IMG/VR virus record: IMGVR_UViG_3300009527_000006
Coordinates: 28,026-92,025 of that record
DNA from: a virus
Direction: 5' to 3' (one strand)
Length of the DNA: 64,000 nucleotides
Positions 1 to 64,000 of this stretch are shown piece by piece. Under the pieces are notes generated by a model, which saw only the letters and a list, made by a program, of their open reading frames with translations, searched no databases and was not told where the DNA came from. Every line of letters starts with the position of its first letter. Positions within the stretch are counted from its first letter, which is position 1. Made by a program: the position numbers and the translations under genes.

Positions 1-360
1 AATGCACCATTTTCAAAGGGAAGACAGAATTTTTCTAACTTACAAATAATGTTTTTAGATACTAATCAATCCTTTACTGATGGTGTTTTGCGTCCATGGA
101 CAATATTAGCAATGCATGAAGGTCTATTAGCTAGACCGAAAGATAAATCTATTAAGGCTGATATTCATGTATATCAATTAGCAAAAGCAGGAACCACTAC
201 TCCAAATGTAATTACTAAATCGTGGACTTATAGAAATTGTGTTCCTGTTGAAATATCCAAAGATGATCTTAAATATGATGGAACCTCTATAATAAAAAGA
301 CAGGCATATTTTACCTATACAACATATGACCTTAACCAAGAGCCTCAATCATCTTGTTAA
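1..360 (+). CDS. Tail-tube-family protein (T4 gp19/gp54-like), 5' partial
   Basis: The frame is open to the left window edge, so the N-terminus is missing; the first in-frame ATG is at 49. About 119 residues are visible. They are beta-rich, with late segments 'WTYRNCVPVEIS' and 'RQAYFTYTTYDL' resembling the C-terminal strands of T4-type tail-tube proteins (gp19, or the tube initiator gp54), which form the inner tube of the contractile tail. The context fits: baseplate-hub chaperone-like genes follow at once and tape-measure and tube-cap genes lie within 6 kb. The stop overlaps the next start (TAATG). The family call rests on pattern and context only. Confidence 0.5.
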   Translation, partial: NAPFSKGRQNFSNLQIMFLDTNQSFTDGVLRPWTILAMHEGLLARPKDKSIKADIHVYQLAKAGTTTPNVITKSWTYRNCVPVEISKDDLKYDGTSIIKRQAYFTYTTYDLNQEPQSSC

Positions 361-1307
361 TGAAAAAAAGTAACTACCCTATATGGATACCTTCTCTTCA
401 AAAAGAACTCTATTTTAAAGAAGTAGATAGCGACCAACATAGACGCATTCTTAAAATAATAAATGATCTTAGAGACAACGAATTTTCAGACTTATTAAAC
501 GAAATAATAAAAGAAAATATAGAAGATGATAAATTCTATAAAAATTTGACAGTACTAGACCGATTTATCATAATTTTATATTCTAGAATGTATAGCTTTG
601 GAGATAAGATACGATTAGAAAAGACTTGTCAGAAATGTGGCGGAAAGCATGTCATTCAAATAGAACTTCCTAAAATAATAGATTCTCTTACACCATACAT
701 AGATCGTAAATTCAATAAAACCTTGTATATAGACGATTGTTATACTATAGAAGCAGACCTTCCTAATATACGTCATTCAGATACAATTAAGAAAGGTTTT
801 TCTAACATATCCCAACATATAGACGTTAACCAAAATAGATTTTACAGCTCATTTATCAAAAATATAAAAATTCATGATAAAATTTTTGAATCACTATCAT
901 TAAGATTGGATGAAATGACAGAAGTGATGAACTGCTTACCATCTGCTGTAGCGGATAATTTATATAAAAATTTTATAAAAGATATTACAAATTTATTTTC
1001 AGAATTGGTTATTGTTGATGCTGCATGTCCTACTACATCATGTGCCGAAAAATATCAAGTATCTATGAGATTGGACGATCTTAATACTGTATGTAGAATA
1101 CTTTTTTCGGACGATAATCTAGAAACCTTTTTCATGAATATCTACAACCTATCATCAGCAGCTCACATACCACCAAATTTTCTACTAAATCTATCTCCAT
1201 TAGAAGTCAGTATGTTTACTAATTTTCTGAGACAGGAAAATAAACAAAGACATAAGAATGCCGGACATGATAAGAATTTATTTGAAGGTCCGTCAGAATT
1301 TTCTTAA
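360..1307 (+). CDS. Baseplate hub assembly protein, T4 gp26-like (copy A)
   Basis: 315 residues from the ATG that overlaps the upstream stop as TAATG; an in-frame TTG 6 bases upstream is less likely. The region around residues 65-100 ('LTVLDRFIIILYSRMYSFGDK', then a CxxC motif 'CQKCGG') matches the layout of the T4 baseplate-protein family that includes gp26 and gp51. That family helps build the hub and is partly absent from the final particle. The two Cys pairs (CQKC near 95; later Cys near 222-227) could bind a metal. The next gene looks like a diverged copy, so the pair may correspond to gp26 and gp51. The identification is moderate; I could not align it. Confidence 0.5.
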   Translation: MKKSNYPIWIPSLQKELYFKEVDSDQHRRILKIINDLRDNEFSDLLNEIIKENIEDDKFYKNLTVLDRFIIILYSRMYSFGDKIRLEKTCQKCGGKHVIQIELPKIIDSLTPYIDRKFNKTLYIDDCYTIEADLPNIRHSDTIKKGFSNISQHIDVNQNRFYSSFIKNIKIHDKIFESLSLRLDEMTEVMNCLPSAVADNLYKNFIKDITNLFSELVIVDAACPTTSCAEKYQVSMRLDDLNTVCRILFSDDNLETFFMNIYNLSSAAHIPPNFLLNLSPLEVSMFTNFLRQENKQRHKNAGHDKNLFEGPSEFS

Positions 1308-1316
1308 ATATCACAA

Positions 1317-2132
1317 ATGGACGAACCTATTACTAATATAAATGAAGTATTGAATTTAATTCATATAGCTAATAAAAAGCTAGAGCAAGAATTTACAGTT
1401 CCTAGCACCGGGGAAAAAATATTACTGAAACCATTAACTGCTCTTCACACCAAAGATATTACAAAAAGTTCGGTAGATGGGAATTTTATTCAAAATCAAT
1501 TTAATATAGAATTTTTCAAAATACTGCACAATATAATCGTAGGAGATAAAGAAGTAGTGCATAGAATTAATACTGTCGATAAGATTGCTTTGATCTTATT
1601 TTTGCGTATGCATAATATCAGTAAAAGAATAAAGGTAAGTTATAGTTCAGACAATTCTGACGAAAATCAAGAAACTTTTGAAATGGATATTGAGAAAATT
1701 CTTTCAAAATTCTATAAAAATAAAAAAGAGTTCAAATCAATACTAACCAATGATGATTATTCTATAGTATTAGATTTGCCTACAGTATCCGAAGAATATA
1801 TTTTTGATACTAGCTTACACGCTAACCATATTAGTAAATTTGATCGAAACAAGCAGGATAATGCAAAAAATATGATAGGAACATTATTTTTATACACATT
1901 AGCGTCTTATATCAAAGAATTACTTCTTCCCACTTCGCATGTTCCTCTTAAACAGATGTCGGTCGATTCTCGTATCAAAATAGTGGAGAATTTGAGTGCA
2001 GATAAAATAACTAAAGTATTAGAAACTATTGATAAAGATTATGGAGAGAGAATTTCTGAATTATTAACTGTTGAAACAAAGAATAAAAAAGGAAAAATAG
2101 AAATAACTCCTTTACTACTTCTTGCAAGTTAA
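1317..2132 (+). CDS. Baseplate hub assembly protein, T4 gp26-like (copy B)
   Basis: 271 residues. It shares with the preceding gene a central motif of the form '(T)VDKIALILFLRMHNISKRIK', followed by a segment ending in a short acidic/hydrophobic strand and 'DLPTVSEEY'. In copy A the same positions read 'VLDRFIIILYSRMYSFGDKIR' and 'DLPNIRHSD'. Copy B lacks the CxxC pair. I infer a duplicated gp26/gp51-type baseplate assembly factor. It is the last gene of this plus-strand run and is followed by a strong bidirectional terminator. Confidence 0.45.
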   Translation: MDEPITNINEVLNLIHIANKKLEQEFTVPSTGEKILLKPLTALHTKDITKSSVDGNFIQNQFNIEFFKILHNIIVGDKEVVHRINTVDKIALILFLRMHNISKRIKVSYSSDNSDENQETFEMDIEKILSKFYKNKKEFKSILTNDDYSIVLDLPTVSEEYIFDTSLHANHISKFDRNKQDNAKNMIGTLFLYTLASYIKELLLPTSHVPLKQMSVDSRIKIVENLSADKITKVLETIDKDYGERISELLTVETKNKKGKIEITPLLLLAS

Positions 2133-2141
2133 TTTGAAACA

Positions 2142-2173
2142 TAAAAAACCCGGATAATTATCCGGGTTTTTTA
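2142..2173. terminator. Bidirectional intrinsic terminator between convergent genes
   Basis: A GC-rich perfect hairpin, AACCCGGATAA/TTATCCGGGTT, is flanked by an A-tract on the left and a T-tract on the right. It can therefore stop transcription in both directions. It separates the plus-strand baseplate genes from the minus-strand gene ending at 2184. Confidence 0.9.
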
Positions 2174-2183
2174 TAAAACATTG

Positions 2184-3086
2184 TTATCTAGTCATAATGT
2201 AAACTTTTGCTACAGAAGAATATAAATCGTCAATATCATTTGTACGAGAAGTATTATCACCGTCTAAATCTTCATTGTCTGACATAAACATTGCATTACC
2301 ATAACGTCCTTCAATTCTTTTGATAAAATGGTCTACTTTACGTTCTTCCTCATCAGTTAATCCACTATAATCACCATCTATTAAAGCAGATAGTGCCCAT
2401 GTAGGAACTGTGAAATCTACTGTCGAGGAATCAGTGTCCTCTGGTTCATGAGATTCTTGGACAGGCTGATTTTGTTGAGGTTGCTGCTGATTTTGTTGCG
2501 ACTGTTGAGCGGTATTAGCACTATTACCAGCCATATCATATATAAATTGTTTAATTTTTGCAGTAATATCTTGTGGATTGGCAAATGGCATACCCAACTT
2601 AGTAAAATCATTTACAATAGTTTGTGAAACAGAGTTAATGTAGCTCTCAATTTTAGCATTATTCGGCATTGTTTTAGCTTGTTGTATTTTTTGATTACCT
2701 TGCTGCTGTAATGCTTGGCCTCTTTGAGAGAGCGTATTGTTAGAGCCATCTATATTTGTTCCATATACAGAATTAGCCGCATTAGCAGCTTTATTTGCCA
2801 GATTACCAGCAGCATTATAAGCACTGCCTTTCAATTTATCTACCATTCCCCCGGCTGCTTGTTTTGCACCCTGATATGCCCCCTTTGCTTGGCCAAATCG
2901 GGATTTCATTCGATCAAACATTCCTTCCTCAACCAATCTTTTTTTAGTAATAGAGTCACAGCTCTCAAGCAATTTAAGCACTTCGGCAAAATCTCCGCGT
3001 TTTTCTGCAAGAGCTATTTTATCATAATTGGTAGAAAATTTAGCGGTACTTTCTACGCACAACATAGTTAATTCATCGTATCTCAT
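2184..3086 (-). CDS. Ala/Gln/Gly-rich protein, possible packaged virion protein
   Basis: 300 residues, no recognised family. The first 45 residues are helical and charged ('MRYDELTMLCVES...'). Residues 55-110 form an Ala/Gly/Asn-rich amphipathic stretch ('GAYQGAKQAAGG', 'NLANKAANAANS'), followed by a Gln-rich linker (about 190-210) and an acidic C-terminal domain. The gene is divergent from the tape-measure gene, and the two starts sit at the mirror-image ends of one inverted repeat with late-promoter-like halves. Late expression and a virion role are inferred. Confidence 0.6.
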   Translation of the reverse strand: MRYDELTMLCVESTAKFSTNYDKIALAEKRGDFAEVLKLLESCDSITKKRLVEEGMFDRMKSRFGQAKGAYQGAKQAAGGMVDKLKGSAYNAAGNLANKAANAANSVYGTNIDGSNNTLSQRGQALQQQGNQKIQQAKTMPNNAKIESYINSVSQTIVNDFTKLGMPFANPQDITAKIKQFIYDMAGNSANTAQQSQQNQQQPQQNQPVQESHEPEDTDSSTVDFTVPTWALSALIDGDYSGLTDEEERKVDHFIKRIEGRYGNAMFMSDNEDLDGDNTSRTNDIDDLYSSVAKVYIMTR

Positions 3087-3119
3087 TTATATTATTTAGC
3101 ATAATAAATAATATAAATG
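3084..3119. promoter_or_regulatory. Mirror-image pair of late-promoter-like start sites
   Basis: A perfect 15-bp inverted repeat (arms 3084-3098 and 3105-3119, 6-nt centre GCATAA). Each arm read outward is TAAATAATATAAATG, and its ATG is the start codon of a divergent gene (2184-3086 minus, 3117-5450 plus). The same 15-mer, unmirrored, precedes the gene at 5456. Each arm holds a T4-late-like TAAATA box 6-9 bases from the ATG and no Shine-Dalgarno sequence. I read it as back-to-back late promoters giving leaderless mRNAs; the hairpin could also act on RNA. Confidence 0.6.
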
Positions 3120-5450
3120 GCTTCCTCATTCAAAGACTTCTTTATTGCAGTAGACAAATATCTTCAATCTAACGGAAAGGGAAGTGGAGGTAATACTATT
3201 GCACAGAAAATAAACAATCTTTTTGATAATACTAAATCACCTTTGTCTCTGAAAAGCGGCAGTGTTTTAGAAAAACTTTATCTTAATATGAATAGCTTTG
3301 CTGATAGCATAGCATTAAATGAAATAATAATAAATGATTTGGGAAAAGATATTATTAATACTGGAGTTTCTAAAAACTTCACAAAAATTAATACAGGAAT
3401 AGGTAAATTTATCAGGAGTATGGATGCCATGTCTTCTGCGGCAGGCAATGTTACTTCTAAATTATCAGCATTTAAAATAAAAGGTCTTAATACCAGACCT
3501 GCAATTTCTGGAGCAGGAATAGCAGATGCATTTTCTAGCAGATTTACATCAACCAGAATAGATACTAATACTCGTAATGGGGTTCGTTACAGTCGTGCAT
3601 TAGATGTAAATTTAAGTAAAAATAGCATAACAAACTTTCTTAATGAATGGACTATACGAAGCATCTATATCGGTAAAAATATTCCAATGCAAGTATCTAT
3701 TCATAATATAGATGAAATTATTGCTCGCTGGACTAATCGACTTTCAACAGAAAAACTGCAAACACAGAACCCTAATGGAACTTTAGATACTAAAAATCTT
3801 TTGAATGTAAGAATAATGGGATTGTCAGATGAAGTATCAAAATCAATCCGTCAATTATCTGGAAAATCTAACAAAGACTCTGAAAATTCAGGGGGATTGT
3901 TTGGCAGAATTTTCGGAACATTTGCTAGCGGAATCGCACTGTTTGGAACTCTGGCAGGATTAAATTATCTACTCAATAATACTCCAGTAGGAGGGATGAT
4001 TAAAAATTTCTTATGGGCAGGAATAGATTTGGTATGGGAAAATAGAGAACCTATTGGTGAATTTTTATATGAGCAAATAAATGGAGTATATAATTTAGTT
4101 ACAGGTTACTTCAAAAATCTTTTCAATTTATTAGGTCTTAAAGACAGATTAGGAAAAGAAGGTGAAGGAACTGCGGTTTTTTTGACTAGATTAGCCCATA
4201 AAATCATAGGATTCTTTGATACTAAATTTCTTGGAGGATTGGGAGGAAAAATAGCTAATTCTGTAAAAAGTATAGCAAAATTACCCGAAACTATTCTTCA
4301 GAAAATTGGAGGATTTTTAATGGGGGACCAGATTAAACAAGGTCTGGATACTGTAATGAAAGAATTTTCTAAATCTTGGAATGTTAAAAATTTAATAACA
4401 GGAACAAAAACTCTGTTCAAAGGCGCTGGACTCACCAAAATAGCCGGATATGCCCTATCTCTTGTGGGAAAAGTGACAAAGTTATTAAAATTTATACCCG
4501 GATTAGGAGCTATTATATCATTTTATTCAGCTTATCAAAGATTTTCAGCAGGTGATTATGTAGGAGGGCTTATTGAGCTTGGAGGAGCTATTCCGGTAGT
4601 CGGCTGGGGATTCATGGCTCTTAATATGTATCTTGATGCCGCAAAGAGTGAAGAAAAAAAATCTTGGAATGCTTCAATAGGCGATTTCTTAGGAAAGGCT
4701 GGTGATTGGATCATGAAAAACGTCAAAAATATTCCATTAATAGGGGGTTTAGTTGACATAGGAGTAGGAATTTATGATATAATTAAGGGAGATTATAAGA
4801 AAGGTTTTGAAGAAATTTTCAACGGACTTTTCAGAATAACTCCTTTTGGATGGATAGCAGAAGCATATTCTGCTATCACCGCTATTACAGAAAATTCCGA
4901 TGATTCTTCTTCAAAAAACATACTTCCTAACAAAGGAAATTCTATTCCTATAGTTCAATCTATTATGGAATTTTTTACAAAACCAATTGATGCCTTTGTA
5001 GGATTTATAAAAGAATTATCTAATTCGGTTATAGGAAAACTAGCATCTATGGGAAAATCTGGTATTTTAGATACTCTTTGGAATTTCTCTATGCCGGGAA
5101 TGGCATATAATGCGGTCAAAAAAAATTCTAATTCTACTTCTTTAGACGTAAAATCTAAAGAACTAATTAGAGGCGTTGCTGCTACTTCTGAAAAAACTGC
5201 TGCGGTTAAAGAGGATAGCAACAATATAATATATGCAGAACTAGAGAAAACAAGAAGTAGTATTGACGAAATGAAAGTTTTATTAGAGATGTATCTAAAA
5301 ACTTCTATAGAGGGGATAGCAGGCATGGTAGATGCGTCTCTCAGAGGCTCACAATTAGTATCAGATACAATAGTAAAGACTACCCAAAATAATCAAAGAC
5401 CTGTTGATACGAGCATATCAGAATTCCGTAGAAATATAGATCGTAAATAA
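3117..5450 (+). CDS. Tail tape-measure protein (T4 gp29-like position)
   Basis: 777 residues, T4-type tail length ruler by position: directly before the gp48-like tube-cap gene, as gene 29 precedes gene 48 in T4. Two hydrophobic Gly-rich blocks (about 265-285 and 440-500) and a third near 545-590 contain repeats of the type 'GDYVGGLIELGGAIPVVGW' and 'GDYKKGFEEIFNGLF', common in tape-measure proteins that thread the membrane during DNA injection. The C-terminal 120 residues are helical. It is longer than T4 gp29 (about 590 residues). No muralytic domain is recognisable. Confidence 0.65.
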   Translation: MASSFKDFFIAVDKYLQSNGKGSGGNTIAQKINNLFDNTKSPLSLKSGSVLEKLYLNMNSFADSIALNEIIINDLGKDIINTGVSKNFTKINTGIGKFIRSMDAMSSAAGNVTSKLSAFKIKGLNTRPAISGAGIADAFSSRFTSTRIDTNTRNGVRYSRALDVNLSKNSITNFLNEWTIRSIYIGKNIPMQVSIHNIDEIIARWTNRLSTEKLQTQNPNGTLDTKNLLNVRIMGLSDEVSKSIRQLSGKSNKDSENSGGLFGRIFGTFASGIALFGTLAGLNYLLNNTPVGGMIKNFLWAGIDLVWENREPIGEFLYEQINGVYNLVTGYFKNLFNLLGLKDRLGKEGEGTAVFLTRLAHKIIGFFDTKFLGGLGGKIANSVKSIAKLPETILQKIGGFLMGDQIKQGLDTVMKEFSKSWNVKNLITGTKTLFKGAGLTKIAGYALSLVGKVTKLLKFIPGLGAIISFYSAYQRFSAGDYVGGLIELGGAIPVVGWGFMALNMYLDAAKSEEKKSWNASIGDFLGKAGDWIMKNVKNIPLIGGLVDIGVGIYDIIKGDYKKGFEEIFNGLFRITPFGWIAEAYSAITAITENSDDSSSKNILPNKGNSIPIVQSIMEFFTKPIDAFVGFIKELSNSVIGKLASMGKSGILDTLWNFSMPGMAYNAVKKNSNSTSLDVKSKELIRGVAATSEKTAAVKEDSNNIIYAELEKTRSSIDEMKVLLEMYLKTSIEGIAGMVDASLRGSQLVSDTIVKTTQNNQRPVDTSISEFRRNIDRK

Positions 5451-5455
5451 TATAA

Positions 5456-6526
5456 ATGACTGTTAGATATAAAATTTCGGACAAATCTTCTAAATTTCTA
5501 ATTCCTGATAGTAATGGAGGAAATATAGATGTCACTCAAATGGCATGGACTGTCACGCCAAAGAGCGGTAGAACTGAAATACCCAGCGCAACACTGATAG
5601 AGTATCAACAATCCGCAGGACAACTAATTTCATCTATAGCAAATTATACCAAAGCCGGAATAGACTTTTTTGCCGGAACATCTGAAGATAGTAGAAACAA
5701 TGCTTATCTACACAAATACTTCGCAAATCCTACTGGGTTTGTTTATAAAATTCCATTCTTTTCTGAAACAAAATATTCTAAAACAAATGATTTTGGTGGA
5801 GATGATAAAGATAGCATATCATCTATACTGAGTGGAATAACTGGCACAGGCGGTTCGTCTAATAAATATTCAAATATTTTATCTACTCTATCAGTTGCAA
5901 AAACAATAGTGCAGTCATCCATGGCTTCAAAATTAAATTTTGAAAATCCGCAACATTGGACATCATCATCAGTTCCATCAATAAAAATTACTTGGGATTT
6001 GCATAATACAGGTTCGGTGGAAGATATAGTCAATAACAGAAATCTAGCATATATTCTTAACTATCAAAATAGTCCGTCAAGAAAAAATGCCATTTTAATG
6101 GACCCTCCAGTAATATATACTCTTCACATTCCTGATTGCGTTCACATGCCTGCATGTTTTGTAGATTCATTGGAAATAACTAATTTAGGAAATACCTGGG
6201 AAAAGGTTCTTCCTAATTCTGGAAGTAATGAAAAAAGAATAATTCCCGAAGCATACCGTTTTAATATAAGTTTCAAGTCTTTACTAATGGATACTAGAAA
6301 TATGCAAACTGGCATGGATGATGGCAAATTTCCTTCAGCAATAACAGATTCAAAATTACTAGAAGATTTCGCAAATGTTTTATCCGAATTAGAAGCTACT
6401 AAGAACGAAGATATTAAAAATAGGGCACTATCTTTAGCAAATAGATTATCATCAGAATTAGGTTTTCCATTAACCCCTCTAATCAACACTGTCAATCAGA
6501 CCGCAGTAAATCAACCGACTCCATAA
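5456..6526 (+). CDS. Baseplate tail-tube cap protein, T4 gp48-like
   Basis: 356 residues, close to T4 gp48 (364). Central features include an aromatic stretch 'FVYKIPFFSETKYS' (about 91-104), a Ser/Gly loop and a C-terminal domain 'PPVIYTLHIPDCVHMPACFVDSLEITNLG' region ending in 'PEAYRFNISFKSLLMDTRNM'. This is the tube-fold region expected of gp48/gp54, which cap the baseplate and nucleate tail-tube polymerisation. The start follows TAAATAATATAA with no Shine-Dalgarno. It lies between the tape-measure gene and gp53, consistent with T4 gene order. Confidence 0.65.
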   Translation: MTVRYKISDKSSKFLIPDSNGGNIDVTQMAWTVTPKSGRTEIPSATLIEYQQSAGQLISSIANYTKAGIDFFAGTSEDSRNNAYLHKYFANPTGFVYKIPFFSETKYSKTNDFGGDDKDSISSILSGITGTGGSSNKYSNILSTLSVAKTIVQSSMASKLNFENPQHWTSSSVPSIKITWDLHNTGSVEDIVNNRNLAYILNYQNSPSRKNAILMDPPVIYTLHIPDCVHMPACFVDSLEITNLGNTWEKVLPNSGSNEKRIIPEAYRFNISFKSLLMDTRNMQTGMDDGKFPSAITDSKLLEDFANVLSELEATKNEDIKNRALSLANRLSSELGFPLTPLINTVNQTAVNQPTP

Positions 6527-6530
6527 ATTT

Positions 6531-6845
6531 ATGCAAAAACTTCCAACAGATTACTCTAAATTATTTGATATTCATACTGATTCAAACGGATTAGGATTTT
6601 TGAATTTATATGATTCTATAATAATAGGTGATAATATTAATCCTGATTTTTACTCCGATTATTATTTTTCTGATGGTGATGATTTCTATTCTCTTGCTAA
6701 TAAATTCTACGAAAATCATAGATTGTGGTGGATAATTCTTCTAGTGAATAGAATAGACAATCCTTTTGAATTTACAGGTGGACTTATTAAAATTCCTAAC
6801 CAATCTCTCATAAACATCATATTAGATGCCTTAAATAATAAATAA
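6531..6845 (+). CDS. Baseplate wedge protein, T4 gp53-like
   Basis: 104 residues. The core 'DGDDFYSLANKFYENHRLWWIILLVNRI' followed by 'NPFEF...IKIPNQSLI' is the LysM-like pattern of the gp53 family of baseplate wedge proteins: a structured loop, a Trp-rich helix 'WWIILLVN', then 'P-x-x-L/I-x-IP'. T4 gp53 is longer (about 196 residues), so only the LysM-like half is present. The stop overlaps the ATG of the next gene by one base. Confidence 0.7.
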   Translation: MQKLPTDYSKLFDIHTDSNGLGFLNLYDSIIIGDNINPDFYSDYYFSDGDDFYSLANKFYENHRLWWIILLVNRIDNPFEFTGGLIKIPNQSLINIILDALNNK

Positions 6846-8395
6846 TGTCAGATTTTCCATATAATTTTAATAGAACTGATTACATTTTTTCAATAAAACT
6901 ACTCAATGGAACGCATGAAGTTGAGCTGAAACCCGGAGTATGGGACTATCTAACATTACATGAAGATATTTTTCGTTGGTGGACAGTAGGTTCTATAGAA
7001 ATAAATTCATCCAATGAATCTTTAGAAAGAGGTTCAGATTATTTTGGCGTAGTTGGCATTGATGAGAAACAGGTAAATTATAAATTTAGAAATGATGGAA
7101 GAGACACTATTTTTATAAAAATACGGCCCAAAGATGAAAATTTATCAATTTCAGATGCTTCTTTTGATGAAAAAAGATGGCATATAGAATTAGATTGCGT
7201 AATATATCAAGTTGAGGATTTGGCTCATAGTTCTTTAGGCGACAAGAGAAAAAAATTATTCTTCCATGAAAAAACTTATCAGTTGATGCTAGAAAAAAAT
7301 ACAACTTTTTCGACATCTACAGTAGGCGAAAATGCTAAAAAGGAAAAGATATACAAACTCACTAATGAAGAAAGAAGTCTTCCTTCTGGAGAGGCTATTA
7401 AAGAACTGCTCAAAAATGACCCAGACTTTTCTAAACATGCCGAAAATACAGATAATACAGAATTATGGGACTTAGGTAGTAAGGATAACAAGATATTTTA
7501 TAATTCGCCTAGCAATTATAAATTTATAGATGACCTATATTATCTTTTAGAAAATCACATTTCTTCTGAAGAGAACAATTACATGCCCTGTTTGCTGAAG
7601 TTTGAACGAAATGGTGAAAACAAACCTAAACAATTTTCACTAATATCATTCAAAAAATTATTTGAAAAAGCTGGAAAATCGGTTCCCGGAGAATATCAAT
7701 TAGAACACATATTTTTAGAAGAAAATTCAGAAAATCATAATAAAGATCAAATCTTAATTAAAAAGGCACCTTTGAATAAAGATAGTTCTGTGAATGGAGA
7801 ATTAAAAGCAACGCACTTCACTGATGCACCTCGTTATCAATTAATTGATATGAGCGGAATGGACTATTCTACAAAATTGTTCAATAGAAATGTAGTGGCA
7901 TATAACAGTAAAGATGGGCAATGGAATATAGAAATGGAGGAAAATAAAGCAGAAAAATTCAAAGACTTTTTCAAAAACGCCATTTCTCAGAATGTGATGA
8001 CAAATCTTAAAGAAGATCGGTTGCCTATAACACGTTTCTTAAAAGACGGCTACAATACTGAAGACGTATATAGTATTCATCCAAGTGATAAATTGCGTTT
8101 AGCCGACGGAAGAAATGCTATTATTAAAAATTATCTCTTCCAAAATTTAGCAATAAGTTTAGATTTAAGAGGTCTTACACAAAGACAGCCCGGAAGATTT
8201 TTTGGATTATCTAAATCTACCGAAAATACTCAAGAACATGATAATAAACTCGAAGGTCAATACTTAACAGTAAACGTCATTCACCTTTTTAGCACGTCAT
8301 CTCATTCTTATTCCAATAAAATAATAGGAATAAAAACGCACACGTATCAAGAAAAATTTGCTCTTGTGGATGATGATGTAATAACGACTTCTTAA
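6845..8395 (+). CDS. Baseplate hub protein, possibly gp27-like
   Basis: 516 residues. The N-terminal domain ('DYIFSIKLLNG...', 'YLTLHEDIFRWWTVGSIEI', 'RDTIFIKIRP') is beta-rich and has the pattern of gp27-type hub torus proteins, where a strand 'L-x-I-x-E-D-I' precedes a Gly turn. T4 gp27 joins the tail tube to the gp5 spike. The gene lies upstream of the gp5-like OB-fold gene, which supports this role. The middle (150-250) is charged and variable. The call is an inference from fold pattern and position. Confidence 0.45.
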   Translation: MSDFPYNFNRTDYIFSIKLLNGTHEVELKPGVWDYLTLHEDIFRWWTVGSIEINSSNESLERGSDYFGVVGIDEKQVNYKFRNDGRDTIFIKIRPKDENLSISDASFDEKRWHIELDCVIYQVEDLAHSSLGDKRKKLFFHEKTYQLMLEKNTTFSTSTVGENAKKEKIYKLTNEERSLPSGEAIKELLKNDPDFSKHAENTDNTELWDLGSKDNKIFYNSPSNYKFIDDLYYLLENHISSEENNYMPCLLKFERNGENKPKQFSLISFKKLFEKAGKSVPGEYQLEHIFLEENSENHNKDQILIKKAPLNKDSSVNGELKATHFTDAPRYQLIDMSGMDYSTKLFNRNVVAYNSKDGQWNIEMEENKAEKFKDFFKNAISQNVMTNLKEDRLPITRFLKDGYNTEDVYSIHPSDKLRLADGRNAIIKNYLFQNLAISLDLRGLTQRQPGRFFGLSKSTENTQEHDNKLEGQYLTVNVIHLFSTSSHSYSNKIIGIKTHTYQEKFALVDDDVITTS

Positions 8396-8406
8396 ATAAT
8401 ATTATT

Positions 8407-9375
8407 ATGATAGTAACCGAAACATTTACAAAGAATCTTACTGCAAATCCTTCTGGTAAAAGAAAAGAGTCGCCTACTATTTTTGATGAACTCAGATGGG
8501 CAATGCAACATAGTGAGGATCCACTGAGACAAACTATGCAGTTGATTTCTGAAATACACGGTCCTTGGACTGGAATGACCGAAGACGTTTTAGGATTACT
8601 TAATTTAATACTATCATTATATAATAGCAAATCATCTAAAATAAACATCAATGCAAAGGCGGCAGTAGGAGCACTGGGTAAATTAGTTGCCCCTAGTAGT
8701 AATATTGGAAGGCTCTCTTCTATTACTGCAAATGATATGAACCCTGCCTTTCTTAGAGAATTTGTAAGGCGTTCTCAAAATATAAACCCAGCAGTATTCA
8801 CTTTTATCCAGCACAATATCGGAAAATATCCATATTTCCAACAAGTTTCTGAACAAGTAGGAAGCCTTGGCCAAGCAATATTGACCAAACGCGATGTTAA
8901 ATTAGAAGATCGCGTAAAAACTAATGGGAAAAATTCATGGCAAACCTCATATCCAGTAAGAAGAAATTCTGATATAAAGATATTTTCGCAAATATCATCT
9001 AATATAGATATAAGTGATGCTTTTTTAGATGTATGTTTTCTTAGATGTTTAAGCAGCAGCAATAATGGTGCAATACTAGAAAAATCTGATACTTCTATTT
9101 CGCATGGATTTGATTTATCACCTGATATTCTTAACAAAGACCGTGTTAAAAAATCATCTGCCCCGTGCTTAGCAGAAGCCGTTAATCGTTTCGGGCCGAC
9201 AATTAAATTATTAGATACTTTCTTTCCAGTAAAATATGAAGTTAAACCCGTTCCAGAGTTTAAAACTATAAAAACTGAAATTGGCTCGGTCATGGTAGAC
9301 CAATTAGCAAGACCTGTTAAAAACGATCCTGCATTACCTGTTGCTAAACAAGAATACAAGAAAAACAATTCTTAA
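8407..9375 (+). CDS. Unrecognised baseplate-region protein
   Basis: 322 residues, no recognised family. A helical N-terminal part includes 'FDELRWAMQHSEDPLRQTMQLISEI' (partly shown), then Ser/Asn-rich segments and a C-terminal basic tail ending 'KQEYKKNNS'. It sits between the hub-like and gp5-like genes and is preceded by TTAAATAA with no Shine-Dalgarno, so late expression and a structural role in the hub or spike are likely. There is no signal peptide or membrane helix. Confidence 0.55.
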   Translation: MIVTETFTKNLTANPSGKRKESPTIFDELRWAMQHSEDPLRQTMQLISEIHGPWTGMTEDVLGLLNLILSLYNSKSSKININAKAAVGALGKLVAPSSNIGRLSSITANDMNPAFLREFVRRSQNINPAVFTFIQHNIGKYPYFQQVSEQVGSLGQAILTKRDVKLEDRVKTNGKNSWQTSYPVRRNSDIKIFSQISSNIDISDAFLDVCFLRCLSSSNNGAILEKSDTSISHGFDLSPDILNKDRVKKSSAPCLAEAVNRFGPTIKLLDTFFPVKYEVKPVPEFKTIKTEIGSVMVDQLARPVKNDPALPVAKQEYKKNNS

Positions 9376-9383
9376 ATAAACAT

Positions 9384-11021
9384 ATGGATTATAATAGAAA
9401 TTATCGCGGAATCATTGTGCAAAATGATGATCCTGAAGAAATGGGACGTGTCAAAGTTTTCGTTCCATCGGTAAACATGACTTTATATGAAAATTGGAAC
9501 AAAGAAAAGAAGGATAAAAAATTTACCAAATTTGGTGCAAATCTAAACGAAGAAGGAGACGGAATAACACCAGAAATTATGTCAAAGTTGGCAGATTCTC
9601 TTCCTTGGGCAATAGTTCAACAACCGATATTTGGAGGAGGTAATGCAGTTAATTTCCATAGAGATATTGATTATTCTGAAAAAAGCAATGATTCGGATAA
9701 TTCTATTCAGCACACTTTCACAAATAAAGAACTTCCTCCAAACAATAATACTGATAAACCTTCTTTAGAAGATAGATTAGCACATGAAAATGCCATTCCA
9801 TCAGAAAATTCTTCAGAAAAATCCGAAGATTCATCAAATGATTGGATAAAAAACATAGTTTCATCTGATGAAGCTACTAAAACGAGTAATAATGCTGCGG
9901 CAGAAGAAGAGGCAGAAACCTCTAATGTCGGAGGTATTACTATAACTCATATTTCAAAAAATATTCAAAATTTGAGAGGCCGAAAGTTTTTCTCAACTTC
10001 TAGTATAGAAACAGGAAACCAAAAATTCAACCAATACTATGATATTACCAACAATAGAATGAGAAATTCTTATATTGGCATTGATGGTAATATAGTAAAT
10101 GTTCCTCCTCTTTTGACATATTCAAATCCTAATCAAAGTAATGTACCAGACTTCACAGAGTTTGTTAGAATATCCCCTCAAGGAGTAGATCGTTATAAAA
10201 TAAACTCAGAGCTGCTCCTAATGAATAATGGTAAGATTGTGGCAAAAGACGAATTAGATGCTACTGGCAAAAAAAGAAGTAATAGCTTTTCTATAAATGT
10301 AGAGGACATAGTTGAAATAAATGTAGTCCCCACAAATAGTCTGCCTATAAATTTAATCAATGGCACGTTTAATTTTATAGCAAATTTAATACAGCCCGCA
10401 TTAGTTCCAATCACTCCATCTAAAAATCCTGTATTGCCGCCTTTTCCTGTGCCGTTCCCTATGCACAATGCGGGCGGTGGAGGTGCCGATATGAACACAC
10501 TCACATCTTCAGACCTACTTCCCACAAATGCCTTGAAAAACAGCCTCTCTGGAGGAAGTAACCCAAATTCAGTATCACGTCAAAATCAAGGAACCGAACC
10601 AGACAAACAGACCGATCCTAATAAAACTAAACATCCTAATACTAATCATCCAGATAAGAATAAACATCCATTGCGTTCAAGCACACAAGGAAATAAAGTT
10701 AAAGGAATGGTCAGTATTCCTGCGGTAGGAACAAATGTAAATGTATTTTTTGAACAGGGAAATATTAACTATCCTATAGTAACAGGCTACTATTTCACAA
10801 AAGAAGATTTAAGAGGTATTCATGATTCCAGCACTGAAAAAGAGAGAGAAAACAGTATTAGTGAAAAAGGAATGTTTGATAAAATAGTAGAAGCAGCGAC
10901 AGAGGCAAATACTGATATAGCGCATAGTATTACTACTAAATTATCAAAATTGATTTATGGAGATTGGACAAAACCATTTACAGAAGAACAATTAAAATCA
11001 TTTACACAGAAAGAGCCTTAA
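9384..11021 (+). CDS. Baseplate spike/hub OB-fold protein, T4 gp5-like
   Basis: 545 residues. The N-terminus 'YRGIIVQNDDPEEMGRVKVFVPSV' region followed by 'LPWAIV' is the signature of the gp5/gpV OB domain that plugs the hub. A second piece of the same fold appears near 435-475 ('KGMVSIPAVGTNVNVFFEQG...YPIVTGYYF'), so the OB domain is split by a long Asn/Ser/Pro-rich insertion of about 390 residues. The lysozyme domain that follows the OB fold in T4 gp5 is absent, and no repeat beta-helix is visible; the next plus-strand gene may supply the spike shaft. The start follows TTAAATAA. Confidence 0.7.
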   Translation: MDYNRNYRGIIVQNDDPEEMGRVKVFVPSVNMTLYENWNKEKKDKKFTKFGANLNEEGDGITPEIMSKLADSLPWAIVQQPIFGGGNAVNFHRDIDYSEKSNDSDNSIQHTFTNKELPPNNNTDKPSLEDRLAHENAIPSENSSEKSEDSSNDWIKNIVSSDEATKTSNNAAAEEEAETSNVGGITITHISKNIQNLRGRKFFSTSSIETGNQKFNQYYDITNNRMRNSYIGIDGNIVNVPPLLTYSNPNQSNVPDFTEFVRISPQGVDRYKINSELLLMNNGKIVAKDELDATGKKRSNSFSINVEDIVEINVVPTNSLPINLINGTFNFIANLIQPALVPITPSKNPVLPPFPVPFPMHNAGGGGADMNTLTSSDLLPTNALKNSLSGGSNPNSVSRQNQGTEPDKQTDPNKTKHPNTNHPDKNKHPLRSSTQGNKVKGMVSIPAVGTNVNVFFEQGNINYPIVTGYYFTKEDLRGIHDSSTEKERENSISEKGMFDKIVEAATEANTDIAHSITTKLSKLIYGDWTKPFTEEQLKSFTQKEP

Positions 11022-11032
11022 TATTATTGAAT

Positions 11033-11530
11033 TCAATCCCATAGATTACGAAAATATTTTCCTAGAAGAACAAATCCTTCATCAATCCGTGTCTCATGTT
11101 CTTTCACAGGTGTCCAATCAATAGATTTTTGCATTTCGTCGCTCATGGTATATTTTCCATCAGCAGTCTTAATCATATTGAAGAATGACATTTCATCATA
11201 ATTTTGCGGATAAATGGGTTTCACAAATTCTTCATGATGCTCCATAGACCATATAATTTTGTCCAAAATATCATTCCATTCTTGCTCTGTCAAAGTTGCA
11301 GGATGGCCACTTAAATTATTTCTATAATGTTTAAGCCTCGGAAGTATCCATGCACAGGTGTAACTATACAAATCCCAAGATTCTTTTTCATGAAAACCGT
11401 TTTTGATACGAAAAATACAACGCTTGACACTCTTACAAATATCATATTTGAATTCTTTGATCATAAATTTAAGGTGTGAAAATGACCAAAATCCTTCATC
11501 TAAATCATCATATATAGCAAATCTTCTCAT
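11033..11530 (-). CDS. Conserved phage protein of unknown function
   Basis: 165 residues. The sequence has the feel of a widespread phage family: 'DLYSYTCAWILPRLKHYRNN' near 57-76 is its clearest block, followed by an Asp/Glu-rich helix 'EQEWNDILDKIIWSMEHHEE' and a C-terminal 'RIDEGFVLLGKYFRNLWD'. It is soluble, with no membrane segments. It is encoded against its structural-gene neighbours and fills the gap between the two spike genes, like an inserted cargo gene. Function unknown. Confidence 0.6.
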   Translation of the reverse strand: MRRFAIYDDLDEGFWSFSHLKFMIKEFKYDICKSVKRCIFRIKNGFHEKESWDLYSYTCAWILPRLKHYRNNLSGHPATLTEQEWNDILDKIIWSMEHHEEFVKPIYPQNYDEMSFFNMIKTADGKYTMSDEMQKSIDWTPVKEHETRIDEGFVLLGKYFRNLWD

Positions 11531-11577
11531 TTCTCACTATAACATAGACTCCTAATATTGTCAAATTAAATAAATAT

Positions 11578-13638
11578 ATGGCATCAACAACTTATCCCGG
11601 AGTCAGAGAAAATGACCCCGAAAGTAATCAATATCCTAGCAGAGATTTATCAGTTATAAATCAACCTGCTGGAGCAATAGAATTTATAAACACTAAAGAT
11701 GAAGAAGTGTTAATGATTTCTTATAAAGATGGTTCTTTTGAAAAATATAATAAGTTTTCTAAAGATGAGCTATGTGTAAATGATAGGAGATTATACGTTC
11801 AAGGCGATTCTATTTCACAATTTAATTCAAATAAAATTGAAGTGGTTGATGGTGATACTGATGAGGTGATTTACGGCGATTCGTTGAAAAAAATTGGTGA
11901 TGTTTCTAAATGGTTTCCGATATACCAAAAAATTAAAGCCAAATTACGTCCTTTACATGAGCTAAAAAGACTTTTTGAAATAAAGAGGACAAAAAAACAT
12001 AATTCTATAGATCAAGGAGGGCAACAAACTAAAATAGGTTCGTATGCAGAATCACCTGCTGACAGCCAAAGCAATAAAGTATTAATTTCCTCATCTGCAA
12101 CAAAATATATTCCTGCTACTAAAGGCGGACCCGGAAGAAAAATATTTGAAATAGAAGACCCTGAAGAATCTTATACTACTACATCTGCTGGAGAGGGCTC
12201 TTTCGGAGACTTCACATCATATGGAACCGGACATTCTCCGTCTACTCAAGATGGAATATGGGAACCTGAAAGTAAAAAATTAGATATAGAGAAAACAAGA
12301 ATATCTATTCAAAAGGATTTATTGGAACTAGAGAAAGAACTTGGTCAAAATAAACATCCTAGCGGCGGGTCAGAAATATCTACAATTTCTAAAGATAAAA
12401 TAGAAATTGTAGGTCTAGAGTTCAATGACATGGAATCTTACAGAAAAGACCCATTTGGAAAACTAGTTCCGGCAGGCGTGAAAATAGATCCTTCAGGTAA
12501 AAGTGTTTACACTCAATATAAACCTAGTGATCTGGTTGAGCTAGTATCTGTAGATTCTCTTCCGGGAGGAAAGTACGTGCTAAAGGTGGGCGATGAATAC
12601 AAATTACTAGTCGGAGCAAATGGCATAGACATGAAAACGGTAGGTCCAATAGAAATGTATGGTTCGACTATACAATCTGCTTCGCAATATATGGAATTTA
12701 ATTCTGCTACTGATTTTAATGTAAAGGCAAAAAGAATAGATCTCAATGCGGATATTATCAGCATCAGACCTAATGAACACACTGATGATTTAGGAGTAGA
12801 TAAAACTCTCCCTCTTAATAAAAAAGACAAAACTGAAATAGAAAAACAACTGCTATTAGATTGTAATGTAGGAATAACCGGGAACGCTATTATAAAAGGC
12901 GGTTTGCATACAGAAGGAAACATAACATATCATTCACAAACTGCTCCCGCTGAATATCATATTTCAGAGACAGATTTTGAATTTGTTAAAGAAAAATATT
13001 CTATTGAGCCTAGTAATGCAGGATGTGCAGGCAAAACCGATGAAATGGATGAGACTGTTGATAAAGATTATGTATGTGCGTCACCTGTTAAAGATGCAAC
13101 CCGCGCAGATTTATTGGGCGGTTATTTAATAGGCTACTGCCATGTATCCTGTGGTGAATGTGAAGGCTGCTTTCCAGTTTACTCTGTTCTTTCACCGAAC
13201 TGTATAATGGTTCATGCACACCATCATTATTATAAAATGCCTCCTACTAAATTTATAGAAACTGACACACCCTTCAATATTCAAGTAGGCGATAATATTC
13301 AAGGACTGCCTTTATCAACACATGATGCAATTCGTGCTATCGGAAGCCGAAACAACTACGTTGAACCAGTTCTTCCTTTTCCTACAGTGCATGATTTGAC
13401 TAATTATACCTCTGTTGAAAAATTTGGAGGAAGTACAATTATCAAAGATTGTGAACCTATTGAGATTGTAAATGGTAGTATGTTAGTTGAAAATCAAAAA
13501 GAAATTGTTCCTGATGGCAGTGGTATTCGCCAAAAGGAACAAGAACTTGATTTTTTAATTGAAAAAGCTAAAGATTGGGAATCTAAGATGGAAAAAGCAT
13601 ATCTAGAATTACAAGAAAAACTAAAAAATATTAAATAA
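11578..13638 (+). CDS. Spike/shaft structural protein with Cys/His-rich C-terminal region
   Basis: 686 residues. Residues about 355-400 ('IQSASQYMEFNSATDFNVKAKRI'-type short strands) have the periodic character of a gp5-type beta-helical spike ('D/N-x-alternating hydrophobic' runs). Around 495-555 there is a Cys/His-rich region: CASP, 'CHVSCGECEGCF', 'NCIMVHAHHHYY'. This could bind a metal, as spike tips in other contractile tails do. A helical C-terminus follows. It overlaps the convergent endolysin gene by 8 bases. The start is preceded by TTAAATAA. A spike/central-shaft role is inferred. Confidence 0.5.
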   Translation: MASTTYPGVRENDPESNQYPSRDLSVINQPAGAIEFINTKDEEVLMISYKDGSFEKYNKFSKDELCVNDRRLYVQGDSISQFNSNKIEVVDGDTDEVIYGDSLKKIGDVSKWFPIYQKIKAKLRPLHELKRLFEIKRTKKHNSIDQGGQQTKIGSYAESPADSQSNKVLISSSATKYIPATKGGPGRKIFEIEDPEESYTTTSAGEGSFGDFTSYGTGHSPSTQDGIWEPESKKLDIEKTRISIQKDLLELEKELGQNKHPSGGSEISTISKDKIEIVGLEFNDMESYRKDPFGKLVPAGVKIDPSGKSVYTQYKPSDLVELVSVDSLPGGKYVLKVGDEYKLLVGANGIDMKTVGPIEMYGSTIQSASQYMEFNSATDFNVKAKRIDLNADIISIRPNEHTDDLGVDKTLPLNKKDKTEIEKQLLLDCNVGITGNAIIKGGLHTEGNITYHSQTAPAEYHISETDFEFVKEKYSIEPSNAGCAGKTDEMDETVDKDYVCASPVKDATRADLLGGYLIGYCHVSCGECEGCFPVYSVLSPNCIMVHAHHHYYKMPPTKFIETDTPFNIQVGDNIQGLPLSTHDAIRAIGSRNNYVEPVLPFPTVHDLTNYTSVEKFGGSTIIKDCEPIEIVNGSMLVENQKEIVPDGSGIRQKEQELDFLIEKAKDWESKMEKAYLELQEKLKNIK

Positions 13639-14305
13639 CGCTGCAACCATTATCAGTTTTTATAACACCTAATAAATCCCAATTATTATTATTGATGATT
13701 TTCAAATAAGATTGTGTTCTGTATGCAGAATTTCTGACTGCGCGGTTAGAATGTGTTTTGAGCCATTGTTGCCTTGCAATGATATATTCAGTAATCCATT
13801 TCTTTTCATCACCCCCATTTCTAGGAGTTTTTTCAGAAAATCGGTTTCTTAAAAAACCGAATATTTGACCTGATTGCAAAAACGAATCAAATATACATAA
13901 AATAGCTAGATTAGTCTTAAATCCTTCTGTATGAGCCCACTTCATAGCAGGAGTAAAATACTTCTCTTCAAAAATAGTATCCTGACAATCCATCATTATA
14001 CCATCTTTTTTAGAAGCAATCTTGAGAAGTTCAACGAAAGAAGCATCATTTACTAGTGGAATTTTTCCGATTTTATCAACAAAAGGAGACAATTTATCTG
14101 CATAAATTCCCTTTTTATTGACATACAACTGAACCACTTTCTTCAAATTTCCGCCAAATTCTGTGAAACCTACGCCAAGAGTTATTTGCCGAATTCCTTT
14201 AGGACCATCAGGCAGAATAGTTATCATATCATATTTCATGTAAGGCGTTCCAGTTTCCATACATGAAAGCAAATTCCACATTTTCTTTTTTATAGAATGA
14301 TTCAT
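13631..14305 (-). CDS. Chitosanase-like (GH46-type, lysozyme-superfamily) endolysin candidate
   Basis: 224 residues. The N-terminal half 'ETGTPYMKYDMITILPDGPKG' to 'ITLGVGFTEFGGNL' is arranged like family GH46 chitosanases of the lysozyme superfamily: an acidic residue after the first helix, then a Gly-rich beta-turn with further acidic residues. The C-terminal half is helical and Trp-rich ('WITEYIIARQQWL'). It would cut the cell-wall glycan at lysis. It has no signal peptide, so a holin would be needed; a candidate is at 62358-62603. The upstream TTAAATAA 4 bases from ATG fits late expression. Confidence 0.6.
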   Translation of the reverse strand: MNHSIKKKMWNLLSCMETGTPYMKYDMITILPDGPKGIRQITLGVGFTEFGGNLKKVVQLYVNKKGIYADKLSPFVDKIGKIPLVNDASFVELLKIASKKDGIMMDCQDTIFEEKYFTPAMKWAHTEGFKTNLAILCIFDSFLQSGQIFGFLRNRFSEKTPRNGGDEKKWITEYIIARQQWLKTHSNRAVRNSAYRTQSYLKIINNNNWDLLGVIKTDNGCSVI

Positions 14306-14309
14306 GACA

Positions 14310-14316
14310 TTATTTA
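14310..14316 (-). promoter_or_regulatory. Late-promoter-like box for the endolysin candidate
   Basis: On the minus strand the sequence reads TTAAATAATGTC-ATG, so a TAAATAA box ends 4 bases before the start codon. There is no Shine-Dalgarno. Its spacing matches other late-type starts in this window. Confidence 0.5.
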
Positions 14317-14323
14317 ATGTGTA

Positions 14324-14641
14324 TTATTCATTGTCCTCTGAACCAGAAGATTGTTCTGCATACAGTAGATTATTAGAAACCTTTTCTAAAAGCCGCATCG
14401 TCGCCTCATGTTGCATAGGAGATTCACTGTGCATAAATCCTACATGATTTTCATTAACATCATAACCTATAATGACGAAAGAAGACATATACTCTTTAAG
14501 AGTAGACGTTAAACTTTGCATAAATCGACTTCTTTGTGACTTGCTGCTGATTTTTCGCTTTTTAGGCATTTTTACAACATCAGGAACCTGACTTAAAAGT
14601 TCATCTGCTATTTCATCATCCGTCTTTTCTTTCTTAGCCAT
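14324..14641 (-). CDS. Small late protein of unknown function
   Basis: 105 residues from the ATG at 14641; the in-frame ATG two codons earlier overlaps the promoter box, so I prefer the internal one. The N-terminal third is basic (repeated Lys/Arg/Ser around 25-40), the middle is a short alpha/beta segment 'SSFVIIGYDVNENHVGF', and the tail is acidic. No family is recognised. An exact T4-type TATAAATA lies 5 bases upstream of this start. Confidence 0.55.
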   Translation of the reverse strand: MAKKEKTDDEIADELLSQVPDVVKMPKKRKISSKSQRSRFMQSLTSTLKEYMSSFVIIGYDVNENHVGFMHSESPMQHEATMRLLEKVSNNLLYAEQSSGSEDNE

Positions 14642-14646
14642 GCACA

Positions 14647-14654
14647 TATTTATA
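14647..14654 (-). promoter_or_regulatory. Exact T4-type late promoter box TATAAATA
   Basis: TATAAATA on the minus strand, followed by TGTGC and then ATG (14641). A T4-like late start about 6-7 bases downstream of the box would fall at the start codon, giving a leaderless mRNA. Confidence 0.65.
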
Positions 14655-14760
14655 TTTTACTTGTCAAAGGTTATATTATTTCGGTTTGGTATAATTATAT
14701 AATAAAGAATCTATGCATAGATATGTCACATAACCATTACATAGATTCTTTATCAATTTA

Positions 14761-15078
14761 CTAGACAGACTCGTTAAACTGTTTTCCGTAACTCCAGTGT
14801 TTGCTGAAAATGTGATAGCTGTTAAGAATATCAACCAAGACTTCTACAGAATCTGCGGAATACCGCAGTTTATGAAATGATTTACCTCCATCGTTAAAGT
14901 GAAAGTATCCATCCTTATAGCATGTTATAATAATAGAATGATAACCGTTATCCATTAAAATAGAGTATTTTCTCTTATCTTCGGGAGAATATTTAATATC
15001 TAATTTATCTACAGTATAACCGCTATCTTTAAGTCGTTTTACTAAATAAGAGCGTGTTGTAATATTATTGGTGGCCAT
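14761..15078 (-). CDS. Small protein of unknown function (paralog pair, member 1)
   Basis: 105 residues. An N-terminal helix then 'VKRLKDSGYTVDKLDIKYSPEDKR', a beta-rich centre 'YSILMDNGYHSIIITCYKDGYFHF' and a His-rich end. It shares with the next upstream gene (15081-15428) the pattern 'L-x-x-x-x-x-x-V-x-K-L-x-I-K-Y'. No family is recognised. Only two bases separate the two genes, so they are one transcription unit. Confidence 0.55.
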   Translation of the reverse strand: MATNNITTRSYLVKRLKDSGYTVDKLDIKYSPEDKRKYSILMDNGYHSIIITCYKDGYFHFNDGGKSFHKLRYSADSVEVLVDILNSYHIFSKHWSYGKQFNESV

Positions 15079-15080
15079 AA

Positions 15081-15428
15081 TTATATAATTTTCTGATTAA
15101 GTTCTAAGAGTGATTCTAAATCCACTTTCTCTGGAGATGCTATTGCAACTATAGTATCTATAACAGAATCTAAATCCAAATCATATACTATTCTATTAGA
15201 AGCAAAAACATCAAAGGTTTCTTGATCTAGTTCCTCTTTATTGATATGATAATTAATTATAATATTATCCATATTAGGATTAACTACCGCAGTCCATACT
15301 CTAGAATCATATTTTGCATATTTAATTTCTAGTTTATTAACTATAATAGAAGCATCATCTAGTTTTTTACTAAATTCTTCCACAGTCATTGCCCATTTTT
15401 TAGGCTTTTTGTTTATATATTTTTTCAT
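15081..15428 (-). CDS. Small protein of unknown function (paralog pair, member 2)
   Basis: 115 residues: basic N-terminus, then 'FSKKLDDASIIVNKLEIKYAKYDSR' parallel to the sequence of its neighbour, then a beta stretch 'TAVVNPNMDNIIINYHI' and an acidic helical C-terminus. It lies 2 bases downstream of the clamp-like gene and may be co-translated with it. Function unknown. Confidence 0.55.
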   Translation of the reverse strand: MKKYINKKPKKWAMTVEEFSKKLDDASIIVNKLEIKYAKYDSRVWTAVVNPNMDNIIINYHINKEELDQETFDVFASNRIVYDLDLDSVIDTIVAIASPEKVDLESLLELNQKII

Positions 15429-15430
15429 TA

Positions 15431-16159
15431 TTACTTGTTTTTTGAAGTACAGTAAATGGTTGTGTTTGTTTTGTTAGATGCTATTATTGAGCCTATATCT
15501 AGAATTTTTATATTGACTCCTTCTTTAACGGAAAGAATTCTATCTAAAAAATCTAACCGATATACATGTTCTTTGATAGCAAAAGAGTTATTGGACGAAA
15601 TTAAAATTTTCATTCCATCTAGATGATTTTGTTTTTTATCACCGAAGAATAGATATAAATTAGAATTTTCAGTCTCTAAACCAAATTTCTTATGCTCGGA
15701 TGAAAAGGAAAGTCCTTTTTTAAGTATCTGATACTGTTTCTCGTCAAGAGAAAACTCAGCTTGAATCTTTTTATACGCAAGTAAAGAAAAGGGATTGAAT
15801 GCTGGAGGAGCAACACTTGCATCAGTCAATAATCTTATTCTAAAAGAGTGATCTGCCCCACAATAAGTCAAAAATGAAAAATTGTTAATAGTTTCTACTC
15901 GAAGAACTACCAAATCATCTGCTATACATTCCAGTGCCTGACGAAGTTTAGAAATATCTAAATTTATTTTTTCCAGACCATCTGCAAATTCTTCTAATGT
16001 GAACGTAGAGTAAAAATGAACTTCATCTATTACAGATGAATAAATGGTATATACTTGATCATTTTTGAAGAAAAGTGTTCCCATTCCGTTTCTATTGATG
16101 GCTAATAGGGGATTTATAAACTCTGTAATAGCGCGTTTTCTATTGATCTTGAATGTCAT
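15431..16159 (-). CDS. Sliding clamp, T4 gp45-like (tentative)
   Basis: 242 residues, close to T4 gp45 (228). The protein has the two-lobed alternating strand/helix pattern of a clamp subunit: 'TLFFKNDQVYTIYSSVIDEVHFYS', 'DISKLRQALECIAD', a mid-chain Pro/Ala link 'ASVAPPAFNPF', then 'YQILKKGLSFSSEH', 'NLYLFFGDKK', 'VYRLDFLDRIL'. gp45 tethers the polymerase and also activates late transcription with gp55. It lies in a cluster with gp32. It overlaps the upstream gene by 20 bases. I see no diagnostic motif, so the call is fold-level only. Confidence 0.5.
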   Translation of the reverse strand: MTFKINRKRAITEFINPLLAINRNGMGTLFFKNDQVYTIYSSVIDEVHFYSTFTLEEFADGLEKINLDISKLRQALECIADDLVVLRVETINNFSFLTYCGADHSFRIRLLTDASVAPPAFNPFSLLAYKKIQAEFSLDEKQYQILKKGLSFSSEHKKFGLETENSNLYLFFGDKKQNHLDGMKILISSNNSFAIKEHVYRLDFLDRILSVKEGVNIKILDIGSIIASNKTNTTIYCTSKNK

Positions 16160-16727
16160 TTTCGCTGTTGGTAGAAGGTTCTACTTCTTTAGTTAGTTTA
16201 GCATCTCTCACTTCCTCAAGCAACTCTTTAATCATCTTTTTTATTGCCCTAAGCTCAGACAGCATACTTTTTTCATAATCAGTGTTTTTTTCCTTTTTAG
16301 TAGAAGATGACTTATCTTGGGATGCCTCAAATCTATTATATTGAGGCATTGTGAAAGTAGCACCGCCTGAAGGAATATTAGGATTTTGTAAAGGATTATT
16401 ATACTGAGGAGGAGCATAATTCACCGGAGCATTATGATCTACAATCATATTTCCTTTTTCATCTATTCCTACTGGAACGGGAATAAAAGTTGGGGGGGTT
16501 TGCTCAATATTAACATTAAAATTTCCTACAGGATGTGACTGTATTTGCGGAATATGTGCCTGTTGAGGAATATTTCTATTAGAGCTTATAAATTTTTTCG
16601 GTGACACGTCATGGGTTCCCATAATATTATTAAGTTCACTTCTACGACTATTACTAAACAGTCTTTTCATTTCTTGTGAAGTAGAATGTGCTAATTTAGC
16701 CAAATCCATCATATCATCAGTTTGCAT
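16140..16727 (-). CDS. Pro/Asn-rich protein with C-terminal coiled coil
   Basis: 195 residues. The first 35 are helical; residues 45-135 are low-complexity and Pro/Asn/Gln-rich ('NYAPPQYNNPLQNPNIPSGG' region); residues 150-180 form a charged coiled coil ('LSELRAIKKMIKELLEEVRD'). No family is recognised. It is first in a minus-strand unit leading into the clamp-like gene and starts 6 bases after an exact TATAAATA box. An adaptor or scaffolding role is possible but not shown. Confidence 0.6.
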   Translation of the reverse strand: MQTDDMMDLAKLAHSTSQEMKRLFSNSRRSELNNIMGTHDVSPKKFISSNRNIPQQAHIPQIQSHPVGNFNVNIEQTPPTFIPVPVGIDEKGNMIVDHNAPVNYAPPQYNNPLQNPNIPSGGATFTMPQYNRFEASQDKSSSTKKEKNTDYEKSMLSELRAIKKMIKELLEEVRDAKLTKEVEPSTNSENDIQDQ

Positions 16728-16733
16728 GGAGAT

Positions 16734-16741
16734 TATTTATA
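16734..16741 (-). promoter_or_regulatory. Exact T4-type late promoter box TATAAATA
   Basis: Minus-strand TATAAATA, 6 bases (ATCTCC) before the ATG at 16727. It predicts an essentially leaderless late transcript covering 16727 down to about 14761. Confidence 0.65.
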
Positions 16742-16756
16742 AGTTAATATTAATAT

Positions 16757-16792
16757 AAAAAGGGGGAAGACGTAGGTCTTCCCCCTTTTTTA
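16757..16792. terminator. Intrinsic terminator downstream of gp32 gene
   Basis: Perfect hairpin AAGGGGGAAGAC/GTCTTCCCCCTT (short loop GTAG) flanked by A- and T-tracts. It can terminate the minus-strand gp32 transcript and, read the other way, plus-strand transcripts. Confidence 0.85.
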
Positions 16793-16800
16793 ATATCTAA

Positions 16801-17754
16801 TTAGATATTAACATCGTCATCATCATCATCATCCAAAATAAAGTCATTAAGACCATCGTCATCACCATCATCATTATCAACAACTCTATTCTGTGTTTGA
16901 GAGCGAGAATTTGTCGAGCTATTAACAGATTCATTGGCAATAGGACCATCCTCCCCAAACCAATACTGGTCAATGAGAGATTTGAGTTCGTCTTCAGACT
17001 TTACCGCAGGAACTAATTCCAAAAGATTGTGAACTGAATTTTCAATCCTCTCGTAATCAGAAGGTGACAAATTATCAACTGCTTTACTGTCAGCAAATTT
17101 TGAAGTAGAATAATTATTCCAATCAGCCTTTGTAGTAACACGGACAATCAGCGACCTTCCTTTAGGTGAAAGATCAAATGCCTTAATTCCTACATCATCT
17201 CCACCTAAAACTTCTTCATCAATAAGTTTCGCTAAATCACTCTTAATTTCACCAGTTTTCTTGTCTATACCAGCAGAATATTTAAGGACAACTACTGTTC
17301 CTATTTTTTGTTGTGCATCAGGATCATCGCCTTCCACTTTGTGCAAGAAGGCATTTACCAATTCATGACGCTGTGGAATCAATTTGTAACTACGCTTCAT
17401 AGCATCTTCATCACCACTCTTTTTGGCTTCACTAAAAAGCTTCCATTGTAGTTTGTTGATGTAATCATTTTTTGCTTGAGTAGGATCTGCATCTGATAGA
17501 GATCTTCCTAGATAAATGTATTCAGAAGGAGTTGTCAACGTCTCAAACCCAATATCTTTATAGTTTACAAAAGTTTGATCATTTCCATCTGAATCTGTGG
17601 AACGCAAAAGTCTTACATAGTATTTGCAATTTTTCTTGAATTTCAAGATTCTTGGATCAGAATTTCCAGACCCTCCACTTTTTTCCTTTTTAAGCTTTTC
17701 TGCTTTTGAATTTCTAATTTTTTCTAATGTTTCTTCTAATGTTGGTTTTCTCAT
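16801..17754 (-). CDS. 32: Single-stranded DNA-binding protein, T4 gp32-like
   Basis: 317 residues (T4 gp32 is 301). A basic N-terminal segment with 'LEKIRNSKAEKLKKEK' corresponds to the cooperativity region. The OB-fold core runs roughly 40-250 ('KNCKYYVRLLRS', 'GTVVVLKYSAGIDKKTGE', 'KGRSLIVRVTTKADWNNY'), and the last 40 residues are an extreme acidic tail (runs of Asp), as in gp32, where it contacts other replication proteins. The Cys/His zinc ligands of T4 gp32 are absent. Its own terminator lies just downstream, as expected for a highly expressed protein. Confidence 0.85.
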   Translation of the reverse strand: MRKPTLEETLEKIRNSKAEKLKKEKSGGSGNSDPRILKFKKNCKYYVRLLRSTDSDGNDQTFVNYKDIGFETLTTPSEYIYLGRSLSDADPTQAKNDYINKLQWKLFSEAKKSGDEDAMKRSYKLIPQRHELVNAFLHKVEGDDPDAQQKIGTVVVLKYSAGIDKKTGEIKSDLAKLIDEEVLGGDDVGIKAFDLSPKGRSLIVRVTTKADWNNYSTSKFADSKAVDNLSPSDYERIENSVHNLLELVPAVKSEDELKSLIDQYWFGEDGPIANESVNSSTNSRSQTQNRVVDNDDGDDDGLNDFILDDDDDDDVNI

Positions 17755-17810
17755 AATATATTATTGTTCTTATTGTTCTTATTCTAGATAGAATATCTAT
17801 CCGAAAGTAT

Positions 17811-18434
17811 TTATAGTTTATTTGCCAGTATAACCTGATTTATAGTTTTTTTAAGCAATTTACTGGCAGAATATTTTGTATGTAAAAAATTTAATTGATC
17901 TTTCGTATCACCAAGATAAAGCTCATATTCTTCTGGTGGAAGATTAAGAAGTTTGGCAAAACCCTCTAGATAGAAAACGGTATATAGGTTAGTGCTTTTA
18001 TTTTTAAGATGAAGAAGATAATCTGGCTGATGAACAGTAGCATAGTTTAGGTAGTCTGTCAACTTTATTTTCTTTTCTTTACAGAAATCCAGCACAAATT
18101 TTACGCATTCTGTAGTATATCTAATATTATCAGGATGATCGGTATTTTCAGATACTAGTAAGTTTACATAGCTAGAACATACTAGCATACACTTAACTGT
18201 AGAAAAATAATTCAAAGAAAAAAACTTTTTATCTTTATAAATTTTATAGGGTGCGATAAAATATGTTCTTGACATTAGGTGAGGATGTTTTTGAAAAAAC
18301 TTTTCAAGTTTTTCAAGAGCACCCTTTTTAGAATCATCTAATTTTTCATATTTTAGCAAACTTTTACATGGGCGATCATTTGCTTCAGCAAGAGCCTCTA
18401 GGAAAAGATTGTAAATTTTTAATTTATTGTCCAT
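17811..18434 (-). CDS. Unrecognised helical protein
   Basis: 207 residues from the ATG at 18434, which overlaps the end of the upstream gene by 11 bases; a longer reading would need 17 more residues inside that gene. The sequence is helical and Lys/Leu-rich, with segments such as 'FFQKHPHLMSRTYFIAPYKIY' and 'YAVKCMLVCSS'-like hydrophobic patches, but no transmembrane helix. No family is recognised. It is translated with the next upstream gene as a pair and lies beside the left end of the cassette array. Confidence 0.55.
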   Translation of the reverse strand: MDNKLKIYNLFLEALAEANDRPCKSLLKYEKLDDSKKGALEKLEKFFQKHPHLMSRTYFIAPYKIYKDKKFFSLNYFSTVKCMLVCSSYVNLLVSENTDHPDNIRYTTECVKFVLDFCKEKKIKLTDYLNYATVHQPDYLLHLKNKSTNLYTVFYLEGFAKLLNLPPEEYELYLGDTKDQLNFLHTKYSASKLLKKTINQVILANKL

Positions 18435-18888
18435 TGTTGCGACTATACAGAAATTTATCAATATTATCAAGACTTTCAGGACCAACTAGTTCTCCACTTA
18501 TAGCGATAGAATGGCCGTCTTTGAGCAAAGTTACTAATGACTCAACCACATCACTTGATAAAAAATCAAATTTAGCTCCTAGAAAAAATAAATATATTTG
18601 TTCTAAAGTTACAAGACCGTCTTTCCATTTAATATAATAAGAACAGAAATCAGTATATTTTACGAGAATATCTAGATAAGAATAAGCATTACTGTCGTTG
18701 TCTAAAATATTACTACAATCTATATGATCCTGATTTAAAAATTTTTCTTTACTAGAAAGGTAAGTTCCGCAATAATAAACAATTTCAGTATCTTTTGACA
18801 CCGTATTTGTAAAAAATTGTAGCGTTAGTGCAAATGATTCTAACCAAGTATCAAAATCGTAGTCAGGGCAGAGAGTTTTAATTTTCAT
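18424..18888 (-). CDS. Unrecognised acidic protein
   Basis: 154 residues from the ATG at 18888, chosen because a promoter (TTGACT, 16-bp spacer, TATTCT) ends 6 bases before it. The protein has a helical N-terminus 'DYDFDTWLESFALTLQFF' and is acidic with many aromatic residues; no motif is recognised. It is the last phage-style gene before the accessory island starts at 18974. Confidence 0.55.
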   Translation of the reverse strand: MKIKTLCPDYDFDTWLESFALTLQFFTNTVSKDTEIVYYCGTYLSSKEKFLNQDHIDCSNILDNDSNAYSYLDILVKYTDFCSYYIKWKDGLVTLEQIYLFFLGAKFDFLSSDVVESLVTLLKDGHSIAISGELVGPESLDNIDKFLYSRNNGQ

Positions 18889-18973
18889 AATAATAGAATA
18901 CAGCACATAATTCAGAAGTCAAGCGCTAAATTCAATCATTTAGATATTTTGAAGACACTACTAAATCACAAGA

Positions 18974-19062
18974 GGCGAACAAAACGGATGCAGACAACGC
19001 TCTATAAGTTGTTTGTCACATTCATAGTCTTTTATTCGCGTGTCTGATCCGAAGCGTTCGGG
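18974..19062 (+). repeat. attC site 1
   Basis: R'' GGCGAAC (18974-18980), L'' CGGATGCAGAC (18985-18995), L' GTCTGATCCG (19042-19051), R' GTTCGGG (19056-19062). L'' pairs with L' except for one extra G. A further AACGC/GCG pairing extends the stem toward the loop. The R'' box predicts that the cassette it came with began TTCGCC; that left end is not visible, so the original first cassette is deleted or displaced. Confidence 0.9.
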
Positions 19063-19088
19063 CAATACGCATCCACACAAAATCACGC

Positions 19089-19529
19089 ATGTATAATAGA
19101 CCGTCTAATTCTGAAGTTGCGGAAATTACTGGATACAATCTTCCTATAGAAGAAATCTCAGAATTTCCCACAGCTAAACAGCAACAAGAAGGAGGTTATA
19201 TTTTGAAGTATATTGGCCGCATCTCAGATACTTGTGATACCTTCTTGAAAACTGCACATGGTAAGGTAGTTGCTATAATATTGCTTATCCATGGAATCAT
19301 CGGATTTGCTAGAGATGCATTTGATGGTGCAACATACATCTATAATGCATCTGCTCCTATGCTTGAAAGGATTGAGACTTTTGTATTTTCTCATAAGAAC
19401 CAAGAAGTCTCTCCCGAATACCTAGTATTGATCCCAAAAGAAACGCACCTGACACTGCCCGTAAAAGATTGGGCTGATTTTCCGGCAGGAACCCAATTTG
19501 CGCCAGCCAGTAGCATAGATTACACATAG
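19089..19529 (+). CDS. Cassette C1 forward ORF, single membrane segment
   Basis: 146 residues, starting 27 bases after attC1, the usual position of an integron cassette gene. It has a hydrophilic N-terminus, a predicted transmembrane helix near residues 58-75 ('VVAIILLIHGIIGFA'), and a C-terminal domain with 'SPEYLVLIPKETHLTLPVKDW'. No family is recognised and no Shine-Dalgarno is present. A reverse ORF (19357-19608) overlaps its 3' half; both could be real. Confidence 0.5.
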   Translation: MYNRPSNSEVAEITGYNLPIEEISEFPTAKQQQEGGYILKYIGRISDTCDTFLKTAHGKVVAIILLIHGIIGFARDAFDGATYIYNASAPMLERIETFVFSHKNQEVSPEYLVLIPKETHLTLPVKDWADFPAGTQFAPASSIDYT

Positions 19530-19608
19530 CCAACGATCCAAAATATATAAATGCAAATATTTCACAACAAACCCATACTTTATTCAAATAATTATATTTA
19601 TTAGACAT
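19357..19608 (-). CDS. Cassette C1 reverse ORF, hydrophobic protein
   Basis: 83 residues with a hydrophobic stretch (about 12-40, 'CCEIFAFIYFGSLAMCNLCYWL') and a second near 52-62. It starts 6 bases after an exact TATAAATA box and 37 bases from attC2. Reverse ORFs in the other cassettes start at the same distance from their attC sites. The overlap with the forward ORF (173 bases) makes it uncertain; promoter and spacing are the arguments for it. Confidence 0.4.
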   Translation of the reverse strand: MSNKYNYLNKVWVCCEIFAFIYFGSLAMCNLCYWLAQIGFLPENQPNLLRAVSGAFLLGSILGIRERLLGSYEKIQKSQSFQA

Positions 19609-19614
19609 TTTACC

Positions 19615-19622
19615 TATTTATA
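19615..19622 (-). promoter_or_regulatory. Late promoter box TATAAATA inside cassette C1
   Basis: Minus-strand TATAAATA-GGTAAA-ATG. It is identical to the phage late box at 14647 and 61913 and lies inside a gene cassette, directed away from attC2 into the cassette. Confidence 0.6.
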
Positions 19623-19644
19623 AAGACTTTAGACTAAAACAAGA

Positions 19645-19734
19645 CCCGAACAAAGAAACTGGAGACAACAGCTCAGCATAGTTATTCTCCTATATTAGTT
19701 CTGTGTTCGCTGTGTCTCAGTTTAGACGTTCGCC
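19645..19734 (+). repeat. attC site 2
   Basis: R'' CCCGAAC (19645-19651), L'' AAACTGGAGAC (19656-19666), L' GTCTCAGTTT (19714-19723), R' GTTCGCC (19728-19734). The stem has the same geometry as attC1 but different bases on both sides (AAACT/AGTTT for CGGAT/ATCCG; GAGAC/GTCTC for CAGAC/GTCTG), again with one extra G. R'' complements R' of attC1 (GTTCGGG). Confidence 0.9.
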
Positions 19735-19758
19735 TAACAACACACAGCCTCTACTACA

Positions 19759-20031
19759 ATGTATAAAACTCAGCCTAAATATCGGGCCATCATTCGTTTC
19801 TCCTTGGATAAGGATGAGAGTTCAAAGTTTCGCAACTCTGTTATTAGAAAACTTAGAAAAGCTAAATTCACCAACACAAATAAGACTGGTTCTTGGGAGA
19901 CTCCATCCGCAGATTTATCTATTATTCAGTCATTAGTCTGCACCGTTATGAACGAACTAGGTAAAGTAACGAATGACGACGGAAAGCCCGTAACATTGGA
20001 CCATATGTGGATGTGCATAGATAAAGTTTAA
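19759..20031 (+). CDS. Cassette C2 forward ORF
   Basis: 90 residues, starting 24 bases after attC2. Basic N-terminal half with 'RAIIRFSLDKDESSKFRNSVIRKLR' (ferredoxin-like beta-alpha character), then 'LSIIQSLVCTVMNEL' and 'DHMWMCIDKV'. No family is recognised. Its stop overlaps by 4 bases the stop of the convergent reverse ORF. No Shine-Dalgarno. Confidence 0.6.
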   Translation: MYKTQPKYRAIIRFSLDKDESSKFRNSVIRKLRKAKFTNTNKTGSWETPSADLSIIQSLVCTVMNELGKVTNDDGKPVTLDHMWMCIDKV

Positions 20032-20198
20032 TCTTCTTCGTTCCACCTAGGGTCATCATCTGACCATTCATTCCATCCAGATTCGATTTCGTCTGAGTCT
20101 GAATTGATAACTATTTTTGTTTTAGATTCAGTATGACACCCACAGTTGCCACATACGCCGCTAATAACGACTTCTATAGGTTGAGAATTATTTTTCAT
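20028..20198 (-). CDS. Cassette C2 reverse ORF, small acidic CxxCxC protein
   Basis: 56 residues: 'MKNNSQPIEVVISGVCGNCGCH', then an acidic Trp-rich tail ('SGWNEWSDDDPRWNEED'). The CGNCGCH cluster could bind a metal. It starts 7 bases after AATAAATA (20206-20213) and 39 bases from attC3. It is convergent with the forward ORF and shares 4 bases at the stops. Too small for family assignment. Confidence 0.5.
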   Translation of the reverse strand: MKNNSQPIEVVISGVCGNCGCHTESKTKIVINSDSDEIESGWNEWSDDDPRWNEED

Positions 20199-20205
20199 AA
20201 TCAGC

Positions 20206-20213
20206 TATTTATT
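20206..20213 (-). promoter_or_regulatory. Late-promoter-like box AATAAATA inside cassette C2
   Basis: Minus-strand AATAAATAGCTGATT-ATG. It shares the string AAATAGCT with the box at 26511-26518 near attC7, suggesting a common cassette promoter. Confidence 0.5.
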
Positions 20214-20236
20214 GGCAGCTCTTGCTATAAACAAGA

Positions 20237-20325
20237 GGCGAACAAAACGGATGCAGACAACGCTCTATAAGTTTTATGTCACATTCAGAGTTTAGTATTC
20301 GCGTGTCTGATCCGAGACGTTCGTC
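20237..20325 (+). repeat. attC site 3
   Basis: R'' GGCGAAC (20237-20243), L'' CGGATGCAGAC (20248-20258), L' GTCTGATCCG (20305-20314), R' GTTCGTC (20319-20325). Nearly identical to attC1 and attC6. R'' complements R' of attC2 (GTTCGCC). Confidence 0.9.
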
Positions 20326-20879
20326 TTATGAAATGCCACCCAGTGAGTCTGCGCTTTCTTGCCGCTACGGTGGCCGTAGAGCGGGCGTTCTGGCGTGAGT
20401 GCCAGCACTTCGCGGAGCGGGATTTCAGCCTCGCACCATTTGAAGATCATCGTTCCATTCACTTTCAGGACACGGAAGCATTCAGCGAATCCCGCCCGCA
20501 GGTCGTCGCGCCATGTCGCATCCAGAAGCCCGAAGTCGAAGGCGATGCGTCCCGTTGCCCCGGCTCCTTTATGGAAGTGCGGCGGATCGAATACCACATG
20601 CCAGAACGACTCATCAGGGAACGGCATGTTTCGGAAGTCCACCACCATATCAGGCGCGACGGTTTTCGGGGTGCGCCCGATGGTTCCCGGCGTTCCCACG
20701 TCGATGATTCGCGTGCCTTGGCGTTTGTCCACATACAGGGCGCGGTCATCCTGTTTATCGAACCAGAACATTCTGGTTGAGCAGCACGCATCCAATACCG
20801 GAGGCAAAGACGAACAAGTCGCTGCATGCAACCCGCTTTCTGCGTGCTGTTGGCGCGTTAATGTGAAGAGGTCATCCAT
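20292..20879 (-). CDS. Cassette C3: GC-rich SAM-dependent methyltransferase
   Basis: Class I methyltransferase-like protein, about 195 residues from ATG 20879 (206 from ATG 20912). Motifs: 'VVDFRNMPFPDESFWHVVFDPPHF', where DPPH is the catalytic-type motif seen in DNA/RNA adenine methyltransferases, and 'FRVLKVNGTMIFKW' for strand 5. Base composition is far more GC-rich than the rest of the window, so it is a recent acquisition. It runs opposite to the attC direction. Both possible starts lie inside attC4, and its last nine or so residues and stop come from attC3, so both protein ends depend on neighbouring sites. The target is unknown. Confidence 0.8.
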   Translation of the reverse strand: MDDLFTLTRQQHAESGLHAATCSSLPPVLDACCSTRMFWFDKQDDRALYVDKRQGTRIIDVGTPGTIGRTPKTVAPDMVVDFRNMPFPDESFWHVVFDPPHFHKGAGATGRIAFDFGLLDATWRDDLRAGFAECFRVLKVNGTMIFKWCEAEIPLREVLALTPERPLYGHRSGKKAQTHWVAFHKTNVSDQTREY

Positions 20880-20928
20880 AGGTGTATCGGTGTATTGTGT
20901 CAGCGGGTGCATGAGCTAGGCGTTCGCC
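20809..20928 (+). repeat. attC site 4 (different sequence family)
   Basis: R'' GACGAAC (20809-20815), L'' GCTGCATGCAACCCGCT (20821-20837), L' AGCGGGTGCATGAGC (20902-20916), R' GTTCGCC (20922-20928). L'' and L' pair perfectly except for two extra bases in L'' (G and A), the classic extrahelical bases of attC. Its stem sequence is unrelated to the other sites and is GC-rich like its cassette. R'' complements R' of attC3 (GTTCGTC), the only site with that R'. Confidence 0.9.
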
Positions 20929-20937
20929 TAAAAACCA

Positions 20938-21192
20938 ATGCACTCATCACAAACTAATTCGCAGATGATAATCGCGCACATGCTAGCCAATGATAACGGA
21001 GCCATTTTTCATTTTGAGGACTATAGATTCAATGTTCGTCCTGAAGATCGAGTCACTTCCAGCAATTGGCCTAGTGGTATAACATTGCACATTAGACTTT
21101 CTAGCACAGGGCTGAGCGCAGCTTCTTACGAGAACGAGACAGTGCTCGGTGAATATGTGGATGAAAGAGGAACTCCCATTTTGCCTTATTAG
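20938..21192 (+). CDS. Cassette C4 forward ORF
   Basis: 84 residues, starting 9 bases after attC4. It has 'MIIAHMLANDNGAIFHFEDYRFNVRPEDR' and a beta-rich end 'ITLHIRLSSTGLSAASYENETVLGEYVDERG', ending 'PILPY'. No family is recognised. Its stop overlaps by 4 bases the stop of a convergent reverse ORF. A/C-rich leader without Shine-Dalgarno. Confidence 0.6.
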   Translation: MHSSQTNSQMIIAHMLANDNGAIFHFEDYRFNVRPEDRVTSSNWPSGITLHIRLSSTGLSAASYENETVLGEYVDERGTPILPY

Positions 21193-21428
21193 GAATTATT
21201 ACTTGGATCATTCGGAATTGCATGGCCGAATCTCAGCACTTCACCATTGTCATATAGATAGGCCATTCCACGAATTCCAAAAGGACCATTATACTTACCT
21301 TTCTCATTCTGTATTTTTATGTTCTCGTGCATAGTCCATCTTCGCCAGATTCCAATAGCTTCATCATACGGAAGTGCCTCTGGATCTGGGTATTTGGTTA
21401 AGTCTATTGGGTTGTCTAAATTTAACAT
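21189..21428 (-). CDS. Cassette C4 reverse ORF
   Basis: 79 residues from the ATG at 21428. N-terminal 'LDNPIDLTKYPDPEALPYDEAIGIWRRW', then a beta stretch 'FGIRGMAYLYDNGEVLRFGHA'. No family is recognised. A variant box AATAAGTA (21438-21445) lies 9 bases upstream and attC5 about 40 bases upstream, the same layout as C5. Confidence 0.55.
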   Translation of the reverse strand: MLNLDNPIDLTKYPDPEALPYDEAIGIWRRWTMHENIKIQNEKGKYNGPFGIRGMAYLYDNGEVLRFGHAIPNDPSNNS

Positions 21429-21437
21429 ATTCAAAGC

Positions 21438-21445
21438 TACTTATT
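21438..21445 (-). promoter_or_regulatory. Variant late box AATAAGTA inside cassette C4
   Basis: AATAAGTA on the minus strand, 9 bases before the reverse ORF start. It differs by one base from the AATAAATA of C2 and has the same variant position and spacing as the box in C5. Confidence 0.35.
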
Positions 21446-21468
21446 CGTAGTCAAATGCTAAAACAAGA

Positions 21469-21558
21469 GGCGAACAAAGAAACTGGAGACAACAGCTCAG
21501 CATAGCTATTCTCCTATATTAGTTCTGTGTTCGCTGTGTCTCAGTTTAGATGTTCGCC
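21469..21558 (+). repeat. attC site 5
   Basis: R'' GGCGAAC (21469-21475), L'' AAACTGGAGAC (21480-21490), L' GTCTCAGTTT (21538-21547), R' GTTCGCC (21552-21558). The body is nearly identical to attC2, but the R'' differs in the way needed to complement R' of attC4 (GTTCGCC). Confidence 0.9.
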
Positions 21559-21573
21559 CAACCTCACCACACC

Positions 21574-21759
21574 ATGTCTATTATAAAGAAACCTAGTTCG
21601 TGCGTATTTTGCAGATCTGCACTGATTAAAGGTCCGATTAAGAGAGATCGTAATTTAAATGAAACTATTGAAATGAAGAGTGTCGTTTATATTTGTGAGC
21701 AATGTAATTTTGTTCACGAATTTAATATTCATACTACTAAAAAATCTAAGATGAAGTAG
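21574..21759 (+). CDS. Cassette C5 forward ORF, small zinc-ribbon protein
   Basis: 61 residues from the ATG at 21574, 15 bases after attC5; an in-frame ATG at 21550 lies inside attC5 and is unlikely. Two Cys pairs, 'CVFC' near 11-14 and 'CEQC' near 43-46, are separated by about 30 residues, the spacing of a zinc ribbon. The rest is basic. It may bind nucleic acid. A truncated relative with a CxFC motif lies in C7 (26556-26633). Confidence 0.6.
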   Translation: MSIIKKPSSCVFCRSALIKGPIKRDRNLNETIEMKSVVYICEQCNFVHEFNIHTTKKSKMK

Positions 21760-21910
21760 TAGACACGAAACATGCAAGCCCATCACATTGAGCATTCCAC
21801 ATTTCATCCAGAATTCTATCATTATTTTCCTGTTCTTCTTTGGAAAGTCTCATCCAATGACACTGCTCCACTTCTAACCATTCACGTATCTTTGCTTTTA
21901 TCCATTGCAT
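21746..21910 (-). CDS. Cassette C5 reverse ORF
   Basis: 54 residues: 'MQWIKAKIREWLEVEQCHW', then an acidic helix 'RLSKEEQENNDRILDEMW' and 'NAQCDGLACFVS'. Three Cys, one His. It overlaps the forward ORF 3' end by 14 bases in convergent orientation. CATAAGTA (21920-21927) is 9 bases upstream and attC6 40 bases upstream. Confidence 0.5.
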   Translation of the reverse strand: MQWIKAKIREWLEVEQCHWMRLSKEEQENNDRILDEMWNAQCDGLACFVSTTSS

Positions 21911-21919
21911 AGTAGTCAA

Positions 21920-21927
21920 TACTTATG
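21920..21927 (-). promoter_or_regulatory. Variant late box CATAAGTA inside cassette C5
   Basis: CATAAGTA 9 bases upstream of the minus-strand ATG at 21910. Same variant and spacing as in C4. Confidence 0.35.
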
Positions 21928-21949
21928 AAGCTAATAAACAGAAACAAGA

Positions 21950-22038
21950 GGCGAACAAAACGGATGCAGACAACGCTCTATAAGTTTTATGTCACATTCA
22001 TAATTTTATATTCGCGTGTCTGATCCGAGACGTTCGGG
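21950..22038 (+). repeat. attC site 6
   Basis: R'' GGCGAAC (21950-21956), L'' CGGATGCAGAC (21961-21971), L' GTCTGATCCG (22018-22027), R' GTTCGGG (22032-22038). Nearly identical to attC1 and attC3. R'' complements R' of attC5. Confidence 0.9.
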
Positions 22039-22061
22039 TAAAACAGAACATAAACACCACA

Positions 22062-22232
22062 ATGAATGAATCTACGTTAGTTGATTGCGCTAAATGGTTA
22101 TATGAAAAGCAGCAAGAGAACCTAAAAGCCGGAAAGAATCTACTTTGGCAGCCACATATAATAACCGTTCTTTTAAACTTACAAAAATCTAAAGTCATAC
22201 TTTTAAGATATAAACTCTCGATTTTTTGTTAA
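22062..22232 (+). pseudogene. Cassette C6 forward ORF, probably truncated by the IS insertion
   Basis: 56-residue reading frame starting 23 bases after attC6 ('MNESTLVDCAKWLYEKQQE...'). Its last ten or so codons are antisense to the end of tnpB, so the natural 3' part was probably removed or displaced when the IS607-like element inserted near 22150-22195. Confidence 0.4.
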
Positions 22233-23421
22233 ATTCCTGCTTCACAGACGGGCTAACCAAAGTCGTTTCCGACAATGGTGAACTCCCATCTCCACAGGCT
22301 TGAATTCCCGAAGAACTTTCGGTATAAATTTGTTTCAGATTCAAACTCGCATTTAAATCTCTATCTATTTTCATATCACACATTTTACATTCAAATACTC
22401 GGTCTGTCAACTTCAAATCTGAATTTTTCCATCCGCAACATGAACATAATTTAGAACTGGCGTAGAAAGTATCTGCGAAGACAACTTTTCTATTATTCCA
22501 TTTCGCTTTATATTCAATTTGGCGACGAAATTCATAAAGTCCTACGTCACTGATAGCCTGAGCCAAACAGTGATTTTTCAACATATTGCTTACTTTCAAA
22601 TCTTCCAACACAATTACATTGTTTTTCTGTATTATGTTAGAAGTGATTCTATGTAAGCAATCTTTACGAATATTTGATATGTGATAATGTAATTTTGCTA
22701 ACTTTTGTTTTGCTTTTCCATAATTTTTACTTCCTTTTTTCTTTCTTGATAATTGTTTTTGTTTGCGTTTTAGTCTCTTGAGATTTTTCTTTAATGCTTT
22801 TGGATTTTCATAAGTTGTCCCATCTGAGCAAGTAGCTAAAGTTTTAATACCTAAATCAATTCCTACTACCTCATTCTTGGCGTTAGAATGCTCTCTGTCA
22901 GGTGTCTCTACTTGAACTGATACAAACCACTTACCCGCACGTTTCGAGACTGTAGCAGACAGTATTTTACAATCTGTTGGGATGTAATCTTTCTCGGATA
23001 ATTTGAGTTTGTCGATTCGTGGTAGCTTAATGTAATCAGATTCAACTGAAATCGCGCCGTCTAGTCTGAAGGATTGCTTTTCGTTTTTCTTAGATTTAAA
23101 TTTTGGAAATCCTTTCTTACCTTTAACTTTCTTTTTACAACGAGTGAAGAAATTTTGAAATGCTTTATCACAATCTCTTAACGCATTTTGTGGAGAAGTC
23201 TTGCTTGAATTATACATCCAAGGAACATCTGTCTGTTTTAGCTTGTTTAATTCTCTATGAATCTCAATAGCATTTTGAATTTTCTCTTTCTTATCAAATT
23301 GTTCTTTCTTTTTAGCTAATGCCCAATTATATGCCCATCTAGCGCAACCAATATGCTGTAATAACAAGGTTTGTTGCTTGTTATTTACATCTAGCTGAAC
23401 TTTATAGGCGCGGAGAATCAT
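22195..23421 (-). CDS. tnpB: TnpB, RuvC-like RNA-guided nuclease
   Basis: 408 residues from the ATG overlapping the methyltransferase stop (ATGA). An N-terminal helical and Lys-rich region with 'GCARWAYNWALA' leads to the RuvC-like core: Asp in 'GIDLGIKT' (about 195), Glu in 'VLEDLKVSNM' (about 279), zinc ribbon CSCC...CKMC (about 332-353), last Asp in 'DRDLNAS'. All catalytic residues are present and length is normal, so it looks intact. TnpB proteins cut at a target next to a short motif using an RNA from the element's end; the RNA would map around 22040-22250. Confidence 0.9.
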   Translation of the reverse strand: MILRAYKVQLDVNNKQQTLLLQHIGCARWAYNWALAKKKEQFDKKEKIQNAIEIHRELNKLKQTDVPWMYNSSKTSPQNALRDCDKAFQNFFTRCKKKVKGKKGFPKFKSKKNEKQSFRLDGAISVESDYIKLPRIDKLKLSEKDYIPTDCKILSATVSKRAGKWFVSVQVETPDREHSNAKNEVVGIDLGIKTLATCSDGTTYENPKALKKNLKRLKRKQKQLSRKKKGSKNYGKAKQKLAKLHYHISNIRKDCLHRITSNIIQKNNVIVLEDLKVSNMLKNHCLAQAISDVGLYEFRRQIEYKAKWNNRKVVFADTFYASSKLCSCCGWKNSDLKLTDRVFECKMCDMKIDRDLNASLNLKQIYTESSSGIQACGDGSSPLSETTLVSPSVKQEFNKKSRVYILKV

Positions 23422-24283
23422 TTTAATCTTTCTAAACAAATATCATAATACTCTTTTTCTTTTTCGATGCCGATAAACTGACGATTGAGATTTTTGGCGG
23501 CAACCAGAGTTGTTCCCGAACCAGCAAAAGGATCGAACACCAAATCCTCTTTATTTGAGATAGACTTCACCAAGTCTTCCATCATATTCAACGGTTTTTC
23601 ACATGGATGTTTGTCTTTTCTTTGCGAGACTATTTCATATTCAATTACATCTTCAAATGAAGATAGCGATAACGAATCAAATTTTCGTTTGGATAATTTA
23701 ATACCTAAATCTCCTCTAATTTGGGAAGAAATTTTGGAGATGGAAAGCATCTACCACATTCCCAATTTGATACTTGACCACCATTATTAACGTTTCCATA
23801 AGCACCCAATATTTCAGTAAGCTCTTTTACCGATACCCCCTTAGAAATGCGGGCATTCTTAATGTCATTTGGATAAGAATCTTGTGAAAAATAAATTATT
23901 CTTTCTGATGCTGGATATGGTCGTCTAAGGGAATTTTTATTACACTTATTTTTCCAACCCTCACTCCCCTTATTTGGAAAAGTTTTCTTCCACACAATTT
24001 CAGATTGGAAATTGAAATATTGATTTATCAGGACGGCTAAAAATGGAGCCAATGATGGCTTACAAAAAACGTAACCACTACAAGTATTTTTCATCTTCGG
24101 TTTAAGAATTTTGAAAAAATAATCAAACCATTTTAAAAATTCAGTATCGTTATCATGTTCATTGTCCCAAGTGTGCTTTTTAACATTGTGATAAGGTGGA
24201 TCGGTGACAAGGATATCCACGCTTCCATCTGGAATGTCCTTCATCAATTCTAAACAGTCGCCATGCCAAATTTCTTGTTTCAT
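23418..24283 (-). pseudogene. DNA (amino) methyltransferase with single-base frameshift
   Basis: The N-terminal piece (24283 to 23705) has 'DILVTDPPYHNVKKHTWDNE' (catalytic DPPY) and 'FLKWFDYFFKILKP'. The C-terminal piece (to 23418) has 'DPFAGSGTTLVAAKNLNRQFIGIE' (SAM site). DPPY before FxGxG fits a beta-class N4/N6 enzyme. The target region carries a small XRE-like helix-turn-helix (about 158-192). The pieces overlap out of frame near 23705-23716: adding one T to GAGATTTAGG restores 'LEEILGIKLSKRK'. So either a one-base deletion or a programmed shift. The start overlaps the endonuclease stop and has AAGGAGG upstream. Confidence 0.75.
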
Positions 24284-25305
24284 TCCATCGCCTCCTTTTC
24301 TTTCTTTTTACGATTCTGTGAGCTAATCATACCCAATCCTTCTCTAATTAGATACAGGCGACCAGTCGAAGTTTTTAACTCTTTTGCTACGCCTCTCCAA
24401 GTTTGATGTTTATCAAACAAATCGTGCAGTTGTTTTACTGTAATATCTGAACGCTTTTTCCGTAAAATTTGCTGAGATAGACACTCTAAATATAATTCAT
24501 ACTTTCTATCCAAATACACTTTAGCGTTTGAGTATATTGGTCTTAATATGTTTTGAACTAACTCGACCCCCGCCGAAGATATGCAGCAAGTTTCTGAATC
24601 TCCCTCTCCATATTTTGATAGGATTTTTGCGCGACATTTGCTATACGAAAGAATATACTCTTGAAATTTCTCAATAACAAGCCTATTTCCAACAAGATTA
24701 ATTGTCCACACCCAAGATTTTTTATATTTGGGTTCAAGCGTTTTAGAAATGCAGCCATCACCGTCAAATATGCCTCGCCAAAAATGACAGTGTAAATCCT
24801 TTGGAATTAAATTTAACGGAGGAATAAAGCTAAAAGATTTTCTCGGTAAAATACCAAATTTAGCCAAATCATTGCATATTTTTCTGTTACCAATTACAAT
24901 TCGACACGACTCAAATATTTTACTATTATCACCCCCTTCAAAAGAGGGCGAACTTCTACATATTTTAATTGGATGCGCCGAACGGCAAAATTTCTTAAAT
25001 TTTTCTAAGTGCAACAAATCTGACTTTTTTAAACCTATATTCAATCCTCCATAATCGGTTACGTTGCCGTCGGCGGCAATGAATCCAAGCCAATAAGCCT
25101 TATCTTCTGTGTCAATTTTTTCAAAAATAGAATCGTCAATAGTATATTTAGAGTTATTTTTAATTTTGATACCCCTTTTTTTGGCTTCTCTGGTGCAGCA
25201 TTCGCTACTTAATCCGTAAACAGCCGCCGCCCTTTGTGCAGAATCCCCGTTTACATATAGATTAATCATTCCGTCCTTTTCTTCTTGTGTAATAGTGCGT
25301 CTCAT
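24280..25305 (-). CDS. LAGLIDADG-type homing endonuclease
   Basis: 341 residues from ATG 25305 (343 from 25311). An N-terminal helix-turn-helix-like part (about 1-45, 'DGMINLYVNGDSAQRAAAVYGLS') precedes two LAGLIDADG motifs, 'YWLGFIAADGNV' (about 70) and 'HFWRGIFDGDGCI' (about 172), so it acts as a monomer cutting a long asymmetric site. A C-terminal helix-turn-helix ('TVKQLHDLFDKHQTWRGVAKEL') follows. No intein splice residues flank it, so it is free-standing. Both acidic catalytic residues are present. It may help the element spread or may be a passenger. Confidence 0.8.
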   Translation of the reverse strand: MRRTITQEEKDGMINLYVNGDSAQRAAAVYGLSSECCTREAKKRGIKIKNNSKYTIDDSIFEKIDTEDKAYWLGFIAADGNVTDYGGLNIGLKKSDLLHLEKFKKFCRSAHPIKICRSSPSFEGGDNSKIFESCRIVIGNRKICNDLAKFGILPRKSFSFIPPLNLIPKDLHCHFWRGIFDGDGCISKTLEPKYKKSWVWTINLVGNRLVIEKFQEYILSYSKCRAKILSKYGEGDSETCCISSAGVELVQNILRPIYSNAKVYLDRKYELYLECLSQQILRKKRSDITVKQLHDLFDKHQTWRGVAKELKTSTGRLYLIREGLGMISSQNRKKKEKEAME

Positions 25306-25327
25306 ATACATATATTTACACTAAAAA

Positions 25328-25888
25328 TCACTCTTTTTCACAAAAATCTGATAAAACTTCATCATCGGGATAGATTTCTGTAGTCACCTCTTCCACCTTT
25401 TCAATTCTAACTCCATAGGAATTAAAATAAGACAAAAGATAATTAAAACAAAATCTTGATAATCTATCTTTATGCTCAATTAAGACTACATCAATTTCTT
25501 TCTTTTCTACTAACTCAAAAAGTTTCTGCAATTTCTTGCGATTGTCGTTCATTCCTGAACCAACTTCATCAAAAACAGCAACAATAGAATAACCACGCTT
25601 CAATGCCTCTGTAGTCATTCTGCCGACTTGTCTTTCTAAATCACCTTTAGTCTTCTGTTCATGTGAACTAACGCGACAATAGATAGCCACACGCTTACCA
25701 TCTGTTACTTTAACAGGTTCTACATAGATTCCCGCCAATTTCTCAATATCGGCTCTGTAATAGCGTCTATGACCACCTTTTGTATGGAATGGCGTTAATT
25801 TGCCTTCTCGCTCCCAATTTCTAAGAGTTTCGTCGGAAACGCCTAAAATGGACGCAGCATCACTAATTGATAGAATCTTTTTATCCAT
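25328..25888 (-). CDS. tnpA: IS607-type serine recombinase (TnpA), C-terminus short
   Basis: 186 residues. A MerR-type helix-turn-helix (1-60: 'LSISDAASILGVSDETLRNWEREGKL', 'GGHRRYYRADIEKL') is followed by a small serine recombinase domain with catalytic Ser in 'IYCRVSSHEQ', Arg in 'DLERQVGRM', and 'HKDRLSRF'. The family usually ends with a helix of about 30 more residues ('ELVEDLLSIITSF'-type), which is absent: the protein stops at 'DDEVLSDFCEKE', next to the start of the endonuclease gene. It may be defective, or shortened when that gene was inserted. Confidence 0.85.
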   Translation of the reverse strand: MDKKILSISDAASILGVSDETLRNWEREGKLTPFHTKGGHRRYYRADIEKLAGIYVEPVKVTDGKRVAIYCRVSSHEQKTKGDLERQVGRMTTEALKRGYSIVAVFDEVGSGMNDNRKKLQKLFELVEKKEIDVVLIEHKDRLSRFCFNYLLSYFNSYGVRIEKVEEVTTEIYPDDEVLSDFCEKE

Positions 25889-26057
25889 TTTTGTCTATCA
25901 ATCCTTTCTGTTGAAACAACCTAAACCATTCGTCATAGATTCGTTGAAATTCCTCTACGGTTGGAACTTCATCTAATTCAAACGGAATATCATGGATAAC
26001 TCCATCATCGGTTTCAAATTCTGTTGCTGTAACTCTTGTAATCATTTTTGGCTTCAT
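25881..26057 (-). CDS. Small acidic protein upstream of tnpA
   Basis: 58 residues ('MKPKMITRVTATEF', then 'DGVIHDIPFELDEVPTVEEFQRIYDEWF'). Acidic, no family recognised. Its stop overlaps the tnpA start by 8 bases, so it is translated with the recombinase. A TGTAAATATAT motif lies just before its ATG. Confidence 0.55.
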   Translation of the reverse strand: MKPKMITRVTATEFETDDGVIHDIPFELDEVPTVEEFQRIYDEWFRLFQQKGLIDKNG

Positions 26058-26248
26058 ATATATTTACACTAAAAGTTTAGATTTTCTACGAAAAAAGTGA
26101 AAATATTTTAACTTTCTTTAGATATTTTAGATTATCGGGCAACTGTTGTCAACCCTCGGAAAGTTGTGGTTACTATTTGTTTCCTGTTTTGCGATATTAT
26201 CCACTGCTCTGATCACCGAGTTTATAAAACAAGATGGGTATAAGTTGT

Positions 26249-26503
26249 TTAAGTCCAGCCTAAATAATGAACACACAAAAGCATCGGAACCACCCCCATC
26301 ACAAACAACAAAACACATAAAATAATCAACCATCCTAATGCCATGAAGAGGCATTCTACAAAAGCCTTAAACTCACCATCAAACCCGAACAAAACGGATG
26401 CAGGCAACACCTCTGGGCTGTCTGTCGTATTATTCATAGTATTTTCGTTCGGTGTGCCTGATCCGAGACGTTCGCCTTCTGCTAATTTAGTTTGTTTTTT
26501 CAT
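26249..26503 (-). CDS. Cassette C6/C7 reverse ORF, membrane protein reading through attC7
   Basis: 84 residues from ATG 26503. The first 30 residues are encoded by the start of cassette C7 and by attC7; the C-terminal half is strongly hydrophobic ('FMALGWLIILCVLLFVMGVVPMLLCV'), one or two transmembrane helices. CATAAATA (26511-26518) lies 7 bases upstream. The N-terminal part would be swapped if cassette order changed. An internal ATG at about 26440 could give a form starting 'MNNTTDSPEV'. Confidence 0.45.
   Translation of the reverse strand: MKKQTKLAEGERLGSGTPNENTMNNTTDSPEVLPASVLFGFDGEFKAFVECLFMALGWLIILCVLLFVMGVVPMLLCVHYLGWT
26384..26476 (+). repeat. attC site 7
   Basis: R'' CCCGAAC (26384-26390), L'' CGGATGCAGGC (26395-26405), L' GCCTGATCCG (26456-26465), R' GTTCGCC (26470-26476). 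Compared with attC1 one base pair has changed on both sides (CAGAC/GTCTG to CAGGC/GCCTG). R'' complements R' of attC6 (GTTCGGG) across the 4.4-kb cassette containing the IS. Confidence 0.9.
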
Positions 26504-26510
26504 CAAAAGC

Positions 26511-26518
26511 TATTTATG
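26511..26518 (-). promoter_or_regulatory. Late-promoter-like box CATAAATA at the start of cassette C7
   Basis: Minus-strand CATAAATAGCTTTTG-ATG. It shares AAATAGCT with the C2 box. Confidence 0.5.
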
Positions 26519-26555
26519 AAATAATATTATTAATTCAACCAGCATAATAATAACC

Positions 26556-26633
26556 ATGTTTAACTACCTAAAGACTAGCTTGTGTCAATTTTGTAAAGGA
26601 ACCACTGACCCATCCACAAAGAAAGAGATTTAA
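26556..26633 (+). pseudogene. Cassette C7 short ORF, remnant of a CxFC protein
   Basis: 25 codons with 'TSLCQFCKGTTDPSTKKEI', similar in pattern to the first half of the C5 zinc-ribbon protein ('SCVFCRSALIKGPIKR'). It ends before a second Cys pair. I read it as a broken paralog in a decayed cassette. Confidence 0.3.
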
Positions 26634-26674
26634 ACTCTTCATTTGAGATAAAGTGTGTTATTTATATTTTTGAG

Positions 26675-26763
26675 GCTCTATAAGTTTTATGTCACATTCA
26701 TAGCTTAGAACTCACTATGTCTCAGCGTAAACTTACCATTCATGTCTGCGCTAGGCGTTTGCC
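26675..26763 (+). repeat. Degenerate attC remnant (site 8)
   Basis: 26675-26703 repeats the variable-loop string of attC3/attC6 (GCTCTATAAGTTTTATG and on), and GTTTGCC at 26757-26763 stands where R' is expected, but R'' and a pairing L''/L' are missing. It marks the decayed right end of the array. Confidence 0.5.
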
Positions 26764-26782
26764 TTAACTGCATAATGTTCAA

Positions 26783-27064
26783 CTACAGTGGAACCAAATC
26801 TTCAAATTTTATTTTCTTACTTTTATGAAGAATTGGATATTTATTAGAAAGAATTTCTACTATCTCAAACCAAGAAAGATTTGTCATATCTATGAAAATA
26901 TCACGTAAATTTTGGCTTTTTTCAAGAGTTAAATATAAATGAATACATGATACAGGTTTATCATATACAGTCGTCAAAAACCCTCCTAAACACCTAAATT
27001 GATGGTCTAGTTCTTCTCGGTCAATGAGTTCAAATGCAGTAGGCTGCTCAAGATTTTTAATCAT
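26783..27064 (-). CDS. Small protein of unknown function at array right edge
   Basis: 93 residues: 'DREELDHQFRCLGGFLTTVYDKPVSCIHLYLTLEKSQN' then 'DMTNLSWFEIVEILSNKYPIL'. Alpha/beta, acidic, no family recognised. It begins 45 bases downstream of the gp41 gene and ends 20 bases from the last R'-like box, so it may be an ordinary phage gene or the reverse ORF of a final cassette. Confidence 0.5.
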   Translation of the reverse strand: MIKNLEQPTAFELIDREELDHQFRCLGGFLTTVYDKPVSCIHLYLTLEKSQNLRDIFIDMTNLSWFEIVEILSNKYPILHKSKKIKFEDLVPL

Positions 27065-27109
27065 ATTTTTACTTAAAAAAATAAAAATCTATTGCAATAA
27101 TTTACTGTT

Positions 27110-28465
27110 TTAGGTTGTCATAAATTCTTCCATCGAGAATTTCTTTTTCAATATACTTGACCTAGAATCTTCATATGATTGCTCAGTATCTTCTTCTTCA
27201 AAAAATCTCAGTGTGCTATAATCAATATTCAAGTATCCCCCGCCATTGAGAGCACCGTCTCTAGATTTCTTACCCTTAACTAATACTCTGTTAAGTTCAC
27301 GGTCTTCATCTGTTTGTGACATGACTGTAAGATTATCAAAATCGCCTAGCATTGAATATGAACCAGCCATATTATCCAAGTCAGCAGAATTATTTCGATG
27401 TCCGTCTCTATTGAGTTGTGCAGGAGTTAATAGAGGGCATTCAAAAATATAACTGAGCCCTCTTACTTCTTGAGTAATATACTGAAATTCGTCGTGCTTA
27501 GGAACATTGCTTTTTGTAGATTTACATAGAGTAATATAATCCAGTATTATCACCGATGGTTTGAAATTTTTCTTTCTTTCTAATTTTTTAATAAAGGATT
27601 TAATGTTAGTAGGAGTCACTGATTTAGCCGCGAACTCTTTGATTACTAATCTAGAAGTTTTATCAGAAATAAAATCATCCACATACTCTCTATACTCTAA
27701 TAGCCTGTCTCCTATTTCTCCTAGAGCAATACCCGTTAACATACCAGAAATTCTACGAGCATATCTTTTTTCACTCATTTCTAAAGTTATAATTACTACA
27801 TCCTCATTCTGTCTGAGAATGTTAGTTCCAATGTTTCCCACCAAAAGTGATTTTCCGACATTAGTGGAGCCAGCTACGCCATATATTGCTCGCCCTTCTT
27901 TAAACATTCCTCCACCAAATGCTTCATCCACTATCTTATATCCGGTGCTTAGAAAAACATCCTTTTCAGTTAAAATAGATTCTACCCTACTTCTTTCGGC
28001 AAAATATTCCAACCCTAGATTATCTACTAATGAAATATTAGATATAGTTTCTTGTTCAGTTTGAAAATCATCTAAATCTATTTCTTGTTTTTCTGTCTTA
28101 TCATCAATAGCCTTTTCTAGAAGATTTTCTGTTTTTCTCTGCTTTATAAAATACTCTGCATTAGCAAGCAATTCGTCTTCATTACATTCATCCGCAATAT
28201 TTTCATTTTTTATAAGATCAATCGCTTTTTTAAGATGTTCTTTATTTTTAGTAGTATTAAACCGGGTTTTTAATTCTGTAAAATTAGGAACTGCGGACCT
28301 TTCTACATAAAAATCTTTAATAGTCTGTGCTATTGCAGAGAAGTTTTCGTTTTTGAAAATATCTGCTCCAATATATTCTATGCAAGAACCTAGTAATATT
28401 CCATCTTTTTTGAGAAGATTCTTCATAAGAATCTTCTCAAAAAAATCTAAATCAATTTTGCTCAT
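27110..28465 (-). CDS. 41: Replicative DNA helicase, T4 gp41-like (DnaB family)
   Basis: 451 residues. The N-terminal helical domain (1-140) includes 'SCIEYIGADIFKNENFSAI' typical of DnaB-family proteins. The RecA-like core has Walker A 'GVAGSTNVGKSLLVGN' (about 205), 'VVIITLEMSEKRYARRISGM', Walker B 'PSVIILDYITLC' and 'LLTPAQLNRDG' (Gln sensor). It unwinds the fork 5' to 3' and loads the primase. It follows uvsX as in T4, where uvsX-40-41 are adjacent. Confidence 0.9.
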   Translation of the reverse strand: MSKIDLDFFEKILMKNLLKKDGILLGSCIEYIGADIFKNENFSAIAQTIKDFYVERSAVPNFTELKTRFNTTKNKEHLKKAIDLIKNENIADECNEDELLANAEYFIKQRKTENLLEKAIDDKTEKQEIDLDDFQTEQETISNISLVDNLGLEYFAERSRVESILTEKDVFLSTGYKIVDEAFGGGMFKEGRAIYGVAGSTNVGKSLLVGNIGTNILRQNEDVVIITLEMSEKRYARRISGMLTGIALGEIGDRLLEYREYVDDFISDKTSRLVIKEFAAKSVTPTNIKSFIKKLERKKNFKPSVIILDYITLCKSTKSNVPKHDEFQYITQEVRGLSYIFECPLLTPAQLNRDGHRNNSADLDNMAGSYSMLGDFDNLTVMSQTDEDRELNRVLVKGKKSRDGALNGGGYLNIDYSTLRFFEEEDTEQSYEDSRSSILKKKFSMEEFMTT

Positions 28466-28474
28466 ATGTATTTG

Positions 28475-28768
28475 CTAGACTATAGCATATGTAACCTCTA
28501 ACAGTCTAGAAGAATCTTTAGATAGGTATTTCATTTCTACCCATTTTTCAAAATAATCTCCGGTAACTTGATCTTCCAGTTCGGTAGGCTGGTCAGTATA
28601 AAAATTACCGCTTTTATATAATTTATATAATTGTCCAGCAGTGACTACTAATTTTGCCCCATTAGCATCTACTGTTTCTATAGCAGGGGTAGATTCATCA
28701 ATATGAAAATATTGAATCTTAGGTTTGTCTACAAACATCGAAGTCTTTTTTATTGTGACACGAATCAT
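28475..28768 (-). CDS. Small protein between uvsX and gene 41
   Basis: 97 residues, beta-rich ('MIRVTIKKTSMFVDKPKIQYFHI', 'AKLVVTAGQLYKLY'), overlapping uvsX by 4 bases. Position matches T4 gene 40 (head vertex assembly/helicase-stimulating), but gp40 has a membrane helix and I see none here, so I do not assign it. Confidence 0.6.
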   Translation of the reverse strand: MIRVTIKKTSMFVDKPKIQYFHIDESTPAIETVDANGAKLVVTAGQLYKLYKSGNFYTDQPTELEDQVTGDYFEKWVEMKYLSKDSSRLLEVTYAIV

Positions 28769-29784
28769 ACGTTATCTGGATTTAATGCAAACATCTTATT
28801 GCACATAGTTTTGAAAGACGCATCTTCTACTAGTGATTGCATAAGATTATCAGTTTCTTCTAGCTCTTTGCGTCTAAAAACTTTGTCATTGCCAATGAGT
28901 TTATACCATCCTTGCTTTTCTGAATAGATATGTTTAGTTTCAAGTGCAAGGTCAAATATTCCAGAGTATTTAGAAATTCCATCATCAAAACTAACGGTTA
29001 CTGGAAAATCGGATTTTTCTCTGACATATCTAGAAAATTTTGATTTCAATACAAAATCAAATCCAGTCAATTCAGAATCAACCTTCTTTTGTCGTTTTCC
29101 AATATTCCACAACGTATGTCCAGCATATTCTGCCCCTCTTCCTCCAGAAGCCTTTTCTTCAGGAAACATGTCCATTGTTTGGTAGCTATGATTAATTACT
29201 ATACAAGTAATGCCCTTGAAATTTATCTGTCCATTAGCAATTCGGAATACAGATTTCAACGCCTTTGCTCTAGTGAAATCAGCTTTATCATTTTCGTTCT
29301 TTGCATCCTCTACTTCTTTCGCACTGGCTAACATACCAATACTATCGACGCAAATAAGAACCTTATCACCGACTTCTATATCAGTAACTAAATTAGCCAA
29401 ATCACTCTTCCACTGTTCTACAGTAAAAATAGGTCTTCTGTCAAAATTTTCACCCGGACGAATATCTATTCCTACTCCTTCAAAATATGAATTAGGTGAG
29501 CCGAACTCCGAATCATAAAAAATGATGAGATTATCTTGGTCCTTATACTTCCTTTGGAACGACTTCATTGCTTGAATCATTAGATTAGTTTTGAAGTGCT
29601 TTGGTGGAGCAGCAATCATAACTATCCCAGCCGGAAGACCTTTATCGAAAGATCCTGATATTGCTAAATTAAGAATAGGAACATCAAAAGGTATAAAATT
29701 TTCAGATTCCCAATAATTAGATTTCTCTAATATTTTTTTATCAATTACAGTATTGGCACGAAGTTTATCAAAAAGTTTTGACAT
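28765..29784 (-). CDS. uvsX: UvsX recombinase (RecA-like)
   Basis: 339 residues (T4 UvsX 391). Walker A is the UvsX-type variant 'IAAPPKHFKTNLM' (about 57-69), followed by 'NLIIFYDSEFGSP' and Walker B 'DKVLICVDSIGML'. The loop region 'SGGRGAEYAGHTLWNIGKRQ' fits DNA-binding loop L2. It performs strand exchange in repair and recombination-dependent replication with UvsY and gp32, both in this window. A near-consensus sigma-70 promoter ends 6 bases before the ATG. Confidence 0.9.
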   Translation of the reverse strand: MSKLFDKLRANTVIDKKILEKSNYWESENFIPFDVPILNLAISGSFDKGLPAGIVMIAAPPKHFKTNLMIQAMKSFQRKYKDQDNLIIFYDSEFGSPNSYFEGVGIDIRPGENFDRRPIFTVEQWKSDLANLVTDIEVGDKVLICVDSIGMLASAKEVEDAKNENDKADFTRAKALKSVFRIANGQINFKGITCIVINHSYQTMDMFPEEKASGGRGAEYAGHTLWNIGKRQKKVDSELTGFDFVLKSKFSRYVREKSDFPVTVSFDDGISKYSGIFDLALETKHIYSEKQGWYKLIGNDKVFRRKELEETDNLMQSLVEDASFKTMCNKMFALNPDNV

Positions 29785-29790
29785 ATATTA

Positions 29791-29819
29791 ACTATAGCAC
29801 ATCAAATTGACAGTTTCAA
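29791..29819 (-). promoter_or_regulatory. Sigma-70 promoter for uvsX (leaderless)
   Basis: Minus strand: TTGAAA, 17-bp spacer, TATAGT, then TAATAT and the ATG. Transcription starting about 7 bases after the -10 box would begin at the start codon. Confidence 0.8.
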
Positions 29820-29822
29820 GTT

Positions 29823-30188
29823 TTAGTATAAATTAAATTCTGGAACATCTTCTTTAGGAAGAAATCTTTTCACAAATTTTTCATTTTTATAACCATTTAT
29901 TAATTCAGGAGAAAGTTGTAAATTGTCCATGAGAAGACTTTTTTTATGAAGTTTAATATAGTATTCATTAAAATCTGTATCTGGACTTAAAATAGCCTTC
30001 AGAGAAACTGGAACAGGTTCTAATGAAAGTAAATCAATTGGAGGAAATTGAACTTGATAATCTCCGGGCTTAGATGATTTAACCGACACCACTGCGGCTG
30101 CTTTTAAGTAGATAAATTCTTCATCTTCTTTATAAAGTAATCCTATAATTGTTTCTGAAATGTTTCTATAAACTGCTCTAACTTCCAT
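29823..30188 (-). CDS. Small protein of unknown function
   Basis: 121 residues, N-terminal half beta-rich with Sm-like alternation ('SETIIGLLYKEDEEFIYLKAAAVVSVK'), then a helical C-terminus. No family recognised. It lies between the polymerase cluster and uvsX, preceded by AATAATATA-ATG without Shine-Dalgarno. Confidence 0.55.
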   Translation of the reverse strand: MEVRAVYRNISETIIGLLYKEDEEFIYLKAAAVVSVKSSKPGDYQVQFPPIDLLSLEPVPVSLKAILSPDTDFNEYYIKLHKKSLLMDNLQLSPELINGYKNEKFVKRFLPKEDVPEFNLY

Positions 30189-30214
30189 TATATTATTGAT
30201 AACGAATATTACGT

Positions 30215-30520
30215 TTATGCAAGAAAATAATCTTCTTTCTTTAGAGAATCTTGTCTATCATACTCTTGCCTAACACCTATTTTGAAATTCATTACTAAAT
30301 TATCTTTTTCAAATTGCTCTCTTTGAACTGCTTTTATAAGTTTAGTAACATCATTAGAATACAATCTATACAATTCTTGCTTAGAAATCCACCGACCCTC
30401 AGAAAAATCATCAGATATAATTTCTATATCACGATTTTCAAAAACACTCTGATACGATCTATATAATTCAGCAGAGTATTTGTTTTTAATACTTAAAAAT
30501 TTCTGATATAGGTGCTTCAT
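30215..30520 (-). CDS. Small charged protein overlapping polymerase gene end
   Basis: 101 residues, helical and charged ('FLSIKNKYSAELYRSYQSVFE', 'KQELYRLYSNDVTKLIKAVQREQFEKD'). Its start lies 35 bases inside the 3' end of the DNA polymerase gene, so the two are probably translationally linked. No family recognised. Confidence 0.55.
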   Translation of the reverse strand: MKHLYQKFLSIKNKYSAELYRSYQSVFENRDIEIISDDFSEGRWISKQELYRLYSNDVTKLIKAVQREQFEKDNLVMNFKIGVRQEYDRQDSLKKEDYFLA

Positions 30521-33044
30521 ATTGAAAATCTGGATCTGGTAATTCCCAATTTATTGCTTCATAAATAGGCTTCAGACAGCTATTTACAGATTTATCAAAC
30601 ATAGTTCTATAATCTATAGATAAATTAAATTCTACTGGAAATTTGTCAATAAAAGCAATACCTTCAATACCATATCCATTCTTCTCAACATGAATAAGTT
30701 TTATTTTTTGCCCGTCCTCAATTTTTGCATAAACATTCTGTAAACCATTTTTATCAATAAGAGCATTATAATGCAGTGACCATTTTGCATGTCTTTGGCA
30801 TCCTAATTCAGTATATATACCATCAGAATGTTTCCATTTATGTAAAATTTTCATACTGCTCCTAAGAGCAATTTTATCTATGGCCATACTTTGATAATTA
30901 TTATAAGCATCTACATAAAGCATATCACATTCATTTTTAGAATATCCTGACATGATATTCTTAACAATATTCTTTGCAATGTCCTTAACTTCATCAGAAT
31001 ATATAGATTTGACCAAAGCTATTCCAGAGTATTTTATTTTATTAGTCTTTTTCCCTTCGTTGTTTATTACGTTCAATATATAATGTTTCTTTTTAAGCCA
31101 TATCGCTCTTGTGCAGATGGCCTCTCTCTTAAACTCAATTCTAGGATCTTTGGAATTGAGTTTATTGCGCATCAACTCGCTCAAACGTCCATTCACTGTA
31201 GTAACAATTTGTTTTTCGAATTTAGAAAAATCTTCTGTAAGATTTCCTTCAGAATCAGCTATTTTTAAGTTAGTCAATTTAATAACTTTATCTAAAGAGA
31301 TATACTGGCTATCAGTATCTCCAGCAATAATATGGTCATCATTAGAATTGCAATATTGATTAAGAACCTCATTTATTATTCGTTCACTATTCTTTATGAT
31401 AAACTGACCTGTGGTAGTTATAGAACTGGCACAATCAATATCATACAAGCAGAAAAATCTATTAGCAAAAACACCATAGGTAGAATTTAATAGAATTTTA
31501 TACAAATACTGTTCAGTGTCTAATCTAGCAATAAGGTCATATTCTTTACTTCCACTAGTTTCTAGCTCTAACATTGTGCCCTTAACAAATTTTCTCTTTT
31601 GGTATAAGTCATCAATAAATTTAGAACAAATACTTTTTTCTTTCTGATCAAAAAGAACTCCGCACGATGATATAGACCACCCCTTTTTCGATACGTATTC
31701 TAACAACTGGTCATCTTCCAATTTAATAGTCCTTTCAGAACCATGTAAAAGATGAACTATAGAATGTCCATCATCTGTTTTAGTGACCTGTCCGCGTTTA
31801 CTCTCTGGAGATATATTAAGGGTGATAATAATATTAGGATATAGGCTGTTAATGTCTAAGCTCATGACATTGTCATACATGCCCGGAACAGGGACTTTCA
31901 CATAACCTCCTGCTATTTTTTCTTTTTCAACATCATCGTCAAATCTTGTTAAAAGTATTTTATTTTCTAGATATGCTTGTTTAGCCAATACTCCTGTAAT
32001 AATAGGAACTTTGCTCATTGCTCGGTCAACATTACAGAAACCATAAAATGCAGAGAATTTGGCCACGTCTAAGTATCTTCTTTTATTATCTATAAGAAGC
32101 AGCAGGTGCGTATCCCAAATGTTATAATTAATAAACTTGTTCCAGTTTTTTTCCGAAAGAGATTGCAGAGATTCACCAGAATAGTCTAATTTTCCTTGAC
32201 CTACTTCTAACTTAGAAATAAAATCAAGTGCAAAGCTCTCTTTTTCACCCGGATTATATGTCTTATACAATTGCATATAATCAATGTGTGAAAATCCGCC
32301 AAAAGTGTATTCTTTATACCTTTTCTGAAAGCTGTCCACTACATCTCTTGCATATATGTTATCTACTGGGGATAGTTTTGCAGAAAGACCTTCTTTGAGT
32401 TTTTCCAATCTTCCTACAATATAAGGAACATCAAAGCTAGCAGAGTTCCATCCAACTAAAACATCTGGATAGTTTCGTCTCCAGAACTTGACGAAACTTT
32501 TCAGCAACAACAATTCAGTAGGACAGTAATAGTATTCTATCTTCTCAGAATCTACACCTTTAATATCATCAAATGCGGTCCATTTATCATAAGGTTTTAT
32601 TCCCCATACATAATATTTTTCAGTTTTTGAATCATATATAGTAATGGATGTTATCGGAAATTTACTAGTAATAGGGTCTGGAAATTCATCTGCAATGACC
32701 TCTATGTCAAAATAGAATATACGAAGTTTGTTTTTGGTCAATTCATCTATGCTAGAAGAATGGTATTTCTCTAATAAAAATTGCTGTGTTGGAGGAAGAT
32801 TTAGATAAACCTCCCCACGATAAGATTTTACAAAATTTTTACGCTCTTTTTCGTTGAAGAATTCTCTACGCACCAAACCCTGACCATCAATGCCAAATGC
32901 TTCATCATTTTTACCTTTAGGTGTCTTAATATACAAGAAAGGTCTGAAATTATATTCATATTTTGCAGATTCCTCATTTTCATCATATGCCCATAGATGA
33001 ATTTTGCTATTTTTATGATCGTAGTAACAATTACGGTAAGCCAT
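30486..33044 (-). CDS. 43: DNA polymerase, family B (T4 gp43-like)
   Basis: 852 residues. Exonuclease motifs: ExoI 'IFYFDIEVIADEF' (about 108), ExoII 'WNSASFDVPYI', ExoIII near 'YNIWDTHLL'. Polymerase motifs: A 'MSLDINSLYPNII', B 'KILLNSTYGVFANRFF', C 'AGDTDSQYIS'. All catalytic Asp residues are present, so both proofreading and synthesis should work. It has its own sigma-70 promoter and heads a unit with two small genes. Confidence 0.95.
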   Translation of the reverse strand: MAYRNCYYDHKNSKIHLWAYDENEESAKYEYNFRPFLYIKTPKGKNDEAFGIDGQGLVRREFFNEKERKNFVKSYRGEVYLNLPPTQQFLLEKYHSSSIDELTKNKLRIFYFDIEVIADEFPDPITSKFPITSITIYDSKTEKYYVWGIKPYDKWTAFDDIKGVDSEKIEYYYCPTELLLLKSFVKFWRRNYPDVLVGWNSASFDVPYIVGRLEKLKEGLSAKLSPVDNIYARDVVDSFQKRYKEYTFGGFSHIDYMQLYKTYNPGEKESFALDFISKLEVGQGKLDYSGESLQSLSEKNWNKFINYNIWDTHLLLLIDNKRRYLDVAKFSAFYGFCNVDRAMSKVPIITGVLAKQAYLENKILLTRFDDDVEKEKIAGGYVKVPVPGMYDNVMSLDINSLYPNIIITLNISPESKRGQVTKTDDGHSIVHLLHGSERTIKLEDDQLLEYVSKKGWSISSCGVLFDQKEKSICSKFIDDLYQKRKFVKGTMLELETSGSKEYDLIARLDTEQYLYKILLNSTYGVFANRFFCLYDIDCASSITTTGQFIIKNSERIINEVLNQYCNSNDDHIIAGDTDSQYISLDKVIKLTNLKIADSEGNLTEDFSKFEKQIVTTVNGRLSELMRNKLNSKDPRIEFKREAICTRAIWLKKKHYILNVINNEGKKTNKIKYSGIALVKSIYSDEVKDIAKNIVKNIMSGYSKNECDMLYVDAYNNYQSMAIDKIALRSSMKILHKWKHSDGIYTELGCQRHAKWSLHYNALIDKNGLQNVYAKIEDGQKIKLIHVEKNGYGIEGIAFIDKFPVEFNLSIDYRTMFDKSVNSCLKPIYEAINWELPDPDFQYEAPISEIFKY

Positions 33045-33052
33045 TTATATCT

Positions 33053-33081
33053 AACATAACACTGCTACAGTCTGCTATCAA
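33053..33081 (-). promoter_or_regulatory. Sigma-70 promoter for DNA polymerase gene (leaderless)
   Basis: Minus strand: TTGATA, 17-bp spacer, TATGTT, then 8 bases (AGATATAA) to the ATG at 33044. Confidence 0.7.
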
Positions 33082-34427
33082 GCAAACTGTTTTTCATTTC
33101 GTGAATAAAAATCTGAGAAAGATTTTCTAGAAGAGTCTCCATAAGGAGTAAGATAAACAGACAGATATTCATCAATATGGTCTTCAAGCCAATATCTTGA
33201 TACATAACTAGCAGCATTTTCAAGTGACTGTCTATAAGATTTGGTAGAAGATGTTATGTTTGCTAGATGCTCCATCATCTGTTCACCCGTATCAAATAAA
33301 TAATTCCATCCATCACTATTATAACAGGATAAATTCTGTGCAATGCATGGTATTCCCATAGCAGCAGCTTCTGTAATTTTTATGTTAGCCTTTGCATGAT
33401 TAAACGGATTATCTGCAAGAGGAGCAATAGCAACATCAGCCCCTATAGAACTGTAGACCGAAGCATAATTAAGAATATCGGTCCAAGGATAATATTCTAC
33501 CAAACCCTTTTCCACATATTTGGCCAGCTCAACAGGATGTCCTCCAAAAAAACACCATTGGTATTTCTTATCCTTTTCAATATCATTTACTATATGCTGA
33601 ATAACATGAGTAAAGTCATCTCTTCTATTATTTAGATTTGCCATGTCAATATGAGTAGCACTCCCGGCAAATAAAACTCTTGGTTTTTTATTTTTAGACA
33701 TGCTACTAATTCTTCCCTCTATATCACATCTGAAGTCGAATAAGTAACGAGGAACATAATTGGGTATGATTGAAATTCTGGGCATACCTAAATACTTTGA
33801 ATAATGATCAGCCATATATTGGCTAGGGACAATCATCTCATCTATGTTGCGCATTATACTTCTCATATTAGTTTCAATGCTAGGATCTAGGAAGCCGCTT
33901 TTTGCCACATTATAATTGTTTATAAAACTGGATGGAGCGATAATATCATCAATTTCATATAAAATCTTAAATCCACTTTCACCTTTGGTTTTTTGAACAT
34001 CTGAAACATTTTTCAGAAATTCAACATAGCGTTTTTGCTCATCCGAACATTGTCTCTGGAGTTTGATCGCATTAACTCCGTTAAAGGTATCAGGATGAGT
34101 AGTTATTCTATACATTCCATCAACCATTGCCTTTTTCTTAGACATTATTATTTGTTGTGGAAAGTGCATACGCCAAAAAGAACAACCTCCTTGATCTGCA
34201 TATTGATGTATCAAACGAGGCATATCACTAGGATTCTGTTTTACAGAAACTCTTCTAGACCTAGCCTCGTCCATTTTTTTAGCAATATTATTATCAACAA
34301 AAGAATTTTTTGACCACGGACTCTTAAAAGAATTTTTCAGATTATAATTTTTTTCAAGTATGCCATTATCAGTTCGATAATTATTAGTTCGATAAGTTTG
34401 GTTTCCTCTGCTAGAAGAATTGTGCAT
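33078..34427 (-). CDS. Glycosyltransferase, GT4-like (GT-B fold)
   Basis: 449 residues. The C-terminal domain has 'KPRVLFAGSATHIDM', 'YQWCFFGGHP', 'VDVAIAPLADNPFNHAKANIK'-like sequence and 'ITEAAAMGIPCIAQ', the E-x7-E region of GT4 retaining transferases. The N-terminal 90 residues are basic and low complexity. It may modify phage DNA bases, virion proteins or host surface sugars; nothing here selects among these. It sits between polymerase and gp46 genes, so an early role is possible. Confidence 0.75.
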   Translation of the reverse strand: MHNSSSRGNQTYRTNNYRTDNGILEKNYNLKNSFKSPWSKNSFVDNNIAKKMDEARSRRVSVKQNPSDMPRLIHQYADQGGCSFWRMHFPQQIIMSKKKAMVDGMYRITTHPDTFNGVNAIKLQRQCSDEQKRYVEFLKNVSDVQKTKGESGFKILYEIDDIIAPSSFINNYNVAKSGFLDPSIETNMRSIMRNIDEMIVPSQYMADHYSKYLGMPRISIIPNYVPRYLFDFRCDIEGRISSMSKNKKPRVLFAGSATHIDMANLNNRRDDFTHVIQHIVNDIEKDKKYQWCFFGGHPVELAKYVEKGLVEYYPWTDILNYASVYSSIGADVAIAPLADNPFNHAKANIKITEAAAMGIPCIAQNLSCYNSDGWNYLFDTGEQMMEHLANITSSTKSYRQSLENAASYVSRYWLEDHIDEYLSVYLTPYGDSSRKSFSDFYSRNEKQFA

Positions 34428-34456
34428 CTATTATTGATACATATTCAGTTATAATA

Positions 34457-36199
34457 TCAAATAGTATTTTCTATAAAAGTTACATCATCCTTTTTACGCA
34501 ATTTTAAGTAAGTCGCATCTGAAGGAATTGCATCTGGTCTGTGAGTCACAATATAAAAACAATCGTCATTTTCTTCCGCCATCTCTTTGAGCATACTTTG
34601 TATTTCTTCTTGACCTTTAGAGTCTATGGCAGAATCAAATAGTTCATCAAATACAGATATATTAAGAGAAATTCCACTTTGCATTTTCCTAATATCTCTG
34701 AATGCAAACATAAGAGCAAAATCTATCCTAACCGCTTCTCCTCCTGAAGCATTTCCATAAGACACTTCATCACCCCTAGAATCTGTGATTTTTTCTTCAA
34801 AAAATTCATCAAAAATACAAGAATACGGAGATTCTAACCTATTAAGATAATATGCTAATCTGTCATTCAATGTGCCCAGTATCTTATCAACTATAACAGT
34901 TTTAACTCCTTGTGAAGATGCTACAAATTTAACAGCTTCACAAATTAAATCTTCTTCAACTGCTGCATCAAATGATATTTTATACTCGTCTATATCATTT
35001 TTGTGTTTCTCAATTTTGCCAAAGAACGTATTAGGTTTATTCAAACATTGTTCATATTCTTCTTGTTTTAAACGTAGGATTTGCTGTTGTAAATTAGCAT
35101 CGGATAAATCTGCTTCTAATTTCTTTAGTTTTGATTCATCAGTCTTTATATCTGAGGAGTGGCGAGACAATTTAGTTTCTGCCTTTCTAATTTTAGAAAT
35201 GAATAAATCGTATTCATTTTTCTTCTCTAATAGTTCTTGCTTAACTATATTTTTTTCATTCTCTATCTCAGCCTTATCATGTTCGTTTAGAGGACGTTTA
35301 CAAGAAGGACATATTTTATTTTTCTCAGTCAAATCTTTTAATTTATTCTCTAAAGAAAGCACTATAGATTGAAATTTGACCTTCTTATTATTGGCCTTTA
35401 TGATTTTATCAGATAACTCTCTTTGCTCAGTGATTCTATTTTTAATAGAATCTTTAATCTTAGTCATCTCATCTAAAATATCAGAAACTATAAATGTAGA
35501 ATTTCTTCTATTATCTATATCTCGTTGAATTTTATTCAATTCTATTTTACGAGCCTGTTCTTCTTCATCAGCATAATTCTGCAAATTCTGCAAATTTTTA
35601 ATAGCACTATTGTAAATTGTTTCTTTTTTAACTAAATCCTTAGATGCCGAAGATGCTTGTTCTTTAGCGGATGAAAATATATCTGAAAAACATTCTAGTG
35701 ACAATATTCCCTCAATAAATTTGGTCTTTAAATCTTTGCTCTGTGAGATAAAAGAATTTTTAGAATTATTTGTCATTACTAAAGTATGATTAAAAATACT
35801 CTGAGACACCCCTAATACCTTTTGTATTTCTTTTTCGGTTTCATTTATAGTTTTAGACAAATCTTCGTTATTTTTATAAAATAACAACTTATTAGGTTTC
35901 AGAGTTCTAATTACTTTATAGTAATCTTTTTCTATAGAAAATTCCAATTCTACTTCACATGGCCCTTTGCTGCGTTTATGAATTATTTTGCTTTGTTTTA
36001 TTTTTCTATGAGTATCGCCAAATAAGGCAAAGCTTATGCTTTCTACAAGCAGAGTAGTTTTGCCAACTCCGTTATTGGATTGTTTATCTTCATTATATCC
36101 TGATACAAAAGTTAAGCCGGGAGAATAACACAATTCTCCCGGCTTTTCACCAAATGATAAGAAATTTTTAACTTTAACTTTGTTGAAGACTACTCTCAT
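34457..36199 (-). CDS. 46: Recombination endonuclease subunit, T4 gp46-like (Rad50/SbcC family)
   Basis: 580 residues. Walker A 'NNGVGKTTLLVESISFALFG' (about 41), long coiled coils with the zinc hook 'CPSCKRPL' (about 292), ABC signature 'GNASGGEAVRIDFALMF' and Walker B 'ISVFDELFDSAID'. With gp47 it resects double-strand ends for recombination-dependent replication. The gp47 gene lies 6.5 kb away rather than adjacent as in T4. It overlaps the upstream small gene by 26 bases. Confidence 0.92.
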   Translation of the reverse strand: MRVVFNKVKVKNFLSFGEKPGELCYSPGLTFVSGYNEDKQSNNGVGKTTLLVESISFALFGDTHRKIKQSKIIHKRSKGPCEVELEFSIEKDYYKVIRTLKPNKLLFYKNNEDLSKTINETEKEIQKVLGVSQSIFNHTLVMTNNSKNSFISQSKDLKTKFIEGILSLECFSDIFSSAKEQASSASKDLVKKETIYNSAIKNLQNLQNYADEEEQARKIELNKIQRDIDNRRNSTFIVSDILDEMTKIKDSIKNRITEQRELSDKIIKANNKKVKFQSIVLSLENKLKDLTEKNKICPSCKRPLNEHDKAEIENEKNIVKQELLEKKNEYDLFISKIRKAETKLSRHSSDIKTDESKLKKLEADLSDANLQQQILRLKQEEYEQCLNKPNTFFGKIEKHKNDIDEYKISFDAAVEEDLICEAVKFVASSQGVKTVIVDKILGTLNDRLAYYLNRLESPYSCIFDEFFEEKITDSRGDEVSYGNASGGEAVRIDFALMFAFRDIRKMQSGISLNISVFDELFDSAIDSKGQEEIQSMLKEMAEENDDCFYIVTHRPDAIPSDATYLKLRKKDDVTFIENTI

Positions 36200-36398
36200 A
36201 ATTACTTTTAGCCTGCTTCAACTGATTAAGAGAAGCATTTCCAATTATAACATCATCTATAGTCTTGAGCAAGTCTGAAAATACCGGATTATGAATATAT
36301 TCAATCTTGACAGTTTCTTCTTTTTTTCTAGGTTGTTCATAATTAAACCTAGAAGTATTATTTCCGCTCATAAAAACGCTCTTGTAGTTATTGCTCAT
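36174..36398 (-). CDS. Small protein upstream of gp46
   Basis: 74 residues: Asn/Lys-rich N-terminus, then 'FSDLLKTIDDVIIGNASLNQLKQAKSNYESSL', a helical hairpin. No family recognised. Its start codon lies within one arm of a 15-bp perfect inverted repeat (36393-36427), which could control its translation. Confidence 0.5.
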   Translation of the reverse strand: MSNNYKSVFMSGNNTSRFNYEQPRKKEETVKIEYIHNPVFSDLLKTIDDVIIGNASLNQLKQAKSNYESSLQQS

Positions 36399-36427
36399 AC
36401 TATTAATTATTGATTAATAGTATGAGC
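36393..36427. promoter_or_regulatory. 15-bp perfect inverted repeat covering a start codon
   Basis: Arms 36393-36407 and 36413-36427 (GCTCATACTATTAAT / ATTAATAGTATGAGC, 5-nt loop). On the minus strand the ATG at 36398 is in the 3' arm. There is no T-tract, so it is not an intrinsic terminator. It lies between divergent genes and could be an operator or an RNA hairpin hiding the start codon. Confidence 0.55.
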
Positions 36428-36462
36428 ATCAACATAAATTTATAATCAAATAAATAAATAAA

Positions 36463-37740
36463 ATGACAAATTTCAGAGAGCATTTCCAAAATATTTTAGA
36501 ACATAACGAATCAAGAATGCCTAAATTGTTTTCAATTCTGAAAAATTACAGTAATCCTTATGTAGGGGTCCATTTTTCAAAAATTTCACAGGTATCCTTA
36601 AATCCTAAACCTTTTCACAGAGATCCTATAGGCGTTTATACCTTTCCTAGACAATATATCATAGACGGGAAATTAAAAAATAACACAGGGTTTTCAAAAT
36701 ATCCATTTATTTTCGTTATAGCGCCTACTGATAGTGCCAAAATTCTAAATCTTGACATGAGCGCTGCCACTGCTAAGAAATTATTAGATTCTATGGAAAT
36801 TCCTACAGATATATATGATAAAACAATTGCCCACTACAACTACCGAGAATCACATCTTCCGGGAGAAGTATTATGGGACTCTATAGAAAGATGGATAGAG
36901 GACAATAAATTGCCACGAAATTCAGCCTTTAATAAATTGATTAAAAAGACTGGATATAATGTCATATATGATCCCGGATTGAAAATTATCCATTATAATG
37001 AGTCTTCCCAAATAGTTTTTTTAGAGCCGGGAACATATAAAGTTTTAGACATTATTACTAATAATCTTGCAGGAATTATTCCTCTTTTACGAAAAGAATT
37101 TTATGATTTTAAGATAACCAACAAAACTAATAAATTTGCCGAATCATACTACTACTATTTTGAATGTCCTGAATCGAAAAAATACTTTTCTATAGAACTC
37201 AGCAAATTGAACAATGATATTACAGTATCTACCTATGATAGTTTAAAAACTTATAGTGAAGAAAATAATTTCTCAGAAATTGTTGATTACATCAAGCATA
37301 CACTAGCAACTAGTAATTCTATTAGACATGAAGAATTAGATTACTCTAAGTCTCCTATTGCAGAAATAGCCAAATTATATGGCTTTTCTTTTGACGAAAG
37401 AACGCATAAAATAGATAGAAATTATAAATCAAAAAGCGCTAAAATAAATCTAAATATCAATTACTATCCGGCAACATCTTATTCTCCAGATTCTTCTCTT
37501 AATATTATATTAAAAAAAGATGGCCCTTTTAGTTCGTTTGATAATTATTACTATTATGACGGAATAAAAAATCCAATAGGAAGTCCAGAAGAAATGGTGA
37601 AAAAACTGTTAGATTCTATAGAAGAATCCGCAAAAGAAGACTCACAACTTACAAATTTTGATAGTTCGTATAAAGGTCAAATAGCATTAAAAGATATTGC
37701 CTTTTTAAGGAATCGAGTTTTCATAAAAAGAAGAAAATAA
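36463..37740 (+). CDS. Candidate packaged virion protein
   Basis: 425 residues. The N-terminus 'MTNFREHFQNILEHNES' resembles those of 61113-61907 and 60536-61126 and has the character of a T4-type capsid-targeting sequence (short amphipathic helix ending L-x-E/H). The next block, 'YVGVHFSKISQVSLNPKPFHRDPIGVYTFP' region, is a recurring motif of large phage virion proteins in my memory, of unknown function. The start is preceded by repeated AAATAAATAAATAA, a late-type box. No enzyme motif is certain. Confidence 0.55.
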   Translation: MTNFREHFQNILEHNESRMPKLFSILKNYSNPYVGVHFSKISQVSLNPKPFHRDPIGVYTFPRQYIIDGKLKNNTGFSKYPFIFVIAPTDSAKILNLDMSAATAKKLLDSMEIPTDIYDKTIAHYNYRESHLPGEVLWDSIERWIEDNKLPRNSAFNKLIKKTGYNVIYDPGLKIIHYNESSQIVFLEPGTYKVLDIITNNLAGIIPLLRKEFYDFKITNKTNKFAESYYYYFECPESKKYFSIELSKLNNDITVSTYDSLKTYSEENNFSEIVDYIKHTLATSNSIRHEELDYSKSPIAEIAKLYGFSFDERTHKIDRNYKSKSAKINLNINYYPATSYSPDSSLNIILKKDGPFSSFDNYYYYDGIKNPIGSPEEMVKKLLDSIEESAKEDSQLTNFDSSYKGQIALKDIAFLRNRVFIKRRK

Positions 37741-37756
37741 CTATATTGAACAATGA

Positions 37757-37845
37757 CGGTTAGTGAAAGAATTGAACTTTCGGCGGTTTATTAGACCGCG
37801 CTTGTTTAGCAAACAAGTCGGAAATACCAACATTCCAAACTAACC
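37757..37845 (-). tRNA. tRNA-Ser (GCT)
   Basis: Acceptor GGTTAGT/ACTAACC, anticodon arm CTTGT-TTGCTAA-ACAAG, long variable arm as in serine tRNAs, T arm GAAAG-TTCAATT-CTTTC. No encoded CCA. Confidence 0.9.
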
Positions 37846-37855
37846 AAAAAATTAA

Positions 37856-37940
37856 CGGACCATGATCGCATCGAACAATTAGCCTTTTACAGCTACCACT
37901 GTTTTCAAGACAGTTTGAGGAGCCAACCTCGGCATAGTCC
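37856..37940 (-). tRNA. tRNA-Ser (TGA)
   Basis: Acceptor GGACTAT/ATGGTCC, anticodon arm ACTGT-CTTGAAA-ACAGT, long variable arm, T-loop TTCGATG. The outer T-stem pair is mismatched. No encoded CCA. Confidence 0.85.
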
Positions 37941-37955
37941 TTTTCAAATTATCAA

Positions 37956-38026
37956 AGTCTATTATAAGAATCGAACTTATATAGGAAGTTTTGCAGACTT
38001 CTGCCTAACCACTCGGCCAAATAGAC
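37956..38026 (-). tRNA. tRNA-Cys (GCA)
   Basis: Acceptor GTCTATT/AATAGAC, anticodon arm GAAGT-CTGCAAA-ACTTC, T arm TATAAG-TTCGATT-CTTATA. A well-formed cloverleaf. Confidence 0.9.
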
Positions 38027-38035
38027 GATTAAAAA

Positions 38036-38110
38036 ATTCTCTAGTCCAGAGTCGCACTGGAATTTTTTGATTCACAATCAAAGGTTTTTACTATTAAACT
38101 ACGTAGAGAA
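38036..38110 (-). tRNA. tRNA-His (GTG)
   Basis: Acceptor TTCTCTA/TAGAGAA, anticodon arm TTTGA-TTGTGAA-TCAAA, T arm TCCAG-TGCGACT-CTGGA. The T-loop has G at position 55 (TGC instead of TTC). Confidence 0.85.
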
Positions 38111-38117
38111 TAAAAAC

Positions 38118-38186
38118 AGGCAGATTGAGAATCGAACTCAAACTAATCATTTTGGAGACGATTTTGCTACCACTACAACATCTGCC
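38118..38186 (-). tRNA. tRNA-Trp (CCA)
   Basis: Acceptor GGCAGAT/ATCTGCC, anticodon arm ATCGT-CTCCAAA-ATGAT, T arm TTGAG-TTCGATT-CTCAA. Confidence 0.85.
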
Positions 38187-38192
38187 TTTAAA

Positions 38193-38263
38193 CATCGACT
38201 GACAGACTTGAACTGTCACAAACAAAATCAAAATTTGGTATGCTACCATTACATCAAATCGAC
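38193..38263 (-). tRNA. tRNA-Gln (TTG)
   Basis: Acceptor GTCGATT/AGTCGAT (first pair G-T), D stem ATGT/GCAT, anticodon loop TTTTGAT read as anticodon TTG, T arm GACAG-TTCAAGT-CTGTC. The anticodon stem has an outer mismatch. Confidence 0.75.
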
Positions 38264-38280
38264 AGTATTACTTATTAAAC

Positions 38281-38868
38281 TTAACCAAAAACATACTTTT
38301 CCCATTCAGGACGCATAAAATCTAATACTCTACCATTTTTAGGTTGATATGGCTGATTTATCAGATTCAATCCACATTCTTCAGGAGTTCTATCCGCTTT
38401 CCACACATTCAAAGATTTAGAACACGTTACCAAATTTGTCCAAGTATTTTTCCCACCTTTTGAAATAGGAATTATATGATCGGTACTCACAGTTTCTTTA
38501 GTTAATAGTTCTCCCGTATATTGACAAATATAATTATCTCTCTTCCAGATATTTTGCTTGGACGGAAATTGAAGAGTCTTATACGGAATTTTATCATATG
38601 AATTGCAAACTATTATTGCGGGTAGCTTATATTTTCTACCTCCTGCTCCACTAATAAACTCATCATTATTATTAATTTCCAATTTTGACCAACTTTCCCA
38701 ACTATCCACAATATGAAAGTATTCTATCTCATTATCAGAACTCATTGAAATATCAATAGGTTTTACTGAACCGGATAAAATATCCGTAAAAGCTCTCTGC
38801 CATGTAGATACACTTATAGGAAAGAGATTTTTATTAAGTTTCAAAATTTCAGATTTCTTAGATGACAT
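38281..38868 (-). CDS. HNH endonuclease inside the tRNA cluster
   Basis: 195 residues. The C-terminal half holds the HNH motif: 'CQYTGELLTKETVSTDHIIPISKGGKNTWTNLV' region, with 'DHIIP' (His), 'GGKNTWTNLVT' (Asn) and a final 'N-x-x-K-x-x-R'. Only one Cys of the usual zinc pair is present. The N-terminal 100 residues form a helical/aromatic domain possibly for DNA recognition. It splits six tRNA genes from ten others, as expected for a free-standing homing endonuclease in a tRNA array. Confidence 0.85.
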   Translation of the reverse strand: MSSKKSEILKLNKNLFPISVSTWQRAFTDILSGSVKPIDISMSSDNEIEYFHIVDSWESWSKLEINNNDEFISGAGGRKYKLPAIIVCNSYDKIPYKTLQFPSKQNIWKRDNYICQYTGELLTKETVSTDHIIPISKGGKNTWTNLVTCSKSLNVWKADRTPEECGLNLINQPYQPKNGRVLDFMRPEWEKYVFG

Positions 38869-38968
38869 ATACTATAAACATTATCCACAACACTACTCAA
38901 GTCAAGAAGAAACATCTAAAATTGTGCATGTTTACAGGACAAATCAGAGGCATTAGATGTATAAAACA

Positions 38969-39039
38969 TGCGAAATATCAGAATCGAACTGATGTCTTAT
39001 CTTTGGAAGAGATCGGTTCTACCATTAAACTAATTTCGC
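38969..39039 (-). tRNA. tRNA-Gly (TCC)
   Basis: Acceptor GCGAAAT/ATTTCGC, anticodon loop CTTCCAA (TCC), T arm ATCAG-TTCGATT-CTGAT. The outer anticodon-stem pair is mismatched. Confidence 0.8.
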
Positions 39040-39053
39040 TTATAAAATTATAA

Positions 39054-39125
39054 TAACCTGTGCCAGAATCGAACTGGCGTCATTTCTTAGAAAGAGAAAT
39101 GTGCTAACCACTGCACCAACAGGTC
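39054..39125 (-). tRNA. tRNA-Glu (TTC)
   Basis: Acceptor GACCTGT/ACAGGTT (first pair G-T), anticodon arm TTTCT-CTTTCTA-AGAAA, T arm GCCAG-TTCGATT-CTGGC. Confidence 0.85.
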
Positions 39126-39132
39126 TTTTAAA

Positions 39133-39205
39133 TCTACTACTTGAGGATCGCACTCAACAATTCATGTTCCCAAAACATGCGCGTTCACTAGCTCGCTCGT
39201 AGAAG
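39133..39205 (-). tRNA. tRNA-Pro (TGG)
   Basis: Acceptor CTTCTAC/GTAGTAG with one T-T mismatch, anticodon arm CATGT-TTTGGGA-ACATG, T arm TTGAG-TGCGATC-CTCAA (G55). Confidence 0.8.
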
Positions 39206-39227
39206 TATGTTTTACTAAGCACTTAAT

Positions 39228-39296
39228 CGGAAAACCAAGAGTTGCACTTGGACAAAAAGGATATGAGCCTTTTATGCTACTATTACATCATTTTCC
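39228..39296 (-). tRNA. tRNA-Met/Ile2-type (CAT)
   Basis: Acceptor GGAAAAT/GTTTTCC, D arm ATGT...GCAT, anticodon arm AAAGG-CTCATAT-CCTTT, T arm CCAAG-TGCAACT-CTTGG (G55). Elongator Met and lysidine-modified Ile cannot be separated by eye. Confidence 0.8.
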
Positions 39297-39306
39297 ATTA
39301 TACAAA

Positions 39307-39375
39307 GCCTCGCAACCGTAATGCTCGGTTTTCTTCAGTTTGCAAGACTGATGTATCACTTTAATACTTGTGAGG
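39307..39375 (-). tRNA. tRNA-Ala (TGC)
   Basis: Acceptor CCTCACA/TGCGAGG with one mismatch, anticodon arm TCAGT-CTTGCAA-ACTGA, T arm AACCG-AGCATTA-CGGTT. It lacks the G3-U70 pair that usually identifies tRNA-Ala, so charging is uncertain. Confidence 0.6.
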
Positions 39376-39388
39376 AAGTTATCTAAAA

Positions 39389-39461
39389 CTCCCAAGGTAG
39401 GGCACGATCCTACGACATCCAAATTAACAGTTTGGCGCTCTACCAATTGAGCTACTTGGGA
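39389..39461 (-). tRNA. tRNA-Asn (GTT)
   Basis: Acceptor TCCCAAG/CTTGGGA, anticodon arm CCAAA-CTGTTAA-TTTGG, T arm GTAGG-ATCGTGC-CCTAC. The T-loop is irregular. Confidence 0.85.
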
Positions 39462-39466
39462 TTATG

Positions 39467-39537
39467 TTAATTGTGCAAGATTTGGTCTTGCATTTCACTT
39501 TACTACAAAGTGGTCTTACTAATTAGATGAACAATTA
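39467..39537 (-). tRNA. tRNA-like gene, anticodon possibly TAG, degenerate
   Basis: Acceptor TAATTGT/ACAATTA, anticodon stem CACTT/AAGTG with loop TGTAGTA (position 33 is G, not T), T arm GCAAG-ACCAAAT-CTTGC without TTC. There is no long variable arm as a Leu tRNA would have. It folds but may not be functional. Confidence 0.45.
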
Positions 39538-39548
39538 AATTATCAAAA

Positions 39549-39621
39549 TACTCCTCGCCAGACTTGCACTGGCCTATCCAGATTAAAAGTCTGGCACATC
39601 AGCTATCAATGTTTGAGGAGC
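39549..39621 (-). tRNA. tRNA-Lys (TTT)
   Basis: Acceptor GCTCCTC/GAGGAGT, anticodon arm CCAGA-CTTTTAA-TCTGG, T arm GCCAG-TGCAAGT-CTGGC (G55). Confidence 0.85.
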
Positions 39622-39635
39622 CTCTGTTAAACACA

Positions 39636-39720
39636 TGAAAAATGGTGGTATTGCGCCACTCGCTCACTTCCATTCTTATAAAAGCAACGGTTTTACAGAC
39701 CGCCGAACGGGACATTTTTC
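39636..39720 (-). tRNA. tRNA-Tyr (GTA) with truncated D arm
   Basis: Acceptor GAAAAAT/ATTTTTC, anticodon arm GCGGT-CTGTAAA-ACCGT, long variable arm, T arm GTGG-CGCAATA-CCAC. Only about 10 bases separate the acceptor and anticodon stems, so the D arm is missing or collapsed. Possibly a decayed gene. Confidence 0.6.
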
Positions 39721-39748
39721 AAAAAACATATTATAACACTACATAAAA

Positions 39749-39819
39749 TTGACCTTGCAGGTATTGCACCTGCTACTCAGACTTATCAAGTCTGTGTTAT
39801 GCTTTTTAACTAAAGGTCA
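39749..39819 (-). tRNA. tRNA-Ile (GAT)
   Basis: Acceptor TGACCTT/AAGGTCA, D stem GTTA/TAAC, anticodon arm CAGAC-TTGATAA-GTCTG, T arm GCAGG-TGCAATA-CCTGC (G55). Confidence 0.85.
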
Positions 39820-39899
39820 TTAAAGAACTACTTCGGTTTTAACCCGATTTTTTACTTATCTAAGTTTACACCACTTTTATCTCTTGTCAAACACTTTTA

Positions 39900-40631
39900 T
39901 TAATTTTTATTCATCAATATCCAATTCATGCGTAATTTAGGATGACCTCTCAATCTTCCGTCCTCTAGAGCTGTCATGCCCAAAGGAGTATTCATTAGAT
40001 ATTTTTCAGCAGTTTTAATATTCATCTGATCTACTAAATTCATAAAACAACTTTCAATTAAAACATGTTTATCAGCTTTTTCAAGAATTTTGAGCCAGTC
40101 AAAAACTGAATAACCTATTATAGGCTCAATTTTAACCGTGTCAAGTTCTGTTTTTATAGGAGCTTTTATATGACAAACCGAAGACTGTTCTTGTAAAACA
40201 ATATATTTTCCAGAATGATTTACTAACTTATTATAGAGTTCTTCCTCTTTATTTTTATTTCTAGTTATTTGCAAATTCCACTTTTCAGAAAAATCTACAT
40301 CTGCCAAAAAATACTTGTATTCATCAAAAGAAAATTTAGTATTATTTCTCATATATTCATGAGAACTATGTGGATTTGCTCCCGGTATAGAAAATGATAA
40401 ATCTATTATACGAGCACAATGCGCGGCATAGCACTCACGATATGAGTGCCTACAGTCAAAATCCACAGGTATAAAAGTAACATAATCTACATACCCCACA
40501 AAATTACCGATAATTCTTCTATCAACTGGCCAAATTACAGTCCAACCACGATCATAGTAATATTTTGCTATAGGTAAACATATAATAATATCTCCTATTT
40601 TACCGGGTTGTATTATTCCTAATTTTCTCAT
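39900..40631 (-). CDS. GT9/heptosyltransferase-like glycosyltransferase
   Basis: 243 residues. The N-terminus 'LGIIQPGKIGDIIICLPIAKYYYDRGW' region is the family-9 (heptosyltransferase) nucleotide-sugar transferase start: 'G-x-I/L-G-D-x-x-x-x-x-P'. The C-terminal donor-binding half is shorter than in bacterial enzymes (about 330 residues). It is paired with a GT2 gene by a 4-bp overlap, so both probably act on one glycan, perhaps on virion or host surface. Confidence 0.7.
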   Translation of the reverse strand: MRKLGIIQPGKIGDIIICLPIAKYYYDRGWTVIWPVDRRIIGNFVGYVDYVTFIPVDFDCRHSYRECYAAHCARIIDLSFSIPGANPHSSHEYMRNNTKFSFDEYKYFLADVDFSEKWNLQITRNKNKEEELYNKLVNHSGKYIVLQEQSSVCHIKAPIKTELDTVKIEPIIGYSVFDWLKILEKADKHVLIESCFMNLVDQMNIKTAEKYLMNTPLGMTALEDGRLRGHPKLRMNWILMNKN

Positions 40632-41395
40632 TTATAGTTTTTAATTTTATTGAACATTTCGACCAAAGACAGTTTAGGAATGTGCGGAACTATTATACTA
40701 TACTTTTTATAAAAAATTTCCAAATCATTAGATACGGCGGCTGTGCGCTTTCCTCCAGCATCTATTCTAGAAGATATTTCTAAATTATTTGTCACATATT
40801 CATCGCCATTTGCCAAATCTGGAAAATACCAAAAACACGGACCTTCTGGAAGCAATGATGAACGATATACACTATCAACATCAAACATACTGTAGTATTC
40901 AGTAGAATAATTTCCCAATTTTTCCCATAAATTCCTAGTTCTTACAGAAAATTCATTAGTCATATTAGGATAACAACTTATGACACAATTAGAATAATTA
41001 ATACGAGCATTAGGAGTTCTATTGCCGACTATGCCACTTTCTTGAGAGAATGAAGCATAGCACAAATACTGATGTTTTGAATTTATCAATGCATCAACAT
41101 ACGCTTGGAATGTATTTGGTTTGAGTATCAGCATATCATCTTCAACACAGAAGAGATAATCGCACCCTTGCTCATACAAATAATTCATGCCATCGTTTCT
41201 TGCTCTAGCCGGACCTAAATTGGTCGAATGCTGTATCCAATGACAATCATTTGAATAATCTTCTTTATAAGCATGGCCACCATTGACTACTACAATAGTA
41301 TAATCTAAATTTTTAGGTATAGTTTTCCATAATGCAGAAAAAGCGTGTTCTGTATTATATGTTGTTATACATATTCCTATTTTAATTTTATTCAT
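40628..41395 (-). CDS. GT2 family glycosyltransferase
   Basis: 255 residues from the ATG starting 'MNKIKIGICITTYN'; longer starts would overlap the upstream gene by up to 92 bases. GT-A motifs: 'TIVVVNGGH', 'NLGPARARNDGMNYLYEQ' and the metal-binding 'LFCVEDDMLIL' (EDD). It transfers a sugar from an activated donor. Overlaps the Bcs1-like gene by 8 bases and the GT9 gene by 4. Confidence 0.8.
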   Translation of the reverse strand: MNKIKIGICITTYNTEHAFSALWKTIPKNLDYTIVVVNGGHAYKEDYSNDCHWIQHSTNLGPARARNDGMNYLYEQGCDYLFCVEDDMLILKPNTFQAYVDALINSKHQYLCYASFSQESGIVGNRTPNARINYSNCVISCYPNMTNEFSVRTRNLWEKLGNYSTEYYSMFDVDSVYRSSLLPEGPCFWYFPDLANGDEYVTNNLEISSRIDAGGKRTAAVSNDLEIFYKKYSIIVPHIPKLSLVEMFNKIKNYK

Positions 41396-42686
41396 TTTTT
41401 CCATAGAATAATTCCATTGCCTTTTCCGAACAATAAGACTGAAACTGTGCAAATGAGCCGTTTTTATAAATACTATCAAAATCAGAAATAGTCTTTTCTT
41501 TCAGTTCTGGCCAGTCTCTGAGTATATTGCAGTATACATAATCTTTTGCTTCTGGAGAAAGAACATCCATATGTATTTTCTTATTCATTCTACCTGCTCG
41601 AATAAGAGCAGAGTCTAATTTCTCTGGATGATTAGCAGTCATTATAGTAAAGACTTTATCATTTTTTTCAGTATCACTGAGAGCATTCAATAAAGTATTA
41701 AACGTGAGCAATTGCTTAGTATGGCACGAATCCGCTAAAACATTAATTCTTTCATTGAATACAGTATCTATATCTTCTATAAGAAGAATAGTGCCGCTAC
41801 TTGAAATAGATTTGTAATACTTTATAAATTCAGTATCACTCATGTTTGCTAAGTTTATGACCACTACTGGAATGTCCAATTCACGCGCAGCTTCTATAAC
41901 CATTCTAGATTTACCTGTTCCGGGAGAACCTGTGATGAATGCAGAGTCATGCCAGATTAGTTTTCTTTCAGCAAACCATTTAGAAGAATTTAACCAAAAA
42001 CTGATACTCTGTTTAAGTTTTATATATTCTTTAGAATAGAAATATTTAGCATTATTTTTAGATTTTTCTAAAAATTCAAAATAATTAGAATAATCATAAC
42101 CATATATCTTTGCCTTGCTTTGTAATACCGAAATATCAAATCCCTCCGCGAAATTACCATCATCACCAACTATATCAGGAGCACCGCGATCTTCTTTATT
42201 GCTATCATCATTGTCTATGTCTTTTTTATCTCCGCCAGATCTTTGGATAATTCTGAAACGGGTGCCGTCTCTTTTCTCTTCAGGCACGGCATGTAAAGGA
42301 TCGAGTTTTCTAATATATTCAGAATATATCTTATCAAAATTAAATGTTCCAAAAAGATATGTAATCATATACACGCCCCAATAAGGATCTTTTTTAACTA
42401 TTAAAGGAGTCAGTCCTTTATAAAGTAAAATAATTTGCTTTTCATCTAAAATAGGCATCTGCCCTTCTCCTACTCTACAAAATATTATCTTTCTTTTTCC
42501 CCATCTAATTACCTTAGAATCTTTCAAGATATAATCTTTGACAAATACGTCAGACATTGACGCAGGGATAATATCAGTTCTTATAAAGATATTAGTCACC
42601 TCAATAACATAGCTCTTCAATTGTGTCCAAAAAGCTATTATTCCAGTAGCAAATGCTGCAATAGTTAAATGTGATAATTCAGGCAT
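41388..42686 (-). CDS. Bcs1-like AAA ATPase with N-terminal membrane helix
   Basis: 432 residues. An N-terminal hydrophobic segment (about 5-25, 'LTIAAFATGIIAFWTQLKSYV') precedes a beta-rich domain (40-125), then an AAA module: Walker A 'GSPGTGKSRMVI' (about 247), Walker B 'GTILLIEDIDTVF', sensor 1 'TIMTANHPEKLD', Arg finger 'ALIRAGRMNKKI'. This TM + beta domain + AAA order is that of mitochondrial Bcs1, a protein translocase. A role at the membrane or in host take-over is possible. It is embedded between gp47 and glycosyltransferase genes. Confidence 0.75.
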   Translation of the reverse strand: MPELSHLTIAAFATGIIAFWTQLKSYVIEVTNIFIRTDIIPASMSDVFVKDYILKDSKVIRWGKRKIIFCRVGEGQMPILDEKQIILLYKGLTPLIVKKDPYWGVYMITYLFGTFNFDKIYSEYIRKLDPLHAVPEEKRDGTRFRIIQRSGGDKKDIDNDDSNKEDRGAPDIVGDDGNFAEGFDISVLQSKAKIYGYDYSNYFEFLEKSKNNAKYFYSKEYIKLKQSISFWLNSSKWFAERKLIWHDSAFITGSPGTGKSRMVIEAARELDIPVVVINLANMSDTEFIKYYKSISSSGTILLIEDIDTVFNERINVLADSCHTKQLLTFNTLLNALSDTEKNDKVFTIMTANHPEKLDSALIRAGRMNKKIHMDVLSPEAKDYVYCNILRDWPELKEKTISDFDSIYKNGSFAQFQSYCSEKAMELFYGKNE

Positions 42687-42693
42687 ATAAATT

Positions 42694-43701
42694 TTAGTAA
42701 TTTCTATGCAGAGAATACAATACTTTCATACGCTCTGCAACTTTTTTCTTCATCTCTTCATCAAGTTTCCAGTCATCATTAGAAAGTTCTTTACAATACT
42801 TTTCTATAGATTCTACAACATCGACTAATTTAAAATCTTCAACACTTTTATCTTCTACATTTTTAGCAATATCTTTTGTAACTAACCGTGTTTTATGCAT
42901 TGCGGGATTGGAAGATTCTATCTTACTGAGCAATTCTTTGGTCGGATTTACTGCTAATATATAGTTTCCTTTAATATCATATAAATCATTTTCATCATAT
43001 ACGTATTTGAATTTAGGTGATTCTTTATTTTCTATCTTTTCTACAGTATTAGCGCTAGCGTCTAATAAAAAAACATATTTAGATTCTCCTGCATCATTAA
43101 AATCTAATGAATATGCACTGCCTGTATATATAAACGGCTTGCTATCATAAAGACGTTCTTGATATAAATGATAATGTCCAGAAAAGCAAGCCTTACCAAC
43201 CTTTTTCATAAGATCACCAGCCTTAAAACCGTGCTGCGAAAGATGGCCCTTAACTACTTCAAAAGAAACAGTATCAAAATGCCCCATCAAATAATCACAA
43301 TCAGGAATATCTTCTAGTTTAACCGCCCACGGGCAAAAGGCTATACCATCTTTAACACATACTTGATCATGCACATTTATATTAGAATAATTTTTGAAAG
43401 CACATAATGAATGAACTTTAGGTGAATTGTCATATACACAATCATGATTGCCTACACATATATCTATAGAATATTCTGCCAATTCATCAAAAAAAGCAGT
43501 TACTGCATTCATAACTTCTACTTTAATATGAAATCTATGATCGAAAATATCTCCAAGAAATATTATATTTTTAATATTTCTAGATTTACAAATATCCTTC
43601 AACCAAAAACCATAATTTTTCAATATACTGAGAAATTTTTCATCACCCTTATATTTTCCGGCATGTATGTCTCCTACAATCAAATAATAATTATTCTTCA
43701 T
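42694..43701 (-). CDS. 47: Recombination endonuclease subunit, T4 gp47-like (Mre11/SbcD)
   Basis: 335 residues from the ATG at 43701, which overlaps the gp55 stop; nine codons upstream also are open. Metallophosphoesterase motifs: 'GDIHAGK', 'FLGDIFDHR', 'GNHDCVYD', 'SGHYHLYQ' and 'YTGSAYSLDF'. It is the nuclease partner of gp46. T4 gp47 is 339 residues, so the domain content is the same. Confidence 0.9.
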   Translation of the reverse strand: MKNNYYLIVGDIHAGKYKGDEKFLSILKNYGFWLKDICKSRNIKNIIFLGDIFDHRFHIKVEVMNAVTAFFDELAEYSIDICVGNHDCVYDNSPKVHSLCAFKNYSNINVHDQVCVKDGIAFCPWAVKLEDIPDCDYLMGHFDTVSFEVVKGHLSQHGFKAGDLMKKVGKACFSGHYHLYQERLYDSKPFIYTGSAYSLDFNDAGESKYVFLLDASANTVEKIENKESPKFKYVYDENDLYDIKGNYILAVNPTKELLSKIESSNPAMHKTRLVTKDIAKNVEDKSVEDFKLVDVVESIEKYCKELSNDDWKLDEEMKKKVAERMKVLYSLHRNY

Positions 43702-44428
43702 TATTTTCACAAGAAACATCATCATCATACATTATCTTCTGTCTCCTCACGTTCTTCCATGATTCTGAAGCATAAACTTTTTCATACATTTCTTCCTGAA
43801 AACGCTTATGAGTATCAGTTCTTTTATTTTCATCTTTAATTCTGTTAATAAAACAATTCCAGCATATTCTAGAATAAAAACCGAAAGGATTGTTTTTGAA
43901 CACCACTAGTTCATTTCCATCTTCATCAAATTCTAATGAATCTTCTTCTCCAAGAATTTTAATTACAGATACTAATTTTTTATTTCGCATCTTTTCAAAT
44001 TTAACAGTTGTCCTGCCATCCGATTCATCCACGTGCTTCAACAGAACCTTTCCTCTAGTATTAAGAGAGAACAACTGTTCTTTAACAGCCTTGAACATTT
44101 TAATCTTAGCATCTCCAACCATTTCTTCTAGCCACGAATACTGATTGAAATTTCCCAATCTTTTCATATTTTCAGGAATATCACTTATCATTTTTGCTAA
44201 TTTTTCAGTAATATAAGAATCTGGATTTTTTTCACATAAATCATAGTATTCCTTAAAGGCCAACCACATATCATCTTTATTGATATATTCATTGGTCTTT
44301 TTATCTTTTTTTTCTTTTCTTTTTCTAGTCGGTCTTTCAGAAAGATCAAGAAGTTCTTCTATAGATTCATCACTATCTATTATACTTTCATCTAAGTCAA
44401 TATATTCGGGTTCAAAGTCGTCTTTCAT
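43691..44428 (-). CDS. 55: Late-transcription sigma factor, T4 gp55-like
   Basis: 245 residues (T4 gp55 185). The core 'LVVFKNNPFGFYSRICWNCFINRIKDENKR' region corresponds to the region-2-like segment of gp55 that recognises the TATAAATA late promoter ('NPFAYFT...NAFLRRI' in T4). The N-terminal 60 residues are a strongly acidic then basic extension. Its presence agrees with the TATAAATA/TTAAATAA boxes ahead of virion genes here. It overlaps UvsW by 4 bases. Confidence 0.85.
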   Translation of the reverse strand: MKDDFEPEYIDLDESIIDSDESIEELLDLSERPTRKRKEKKDKKTNEYINKDDMWLAFKEYYDLCEKNPDSYITEKLAKMISDIPENMKRLGNFNQYSWLEEMVGDAKIKMFKAVKEQLFSLNTRGKVLLKHVDESDGRTTVKFEKMRNKKLVSVIKILGEEDSLEFDEDGNELVVFKNNPFGFYSRICWNCFINRIKDENKRTDTHKRFQEEMYEKVYASESWKNVRRQKIMYDDDVSCENNEE

Positions 44429-45915
44429 AGTTTTATTTTTTTAATTGTGTATTTTATCTTTTCCTTATCATATAATTCCAACCTCTCTAAAAAATGCTTT
44501 TTAGAGTATTCTGTATTATCAGAAATATCAAAAATATACGATTTCTTTTTGGAAGAATGTTTTCTCATAGTTCTACCTATAGACTGCATAATTTTGACCA
44601 CACTTTTTCCTACAAAAGGCAATACCAACCTATGTAAGTTTTTAATGTTTATTCCGGTAGAAAAACACTTACTCATAGCAACACATACAATACCGACTCT
44701 GTCTTCCATAGCATCAATAATGGCTTGGCGTTCAGATGTGGGCATTTCTCCAGTAACGAAATAGCATTCCTTTTTCGCAGAAATATTATCAAATAATATT
44801 TGACCTTGCTCAAGACTATCTACCAAAATCATAGTATTAATAGAACTATCGTCACAGATTTTGTATATTACTTCATTTCTTGCCTGATTCTTGTATAAAA
44901 ATTGTTTTTCTTTTTCATATTTTGCTGTCGGAAAAGGGTCTTCTACCCATTCACCATCTACCTCTATCATTGGTGCATCAGGAAATTCTTGGTGTATAAA
45001 GTATATTGCCTTGATATGAATGTCTGTTGCTGTTCCTTTTTCTCTGACATCTGAATTAGATAATACACTTAAAATAGGCCCGATTTTTCCTATAATGTTC
45101 CAACTACTCAACAAATTATTGGGAAGAGTTCCTGTAAGACCGAATCTATATTTTGAAGGCAAATTTTTAAGTATTTTACTGAGAAGATGAGATTCTACTA
45201 TTTTACCATTAACAGGTTTTCTGGATTCTTGCGCACCCACTGTATGAGCTTCATCAATAATTATGTAGTCATAGCATGAAACATTTTCCAGTGTAAACTC
45301 TATATCAGTGTATAGGCTTTTCATAGAAGCCACTAAAATACTTTTTGTAAAAGAAGGCGTCTCTCCATCACCCCATATTTCTACTGAGGGTATGTTGAAA
45401 TTATCAACAAATTCAGAATATGTCTGTCTTAGTAGAGAAACTCCCGGAACAATAATAAGAATCTTTTTATTAGAGTCATTATCTAGCAGAGTTTTCGCCA
45501 ATCCTCCCATGACTAATGTTTTACCCGCAGAAGTAGCGGCTAGACAAATTCCTCTTCCGTTTTTTATAAAATGATTTATCATTTCTTCTTGATAATCGTA
45601 GTAATTGAAATTTTCTATTTTAGAAATTTCTTTTATATCAAGAGATGGACGATATGCTAGCTTGAATTCAGAAGATATATCCCACCTGACTCGCACTTGT
45701 AATTTTTTGACATATTGAACAATTTCTTCAAAAATGCCCACCTCAAATACTCCTGAAAGTGTGATAACATAGGTTCTATTATCATATTGCCTTTTAGCAT
45801 AATTAGGAGTAGATACACTAAAATGTTCTCTGATAATTTTGAATAAATTTTTGTCAGAGCAAGTCAGCTTGCCCATAGAATCTTTATGAAGAATCACTTT
45901 TATGACAGGTATCAT
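44425..45915 (-). CDS. uvsW: UvsW-like SF2 helicase
   Basis: 496 residues (T4 UvsW 503). Helicase motifs: I 'ATSAGKTLVMGG' (about 127), II 'YIIIDEAHTV', III 'GLTGTLPNN', V/VI 'GINIKNLHRLV' and 'IMQSIGRTMRKH'. It unwinds D-loops and R-loops and switches replication modes. It overlaps UvsY by 4 bases at the start and gp55 by 4 at the end, so UvsY-UvsW-gp55-gp47 form one operon. Confidence 0.92.
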   Translation of the reverse strand: MIPVIKVILHKDSMGKLTCSDKNLFKIIREHFSVSTPNYAKRQYDNRTYVITLSGVFEVGIFEEIVQYVKKLQVRVRWDISSEFKLAYRPSLDIKEISKIENFNYYDYQEEMINHFIKNGRGICLAATSAGKTLVMGGLAKTLLDNDSNKKILIIVPGVSLLRQTYSEFVDNFNIPSVEIWGDGETPSFTKSILVASMKSLYTDIEFTLENVSCYDYIIIDEAHTVGAQESRKPVNGKIVESHLLSKILKNLPSKYRFGLTGTLPNNLLSSWNIIGKIGPILSVLSNSDVREKGTATDIHIKAIYFIHQEFPDAPMIEVDGEWVEDPFPTAKYEKEKQFLYKNQARNEVIYKICDDSSINTMILVDSLEQGQILFDNISAKKECYFVTGEMPTSERQAIIDAMEDRVGIVCVAMSKCFSTGINIKNLHRLVLPFVGKSVVKIMQSIGRTMRKHSSKKKSYIFDISDNTEYSKKHFLERLELYDKEKIKYTIKKIKL

Positions 45916-46310
45916 AGTTGTTCAAACTTCATAAGATCAATAAGATTTTTAATATCATATCCCATTTGATATAAGTTCTTATTAACTGCAACTTCAAGAT
46001 ATTCTATAAGAATGAGATATTCTTTAATAGAAGTTTGTAAAACTCTGTAATTAGAGTCATTTTCTGCCTTTTTTGCTGCCTTGGCTTTGGATAAATCTAC
46101 GGGGCAGTCACTTAATACTTTATTAAGAAAATCTTTTTCGGCTTCTTCTAATTTGAGCAAATCTCTTTTGGCATTCATAAGACGAAATTGCCATTTATGT
46201 CGAATATTAGGCAAACGTCTTTGTTTATCCAAAACGTCTAAAATATCAATATCAGTATCTTGCTCTAATTCTTTAGAATAAAGATCTATTAGTTCATCCG
46301 CACTCTTCAC
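45912..46310 (-). CDS. uvsY: Recombination mediator UvsY-like
   Basis: 132 residues (T4 UvsY 137), GTG start. The central 'HKWQFRLMNAKRDLLKLEEAEKDFL' and the C-terminal 'YDIKNLIDLMKFEQL' match the layout of UvsY ('SKWL...', ending 'GFAIKHIQDMRAFE'). UvsY helps UvsX displace gp32 from single strands. Being first in an operon with UvsW supports the call. A sigma-70 promoter (46316-46344) lies 5 bases before the GTG. Confidence 0.75.
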   Translation of the reverse strand: MKSADELIDLYSKELEQDTDIDILDVLDKQRRLPNIRHKWQFRLMNAKRDLLKLEEAEKDFLNKVLSDCPVDLSKAKAAKKAENDSNYRVLQTSIKEYLILIEYLEVAVNKNLYQMGYDIKNLIDLMKFEQL

Positions 46311-46315
46311 TAATA

Positions 46316-46344
46316 AGTATAACTCTACTCTGACTCTATTTCAA
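46316..46344 (-). promoter_or_regulatory. Sigma-70 promoter for uvsY-uvsW-55-47 operon (leaderless)
   Basis: Minus strand: TTGAAA, 17-bp spacer, TATACT, then TATTA-GTG. Back-to-back with the plus-strand promoter at 46353-46381. Confidence 0.8.
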
Positions 46345-46352
46345 GAAATAAG

Positions 46353-46381
46353 TTGAACTAATTAAAGAAAAGACGTATATT
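46353..46381 (+). promoter_or_regulatory. Sigma-70 promoter for 46387 gene (leaderless)
   Basis: Plus strand: TTGAAC, 17-bp spacer, TATATT, then CCTGT-ATG. Transcription would start at or next to the ATG. Confidence 0.75.
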
Positions 46382-46386
46382 CCTGT

Positions 46387-46848
46387 ATGAAGTTCTCATT
46401 TATAGATCTCTATAGTATCTTCAAAAACTGTCAAAAACCTATTATAGATTTTTTATATGACTATGATATGTTGAATAAATGGTCCAATGATGTTAAAAAG
46501 ACTGTCATTTATTTTCTTCTCATAGAAATTGATAAAGTTCTAAAAGATAAAAATGTATTAATTTTTATAGGAGATTTTTATGATTACGTATTTGAAATTA
46601 CAGAATACTATAGCACTGATAGCATTAAAAAATTATTAAATGACGTATTCAAGAAAATAGGAAAATTGACAAAGAGAACTGTGGTTCTTAAAAAGAAAGT
46701 GCCTTCTACACAGTCATTACTGAGCGAACTAGACGGAGAGCTAATAGATCAGATACTATTATTAAAACATGCTCCAATAAATCAAGCAGAGCTTAAAAAA
46801 TATCTGCACAGCAACAGACTAAAGTCTATATTCAATACAATTTATTGA
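46387..46848 (+). CDS. Unrecognised early protein
   Basis: 153 residues, helical and aromatic N-terminal half ('FSFIDLYSIFKNCQKPIIDFLYDYDML'), Lys-rich middle, helical end 'QAELKKYLHSNRL'. No family recognised. It is the only plus-strand gene in this area and overlaps the convergent metalloprotease gene by 7 bases. A strong sigma-70 promoter points to early expression. Confidence 0.6.
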   Translation: MKFSFIDLYSIFKNCQKPIIDFLYDYDMLNKWSNDVKKTVIYFLLIEIDKVLKDKNVLIFIGDFYDYVFEITEYYSTDSIKKLLNDVFKKIGKLTKRTVVLKKKVPSTQSLLSELDGELIDQILLLKHAPINQAELKKYLHSNRLKSIFNTIY

Positions 46849-47477
46849 AACTTGTCAAATAATTTATAAATATGCTTCCAATTACCATTTAATTCTTCTT
46901 TGGTAAGCAGTCTATTTGGAAGAAGTTCTTTAATATCTTCTATTGCAAAATTTTCTGGAAAAGCATAGTAACTTCCTTCTATGCCTCTTTTATATAGATA
47001 ATCATAAACTAGAATATATGCATTAGTTTCTCTGCAATAATTATCTTCATCAATCCCTAAACCCAATTGATTGTTATATTGAAGAACTCTCCTATCTGCA
47101 TCTAATTCTAATTGTTGTATAACTCTCACATTTTTTTTAGATATTTTAGATACAACGCATTCTCTCCAGTCCCAAAACAACTGATGGTTTTTTATGACAT
47201 TATTCCATTTCCTTTTACCAAATTCTTTCCACTGTTCATAATGACAATATTCATGTATAAAAATGTCAAAATGAAATAACCTATCAAAAACATTCATTGT
47301 AAACTCTGGTTTTTGATAAAGTTCATCACATGCAAAATAATTCATATCATTCTTGCTTTTATTTACACGATATACAAAATTTACAGAAACGCCATCAGAA
47401 ATCATTTCTTTTATTTTTTCACCTATAAAAATATTTTGATTATCATTCATTGAATTGTATATATTACTATTTTTCAT
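46842..47477 (-). CDS. Zincin-type metallopeptidase (HExxH)
   Basis: 211 residues from ATG 47477. The active-site helix 'FDIFIHEYCHYEQW' contains HExxH; about 45 residues later 'QQLELDADRRVLQ' provides a Glu-x-x-x-Asp third-ligand motif. No signal peptide. It may process a host or phage protein. A long inverted repeat ends 5 bases upstream of the ATG, leaving no room for a ribosome-binding site (ATG 47477 or MNDNQ at 47441 are both possible). Confidence 0.7.
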   Translation of the reverse strand: MKNSNIYNSMNDNQNIFIGEKIKEMISDGVSVNFVYRVNKSKNDMNYFACDELYQKPEFTMNVFDRLFHFDIFIHEYCHYEQWKEFGKRKWNNVIKNHQLFWDWRECVVSKISKKNVRVIQQLELDADRRVLQYNNQLGLGIDEDNYCRETNAYILVYDYLYKRGIEGSYYAFPENFAIEDIKELLPNRLLTKEELNGNWKHIYKLFDKFQ

Positions 47478-47482
47478 AAGAA

Positions 47483-47531
47483 GACTGCTCAACTGAGATA
47501 ACTTGTGGTTATTTATCTCAGTTGAGCAGTC
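47483..47531. promoter_or_regulatory. 18-bp perfect inverted repeat just upstream of the metallopeptidase gene
   Basis: Arms 47483-47500 and 47514-47531 (GACTGCTCAACTGAGATA and complement), 13-nt loop. On the minus strand it ends 5 bases before ATG. No T-run follows, so it is at best a poor terminator. Attenuator, RNA processing site or operator are alternatives. Confidence 0.55.
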
Positions 47532-47558
47532 TGGATTTGGGTCAGATTATCTAATTTT

Positions 47559-47786
47559 TCACGCAATAAATGCATTTATACGAGATTGCAGAATGTCAGA
47601 GTATTCCTTCATTACTTCGCACTGTCTTTTTAATAGTGCCTGCTCATCTTTAGGAAGGTTATGAAAAATTAAAGAACCTTTAATAAAGCCATCTAAAGCA
47701 TTTATTTTGATATTGAGATCATCACGTTCAGTGACAACTCGTTGCTGATGTGGTTGCAGTTCAACAGAAGATTTTATAGTATCCAT
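47559..47786 (-). CDS. Conserved small phage protein (coiled coil)
   Basis: 75 residues from ATG 47786 ('MDTIKSSVELQPHQQRVVTE'). The pattern 'Q-R-V-x-x-E-x-x-x-L-x-x-K-I-x-x-L-x-x-F-I' and 'EQALLKRQCEVMKEYSDILQSRI' is a widespread phage/prophage small protein of unknown function. Helical hairpin, no membrane segment. Confidence 0.7.
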   Translation of the reverse strand: MDTIKSSVELQPHQQRVVTERDDLNIKINALDGFIKGSLIFHNLPKDEQALLKRQCEVMKEYSDILQSRINAFIA

Positions 47787-47814
47787 ATTATATATTATTT
47801 TCAGCGCTATAAAC

Positions 47815-48243
47815 CTATTCAGTATGACAAGCAAGTTTGTCATGATCTGAAACTACTGAAGATTCAAACGAAAATGAAAAAGGTTTAAGCTGCTTGAAGA
47901 GATTTTTACTACCTTTAATAAAACTATTATGAATAGATTTGCACTTAGAATTTAGTGCAAATTCACGCATAACATCATTGCATGTTGTGTAAAACGCAGT
48001 ATCATTATTAATTTGTCCACATGGTGTTACATAACCCACAGTTGCAAAACGATGAAGTTTCCGTTTCATTGCAATAGCAATGGGAGAACTATCTCCTAAG
48101 AATAGTTGTTTTTCAGTTCCTTTGATAGCCGCATCTTCAATCATAGAGCGCCGTTTAATCGAGTGCAAAATATCTTTTTCAGTTACATTGACAGTTACTC
48201 TATTTGTTGTCGTTTTTTTGTTTTTTTGTTTTGTGTTTTTCAT
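47815..48243 (-). CDS. Unrecognised basic protein
   Basis: 142 residues, basic Asn/Thr/Lys-rich N-terminus, then 'RRSMIEDAAIKGTEKQLFL', and a Cys-containing centre ('YVTPCGQINN', 'CNDVMREFALNSKC'). No family recognised. It follows a consensus sigma-70 promoter with a leader of about 60 bases, longer than at other promoters here. Confidence 0.55.
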   Translation of the reverse strand: MKNTKQKNKKTTTNRVTVNVTEKDILHSIKRRSMIEDAAIKGTEKQLFLGDSSPIAIAMKRKLHRFATVGYVTPCGQINNDTAFYTTCNDVMREFALNSKCKSIHNSFIKGSKNLFKQLKPFSFSFESSVVSDHDKLACHTE

Positions 48244-48299
48244 AAGAAAAAATGTTTTTGTGATTTATGAGATTTAAGTGTCGCTTGATATTGAGATGA

Positions 48300-48328
48300 A
48301 CTATAGCATGTAGTGTCTGATCTGTCAA
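48300..48328 (-). promoter_or_regulatory. Consensus sigma-70 promoter
   Basis: Minus strand: TTGACA, 17-bp spacer, TATAGT; start codon at 48243, leader about 50 bases. Confidence 0.8.
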
Positions 48329-48380
48329 CCATAAATTTAACAGATATATCTATTTCAATACTCAATTAAATTATTTTATT

Positions 48381-48593
48381 TTAATTTTTATTGTATTTTT
48401 TAGCAATATTTTCAATTTCTTCAAAAAATTGTTCAAATGATAATTCTACAAAAATCATTCTATTTTCACCTCTTTTAGAAAAAATAGAAATTTTACCATC
48501 TTCTTCTATGCGTATTTGAGTGTCAAGATCTTTATGTCCAATATCTCTGCCACTCCATACATCAAGTTTATTATACTTGTGTTGAATAAACAA
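48381..48593 (-). CDS. Small acidic protein
   Basis: 70 residues with a TTG start, so the start is uncertain. Beta-rich middle ('TQIRIEEDGKISIFSKRGENRM') and a helical end ('FEQFFEEIENIAKKY'). No family recognised. Confidence 0.5.
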   Translation of the reverse strand: MFIQHKYNKLDVWSGRDIGHKDLDTQIRIEEDGKISIFSKRGENRMIFVELSFEQFFEEIENIAKKYNKN

Positions 48594-48627
48594 CTGTTCG
48601 GTTTGTGAAGTATATCAAGTCATAAAA

Positions 48628-48912
48628 TCATAACAAATAAAATTTAACTAATACCAAAGCTGAGACAGCGTGATATAGCACAGAAAATAGATATAACCTA
48701 GCATTTAGCGCATCAGATAAATATTCCTCATCATACCAAATTACAAGAAAAAATTCGGCTAATATTCCTATAAAAGGAACCCAACACAAGATTTTTAATA
48801 AAATTTGAAAATTTCTAAAAAGTTCTGATTTATTAGTTTTTTTTTGACATTTTCTGTAATAAATGTTTCTGCTGTATCTACAATTTTTTGATATCGTAGT
48901 AATATTGGGCAC
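48628..48912 (-). CDS. Small membrane protein, two helices, start uncertain
   Basis: Up to 94 residues. Two hydrophobic helices ('ILLKILCWVPFIGILAEFFLVIW', partly shown, and 'LFSVLYHAVSALVLVKFYLL') flank an acidic loop. The N-terminal third overlaps the upstream gene by 118 bases and there is no internal ATG, so either a non-ATG start or a frameshifted product is involved. Confidence 0.45.
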   Translation of the reverse strand: MPNITTISKNCRYSRNIYYRKCQKKTNKSELFRNFQILLKILCWVPFIGILAEFFLVIWYDEEYLSDALNARLYLFSVLYHAVSALVLVKFYLL

Positions 48913-49046
48913 GGTTCATTATAATTGTGTCTATCCTTTTTAGGATGATGAAAATCTGAACAATGTCCCGTAGGAAGATGCTTTAGCAATGATATAATAA
49001 CATTACAAGCATCTGATAATTTTTTATCCGCAGCATTAGTTTTCAT
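48795..49046 (-). CDS. Small Cys/His-containing protein
   Basis: 83 residues from ATG 49046 ('MKTNAADKKLSDACNVIISLL'). His/Cys segment 'HLPTGHCSDFHHPKKDRHNYNEPCP' may bind metal; helical C-terminus. Overlaps the upstream membrane-protein gene by 11 bases. No family recognised. Confidence 0.55.
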   Translation of the reverse strand: MKTNAADKKLSDACNVIISLLKHLPTGHCSDFHHPKKDRHNYNEPCPILLRYQKIVDTAETFITENVKKKLINQNFLEIFKFY

Positions 49047-49215
49047 CTGATGCAGCTTTCTCAGCTTCATTCTTTGAACTGTATAGATAATTAGTATGAT
49101 GTTCTATTGTAAACAGCCTCATATTTACTAGTCCTCCTACTGAAATCAGTAGAAGAACCATTGTTCCAAAAAAATTAGTGTTACTTGATAGTATTAGTTC
49201 TAGTGTTTCTTTCAT
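49036..49215 (-). CDS. Small single-span membrane protein
   Basis: 59 residues from ATG 49215. A transmembrane helix (about 14-33, 'FFGTMVLLLISVGGLVNMRL') lies between an acidic N-terminus and a charged tail. Possibly a holin-like or accessory membrane protein; unassigned. Confidence 0.55.
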   Translation of the reverse strand: MKETLELILSSNTNFFGTMVLLLISVGGLVNMRLFTIEHHTNYLYSSKNEAEKAASDEN

Positions 49216-49219
49216 ATTA

Positions 49220-49642
49220 TTAACTTCCGGTTGAGCCAAATCCTCCAGTATTACGAGATTCATTAGCAACCACAACACCTTCAGTGAATGTAGCGTGAAT
49301 GCACTCTTGTAAAACTAGCTGAGCAATTCGTTGTCCTTTATTGACTAGATAGTATAAGTCTTCTCCGGCATATGTCAAGATGATTTTAATTGGTCCTGTG
49401 TATGATGGGTCAATAACTCCGCCAGAGACACTAATATTTCTTGATGCAAGAGAAGAGCGGTCTTTAATAATTCCTCCAATATTTTTATCAAATTGTAGAC
49501 ATAATCCAGTATCCACAACATTTAATCCACGATATAAAACAGTATCAACAGGAACATATAAATCCCAACCAAGGTCATCTTCATGTGCTTTGGTAGGAAT
49601 AATAGCATCTGGGTGTATTTTTTGAACAGTTATGTTTTTCAT
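49220..49642 (-). CDS. dut: dUTPase
   Basis: 140 residues with all five trimeric dUTPase motifs: 1 'DDLGWDLYVP', 2 'DRSSLASR', 3 'GGVIDPSYTGPI', 4 'KGQRIAQLVL', 5 'RNTGGFGSTG'. It hydrolyses dUTP to dUMP and PPi, keeping uracil out of the genome and feeding dTMP synthesis. It overlaps the upstream ATPase gene by 4 bases. Confidence 0.95.
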   Translation of the reverse strand: MKNITVQKIHPDAIIPTKAHEDDLGWDLYVPVDTVLYRGLNVVDTGLCLQFDKNIGGIIKDRSSLASRNISVSGGVIDPSYTGPIKIILTYAGEDLYYLVNKGQRIAQLVLQECIHATFTEGVVVANESRNTGGFGSTGS

Positions 49643-50436
49643 TTTAGGTATTTTTTAATGAGGTCTTTGTTTGTCTTAGCAAAATCAGGAATCATGTCTA
49701 TGTAATGTGCTTTTTTCTTAAAAAGCACAAATGGAGAATGACTCACCATAATGACTTGGAAGTATTTGGCCAAATTTTCAATAGTATCAAAAAGCTCTAG
49801 TTGTTTAGCAAGGCTCAGTGCTTTTTCAGGTTCATCAAGAAGAACAGTCGGTGCTCCGTTTCTAGGCAGGCTTTTGATATATTCTACTTCTGCCATTGCT
49901 GCTTTTTGCGTCTCGGTAGAGAGACTTTTGAAAAATAAAGGCAATCCCTGAGTCAGATCAGGAACACTCTTTAGCATTTCCATAATTTTATTGATTTTAG
50001 AAATACGATACTGCCCACTGCTAGGATGATTTGTCATAATTTCTAATTGCTCTTGTTCAGTAGTTATTCCATCAAGAGAATGTTTTGGATTCAAAAACCA
50101 AGACAAGTCATTTTTCGCAAGCATATCAGAATCATTATAAAAACTTGCAGTGCCATCCCATTCTACTGCTGCATGTGTTTTTCCCGGTGCATAACGATGG
50201 TATACATAAGGAAAATGTCCTATGCTAGCAGAACCTAATTTTGCAGGGTCAGAAATTTCAGAAAAACCACCTTTTTCAATACCGCAGTATGCAGCAATTG
50301 TTTTAAGAAGTGATGATTTGAAACTGCCATTATCACCTACAATAATATTAAGTCCCGGCTTAAATTCAATCACCTTACCTGCAATACAAGGTGATTGTAG
50401 CATAAATCCTGTTTTGATTTGAACTTTAGTAATCAT
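49639..50436 (-). CDS. ABC-type AAA ATPase (AAA_21/RecF-like)
   Basis: 265 residues. Walker A 'IVGDNGSFKSSLLKTIA' (about 32), an aromatic middle, Walker B 'PTVLLDEPEKAL' (about 201) and switch His 'VIMVSHSPFVLF'. It resembles small stand-alone SMC/OLD-like ATPases; no nuclease (TOPRIM) domain is fused. The ATP-dependent role is unknown; similar proteins act in DNA repair or defence. Confidence 0.75.
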   Translation of the reverse strand: MITKVQIKTGFMLQSPCIAGKVIEFKPGLNIIVGDNGSFKSSLLKTIAAYCGIEKGGFSEISDPAKLGSASIGHFPYVYHRYAPGKTHAAVEWDGTASFYNDSDMLAKNDLSWFLNPKHSLDGITTEQEQLEIMTNHPSSGQYRISKINKIMEMLKSVPDLTQGLPLFFKSLSTETQKAAMAEVEYIKSLPRNGAPTVLLDEPEKALSLAKQLELFDTIENLAKYFQVIMVSHSPFVLFKKKAHYIDMIPDFAKTNKDLIKKYLK

Positions 50437-50443
50437 AATAAGA

Positions 50444-51067
50444 TTAGTTTATAAAATCACTATTTGAATCAATTCCATTAGCAAATTCCTCAAGATTCAT
50501 AGAAATTTGATCTAAAAGATCATTTGGAATAGGTTTAGGTTGCGTCTTTTTAGAAAACAAGAATTGCAAATCATAAACAGTGACAAAAAGCATAGAAGAG
50601 ACTAATTCTTCAGTATTTCTTTTAGAGACAAATCCCGGATGATTAGTCACATACTGAAGTTCTTCTTTATATACGTCTCGGTCTGCATTGATAATTACGG
50701 TATAGTTCATATCATCAACCAAAACATCATAATATTCTAAATTTTGTAATGGTCCAGAATCAACAGGAACTTCTATAAGTTTAGGAGGTGCAGAATCTTT
50801 TACACTATTAATAATGCTGTTAATTTCATCATTATTTTCAAATACCCCATTGTGCATAGCTTCATATGCTTTTTTGTAATCATCTACTTCATTATCAATA
50901 TAATCTTTGGCAGAAATTTCGATACCTTCTGATTTTACTGGAGAAAAAAGATTCAACATAATTTCTGAAAGTTCTTCATCAGAAACATTTGATAATCCTA
51001 AATCTGCTTTTATAGTTTGACGCAGACGACTTTCGTCAAACTGAGGAGCATTGTTTGTAGTTAACAT
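50444..51067 (-). CDS. Unrecognised acidic protein
   Basis: 207 residues, acidic, helical N-terminus ('LSNVSDEELSEIMLNLF'), centre 'LEYYDVLVDDMNYTVIINAD', and a helical end. No family recognised. It lies downstream of a sigma-70 promoter (51079-51107) and upstream of the ABC ATPase and dUTPase genes, in one operon. Confidence 0.6.
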   Translation of the reverse strand: MLTTNNAPQFDESRLRQTIKADLGLSNVSDEELSEIMLNLFSPVKSEGIEISAKDYIDNEVDDYKKAYEAMHNGVFENNDEINSIINSVKDSAPPKLIEVPVDSGPLQNLEYYDVLVDDMNYTVIINADRDVYKEELQYVTNHPGFVSKRNTEELVSSMLFVTVYDLQFLFSKKTQPKPIPNDLLDQISMNLEEFANGIDSNSDFIN

Positions 51068-51078
51068 AATTGACTAAT

Positions 51079-51107
51079 ACTATACTACACTGCACAAGTC
51101 TTTTCAA
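51079..51107 (-). promoter_or_regulatory. Sigma-70 promoter
   Basis: Minus strand: TTGAAA, 17-bp spacer, TATAGT, then 11 bases to ATG 51067. It drives the 51067-49220 unit. Confidence 0.8.
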
Positions 51108-51113
51108 GAAAGA

Positions 51114-52454
51114 TTACAACAAAAATAAATTTTCTTTTGGTCTTGTAACGGCTGTATAAAGAATACGCTTCATTTCTTCATCATTCTGATTCAGAGTAAT
51201 ATCACTATAAACTACAAAAGCATTAGTGTAAGTGCTTCCTTGAGAACAGTGGCATGTTACTGCATAATTATAATTAACATAATCGAAATGATCTTTATAC
51301 TCAAAATATGCAATCCAATTTTGACTTTTCTGATAAGAAGTAGTTTGTGCTTTTGCATGTTCTTCCATAACTTTAAGTTTATGTGAAAACATTCCCTGAG
51401 AACTCTCATGCAAAATTTTAATAGTATCAGTTCTTTCAATACCTTCGACTAAACATTCATAGTATTGATATGTGTCATCTCCAATTTTAACAGTTTTAAT
51501 TTCTATTTTCTTAACATTCAATTCATCATTTATACTGAAAATGACAGCATCTCCTCTTTTAATAGGTCGGTCTACAATAAGTTTTTCTTGTAGAACAATT
51601 TTAGGTGCAGAATTGCCATATTTCATTTTTCTGATAACTTTATTAAATTTATCTACAGTAGCATTTCTCCATGCCAATACTTTACAGTAATCTGCATTTT
51701 TATCAAATTCATCAGAACAAAAATAGTGATCTAAAAGAGAATTTACTACTTCTGGTTGGTGTTTGTTCAATACTGCTAAACCTCTTCCATCAACAAAATT
51801 CTTTTGTCCCGGTGTTAGTTCTATATTATCAAAATTATATAATATATCTTGTGAAAATTCAATAATAGGATTTCCTTTTGCCTGACGAACAACTTCTGTA
51901 AGAGAAGTAATTTCGATATTATATTTTTTACGAGATTCTTCTATCATAGGAATAGAGTGCTCATGATTCACGGGATTTATCTGATTAGGATCGCCTACAA
52001 AAATAACTTTTATTCCTGTTTTATTTTGATTTTGTAATTCATGAAACACTTCGTCACTTATCATAGATGATTCATCAATAATAAGAAGATCAAACATAGA
52101 TACTTTACTACGTTCTTTAGGGTCTTTTTCAAAAACCTCTTTACCATTTGCAGTAATCTTATGTTTTAGACCTAAAATAGAATGTAGTGTAGAAAATTTA
52201 ACTTTGTCTCTGTATTTTGCCGGAAGCATGTCTTTTACAACTTTAGTAGCTTTGTTAGTAGTAGCAGTAACAGCTACTCTATTAAATTTAGCTTCATCTA
52301 CAAATTTACAAATAAGTTGAATAATACTAGTAGATTTACCACTACCAGCACAACCTGTAAAAAGATAATAATTGCTATCTGCTGAAGATTCTATAAAATT
52401 CCACAATTTGTCAAAACTTTCTTGTTGATGATCTGTTAATGTAACTGCTTTCAT
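51114..52454 (-). CDS. dda: Dda-like SF1 DNA helicase
   Basis: 446 residues (T4 Dda 439). Walker A 'FTGCAGSGKSTSIIQL' (about 33), Walker B 'LLIIDESSMISDE', 'FVGDPNQINPV' (motif III) and the C-terminal 'YNYAVTCHCSQGSTYTNAFV' (motif V) and 'ILYTAVTRPKENLFLL' (motif VI). It is a 5' to 3' helicase for replication start and fork bypass. Confidence 0.9.
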   Translation of the reverse strand: MKAVTLTDHQQESFDKLWNFIESSADSNYYLFTGCAGSGKSTSIIQLICKFVDEAKFNRVAVTATTNKATKVVKDMLPAKYRDKVKFSTLHSILGLKHKITANGKEVFEKDPKERSKVSMFDLLIIDESSMISDEVFHELQNQNKTGIKVIFVGDPNQINPVNHEHSIPMIEESRKKYNIEITSLTEVVRQAKGNPIIEFSQDILYNFDNIELTPGQKNFVDGRGLAVLNKHQPEVVNSLLDHYFCSDEFDKNADYCKVLAWRNATVDKFNKVIRKMKYGNSAPKIVLQEKLIVDRPIKRGDAVIFSINDELNVKKIEIKTVKIGDDTYQYYECLVEGIERTDTIKILHESSQGMFSHKLKVMEEHAKAQTTSYQKSQNWIAYFEYKDHFDYVNYNYAVTCHCSQGSTYTNAFVVYSDITLNQNDEEMKRILYTAVTRPKENLFLL

Positions 52455-52476
52455 TGTATGTTATATGTATACCAAT

Positions 52477-52505
52477 AATATACCACAAAAACCAAAGGCT
52501 TGCAA
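52477..52505 (-). promoter_or_regulatory. Sigma-70 promoter for dda
   Basis: Minus strand: TTGCAA, 17-bp spacer, TATATT; leader about 15 bases. The -35 box lies inside the palindrome AGGCTTGCAAGCCT. Confidence 0.75.
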
Positions 52506-52651
52506 GCCTTTTATGAGGCATTTAATTTTTTTTTGCATTAATATTAAAAATTTTACGCATTAATATTAAGAATGTTGAGAATATTAGAAAGATTGGATAT
52601 TATTATGGATAATTTGGCGAGTGTTTTTTTCTTCTTTGTTTGAAATTAGCT

Positions 52652-52727
52652 ATAAATCACCCCCCTACCCCCCATAAGAATTTTGAGAAGTAGTTGTGTG
52701 ATTTATCGCGGTAGAATACTTCTCAAA
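52652..52727. ncRNA. Candidate pseudoknot: interleaved 9-bp and 11-bp inverted repeats
   Basis: Stem 1 arms ATAAATCAC (52652-52660) and GTGATTTAT (52698-52706). Stem 2 arms TTTGAGAAGTA (52682-52692) and TACTTCTCAAA (52717-52727). Both pair perfectly, and their order (1-2-1'-2') is that of an H-type pseudoknot. The first loop holds CCCCCC-TA-CCCCCC (52660-52673). Whether it acts as RNA or DNA is unknown. Confidence 0.55.
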
Positions 52728-52839
52728 CAAATTTAGAAAAAATCACTCTAAGTGCCCTTTTCTTCTTCGTCCCGAAACCAGCTACCTCTTACCGTTTTAT
52801 TCGCAGAAGCACCAAAACTGCACGGCTCGAAGATAAAAT

Positions 52840-52870
52840 TCCCATTTCCCCTAAAATGGGATACTTTTTA
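52840..52870 (+). terminator. Terminator-like hairpin
   Basis: TCCCATTT/AAATGGGA with 6-nt loop, followed by TACTTTTT. Weak by itself; could end a plus-strand transcript through the pseudoknot region. Confidence 0.5.
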
Positions 52871-52962
52871 TGTGAAATTACTTAACCACACAGTTTAGTT
52901 CATTGCAAGTTTTTATTTTCATTTTTGAAATAAAGTTTTTCTGTCTTAAATAGTAAAGACTT

Positions 52963-53436
52963 ATGACACCTAAATTTGAAAAACTTGTAAATGAATATCT
53001 GACAGATTCCTATATAGATGATGTAGTAGAAGAAGCAGGCATGGATTTATCTCAACAAGGAACTGGAGGTATATCAAAAATGGCCGCAGGAGCCTCTCCA
53101 AAGCCTCAGCCTAGCAATCCTATATCAAGTCCCAAACCTGCTGCAAAACCTCCTGTAACAGCCCCTAAAGTGGCAACTACCCCTCAACAAGGAAATGTTG
53201 ATAGAATGGCCAATCTTAATAATGCGATTACTGGTAATGATTATGATTCAGCGGCTGCTGCATTAGCAGATATTACCGTGGATGATCCTGATTTTTTCGA
53301 TAAACCAGAGTCTGAGGTAGTTCAAAAATGGGCAAGTGATCCTAATGTGTTAAAATCTTTACAGACTGCACAAGCAAATCGTATTAAAAAAATGGCACAA
53401 ACTGCATCTAGCTTAGAGAATGATTTTGTAGAATAA
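52963..53436 (+). CDS. Candidate packaged virion protein, Pro/Ala linker
   Basis: 157 residues. N-terminal 'MTPKFEKLVNEYLTDSYIDDVV' (targeting-helix-like), a Pro/Ala/Lys linker (about 40-75) and a helical acidic C-terminal domain ('NAITGNDYDSAAAALADI'). Preceded by TTAAATAG. With its neighbour it starts a plus-strand late block. No family recognised. Confidence 0.55.
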   Translation: MTPKFEKLVNEYLTDSYIDDVVEEAGMDLSQQGTGGISKMAAGASPKPQPSNPISSPKPAAKPPVTAPKVATTPQQGNVDRMANLNNAITGNDYDSAAAALADITVDDPDFFDKPESEVVQKWASDPNVLKSLQTAQANRIKKMAQTASSLENDFVE

Positions 53437-53458
53437 TAAAAAAGAATAAATAATAATA

Positions 53459-54163
53459 GTGACTTCTAAATTTGACATTTCTATAAATTCTATATTGAAT
53501 GAGGCATCTGGAGATGATTCAGATCTTCCTGATTTTGGACAGTCTCCAGATAGAGCATCAAGCATGATTCCACCAGATTCTACTCTTGATGGTGGAGGGG
53601 GTGCTTCAGATGATATTCCTGAAGAAGGTGAAGAAGAGCAGCAGCCTGATAATAGTCAATTAAAAGGGACTAATGAAGAACTTGAATATGCTAATATGGC
53701 AGTGCGTGCATTAAATTTTAATACTACAGAATATTATTTACTAAATCATTCTCTTATGGTAAATGGTGAGTCTTTTTCTGTAGCATCACTGTCTGATTTC
53801 TTTGAAAGAACTAAACAGTGGAAAGCAGTTATACAATTTATAGATTGGATTATCAATAAATTTGAAGGGGGTAATACCCAATGGGTGATGGATCAAGAAC
53901 TTGCTGGTGCTCCTATAATTACTAGATTAAAGGCAGCTAAGACAAAGGACGAAAAAGGCAGCAATGCTATAGATAATCCTAAAAGAGTGTTATGGACTAG
54001 AATAATATTAAATTGTTTCTTAAATAACGATCATTCATTTAACCTGAATTCTACAGACGTGACATTGCAGTCTATACCTGATATTTTGAATTTGCTCAAA
54101 CAACATTTCAATAGAAATACCAGAGGATTGTTTTCTATAAATCTCAGAGGTCCGGGACAATAA
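53459..54163 (+). CDS. Candidate packaged virion protein, GTG start
   Basis: 234 residues, GTG start after AATAAATAATAATA. The N-terminus 'MTSKFDISINSILNEASGDD' ends in I-L-N-E-A, resembling a T4-type prohead-protease site (L/I-x-E with small residue after). An acidic Gly/Pro region (25-65) is followed by a helical domain with 'WKAVIQFIDWIINKFEGG'. No family recognised. Confidence 0.55.
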   Translation: MTSKFDISINSILNEASGDDSDLPDFGQSPDRASSMIPPDSTLDGGGGASDDIPEEGEEEQQPDNSQLKGTNEELEYANMAVRALNFNTTEYYLLNHSLMVNGESFSVASLSDFFERTKQWKAVIQFIDWIINKFEGGNTQWVMDQELAGAPIITRLKAAKTKDEKGSNAIDNPKRVLWTRIILNCFLNNDHSFNLNSTDVTLQSIPDILNLLKQHFNRNTRGLFSINLRGPGQ

Positions 54164-54177
54164 ATTTGAAATTTTTC

Positions 54178-54206
54178 TTGACAGTTTAGGTATGTCGTTC
54201 TATATT
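54178..54206 (+). promoter_or_regulatory. Consensus sigma-70 promoter (near-leaderless)
   Basis: TTGACA, 17-bp spacer, TATATT, then 8 bases to ATG 54215. Confidence 0.85.
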
Positions 54207-54214
54207 CAAGTCAT

Positions 54215-54742
54215 ATGAATAAACAAAAAATGACAGAGTTGAGGAATGCACTAATTAAGGAAGGATTGGAGGTTTCTGAAAAGAATTTAAAATTATTTTC
54301 TCCAAGAAAAGGACAGGTAGTATTTAGAAATAATTTATGGGCCAAGCGTCTTGAAGAAAATAAAAGAAAGGCACGAAACACGATGATTGATAAGAACGGT
54401 GGAAGATGTTGTTTGCGAGTTGCAGAAGATATTATGGTAAATGAATTTGGTGTGAAATTGTCTTCCAGAGAATTCCTTCTTCCTACAAAATTAGCCCATC
54501 ATTTTTTTGGTTGGGAAAGTGATAATATGTGCGTTCCTAAATTAATTATTAATAAATCTAACGATTCTTTAACTGCATCTAATATCAACGATACATATAA
54601 CCTTAATAAATCTGACGAATCTTTAACTGCATCTGATATCAATGATAAATATAAACAATGGACCGGAACTGGAACTTCACATAAAAAAATTGCTAAATAT
54701 GTGAGGAATACTTATGTTCATCCTAAGAATATGAGATTTTGA
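54215..54742 (+). CDS. Unrecognised protein with internal tandem repeat
   Basis: 175 residues. Basic N-terminal half ('LFSPRKGQVVFRNNLWAKRLEENKRKAR'), then two tandem copies of about 19 residues: 'NKSNDSLTASNINDTYNL' and 'NKSDESLTASDINDKYK' (about 110-146). No family recognised. Strong early promoter upstream. Confidence 0.6.
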   Translation: MNKQKMTELRNALIKEGLEVSEKNLKLFSPRKGQVVFRNNLWAKRLEENKRKARNTMIDKNGGRCCLRVAEDIMVNEFGVKLSSREFLLPTKLAHHFFGWESDNMCVPKLIINKSNDSLTASNINDTYNLNKSDESLTASDINDKYKQWTGTGTSHKKIAKYVRNTYVHPKNMRF

Positions 54743-54803
54743 TAGTGAAACCGAGTGATTGAGTTCTAGATACGTTAGAAACCGCGCATAAATATCATTA
54801 CAT

Positions 54804-56072
54804 ATGTCATTCGTTGATTGGTATAAAACAGACACTCATTACGTTTTCGTCAGAGAAAATGAATCAGAATATTTGATAGAATATAATAAACTTAAAAAGA
54901 TATTAGAAAGTTATTCTGATTTTAATGGGTTCCCGGTCACTACTTCGAGAATAGCAATGAGAGTAGGAGTCTCTAAGTCTATTATTGCAAGTATGTTGAA
55001 ATTGTTGAAGTTCACTCATAGCTCACTTCCAGTTCTTCCTTCTAAAATTATAGACTTAAATGAAGACGAAACTCTTGAAGAATTAAAAATTGCATCAGAG
55101 TCATCTTTTGAGTATAAATTTCAACAATTCAAAGTTAAAGATGAACAATCTTGTGCTAAAAATTGGAAAATGTTAAAGGCTGGAATGCTAGATCCTGCGG
55201 AAAACTTTTTCAAAAAAAATCCAGTAGTTTCTAAAAAACCAGTCATCTCTAAAGTAGTAGCTAAGTCTTTAGATAAAAAGAAGCATGTAATAGCTAGCTT
55301 GCAAGATATTCATTTAGGAGAGAAAACATTAAAGGAACATTTATTTCATGGTAAAGATTATAATTCTGATATTGCTATTGAATTAGTGGAGAAATATATC
55401 AAAGATTTATGTCAAAAAAACAAAGGCATCAACAGTATAACTTTGATTATAAACGGTGATTTTTTACATACATGTTTTAATGGGACAACAGCTCAAGGAA
55501 CTAAGCTAACTAGTGATAGTTTGAATGAAGATTTGTTTGAACGGGCACTAGAGATTCTAACATGGGCGATAGATGAATTGAATGAGAATTTTGCCAATGT
55601 AGAAGTAGTTTTCTTGAAGGGAAACCATGATAGTGTTGTTGCTTCATATTTGGGGTATGCTATACAGTCATATTACAGAACTATTAAAGAGGTAAAAATC
55701 TTTATAATTAAAACATGGGCTACTATGTTTAGAGTAGGCAGTTTGGCAGTTATTGCTACTCATGGAGGAAGCGATTCTCTGAAATTCGCAAATATTCCTA
55801 AAAATGATTTACAATTACGAACTTATGTTCAAGAAATGATGCTTGCTAAGAGAGATCAAATTGTAGGCTGTAAAAATACTATTGTTATAAGCGGTCATTT
55901 GCATTCTTTTGAACATCGTGATATGGGAGCTTTTGATCATTATGTAATGGGAACTACTGTGTTAGGTGACAAGTATGCAGATGCTATGAATTTTCCTAGG
56001 TCTAAGCCTAGACTGAATGCTCTTATTGTAGAAGATGGTGCGGTCATAGAAACTCAACATTATTATTTTTAA
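54804..56072 (+). CDS. Calcineurin-like metallophosphoesterase with N-terminal helix-turn-helix
   Basis: 422 residues. Residues about 45-75 ('PVTTSRIAMRVGVSKSIIASML') form a helix-turn-helix. The phosphoesterase core has 'ASLQDIHLGEK', 'LIINGDFLHTCF', 'FLKGNHDSVV', 'IATHGG' and 'VISGHLHSFEH', the full metal-ligand set. It is a second metallophosphoesterase besides gp47, without a known Rad50-like partner. Substrate unknown; DNA or a nucleotide are possible. Confidence 0.8.
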   Translation: MSFVDWYKTDTHYVFVRENESEYLIEYNKLKKILESYSDFNGFPVTTSRIAMRVGVSKSIIASMLKLLKFTHSSLPVLPSKIIDLNEDETLEELKIASESSFEYKFQQFKVKDEQSCAKNWKMLKAGMLDPAENFFKKNPVVSKKPVISKVVAKSLDKKKHVIASLQDIHLGEKTLKEHLFHGKDYNSDIAIELVEKYIKDLCQKNKGINSITLIINGDFLHTCFNGTTAQGTKLTSDSLNEDLFERALEILTWAIDELNENFANVEVVFLKGNHDSVVASYLGYAIQSYYRTIKEVKIFIIKTWATMFRVGSLAVIATHGGSDSLKFANIPKNDLQLRTYVQEMMLAKRDQIVGCKNTIVISGHLHSFEHRDMGAFDHYVMGTTVLGDKYADAMNFPRSKPRLNALIVEDGAVIETQHYYF

Positions 56073-56115
56073 TTTGATTTAGTTAGTTTCATAGGCTAAC
56101 TTGTCACATAGCAGT

Positions 56116-56607
56116 ATGAAAAATTCAGAAACCCCAACTATTGAACAAGATATTAGTGATTGGATCGTTGCGAATTATCCAGAACTAGTATATGATGATA
56201 TTAATGAAATGTACTGGGATTGCCCGAATGGATGGCGTGAAGTGGTAGAATCAACTATCCAAACATTAGCATTATTGAATAAAGTGACTACAGGTGCCCG
56301 TGTAGGAATATGTCAAATAAAACAGAAGTTTGGCGAACTTAGAATTTATGTAGATTTTTCAGATACCGAAAATGACCCAAATTATAATGACTTTAGGAAA
56401 TTAATCTATAATATTATTACATATGCCGAACATCAATGCGAAAAAACTTGTGAATCTACTGGCAAATACGGAGTCCTATGCAGTAGAGGAGGATGGCTGC
56501 GAACGCTACATCCAAGGGTCGCCAAAGAAACTGGATATATTCCTCTATCAAGAAATAGAGAATTATATTCCGAGCTTTCTGAGGAAATTCCAACAGAAGA
56601 TTTGTAG
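56116..56607 (+). CDS. Conserved phage protein of unknown function
   Basis: 163 residues from ATG 56116. The segments 'CPNGWREVVESTIQTL', 'ICQIKQKFGELRIYVDFS' and 'EKTCESTGKYGV' followed by 'GGWLRTLHPR' match a widespread phage/bacterial family in which a '(I/V)-K-x-K-F-G-x-L-R-(F/I)-Y' motif precedes a small Cys site. Function unknown. Confidence 0.7.
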   Translation: MKNSETPTIEQDISDWIVANYPELVYDDINEMYWDCPNGWREVVESTIQTLALLNKVTTGARVGICQIKQKFGELRIYVDFSDTENDPNYNDFRKLIYNIITYAEHQCEKTCESTGKYGVLCSRGGWLRTLHPRVAKETGYIPLSRNRELYSELSEEIPTEDL

Positions 56608-56767
56608 TCATGAATGGAAAGAGGCTGATGAAGTTGTTCTTTCTGATGATTATTTTGAGATTGATGGGAATGTGCCCATAATTTATGGATTTGAAACCTA
56701 TATACAAAATTATTGTTGTTCTAAGTGCGGCAATGAAAAAAGTATAGAAAAAAATAGACCAAAATGA
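56423..56767 (+). CDS. Zinc-ribbon-like protein overlapping its neighbour
   Basis: Up to 114 residues, overlapping the preceding gene by 185 bases, so the true start may be later at a non-ATG codon. The C-terminal part has 'KICSHEW' and 'YCCSKCGNEKS', a zinc-ribbon-like set. The stop overlaps the oxygenase start. Start and function uncertain. Confidence 0.45.
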   Translation: MPNINAKKLVNLLANTESYAVEEDGCERYIQGSPKKLDIFLYQEIENYIPSFLRKFQQKICSHEWKEADEVVLSDDYFEIDGNVPIIYGFETYIQNYCCSKCGNEKSIEKNRPK

Positions 56768-57252
56768 AAATTTACCCAAATGCCATCTCAAATACTGATA
56801 AAATTGTAAATTCTTTGAATATAGATTATAGTCACCTGTTCTTTCCGAGAACAGGTAATGATCAACATACTGGAATAATAAATGGAGTGTATTCTAAATT
56901 CAGCACTCTTAAAAATACAGACATGAGTGATATTTTTATTGACTACATATTCGATAATATTCATTTACCGGATGATAGTCAGGATACTCTTAGATTTGTC
57001 TATTCATTTATACAAATACAAAGATACTATCCGGGCGATTTTATAGTCCCACATTTTGATTTATATGATATTACTAAGTTGTATCTTTTTAATTTGACAA
57101 GTTCAGATGTCGATGCTTTAATAATTGAAGATGAAGGAACATTGGTAAGAGTTCCTGATGTGGCTGGACAGTATATTGATTTTGATGGGAAAAATGTTCA
57201 TTGGGTAAACCCTGTAAAAGATATAAGATATTCATTAGTAATAGGAAATTAA
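56764..57252 (+). CDS. 2-oxoglutarate/Fe(II) oxygenase-like protein
   Basis: 162 residues. 'QRYYPGDFIVPHFDLYDITKLYLFNL' contains the HxD iron ligands, 'GKNVHWVNPVKDIRYSLVIGN' the distal His and the Arg that binds 2-oxoglutarate. The order and spacing fit prolyl-hydroxylase-type enzymes. It may hydroxylate a protein residue, or a DNA base. It lies in an early/middle gene block. Confidence 0.75.
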   Translation: MKIYPNAISNTDKIVNSLNIDYSHLFFPRTGNDQHTGIINGVYSKFSTLKNTDMSDIFIDYIFDNIHLPDDSQDTLRFVYSFIQIQRYYPGDFIVPHFDLYDITKLYLFNLTSSDVDALIIEDEGTLVRVPDVAGQYIDFDGKNVHWVNPVKDIRYSLVIGN

Positions 57253-57264
57253 AATTTATAAGTT

Positions 57265-58209
57265 ATGCAAAAGGTAATAATGACATGCGGTATTTCTGGT
57301 AGCGGAAAATCTACTTGGGCTACAGAATTTGTCTCTACTAATTCTAATTGGGTCAGATTTAATAGGGATGATATGCGTAAAAGTTTATATCCAGATATGA
57401 GTAATTACTATACTAGTAGTAATAAAAATCTTATGGAAGAAACTGTTACGGCTATGGCAGATAGCGGATTTTTGACTGCTCTTTCTAATGGACTTAACAT
57501 AGTTATTGATAATACACATCTCAATAAAACTTATGTAGATAGTATTAAAAAATTGATTGAAAAAAATAGTAAAGTTAGTGTTCTTTTTTCTGTAAAAATA
57601 TTTGATGTAGATGTAGAGACTGCAATTCTAAGAGACTTGACTAGACAGTTTCCAGTAGGAAAAACGGTCATTAACAAGCAATTTTATCAATTCCTTAAAA
57701 TCAAAGGAAAGTTTGCTATCAATTATAATGACTTGATTATAAATCCTGTATTTTTTGATAAGTTAGAAATAGACACATCTCTCCCCAAAGCAGTTATTTT
57801 TGATATTGACGGGACTCTTGCGCATCGTGGAGACAGAGGACCGTTCGATCTTAGAAAGGTTTACCAAGACACTTGTGATGAACACGTTCTAGACATGCTT
57901 CGATCAATGTCATATGACAGTAAATATTCTGCCACACTAATAGTTTCTGGTCGTTCGGATGAATGTAGAGGTGAAACTGAAAGATGGTTATTTGACAAAT
58001 GTGGTATTGAACTAGGAACTTCATTCAAACTTTTTATGCGAAAGTCTGATGATAATAGATCAGATGATATTATCAAAAGAGAAATAATTGAAAAAGATAT
58101 AATTCCATACTACTATCCGTATACATGGTTTGATGATCGTGACCGTGTGGTTAAAATGGTCAGGCAGTCTGGTATTAAGTGTTTCCAAGTTGAATATGGT
58201 GATTTTTAG
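57265..58209 (+). CDS. pseT: Polynucleotide 5'-kinase/3'-phosphatase, T4 PseT-like
   Basis: 314 residues (T4 Pnk 301). N-terminal kinase: Walker A 'CGISGSGKSTWA', 'NRDDMRKSLY', 'IDNTHLNKTY'. C-terminal HAD phosphatase: 'VIFDIDGTLAHRG' (DxDGT), 'LIVSGRSDE', 'YTWFDDRDRVVKM'. It repairs RNA or DNA ends, classically tRNA cut by host anticodon nucleases, which suits a phage with many tRNAs. No RNA ligase is in this window. Confidence 0.92.
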   Translation: MQKVIMTCGISGSGKSTWATEFVSTNSNWVRFNRDDMRKSLYPDMSNYYTSSNKNLMEETVTAMADSGFLTALSNGLNIVIDNTHLNKTYVDSIKKLIEKNSKVSVLFSVKIFDVDVETAILRDLTRQFPVGKTVINKQFYQFLKIKGKFAINYNDLIINPVFFDKLEIDTSLPKAVIFDIDGTLAHRGDRGPFDLRKVYQDTCDEHVLDMLRSMSYDSKYSATLIVSGRSDECRGETERWLFDKCGIELGTSFKLFMRKSDDNRSDDIIKREIIEKDIIPYYYPYTWFDDRDRVVKMVRQSGIKCFQVEYGDF

Positions 58210-58250
58210 TAGAAACGTGAATAAGATGATTATAATTAAATTGAAATTGT

Positions 58251-58757
58251 ATGCTAAGTGGTTCACCAGTTAATACTAACAAAATATATGCCGTCTTTAA
58301 TATTAAGACTAGACAGTTGATATGTCTAATAGATGAAGAAAATAAGCAATATTTTCCTGAAGAGAGATTCTTGATAAAATGTCTAGAAATTGTCGGTGAT
58401 GTTTTTGAATTATCAAAATTTCATTATGTAGGTGATTATGATTCAGGCGATTTCTTAGATCTTGCTTCATCTAAAACTGCGGTTGTTTATGAGCGAGAAA
58501 TTGATCGTAAGTATGAATTAATATTTGATAGAAAATATCCTTCTATCAAAGAAGTTGTATTAGCTATTTTAGATGGTTCTGAAAAATTGACAGAGATTAG
58601 AGAATTTTATAAAAAAATTCAGAAATTAAAAGCTAAAAATAAAGAACATATTTCAAATTCTTCAAATCATATATATGTATCTTTAGAACAAGAAATGGCT
58701 AGACAAAATTTAAGTTTTTCTACTGAACCACTTGAAAGTAGAGTTGATTTAGATTAA
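58251..58757 (+). CDS. Unrecognised protein
   Basis: 168 residues: beta-rich start ('KIYAVFNIKTRQLICLIDEEN'), centre 'GDYDSGDFLDLASSKTAVVY', helical Lys-rich end. No family recognised. Between PseT and a small kinase in a plus-strand run. Confidence 0.55.
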   Translation: MLSGSPVNTNKIYAVFNIKTRQLICLIDEENKQYFPEERFLIKCLEIVGDVFELSKFHYVGDYDSGDFLDLASSKTAVVYEREIDRKYELIFDRKYPSIKEVVLAILDGSEKLTEIREFYKKIQKLKAKNKEHISNSSNHIYVSLEQEMARQNLSFSTEPLESRVDLD

Positions 58758-58767
58758 CTTAATCTAA

Positions 58768-59475
58768 ATGAGAATCGCAATTTGTTCTGTCCAATGTAAC
58801 GGTAAAACTACTTTAATTAATGCTATTAAAGAAAAATGGCCCATGTATAAGACTTTAGATTATACATACCGTGATGAAATTAGAGAAAATAAAATACCAG
58901 TAAATCTTCAAACAACTAGAGAATCTCAAAGACTAATTAGAGATGCTCTTTTTATGCAAGACACCGTAACCAAATCTCAAAAATATATTATTACTGATAG
59001 ATGTATATTAGATAATATAGTTTATTCTATGAGACTATTGGAAAATTCTCCTGAAGAAGACGGAGACGTAGATTTTATTTCCGAAAGTATTTTTCTTTGC
59101 AGAGAGGCAATAAAAAATTATGATGTTATATTTTGGTTGCCGTGGAATGATATGATAGATAGAACTGATTCTGAAAGAGAAATGCGAGAATTGGATGGAA
59201 TATTTGTTAAAGAAATTGAATCTCTTTATAAGAGCGTATACAACTCTTATGTTAGTGGACAGTGTATATTAGTAGACCCAGATGAACATCCGCCAATAAT
59301 TAAATTAAGCAGTAGAACTGTTGATGGAAAGATTGAAGAAATAGCACGTATAATAGATGATAAAGGAAATTTGAGAGGAACTTCTGGAGTTTTAGATAAT
59401 ATCGAAGAAGCCTATAAATCTCATACACTTCTTCAAGAATTCGGTCTTGTAAAAGAAGATAATACTGATAAATAA
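58768..59475 (+). CDS. P-loop kinase/ATPase (AAA_28/nucleotide kinase-like)
   Basis: 235 residues. The P-loop is 'CSVQCNGKTTLINAI' (Cys/Gln instead of Gly in the first half), followed by 'YRDEIREN', 'YIITDRCILDNIVYSMRL' and 'YDVIFWLPWND', the layout of NadR/thymidylate-kinase-like P-loop kinases of phages. It probably phosphorylates a nucleoside or nucleotide. The C-terminal 45 residues extend beyond the kinase fold. Confidence 0.65.
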   Translation: MRIAICSVQCNGKTTLINAIKEKWPMYKTLDYTYRDEIRENKIPVNLQTTRESQRLIRDALFMQDTVTKSQKYIITDRCILDNIVYSMRLLENSPEEDGDVDFISESIFLCREAIKNYDVIFWLPWNDMIDRTDSEREMRELDGIFVKEIESLYKSVYNSYVSGQCILVDPDEHPPIIKLSSRTVDGKIEEIARIIDDKGNLRGTSGVLDNIEEAYKSHTLLQEFGLVKEDNTDK

Positions 59476-59483
59476 ATCTAACT

Positions 59484-59681
59484 ATGAAATTTGATGGTGA
59501 TAGTAAAGTAATTTGGTGCAGTCGGAATAAAAAAGGTTGTAATTGTCCTACAATTGTTAAAAATTCTGAAGAAGAGTTTGTGATTACAGATGATTTTGGT
59601 GGGAGTATTAAACTAACACGCGATGATGTTAAGTATATGAAAGATACGTTCAAGGACGCAGTGGAGTCGCTGGGAGTGTAG
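59484..59681 (+). CDS. Small protein of unknown function
   Basis: 65 residues: 'VIWCSRNKKGCNCPTIV' with three Cys, then 'EEEFVITDDFGGSIKLTRDD'. A small conserved phage type in my memory; function unknown. Followed at once by a terminator. Confidence 0.6.
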   Translation: MKFDGDSKVIWCSRNKKGCNCPTIVKNSEEEFVITDDFGGSIKLTRDDVKYMKDTFKDAVESLGV

Positions 59682-59690
59682 TGTGAGAAA

Positions 59691-59726
59691 AAAAAAGGGC
59701 GGATAAAAATTATCCGCCCTTTTTTG
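59691..59726. terminator. Bidirectional intrinsic terminator
   Basis: Perfect hairpin AAGGGCGGATAA/TTATCCGCCCTT with A- and T-tracts on both sides, between the plus-strand block and the minus-strand phoH gene. Confidence 0.9.
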
Positions 59727-59728
59727 TT

Positions 59729-60499
59729 TTATTTTATAATGCCTGCTTTTTCCATGACGTATTTTATAATACCGCTACGAACAATATCATTTTTATCTGC
59801 CATAGTAAAGTTATATATTCCATGCCCCCTAGATTCATCATCATTCATAAGATCAAAAAATTTAATGAATCCGCTTTTTTTACCAATGTCATTTTGAAAT
59901 GAATCACCCACAAGAAACATTTTACAATTTTCACCCATTCTAGTTACTAAAAGAAGAATGTCCTCAAATGAAAAATTAGAGGCTTCATCACAGATCATTA
60001 CGCAATTTGTTAAATTTCTGCCTCTAATAAACGCAGGTGCTAAAAATTCTACAGCTTTTTCATCTACTAGTCTTTTACTAACAGCACTATCTAAAAATTC
60101 ATCCAATTTTTCCAGCATAACAATGTTGAACATAGCAGTTTTACTTTCTACGTCTCCGGGAAGATAGCCTAATTTAGAAGTATTCGTTGACTCACACGGG
60201 GTTCTGATGTAATAGATTTTATCCGCACTTTCCGATTGGTAAAGTTTGAGAGCAGCCAATACTGCAAGATAGCTTTTGCCCGTTCCCCAGCGTCCATCTA
60301 CCATTACTATTTTGCTAGTAGAATCTACCATTTTTTCCATTATATTTCTCTGTTTTTCATTTAATTTATGAGGAGATTTTATGTGAAAATTAGAGACGCT
60401 TTTACTTAACGTATCACAAGAATATTCTTGTATATTATATTCAACCTCGAAACGATTTTTTCTTTTCGAGCCTTTTTTTGAGGATTGTTTTTTGGCCAT
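59729..60499 (-). CDS. phoH: PhoH-like ATPase
   Basis: 256 residues. P-loop 'MVDGRWGTGKSYLAVLA' (about 77), 'YYIRTPCE' and Walker B 'CVMICDEASNFSFEDI', 'FLVGDSFQNDIG'. PhoH proteins are common in T4-like phages; they resemble the SF1 helicase ATPase core and act on RNA in some systems. It has a basic N-terminal extension. Confidence 0.88.
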   Translation of the reverse strand: MAKKQSSKKGSKRKNRFEVEYNIQEYSCDTLSKSVSNFHIKSPHKLNEKQRNIMEKMVDSTSKIVMVDGRWGTGKSYLAVLAALKLYQSESADKIYYIRTPCESTNTSKLGYLPGDVESKTAMFNIVMLEKLDEFLDSAVSKRLVDEKAVEFLAPAFIRGRNLTNCVMICDEASNFSFEDILLLVTRMGENCKMFLVGDSFQNDIGKKSGFIKFFDLMNDDESRGHGIYNFTMADKNDIVRSGIIKYVMEKAGIIK

Positions 60500-60535
60500 C
60501 CTATACTATATTTAATGATTTGTAAGTAAAGATAC

Positions 60536-61126
60536 ATGCGTTCATTTTCAAGTTATTTCAGACAATTATTAATAGAGATGCCAGCAAGAATAAGTTCATT
60601 TGGAACTAATAGATCATCAGAAAAACGTGCAGCTTTTGTTAATAATTCTTCAGCAGAAGCTAAAATGAAAGACTCGGAATTAGTTGATAAATTTTATATA
60701 GGCCAGAATGAGATAGATGTGCTAGAAAAAAGAATGACTGAAGAATGGGTAAGATATTTCTTTTTATCTGGCAAAGAAAAAATAGCATATTATGCAGGCT
60801 TTGTAAATGATGGACGCATTTTAACACAAATAATAGAGGCTAAAAAGGGATTTCTTCCGGGAAAGTCTTTGATGGCAGAAATCTATAAAAATTTTATTCT
60901 AAAAAGATATAATACAGTCATTTCTGATAGTGGATTGACCGCTAGCGGTTTACACTTTTGGAAAAATAATTTTCAGAATTTCAAAAATGCCGGATACTCT
61001 GTGGGTGCTTGTAAAATTGACAGTATTAATAATCTCAATATGCAAGACATGATTTTATTCAGTGATGTTTCACAATTTGACAAGTATTATGGACATAAAG
61101 AATGGCACTACTTTATAAGAAGATAG
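60536..61126 (+). CDS. Candidate packaged virion protein
   Basis: 196 residues. The N-terminus 'MRSFSSYFRQLLIEMPARISS' parallels 'MLSFSEHFNNILYEKLS' of the convergent neighbour and 'MTNFREHFQNILEHNES' at 36463. The L-I-E-M could be a prohead-protease site. The remainder 'LPGKSLMAEIYKNFILKRYNTVISDSGLTASG' region has an acetyltransferase-like character, unproven. It overlaps the convergent gene by 14 bases. Confidence 0.5.
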   Translation: MRSFSSYFRQLLIEMPARISSFGTNRSSEKRAAFVNNSSAEAKMKDSELVDKFYIGQNEIDVLEKRMTEEWVRYFFLSGKEKIAYYAGFVNDGRILTQIIEAKKGFLPGKSLMAEIYKNFILKRYNTVISDSGLTASGLHFWKNNFQNFKNAGYSVGACKIDSINNLNMQDMILFSDVSQFDKYYGHKEWHYFIRR

Positions 61127-61907
61127 GTTGAAGAGCTGCTAATGATTTGTCAAGAGCCTCTTGTTTTTTGAGTTCATCATACAATTCCGGGAATTGGTTT
61201 GAAAATATCTCTACATTAAAATCTGCTTTAGGATACATTGTTTTTTCTCTTATTTCAAAAAAATTATTTAATTTAGAACTAGGATTTAGTTGTCCGACAT
61301 TTACAAAATCAAAATCATCTAGTATGACTACCTTTTGCTCGATATAATCACCATAAACATAGTAACAAGAAGTCTGTCCAACTACTTCTGTAAATAGAGC
61401 GCCTGCTGCGGGCGTATTTGGACCCAATGTTTTTAAGTGTCTATTATATGCTGCATATTCTCCTCTGGCACTAAAAGGATGTTTACCGTAGTAATGAGCA
61501 ATAATATCATGCACCCACCTAAGTTTTACATTAAAATCATTGTCGAATAGAGGATGGCCTTGTTTTTCGTAGTTTCCTTCTGGTCCGGGAAGTTCCGCAA
61601 ACACACTTACTTTAGGTTTCTTTTTGCCTGATTTTTTCTGATCATCTATAGATTTTACTAGATGTTTCATTGAGGTATAAGGATCTTTATGAACTGGGTC
61701 AAATTCAAATTTAGAGGATACGAAATCATACTGTCTGCTAAATTTTTTAATTAAATCGTTGAATGCTGGTATAGCTTTGAGGTCAAAACTTTCTGCTAAG
61801 ACATAATTAGCGGCAACTAATCTTTGATATACGCCGCCTTTATAATTTCCTTTAAGGGATAGTTTTTCATAAAGGATATTATTGAAATGTTCAGAGAAAG
61901 ATAGCAT
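61113..61907 (-). CDS. Candidate packaged virion protein with conserved 'HD...RGE' domain
   Basis: 264 residues. Targeting-helix-like N-terminus 'MLSFSEHFNNILYEKLS'. The core 'RWVHDIIAHYYGKHPFSARGEYAAY' and 'AAGALFTEVVGQTSCYYVYG' is a block I associate with phage virion proteins of unknown activity. The exact TATAAATA box lies 5 bases upstream of ATG, so it is a late gene. Confidence 0.6.
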   Translation of the reverse strand: MLSFSEHFNNILYEKLSLKGNYKGGVYQRLVAANYVLAESFDLKAIPAFNDLIKKFSRQYDFVSSKFEFDPVHKDPYTSMKHLVKSIDDQKKSGKKKPKVSVFAELPGPEGNYEKQGHPLFDNDFNVKLRWVHDIIAHYYGKHPFSARGEYAAYNRHLKTLGPNTPAAGALFTEVVGQTSCYYVYGDYIEQKVVILDDFDFVNVGQLNPSSKLNNFFEIREKTMYPKADFNVEIFSNQFPELYDELKKQEALDKSLAALQPIFL

Positions 61908-61912
61908 GAATT

Positions 61913-61920
61913 TATTTATA
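61913..61920 (-). promoter_or_regulatory. Exact T4-type late promoter box TATAAATA
   Basis: Minus strand: TATAAATA-AATTC-ATG, start codon 61907. The box lies between the stop region of the gp4-like gene and the late gene. Confidence 0.65.
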
Positions 61921-62377
61921 AAATAGATTGTATATTTTTCTCAGTTAATAACTTGAATATATATCCTTTCTTATCGGCATAATTTTTAGCAGCTTCCCAT
62001 TTATCCTGATTAATAGACCACATCTGCTGTTCGTAAATTACGGTGCTTCTTTTTTTATTGCCTGTATTAGAACTAGGAGCTTTGCATTGCTTCTCTGGTT
62101 TGACCTCAAGAAGCCATGTTTCTAATTTACCATTTATTTCTACTATTACTGTGAAGTCCATAAAATAACGAGCATATCTTTTTTCTACAGATTTATAGTA
62201 AGGAATAATAGTATGTTCGCTTCCCCATTTCTTAACTATACTAGACTTGTCAAGAACTAGCATTACAGAAAGTTCTAATCCGCTACGATATATTATAGGT
62301 TTTTTACTCAGTAATTTATTTCCATTAACAGGTTTATATATTCCTTGTTTGAATTCTTTATACTGGGTTTTTTTCAT
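61916..62377 (-). CDS. 4: Head-completion nuclease, T4 gp4-like
   Basis: 153 residues (T4 gp4 150). 'IYRSGLELSVMLVLDKSSIV' (Glu), 'RYARYFMDFTVIVEING' (Asp), 'WLLEVKPEKQCKAP' (ExK) and 'QDKWEAAKNYADKKGYIFKLLTEKNI' form a PD-(D/E)xK nuclease fold of the TnsA-N type, as in gp4, which finishes packaged heads before tail joining. It overlaps the upstream membrane-protein gene. Confidence 0.8.
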   Translation of the reverse strand: MKKTQYKEFKQGIYKPVNGNKLLSKKPIIYRSGLELSVMLVLDKSSIVKKWGSEHTIIPYYKSVEKRYARYFMDFTVIVEINGKLETWLLEVKPEKQCKAPSSNTGNKKRSTVIYEQQMWSINQDKWEAAKNYADKKGYIFKLLTEKNIQSIL

Positions 62378-62603
62378 TACTAGAAAGAATACTTATTTGT
62401 GTCTCTTTTTCTTGAAGTTTGTCTTCTAATTTACTAATAGTATTATGGTTAAAATAATACGTTATTGCGCTAGATGCCACGGCCATAAAGGTAGGCGTAT
62501 CTATTAATTTCATGAAGAAACCTATTACTACTGCTAGAGAGAAAATAAAAGATATAATTGCTCTAGTTGTTATTTGAGTTAAGAATGTATTATTCTTTGC
62601 CAT
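62358..62603 (-). CDS. Small membrane protein, holin candidate
   Basis: 81 residues from ATG 62603. Two hydrophobic helices (about 13-31 and 34-50) near the N-terminus, then a charged coiled coil ('NTISKLEDKLQEKETQISIL'). Size and topology would fit a holin or spanin-like protein, but no family motif is visible. Overlaps the gp4-like gene by 20 bases and the upstream gene by 14. Confidence 0.5.
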   Translation of the reverse strand: MAKNNTFLTQITTRAIISFIFSLAVVIGFFMKLIDTPTFMAVASSAITYYFNHNTISKLEDKLQEKETQISILSSNEKNPV

Positions 62604-62928
62604 CACTGTCTAATACTGCATGTAGTTCTTTTATTGCTTTTTCTAATTCTATATCTAAAGGCGAATTAGAAAGAAGATAAACAGTTTGCTCTGCTCCTAG
62701 TAGAGGTGAATATTTTTGGATAGTTTTCTTAACAGCATTAACTGCGTCTTTTACTAGAGGAAGATATTTCGTGAACACTTCTGATTTATTATTTTCCCCA
62801 AAGCTATCTTCTAAAAAATCTATTACATATAATGTTTTCAAGCAAACACCATAGGTTGCTTCAATAACCATGCGTATATTTTTAATATTGGATGCAATTT
62901 TATAAGCTATTTTAAGTTTATCTAGCAT
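62590..62928 (-). CDS. Unrecognised helical protein
   Basis: 112 residues from ATG 62928, just after the stop of the upstream transferase and a TAAATAAT box. Helical: 'LKIAYKIASNIKNIRMVIEATYG', 'AVNAVKKTIQKYSPLL', 'LEKAIKELHAVLD'. No family recognised. Confidence 0.55.
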   Translation of the reverse strand: MLDKLKIAYKIASNIKNIRMVIEATYGVCLKTLYVIDFLEDSFGENNKSEVFTKYLPLVKDAVNAVKKTIQKYSPLLGAEQTVYLLSNSPLDIELEKAIKELHAVLDSDGKE

Positions 62929-62935
62929 AACACTA

Positions 62936-63781
62936 TTATTTACCAAAGATTTTAGCAAGAGCTTCTTTTTTTATAAGTCTTATTTGCTTAACGTCTATGT
63001 GTTTAGAAAATTCTTTTTCTATTTCGTCTAATTTGGGATGGTCTGGTGTCCCATAAATTTCAGCCCATCCTAGATAGTAATTCCATACACGGTCATTAAG
63101 GCTGTTTATGTAAGGAGTTCCTGACGGTCTGCCGAAACGATGCAGCCATTTTAATTGAGGAATTGATATGCATTTTCCTCCGTTCATTCTGAATCTTTGA
63201 TGGATATACCATTCTTCGCCACCAAATCCTTTGAAATTTTCATTTATTTTAGGAAAATTGCTCTTTTTACATGCAAAAAGCCCCATACCAATCATAGGTA
63301 TCTCATAAGGATCTTTGATATTGACTTTATCAGTGTCAGTATGCCATTTTCCATACATGCACCCGCTCCATTCTTCTCTCCATTGAGTAGAAATATGGTC
63401 TAGAGAATCATAAATTAACGGTCCTTGAATGATATTATTGGTATTAGGATTTTTTTTGAAATAGTCAATTAAATGGCTCATTGCCCCGTCTGATAACAAT
63501 ACATGACAATCTACTCCTAAATAATAATCTCCTTTAGCATGTTTTAATATTTCATATTTGCTAAATGAACTAGTTTTTTCAGTGTAAGGCATATAGGTGC
63601 CTTTGATAGATTTTATATATTTCTCTACGGCCCTTCCGTATTTTGAAGTAGGATTATTGTCTAGAACAAAAAATTCAATATCGTGTTCTTTTAATATTGG
63701 ATGGTGCATCCTGAGAGATTGTATTGTAAAATACACTCCATCATAATCATCATATGTTGACATTCCTATAGTTAATTTCAT
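62936..63781 (-). CDS. GT2 family glycosyltransferase
   Basis: 281 residues. 'LTIGMSTYDDYDGVYFTIQSLR' start, 'FFVLDNNPTSKYG', 'GDYYLGVDCHVLL' (metal-binding D-x-x region) and 'GFGGEEWYIHQRFRMNGGK' are GT-A features. With three others it makes four glycosyltransferase genes in the window. It lies next to head genes and to a Thr/Pro-rich repeat protein that could be a glycosylated substrate (inference). Confidence 0.8.
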   Translation of the reverse strand: MKLTIGMSTYDDYDGVYFTIQSLRMHHPILKEHDIEFFVLDNNPTSKYGRAVEKYIKSIKGTYMPYTEKTSSFSKYEILKHAKGDYYLGVDCHVLLSDGAMSHLIDYFKKNPNTNNIIQGPLIYDSLDHISTQWREEWSGCMYGKWHTDTDKVNIKDPYEIPMIGMGLFACKKSNFPKINENFKGFGGEEWYIHQRFRMNGGKCISIPQLKWLHRFGRPSGTPYINSLNDRVWNYYLGWAEIYGTPDHPKLDEIEKEFSKHIDVKQIRLIKKEALAKIFGK

Positions 63782-63817
63782 AATTATTTTTTATTGATTT
63801 CTGCACCTTATTTTAAA

Positions 63818-64000
63818 TTACATAGGAGGTGGTTCCTCTGTTGTAGGAGGTGGTTCTGTTGTAGGAGGTGGTTCTGTTGTAGGTTCCTCTGTTGTAGTTG
63901 TAGTTGTAGGTTCCTCTGTTGTAGTTGTAGTTGTAGGTTCCTCTGTTGTAGTTGTAGTTGTAGGTTCCTCTGTTGTAGTTGTAGTAGGTTCCTCTGTTGT
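63818..64000 (-). CDS. C-terminal end of a Thr/Glu/Pro-repeat protein, 5' partial
   Basis: About 60 residues visible before the TAA at 63818-63820. The sequence is a tandem repeat of EEP-TTTTTT units changing to EPPP-TT units and ending 'EEPPPM'. It continues beyond the window. Such linkers occur in fibrous virion proteins and surface-exposed proteins and are good O-glycosylation targets. No domain is visible. Confidence 0.7.
   Translation of the reverse strand, partial: TTEEPTTTTTEEPTTTTTTEEPTTTTTTEEPTTTTTTEEPTTEPPPTTEPPPTTEEPPPM

Follow-up and report, generated by a model that had tools for sequence, protein, structure and literature searches.

A CALIN of Verrucomicrobiota attC type among the replication genes of a T4-like phage

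The window analysed here is a stretch of 64,000 nucleotides (bases 28,026-92,025) of the 92,025-base virus record IMGVR_UViG_3300009527_000006. PHROG matches in the record comprise T4-type gp17-, gp18-, gp23-, gp32-, gp41-, gp43- and UvsX-like genes, the matched products being single-strand binding protein, DnaB-type helicase, UvsX, DNA polymerase, terminase, tail sheath and major head protein. With this replication and head/tail gene set present, the record is a T4-like phage. Its DNA polymerase is about 31% identical to those of cultured relatives, such as Methylophilales and cyanobacterial phages, and no close relative emerged from megablast of the region against phage genomes or from scanning viral contigs with the gp41-like helicase and UvsX-like proteins. 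Within the replication gene cluster, with T4-type phage genes on either side, lies an array of seven attC sites, six complete cassettes (C1-C6) and a decayed cassette and site at its right end, all oriented along the plus strand (Table 1).

Table 1. Features of the cassette array and its flanks (window coordinates).
Feature	Position	Strand	Description	Basis
gp32-like single-strand DNA binding protein	16801-17754	-	left of array	PHROG
attC s1	18974-19062	+	R'' GGCGAAC, R' GTTCGGG; left array end	
C1	19057-19728		672 bp; plus ORF 19089-19529 (146 aa); overlapping minus ORF 19608-19357 (83 aa)	
attC s2	19645-19734	+	R'' CCCGAAC, R' GTTCGCC	
C2	19729-20319		591 bp; convergent ORFs 19759-20031 (+, 90 aa) and 20198-20028 (-, 56 aa)	
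attC s3	20237-20325	+	R'' GGCGAAC, R' GTTCGTC	
C3	20320-20922		603 bp; minus ORF 20912-20292, DNA methyltransferase	PHROG 954
attC s4	20809-20928	+	R'' GACGAAC, R' GTTCGCC; deviant stem, long central spacer (longer tip)	
C4	20923-21552		630 bp; convergent ORFs 20938-21192 (+, 84 aa) and 21428-21189 (-, 79 aa)	
attC s5	21469-21558	+	R'' GGCGAAC, R' GTTCGCC	
C5	21553-22032		480 bp; plus ORF 21574-21759 (61 aa, two CxxC pairs); convergent minus ORF (about 51 aa)	
attC s6	21950-22038	+	R'' GGCGAAC, R' GTTCGGG	
C6	22033-26470		4438 bp; IS607-like insertion at roughly 22.2-26.06 kb	
IS607-like element in C6 (ORFs)	22195-25888	-		Pfam
IS607-like TnpB	23439-22195	-		Pfam
N6/N4 DNA methyltransferase, two ORFs, IS607-like element	24283-23705, 23750-23418	-		Pfam
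LAGLIDADG-like ORF of IS607-like element	25311-24280	-		Pfam
IS607-like TnpA	25888-25328	-	MerR and serine resolvase	Pfam
attC s7	26384-26476	+	R'' CCCGAAC, R' GTTCGCC	
Decayed cassette C7	26471-26757	+	ORF remnant resembling the C5 ORF	by eye
Decayed eighth site	26640-26763	+	type-A central spacer; L'/R'-like end GTTTGCC at 26757-26763	
gp41-like replicative helicase	27110-28465	-	right of array	PHROG

The two ORFs of C1 overlap heavily and one of them may be spurious, and the ORF pairs of C2, C4 and C5 converge with an overlap of a few bases. The first-pass annotation had most cassette ORFs starting 9-27 bases after an attC site; this stands for the plus-strand ORFs of C1, C2, C4, C5 and C6 (about 9-26 nt past the site) and fails for C3, whose gene is on the minus strand. 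Minus-strand ORFs are also present in C1, C2, C4 and C5. The plus-strand ORFs have C/A-rich leaders resembling those that follow bacterial R' boxes. ATAARTA lies 6-9 nt before the ATG of the minus ORFs in C1, C2, C4 and C5 and of one at 26503; outside the array, TAAATA ends 5-9 nt before the ATG about 31 times in 103 phage genes, and Shine-Dalgarno motifs are scarce there. A reading of TAAATA as the T4 late promoter was dropped, its place 5-9 nt before the ATG making it look like a gene-start signal.

The stop of the C3 methyltransferase ORF falls inside the neighbouring s3 site. Relatives of this protein at about 50% identity occur in phages and Verrucomicrobiota; no homologue of the C2 protein was found in either, and no convincing homologue of the remaining cassette proteins was found. 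C3 also stands out in GC content (57%, vs 36-41% in C1, C2, C4 and C5 and 32% in the phage), as expected if cassettes arrive singly.

On the bottom strand, all seven sites fold as attC sites do: GAAC pairs with GTTC in an outer R stem, the spacers stay unpaired, and an inner L stem carrying a single bulged base leads to a tip of variable form. AAC...GTT is conserved in the R''/R' boxes of all seven, and two sets of near-copies are present (s1/s3/s6 and s2/s5). The core has the form GTTCGNN (GTTCGGG, GTTCGCC or GTTCGTC) and does not fit the textbook R' box GTTRRRY, which is taken here as a consensus and not as a definition. When the window sites were aligned with sites from other phages (alignment R1), 98% of the cells in the structure as drawn were paired and nine pairs were altered on both sides in a compensatory manner; shifting the partner by 1-3 bases as a sliding control abolished the pairing. 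In a structural scan the seven sites ranked highest in the window, and the reversed sequence gave nothing above threshold. A second covariance model (R2), whose training set consisted solely of 17 attC sites from Verrucomicrobiota chromosomes, recovered exactly these seven sites from the 92 kb record, all within the window (E-values 1.1e-17 to 1e-5). It gave no further match in the record at E<=10, and other viral contigs totalling 292 kb gave no match at all. Site s4 was recovered by both models (R1 and R2) although absent from every training set; the decayed eighth site was missed by both. The seven attC sites are confirmed as genuine, far above chance. The attC-like repeats that the first-pass annotation had marked between 18,974 and 26,763 have thereby passed the covariance-model search it had proposed, and its claim of an integron cassette array in a T4-like phage agrees with both the gene set and the model.

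Integron integrases cleave the R' box after its G and before TT (written G/TT below). The six bases 3' of the cut are therefore already part of the next cassette, and the start of a cassette should pair with its own R'' in the circular form. Cutting each site in this manner gives five cassettes of 480-672 bp and a C6 enlarged by the IS, the sizes originally proposed. In all six, R'' is the exact complement of the cassette's own start (TTCGGG/CCCGAA in C1 and C6; TTCGCC/GGCGAA in C2, C4 and C5; TTCGTC/GACGAA in C3), and the R'' and R' boxes as they stand in the array are perfectly matched in only one of seven sites. Likewise, in twelve phage arrays the own-start match was found in 23 of 31 cases, vs 3 perfect in-array pairs of 43. 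Judged from sequence, an own-start match with poor in-array pairing is the mark of cassette exchange at G/TT; terminators or chance repeats would not give this pattern. For s1, a matching cassette start was sought just upstream and not found. At this left end, the array may have gained or lost a part by some other route.

The window was said to hold no integrase gene, and searches with PF00589 and TIGR02249 found no tyrosine recombinase or IntI either there or in the rest of the 92 kb record, which may be incomplete. No attI was recognised in the course of the analysis. Having at least two attC sites (here seven) and no integron integrase match in 92 kb, the locus is classed as a CALIN; a complete integron has intI with attI, and the record holds no intI.

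The same attC family was found in 22 of 289 sampled Verrucomicrobiota genomes vs none of 299 Pseudomonadota genomes, these being the two phyla sampled. In one Verrucomicrobiota genome (G251), an IntI (TIGR02249, 382 bits) adjoins an attC array that reads away from it, with the cores GTTCGGC, GTTAGGC and GTTCGCC. Since these cores beside an IntI likewise depart from the textbook, the GTTC core of the phage is usual in that genome. This chromosomal integron resembles the window array in attC stem, bulged base, core and flanking context, and in following the own-start rule in most cassettes; unlike the phage record, it has an IntI. Among the two phyla sampled, Verrucomicrobiota are the likely host or source of the genes.

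Pattern and model searches revealed the family in many other viral contigs, which together with the window form 16 non-redundant groups; the terminases of these phage groups belong to different families. An exact attC half-site pattern had no match in viral contigs and a looser one succeeded. The pattern GCAGACAACG...GTGTCTG gave mostly chance matches and was rejected, as were two matches in genome contigs (L018 and L020), also judged to be chance. Four contigs (L011, L012, L014 and L016) are at least 99.5% identical over both flanks and carry, at one point, inserts of 625, 0, 943 and 335 bp, respectively. Each of the three inserts sits exactly between G and TT and ends in an attC site whose R'' matches the insert's own start: these are a natural empty site and three different fillings. 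The same comparison is impossible for the window array because no direct relative of its phage was found. In addition, a cassette body of 238 bases is 100% identical in L007, L013 and the group of four contigs, with identity breaking at GTTCGGC.

Three phage contigs (G606, G607 and G608) encode an IntI of their own (341-352 bits). G606 and G608 also carry DnaB and G608 an SU10-type capsid protein, and in G606 the array is placed upstream of intI, pointing away from the gene, which is the standard layout. The phage IntI proteins group together, at 62% mutual identity and 48% identity to the nearest sampled bacterial IntI.

The orientation of the arrays with respect to flanking phage transcription, as judged from ORFs, is opposite in 13 of the 16 groups and the same in none (L091, L205 and L209 are unassigned); for L222, ORF lengths left the direction undecided, and it was settled by DnaB, capsid and IntI genes on the plus strand. 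The longest cassette ORF runs in sense in 29 of 31 cassettes of bacterial arrays, vs 11 in sense and 17 in antisense in phage arrays (n=29). The difference has p = 3e-7, with the reservation that cassettes sharing an array are not wholly independent of each other and that ORF shadows in GC-rich DNA affect both sets. These two regularities suggest that selection may favour phage cassettes whose genes are read with the phage operon; transcription opposite to the array may also free the bottom strand of attC.

Taken together, these data make it very probable that the window holds a CALIN of Verrucomicrobiota attC type to which an integrase adds single cassettes at G/TT on single-stranded phage DNA. 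Cassettes would be circular units, which an integron integrase joins singly to an attC already present, at G/TT in its R' box. The enzyme would most likely be supplied by the infected host, and by the phage itself in some related cases, and its substrate would be the folded single bottom strand exposed by phage replication or transcription. Insertion would take place during infection, and the cassettes gained would presumably benefit the phage.

Alternatively, the whole array might have left a host chromosomal integron in one piece, through homologous or illegitimate recombination, and now be a passive, decaying passenger. Its two ends show decay or truncation, an IS interrupts C6, and near-copy sites would be natural in a single host array. 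We nevertheless regard such a block transfer as unlikely, since the cassettes vary in GC content and attC type, with C3 and s4 standing apart, the pairs of R'' and own start are intact in six of six, the minus ORFs of the cassettes bear the phage's own gene-start signal, and insertions at G/TT in related phages are stepwise. Far less probable is an assembly chimera, as raised by the first-pass annotation, in which a bacterial integron contig was joined into a phage contig. The record is metagenomic and repeats can mislead assemblers; against this, T4-type genes flank the array on both sides, the cassette bodies except C3 are AT-rich (35-41% GC, vs 32% in the phage and about 60% in most sampled bacterial attC sites), ATAARTA precedes the minus ORFs as in phage genes, and comparable arrays occur in many independent phage contigs. 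Finally, that the repeats, which do fold into hairpins between genes, are phage terminators or other structural hairpins instead of recombination sites is scarcely credible given the homologous sites that adjoin IntI in a Verrucomicrobiota genome, the outer-box pairing that is imperfect in the array and perfect within each cassette, and the insertion polymorphism exactly at G/TT in phages.

Single-cassette addition by an integrase could also be part of something broader, which we put forward tentatively: phages of several unrelated lineages, probably infecting Verrucomicrobiota, may keep an integron cassette pool of their own. The window array would be one member of this pool, characterised by small and often antisense cassettes, arrays that oppose transcription so that their genes are read with the operon, gain and loss at G/TT and, in some phages, a branch of phage-encoded IntI. 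The first-pass annotation had left it at a phage that is either a carrier or a user of cassettes; our comparison of site-specific cassette gain and loss in other phages, and of the IntI encoded by three contigs, favours a user. Integrons have been studied as bacterial gene-capture devices, and their contact with phages has been thought rare. If unrelated phages do share a pool and gain cassettes stepwise, they would be both an active route for cassettes of unknown function and a reservoir of them, and the attC type would be a clue to the host of otherwise unassignable phages. Whether integron integrases work on phage DNA as it replicates in an infected cell also becomes a testable question.

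The first-pass annotation had noted that integron cassettes are normally chromosomal or on plasmids and transposons. An array in a phage is less unprecedented than this implies: CALINs have been described in virulent and temperate phages, including TJE1, P12002L, PH101 and Myroviridae phage MW202573, among others, and five of six phage attC sites tested were functional with IntI1 (Qi et al., 2023; PMC9892861). TJE1 was reported to have three attC sites, with cassettes oriented as in bacteria (PMC9892861). Those loci share with the window attC-delimited cassettes without an integrase, methyltransferase genes among them; in contrast, the window has seven sites of Verrucomicrobiota type with a GTTC core, in a T4-like phage. 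Complete integrons are known from temperate phages (Vibrio Va_90-11-286_p16, P1 isolate L-II and Shewanella M16-3; PMC9892861), which, like G606-G608 of the window's attC family, combine integron parts with a phage and hold IntI. However, they derive from other integrons, their IntI being only 37-45% identical to that of G606. Phage CALINs are therefore already known as a kind, and the Verrucomicrobiota-type variant is new within the literature searched, which was thin on subscription journals and preprints. New to that literature are the Verrucomicrobiota attC type and its spread over about 16 non-redundant phage groups, near-identical phages in which a G/TT site is empty once and filled three times, IntI genes in three phage contigs, arrays that oppose phage transcription, and phage cassettes that, unlike bacterial ones, are often antisense.

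Phage transcription and the attC array run in opposite directions in 13 of the 16 non-redundant groups of phage contigs carrying the Verrucomicrobiota-type attC family of the window (29 phage loci), and in none of the 16 are they clearly co-directional. Antisense coding is frequent in the phage cassettes.

The loci L011, L012, L014 and L016 belong to near-identical phage contigs, with inserts of 625, 0, 943 and 335 bp, respectively, all at the identical G|TT crossover point. Each of the three inserts ends in an attC that is matched to the start of its own insert.

Between its TnpA and TnpB, the IS607-like element of the window (see table) has a LAGLIDADG-like ORF and a methyltransferase, the latter split over two ORFs that overlap. 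At locus L006, inspection of the sequence by eye revealed what looks like a small intein-like insertion within the terminase large subunit gene.

Outside the array, in the window (1-64000), L005 and L006, TAAATA ends 5-9 nt upstream of ATG in about 31 cases among 103 genes, and Shine-Dalgarno motifs are scarce in these 103 genes; TAAATA may act as a non-Shine-Dalgarno start signal.

Features of the window and of other viral loci
Feature	Sequence and position
IS607-like element	window 22195-25888
tRNA gene cluster, nine genes	window 37956-39819
Terminase large subunit gene	L006 5157-7340
Integron integrase genes, phage contigs G606, G607, G608	L224 6535-7563; L222 ~9700-10750; L214
IntI-like protein gene, Virus Rctr41k (published record KX853513)	L226 4680-5678

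Three phage contigs combine an integron integrase (IntI) with the attC family of the window, and their IntI proteins cluster separately from the bacterial IntI sampled. In L217 (contig G014), an intI-like ORF lacks its middle part, and its C-terminal tail resembles the tail of these phage IntI. The stretch of KX853513 that was read (L226) holds no attC of the window's family; the IntI-like protein of this virus is 40% identical to the IntI of G606.

Follow-up and report, generated by a model that had tools for sequence, protein, structure and literature searches.

Genes and sequence elements at the locus

The window, i.e., the whole 64,000-nt stretch of viral DNA analysed here (positions 28,026 to 92,025 of the 92-kb contig IMGVR_UViG_3300009527_000006), contains a 508-nt intergenic region (contig positions 80480-80987) from which a dda-like helicase gene is transcribed leftward and the gene for a 157-aa protein rightward (Table 1). 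The region had been described in the initial annotation as the only large one free of genes; it is the largest gap without tRNAs, but an 846-nt gap that holds tRNA genes is larger. The genes to the right had been called late virion genes in the initial annotation, an assignment that is putative: neither of the two proteins encoded next to the gap on this side matches a PHROG or Pfam family, and the first recognisable right-hand proteins beyond them are a nuclease, a polynucleotide kinase and a thymidylate kinase. Besides Dda, the phage has a DnaB-type helicase, UvsX, a T4-like DNA polymerase, SbcCD-like subunits and a late sigma factor homologue (PHROG 234, window 43691-44428); RNase HI was not detected in the window's contig. 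In the phage collection, the DNA polymerases closest to its own are ~31% identical. T4-type late promoter words (TATAAATA) directly precede leftward genes at window positions 14647, 16734, 17808 and 61913; in the nearest relative described below, the 148-aa homologue of the first rightward gene is preceded by the same word, at a place occupied by CTTAAATA in the window.

Promoter-like sites pointing leftward and rightward are present in the gap along with small terminator-like hairpins, and the motifs TTGAGAA and TTGCAA recur in it beside imperfect palindromes. Downstream of the leftward promoter-like element, at a distance of ~270 nt, lies an AT-rich tract of tandem 22-bp units, for which we obtained a repeat score of 19 compared to a shuffle maximum of 16; no tandem repeat was reported for this tract by TRF. 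Sites resembling the leftward element also occur directly before dda (52505) and before another leftward gene of the relative. A pattern scan for the leftward element returned 15 stretches, one of which is the known relative; most of the others are located inside genes, and we read these others as chance matches. The C6-TA-C6 tract, whose minus strand is G-rich, has the most extreme G4Hunter value in the contig. At gathering thresholds, Rfam 15 identified only tRNAs in the window, and a search of both gaps by E-value gave nothing near a gathering score, only sub-threshold chance matches, such as RgsA in the relative's gap (E 0.013; 19.3 bits vs. a gathering score of 88.4).

Table 1. Positions of genes, repeats, folds and promoter-like sites at the divergent junction (window coordinates)
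Feature	Position	Strand	Remarks
dda-like helicase gene	51114..52454	-	PHROG 325 Dda-like helicase, E 4.8e-87
Divergent intergenic region, candidate replication origin region	52455..52962		largest gap without tRNAs; GC-skew minimum near; strand-corrected GC3 breakpoint t = 3.85
Second promoter-like site, same type as the leftward element, before dda: TTGCAA-17-TATATT	52477..52505	-	sequence match
AT-rich tract, ~2.5 tandem 22-bp units, candidate unwinding element	52522..52576		AT 0.81
Sigma70-like site, rightward, TTGAGA-17-TATTAT	52575..52603	+	10/12 match; equalled in 17% of shuffles
Long nested imperfect hairpin	52619..52748		MFE -35.2 kcal/mol (z -5.1) on plus, -47.7 kcal/mol (z -8.1) on minus; ranks third among the contig's strongest fold loci
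S1 left arm (9 bp), ATAAATCAC	52652..52660	+	paired in the nested fold too, mean P 0.96-0.99
G6-TA-G6 (plus strand: C6-TA-C6)	52660..52673	-	G4Hunter -2.0; absent from the relative
S2 left arm (11 bp), interleaved with S1, TTTGAGAAGTA	52682..52692	+	P(paired) 2e-4 (plus), 3e-13 (minus) in nested ensembles
S1 right arm, GTGATTTAT	52698..52706	+	perfect repeat
S2 right arm, TACTTCTCAAA	52717..52727	+	52723-52727 common to the outer nested stem
Small hairpin TCCCATTT/AAATGGGA, terminator-like in both directions	52840..52861		sequence
Leftward promoter-like element, AAAAACTTGCAAT-N16-TTAAGTA	52879..52914	-	start predicted near 52873; 13-mer common with the relative's gap; identical TTAARTA spacing
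157-aa protein, first rightward gene	52963..53436	+	29% identical homologue at the matching place in the relative

Interleaved inverted repeats within a nested hairpin

Exactly as reported in the initial annotation, two perfect inverted repeats, S1 and S2, are interleaved within 76 nt in the arm order 1-2-1'-2'; the C6-TA-C6 tract lies between their left arms, and their arrangement corresponds to the two interleaved complementary helices of an H-type RNA pseudoknot. The accompanying claim that chance formation is unlikely is borne out by simulation: among sequences simulated with matched dinucleotide content, none of 40 genomes of 92 kb had a 9/11-bp interleaved pair within 76 nt, and the fraction of 508-nt intergenic regions with such a pair was 5e-5, a value that is somewhat optimistic given that the stem lengths were fixed after observation. 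S1/S2 is the sole 9/11-bp interleaved case across the contig. Under a looser setting (8/8 bp within 120 nt), the contig contains 14 interleaved pairs compared to 8.6 expected, so that the long S1/S2 pair alone stands out. The folded DNA or RNA element in the gap is real and not a product of chance.

The repeats are enclosed by a longer nested hairpin (arms 52619-52643 and 52723-52748), which had been overlooked. Its fold was not equalled by any of 200 shuffles, and the same segment also folds as a DNA strand (z -4.8). The nested hairpin includes S1 and leaves out S2, because the right arm of S2 overlaps the outer stem. Folds in which S2 was forced are worse than the nested fold by 6 kcal/mol on the plus strand and by 19 kcal/mol on the minus strand; the energy model scores no pseudoknots, and these differences compare nested alternatives only. 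Among isolated hairpins on the plus strand, S2 is more stable than S1 (-11.3 vs. -4.9 kcal/mol). The proposed pseudoknot is probably not the main fold, and the pseudoknot reading of S1 and S2 is weakly supported, given that S2 competes with a better nested hairpin on either strand and is missing in the sole syntenic relative. Thus, of the initial pseudoknot-like reading, the interleaving is real, whereas the nested energies and the relative's gap, which contains nested stems and no interleaved pair, speak against the fold itself. The missing pair weakens, without refuting, a pseudoknot specific to this lineage, and S2 may form as a minor or alternative state. A true H-type pseudoknot acting as RNA, or a bistable switch between the S1-nested fold and S2, would account for an interleaving far above chance and for the stability of isolated S2, but, considering the same energies and the same relative, we regard either of these as very unlikely.

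The G-U pairs favour a minus-strand RNA in the window's hairpin and a plus-strand RNA in the relative's hairpin; because the two genomes point in opposite ways, we rejected this asymmetry as an indicator, and it does not identify the RNA strand. The reading of the hairpin as a terminator between converging genes was likewise rejected, as the flanking genes diverge.

Several other structures were identified in the contig. Its strongest fold lies inside an ORF (contig 3080-3330), where repeated segments have long complementary arms, and among the strongest is a hairpin with a perfect 20-bp stem (AGACTGCTCAACTGAGATAA; window 47480-47540) immediately ahead of a leftward gene or at its 5' end; an unusually strong hairpin is also located inside a 777-aa ORF (window 4800-4950). 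At window 19634-22036, four imperfect palindromes of ~95-110 nt, forming two near-identical pairs (94-96%), separate small ORFs and a 50% GC DNA methyltransferase ORF, in the manner of an attC-like gene-cassette array. In one palindrome pair, the end boxes GGCGAAC and GTTCG(C/T)C pair, the spacers are unpaired, and the inner stem contains one unpaired base. A transposase gene (window 22195-23439; PHROG 506, E 3.4e-123) adjoins the array, and no tyrosine integrase was found in the contig; attC clusters without an integrase are known in virulent phages (PMC9892861).

Comparison with relatives and strand composition

Scans of viral contigs with the Dda, 157-aa, 234-aa and phosphoesterase proteins identified one syntenic relative and one contig that lacks the gap (L005); another candidate (L003) was rejected as an unrelated phage. 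Protein-based scans of genome contigs yielded none, and a DNA search of phage records yielded nothing significant. The nearest relative, IMGVR_UViG_3300043411_000704 (G001), is the sole contig found with an equivalent gap; its Dda is 52% identical to that of the window, and its two right-hand proteins are 29 and 42% identical to their counterparts. The left neighbour of its gap is RNase HI, replacing Dda, and RNase HI is also encoded near the junction in a third, more distant contig (G002). The gap of G001 (460 nt, 41442-41901) is the largest in that contig, divergent and gene-free, and contains a nested hairpin (TTATCAGGT..ACCTGATAA around GGAAGAGAG..CTCTCTTCC; MFE ~-41 kcal/mol, z -4.3 and -5.5) that, after composition correction, is the strongest fold locus of its 80 kb.

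The hairpins of the two genomes have no sequence similarity to each other, and the comparison is one between gaps of a single syntenic pair that are not alignable. Similarity is limited to a 13-mer, ATTGCAAGTTTTT (P = 0.04 vs. shuffles; BLAST E 0.002), which, on the minus strand, is followed by TTAARTA at equal spacing in both genomes. The relative has neither the 22-bp repeats nor the G6TAG6 run, and neither a comparable rightward promoter nor a comparable terminator. A cluster of evenly spaced direct repeats kept in relatives, as in an iteron origin like T4 oriE, was not found, the window having ~2.5 units.

The cumulative GC-skew minimum of the window's contig is located at 81213 (window 53188), ~230 nt past the right end of the gap, and that of G001 at 42369. 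In G002, the minimum (7414) falls at the equivalent divergent junction, which has no large gap or hairpin. Because the genes diverge at the gap, third-position skew was analysed by regression with gene strand and side as predictors. After strand correction, a GC3 breakpoint at the gap gives t = 3.85 in the window's contig, where the best breakpoint, at a distance of ~3.5 kb, gives t = 3.87 (permutation p = 0.018 for any breakpoint). In G001, the best breakpoint is the gap itself (t = 4.35; p = 0.002). Both p values probably overstate the significance, since the gene permutation ignores correlation between neighbours and the genes come from a greedy ORF map. The correction covers two fragmentary contigs, in which gene direction and skew are partly confounded. 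The strand-composition signals in the phage and its nearest relative suggest that the gap is a site of replication start.

A possible replication origin and its alternatives

In phage T4, oriE, oriF and oriG are located at points of transcription divergence with shifts in base composition, and oriF consists of a promoter and an AT-rich unwinding element at which an R-loop forms, its RNA very likely being processed by RNase H (PMC3016281). The switch of transcription direction and nucleotide bias that marks T4 origins is found here in two genomes and in the third contig too. The AT-rich DNA downstream of a promoter at T4 origins may have its equivalent in the tract ~270 nt from the leftward promoter-like element; Dda, which contributes to origin use in T4, has its like in the gene adjoining the gap; and the direct repeats of oriE have a counterpart in the few 22-bp units (PMC3016281). 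Conversely, the review of T4 origins mentions no hairpin, whereas the gap has one; T4 uses several origins, and oriF and oriG have a MotA-dependent middle promoter, a type not recognised here, where an R-loop is only surmised (PMC3016281). ICP1, also a large lytic phage, shows early bidirectional replication from a single internal origin, which was inferred from read coverage in infection and not, as here, from composition alone (PMC7145576).

Among the functions offered in the initial annotation, an origin element gains support from the skew minimum and the strand-corrected breakpoint, which in two genomes fall at the gap or close to it, the divergent genes, and the proximity of Dda or RNase HI. 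From the fold, its position, the skew and the synteny, which are supported here, we infer where the origin lies, and we give an even chance to the gap being an origin region from which a distant T4-like phage replicates bidirectionally, with T4-like logic and the hairpin as a structural part. This reading is the best supported, owing to the T4-like divergence and bias switch, the RNase HI near the junction in the relatives and the Dda in the window. The GC-skew minimum falls at the divergent junction in three contigs, and the strand-corrected side term persists in two; a long hairpin occupies the matching gap of both genomes, which also have the leftward promoter-like element in common. Against it stand the partial confounding of gene direction with skew, the lack of a large gap or hairpin at the skew minimum of G002, the absence of the 22-bp repeats and of G6TAG6 from the relative, the modest significance of the common 13-mer (P = 0.04 only), the opposite G-U strand preferences and the lack of RNase HI in the window's contig.

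That third skew minimum, at a junction without any large gap, together with the promoter-like sites for both directions, would also fit an ordinary divergent promoter region, in which transcription direction and strand-biased mutation cause the skew and the hairpin belongs to the dda transcript or to the rightward gene as a leader or regulatory structure; a leftward leader would indeed bear the hairpin upstream of dda or RNase H. We consider this explanation doubtful, however, because a skew component persists after gene-strand correction in both genomes, and the gap and hairpin are unusually long for a promoter region. A small structured RNA gene, with a rightward transcript of ~260 nt that would begin near 52610, downstream of TTGAGA-17-TATTAT, and run to the terminator-like hairpin (52840-52870), would explain the strong fold and the sites flanking it, but is unlikely: the promoter match is equalled in 17% of shuffles, the relative lacks its counterparts, no Rfam family was matched, and the G-U pairs in the window favour the opposite (minus) strand. 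Least probable is an inverted-repeat DNA site bound by a protein (e.g., a phage regulator or packaging) with no origin; although the imperfect palindromes and the repeated TTGAGAA and TTGCAA motifs would be compatible with such a site, the relative does not share the arms, and nothing places a packaging site at the gap.

If the region is an origin, RNA polymerase would start leftward at the promoter-like element, and the transcript would cover the hairpin segment, including the G6UAG6 tract, before entering the AT-rich repeat tract ahead of dda. There, it may stay hybridised to its template as an R-loop, opening the tract, so that its processed 3' end could prime leading-strand synthesis and the displaced strand could receive the helicase-primase. 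The hairpin might stall the polymerase, hold the region open or serve as a protein-binding structure. At human mitochondrial OriH/CSBII and in plasmid ColE1 RNA II, a G-rich run favours a persistent R-loop that RNase H cuts into a primer (PMC6317783). The putative transcript would similarly have a G-rich run, G6UAG6, downstream of its promoter, but this is a resemblance only, in that the window's run lies inside a hairpin and is missing from the relative; because of the latter, the likeness to the R-loop-stabilising runs may serve as a lead only. That a lytic T4-like lineage has an early origin whose primer transcript is promoter-driven, rich in G and equipped with a hairpin, in convergence with ColE1 RNA II and mitochondrial CSBII, and that this origin adjoins the lineage's own Dda or RNase HI gene, is a speculative and rather improbable proposal. 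The rules of R-loop formation at T4 origins, and the use of R-loops by other T4 origins, are open questions (PMC3016281). If right, the origin reading would place the start of replication in an uncultured phage group without a close relative in the searched phage collection, and would offer a compact way to test for priming of phage origins by structured or G-rich transcripts.
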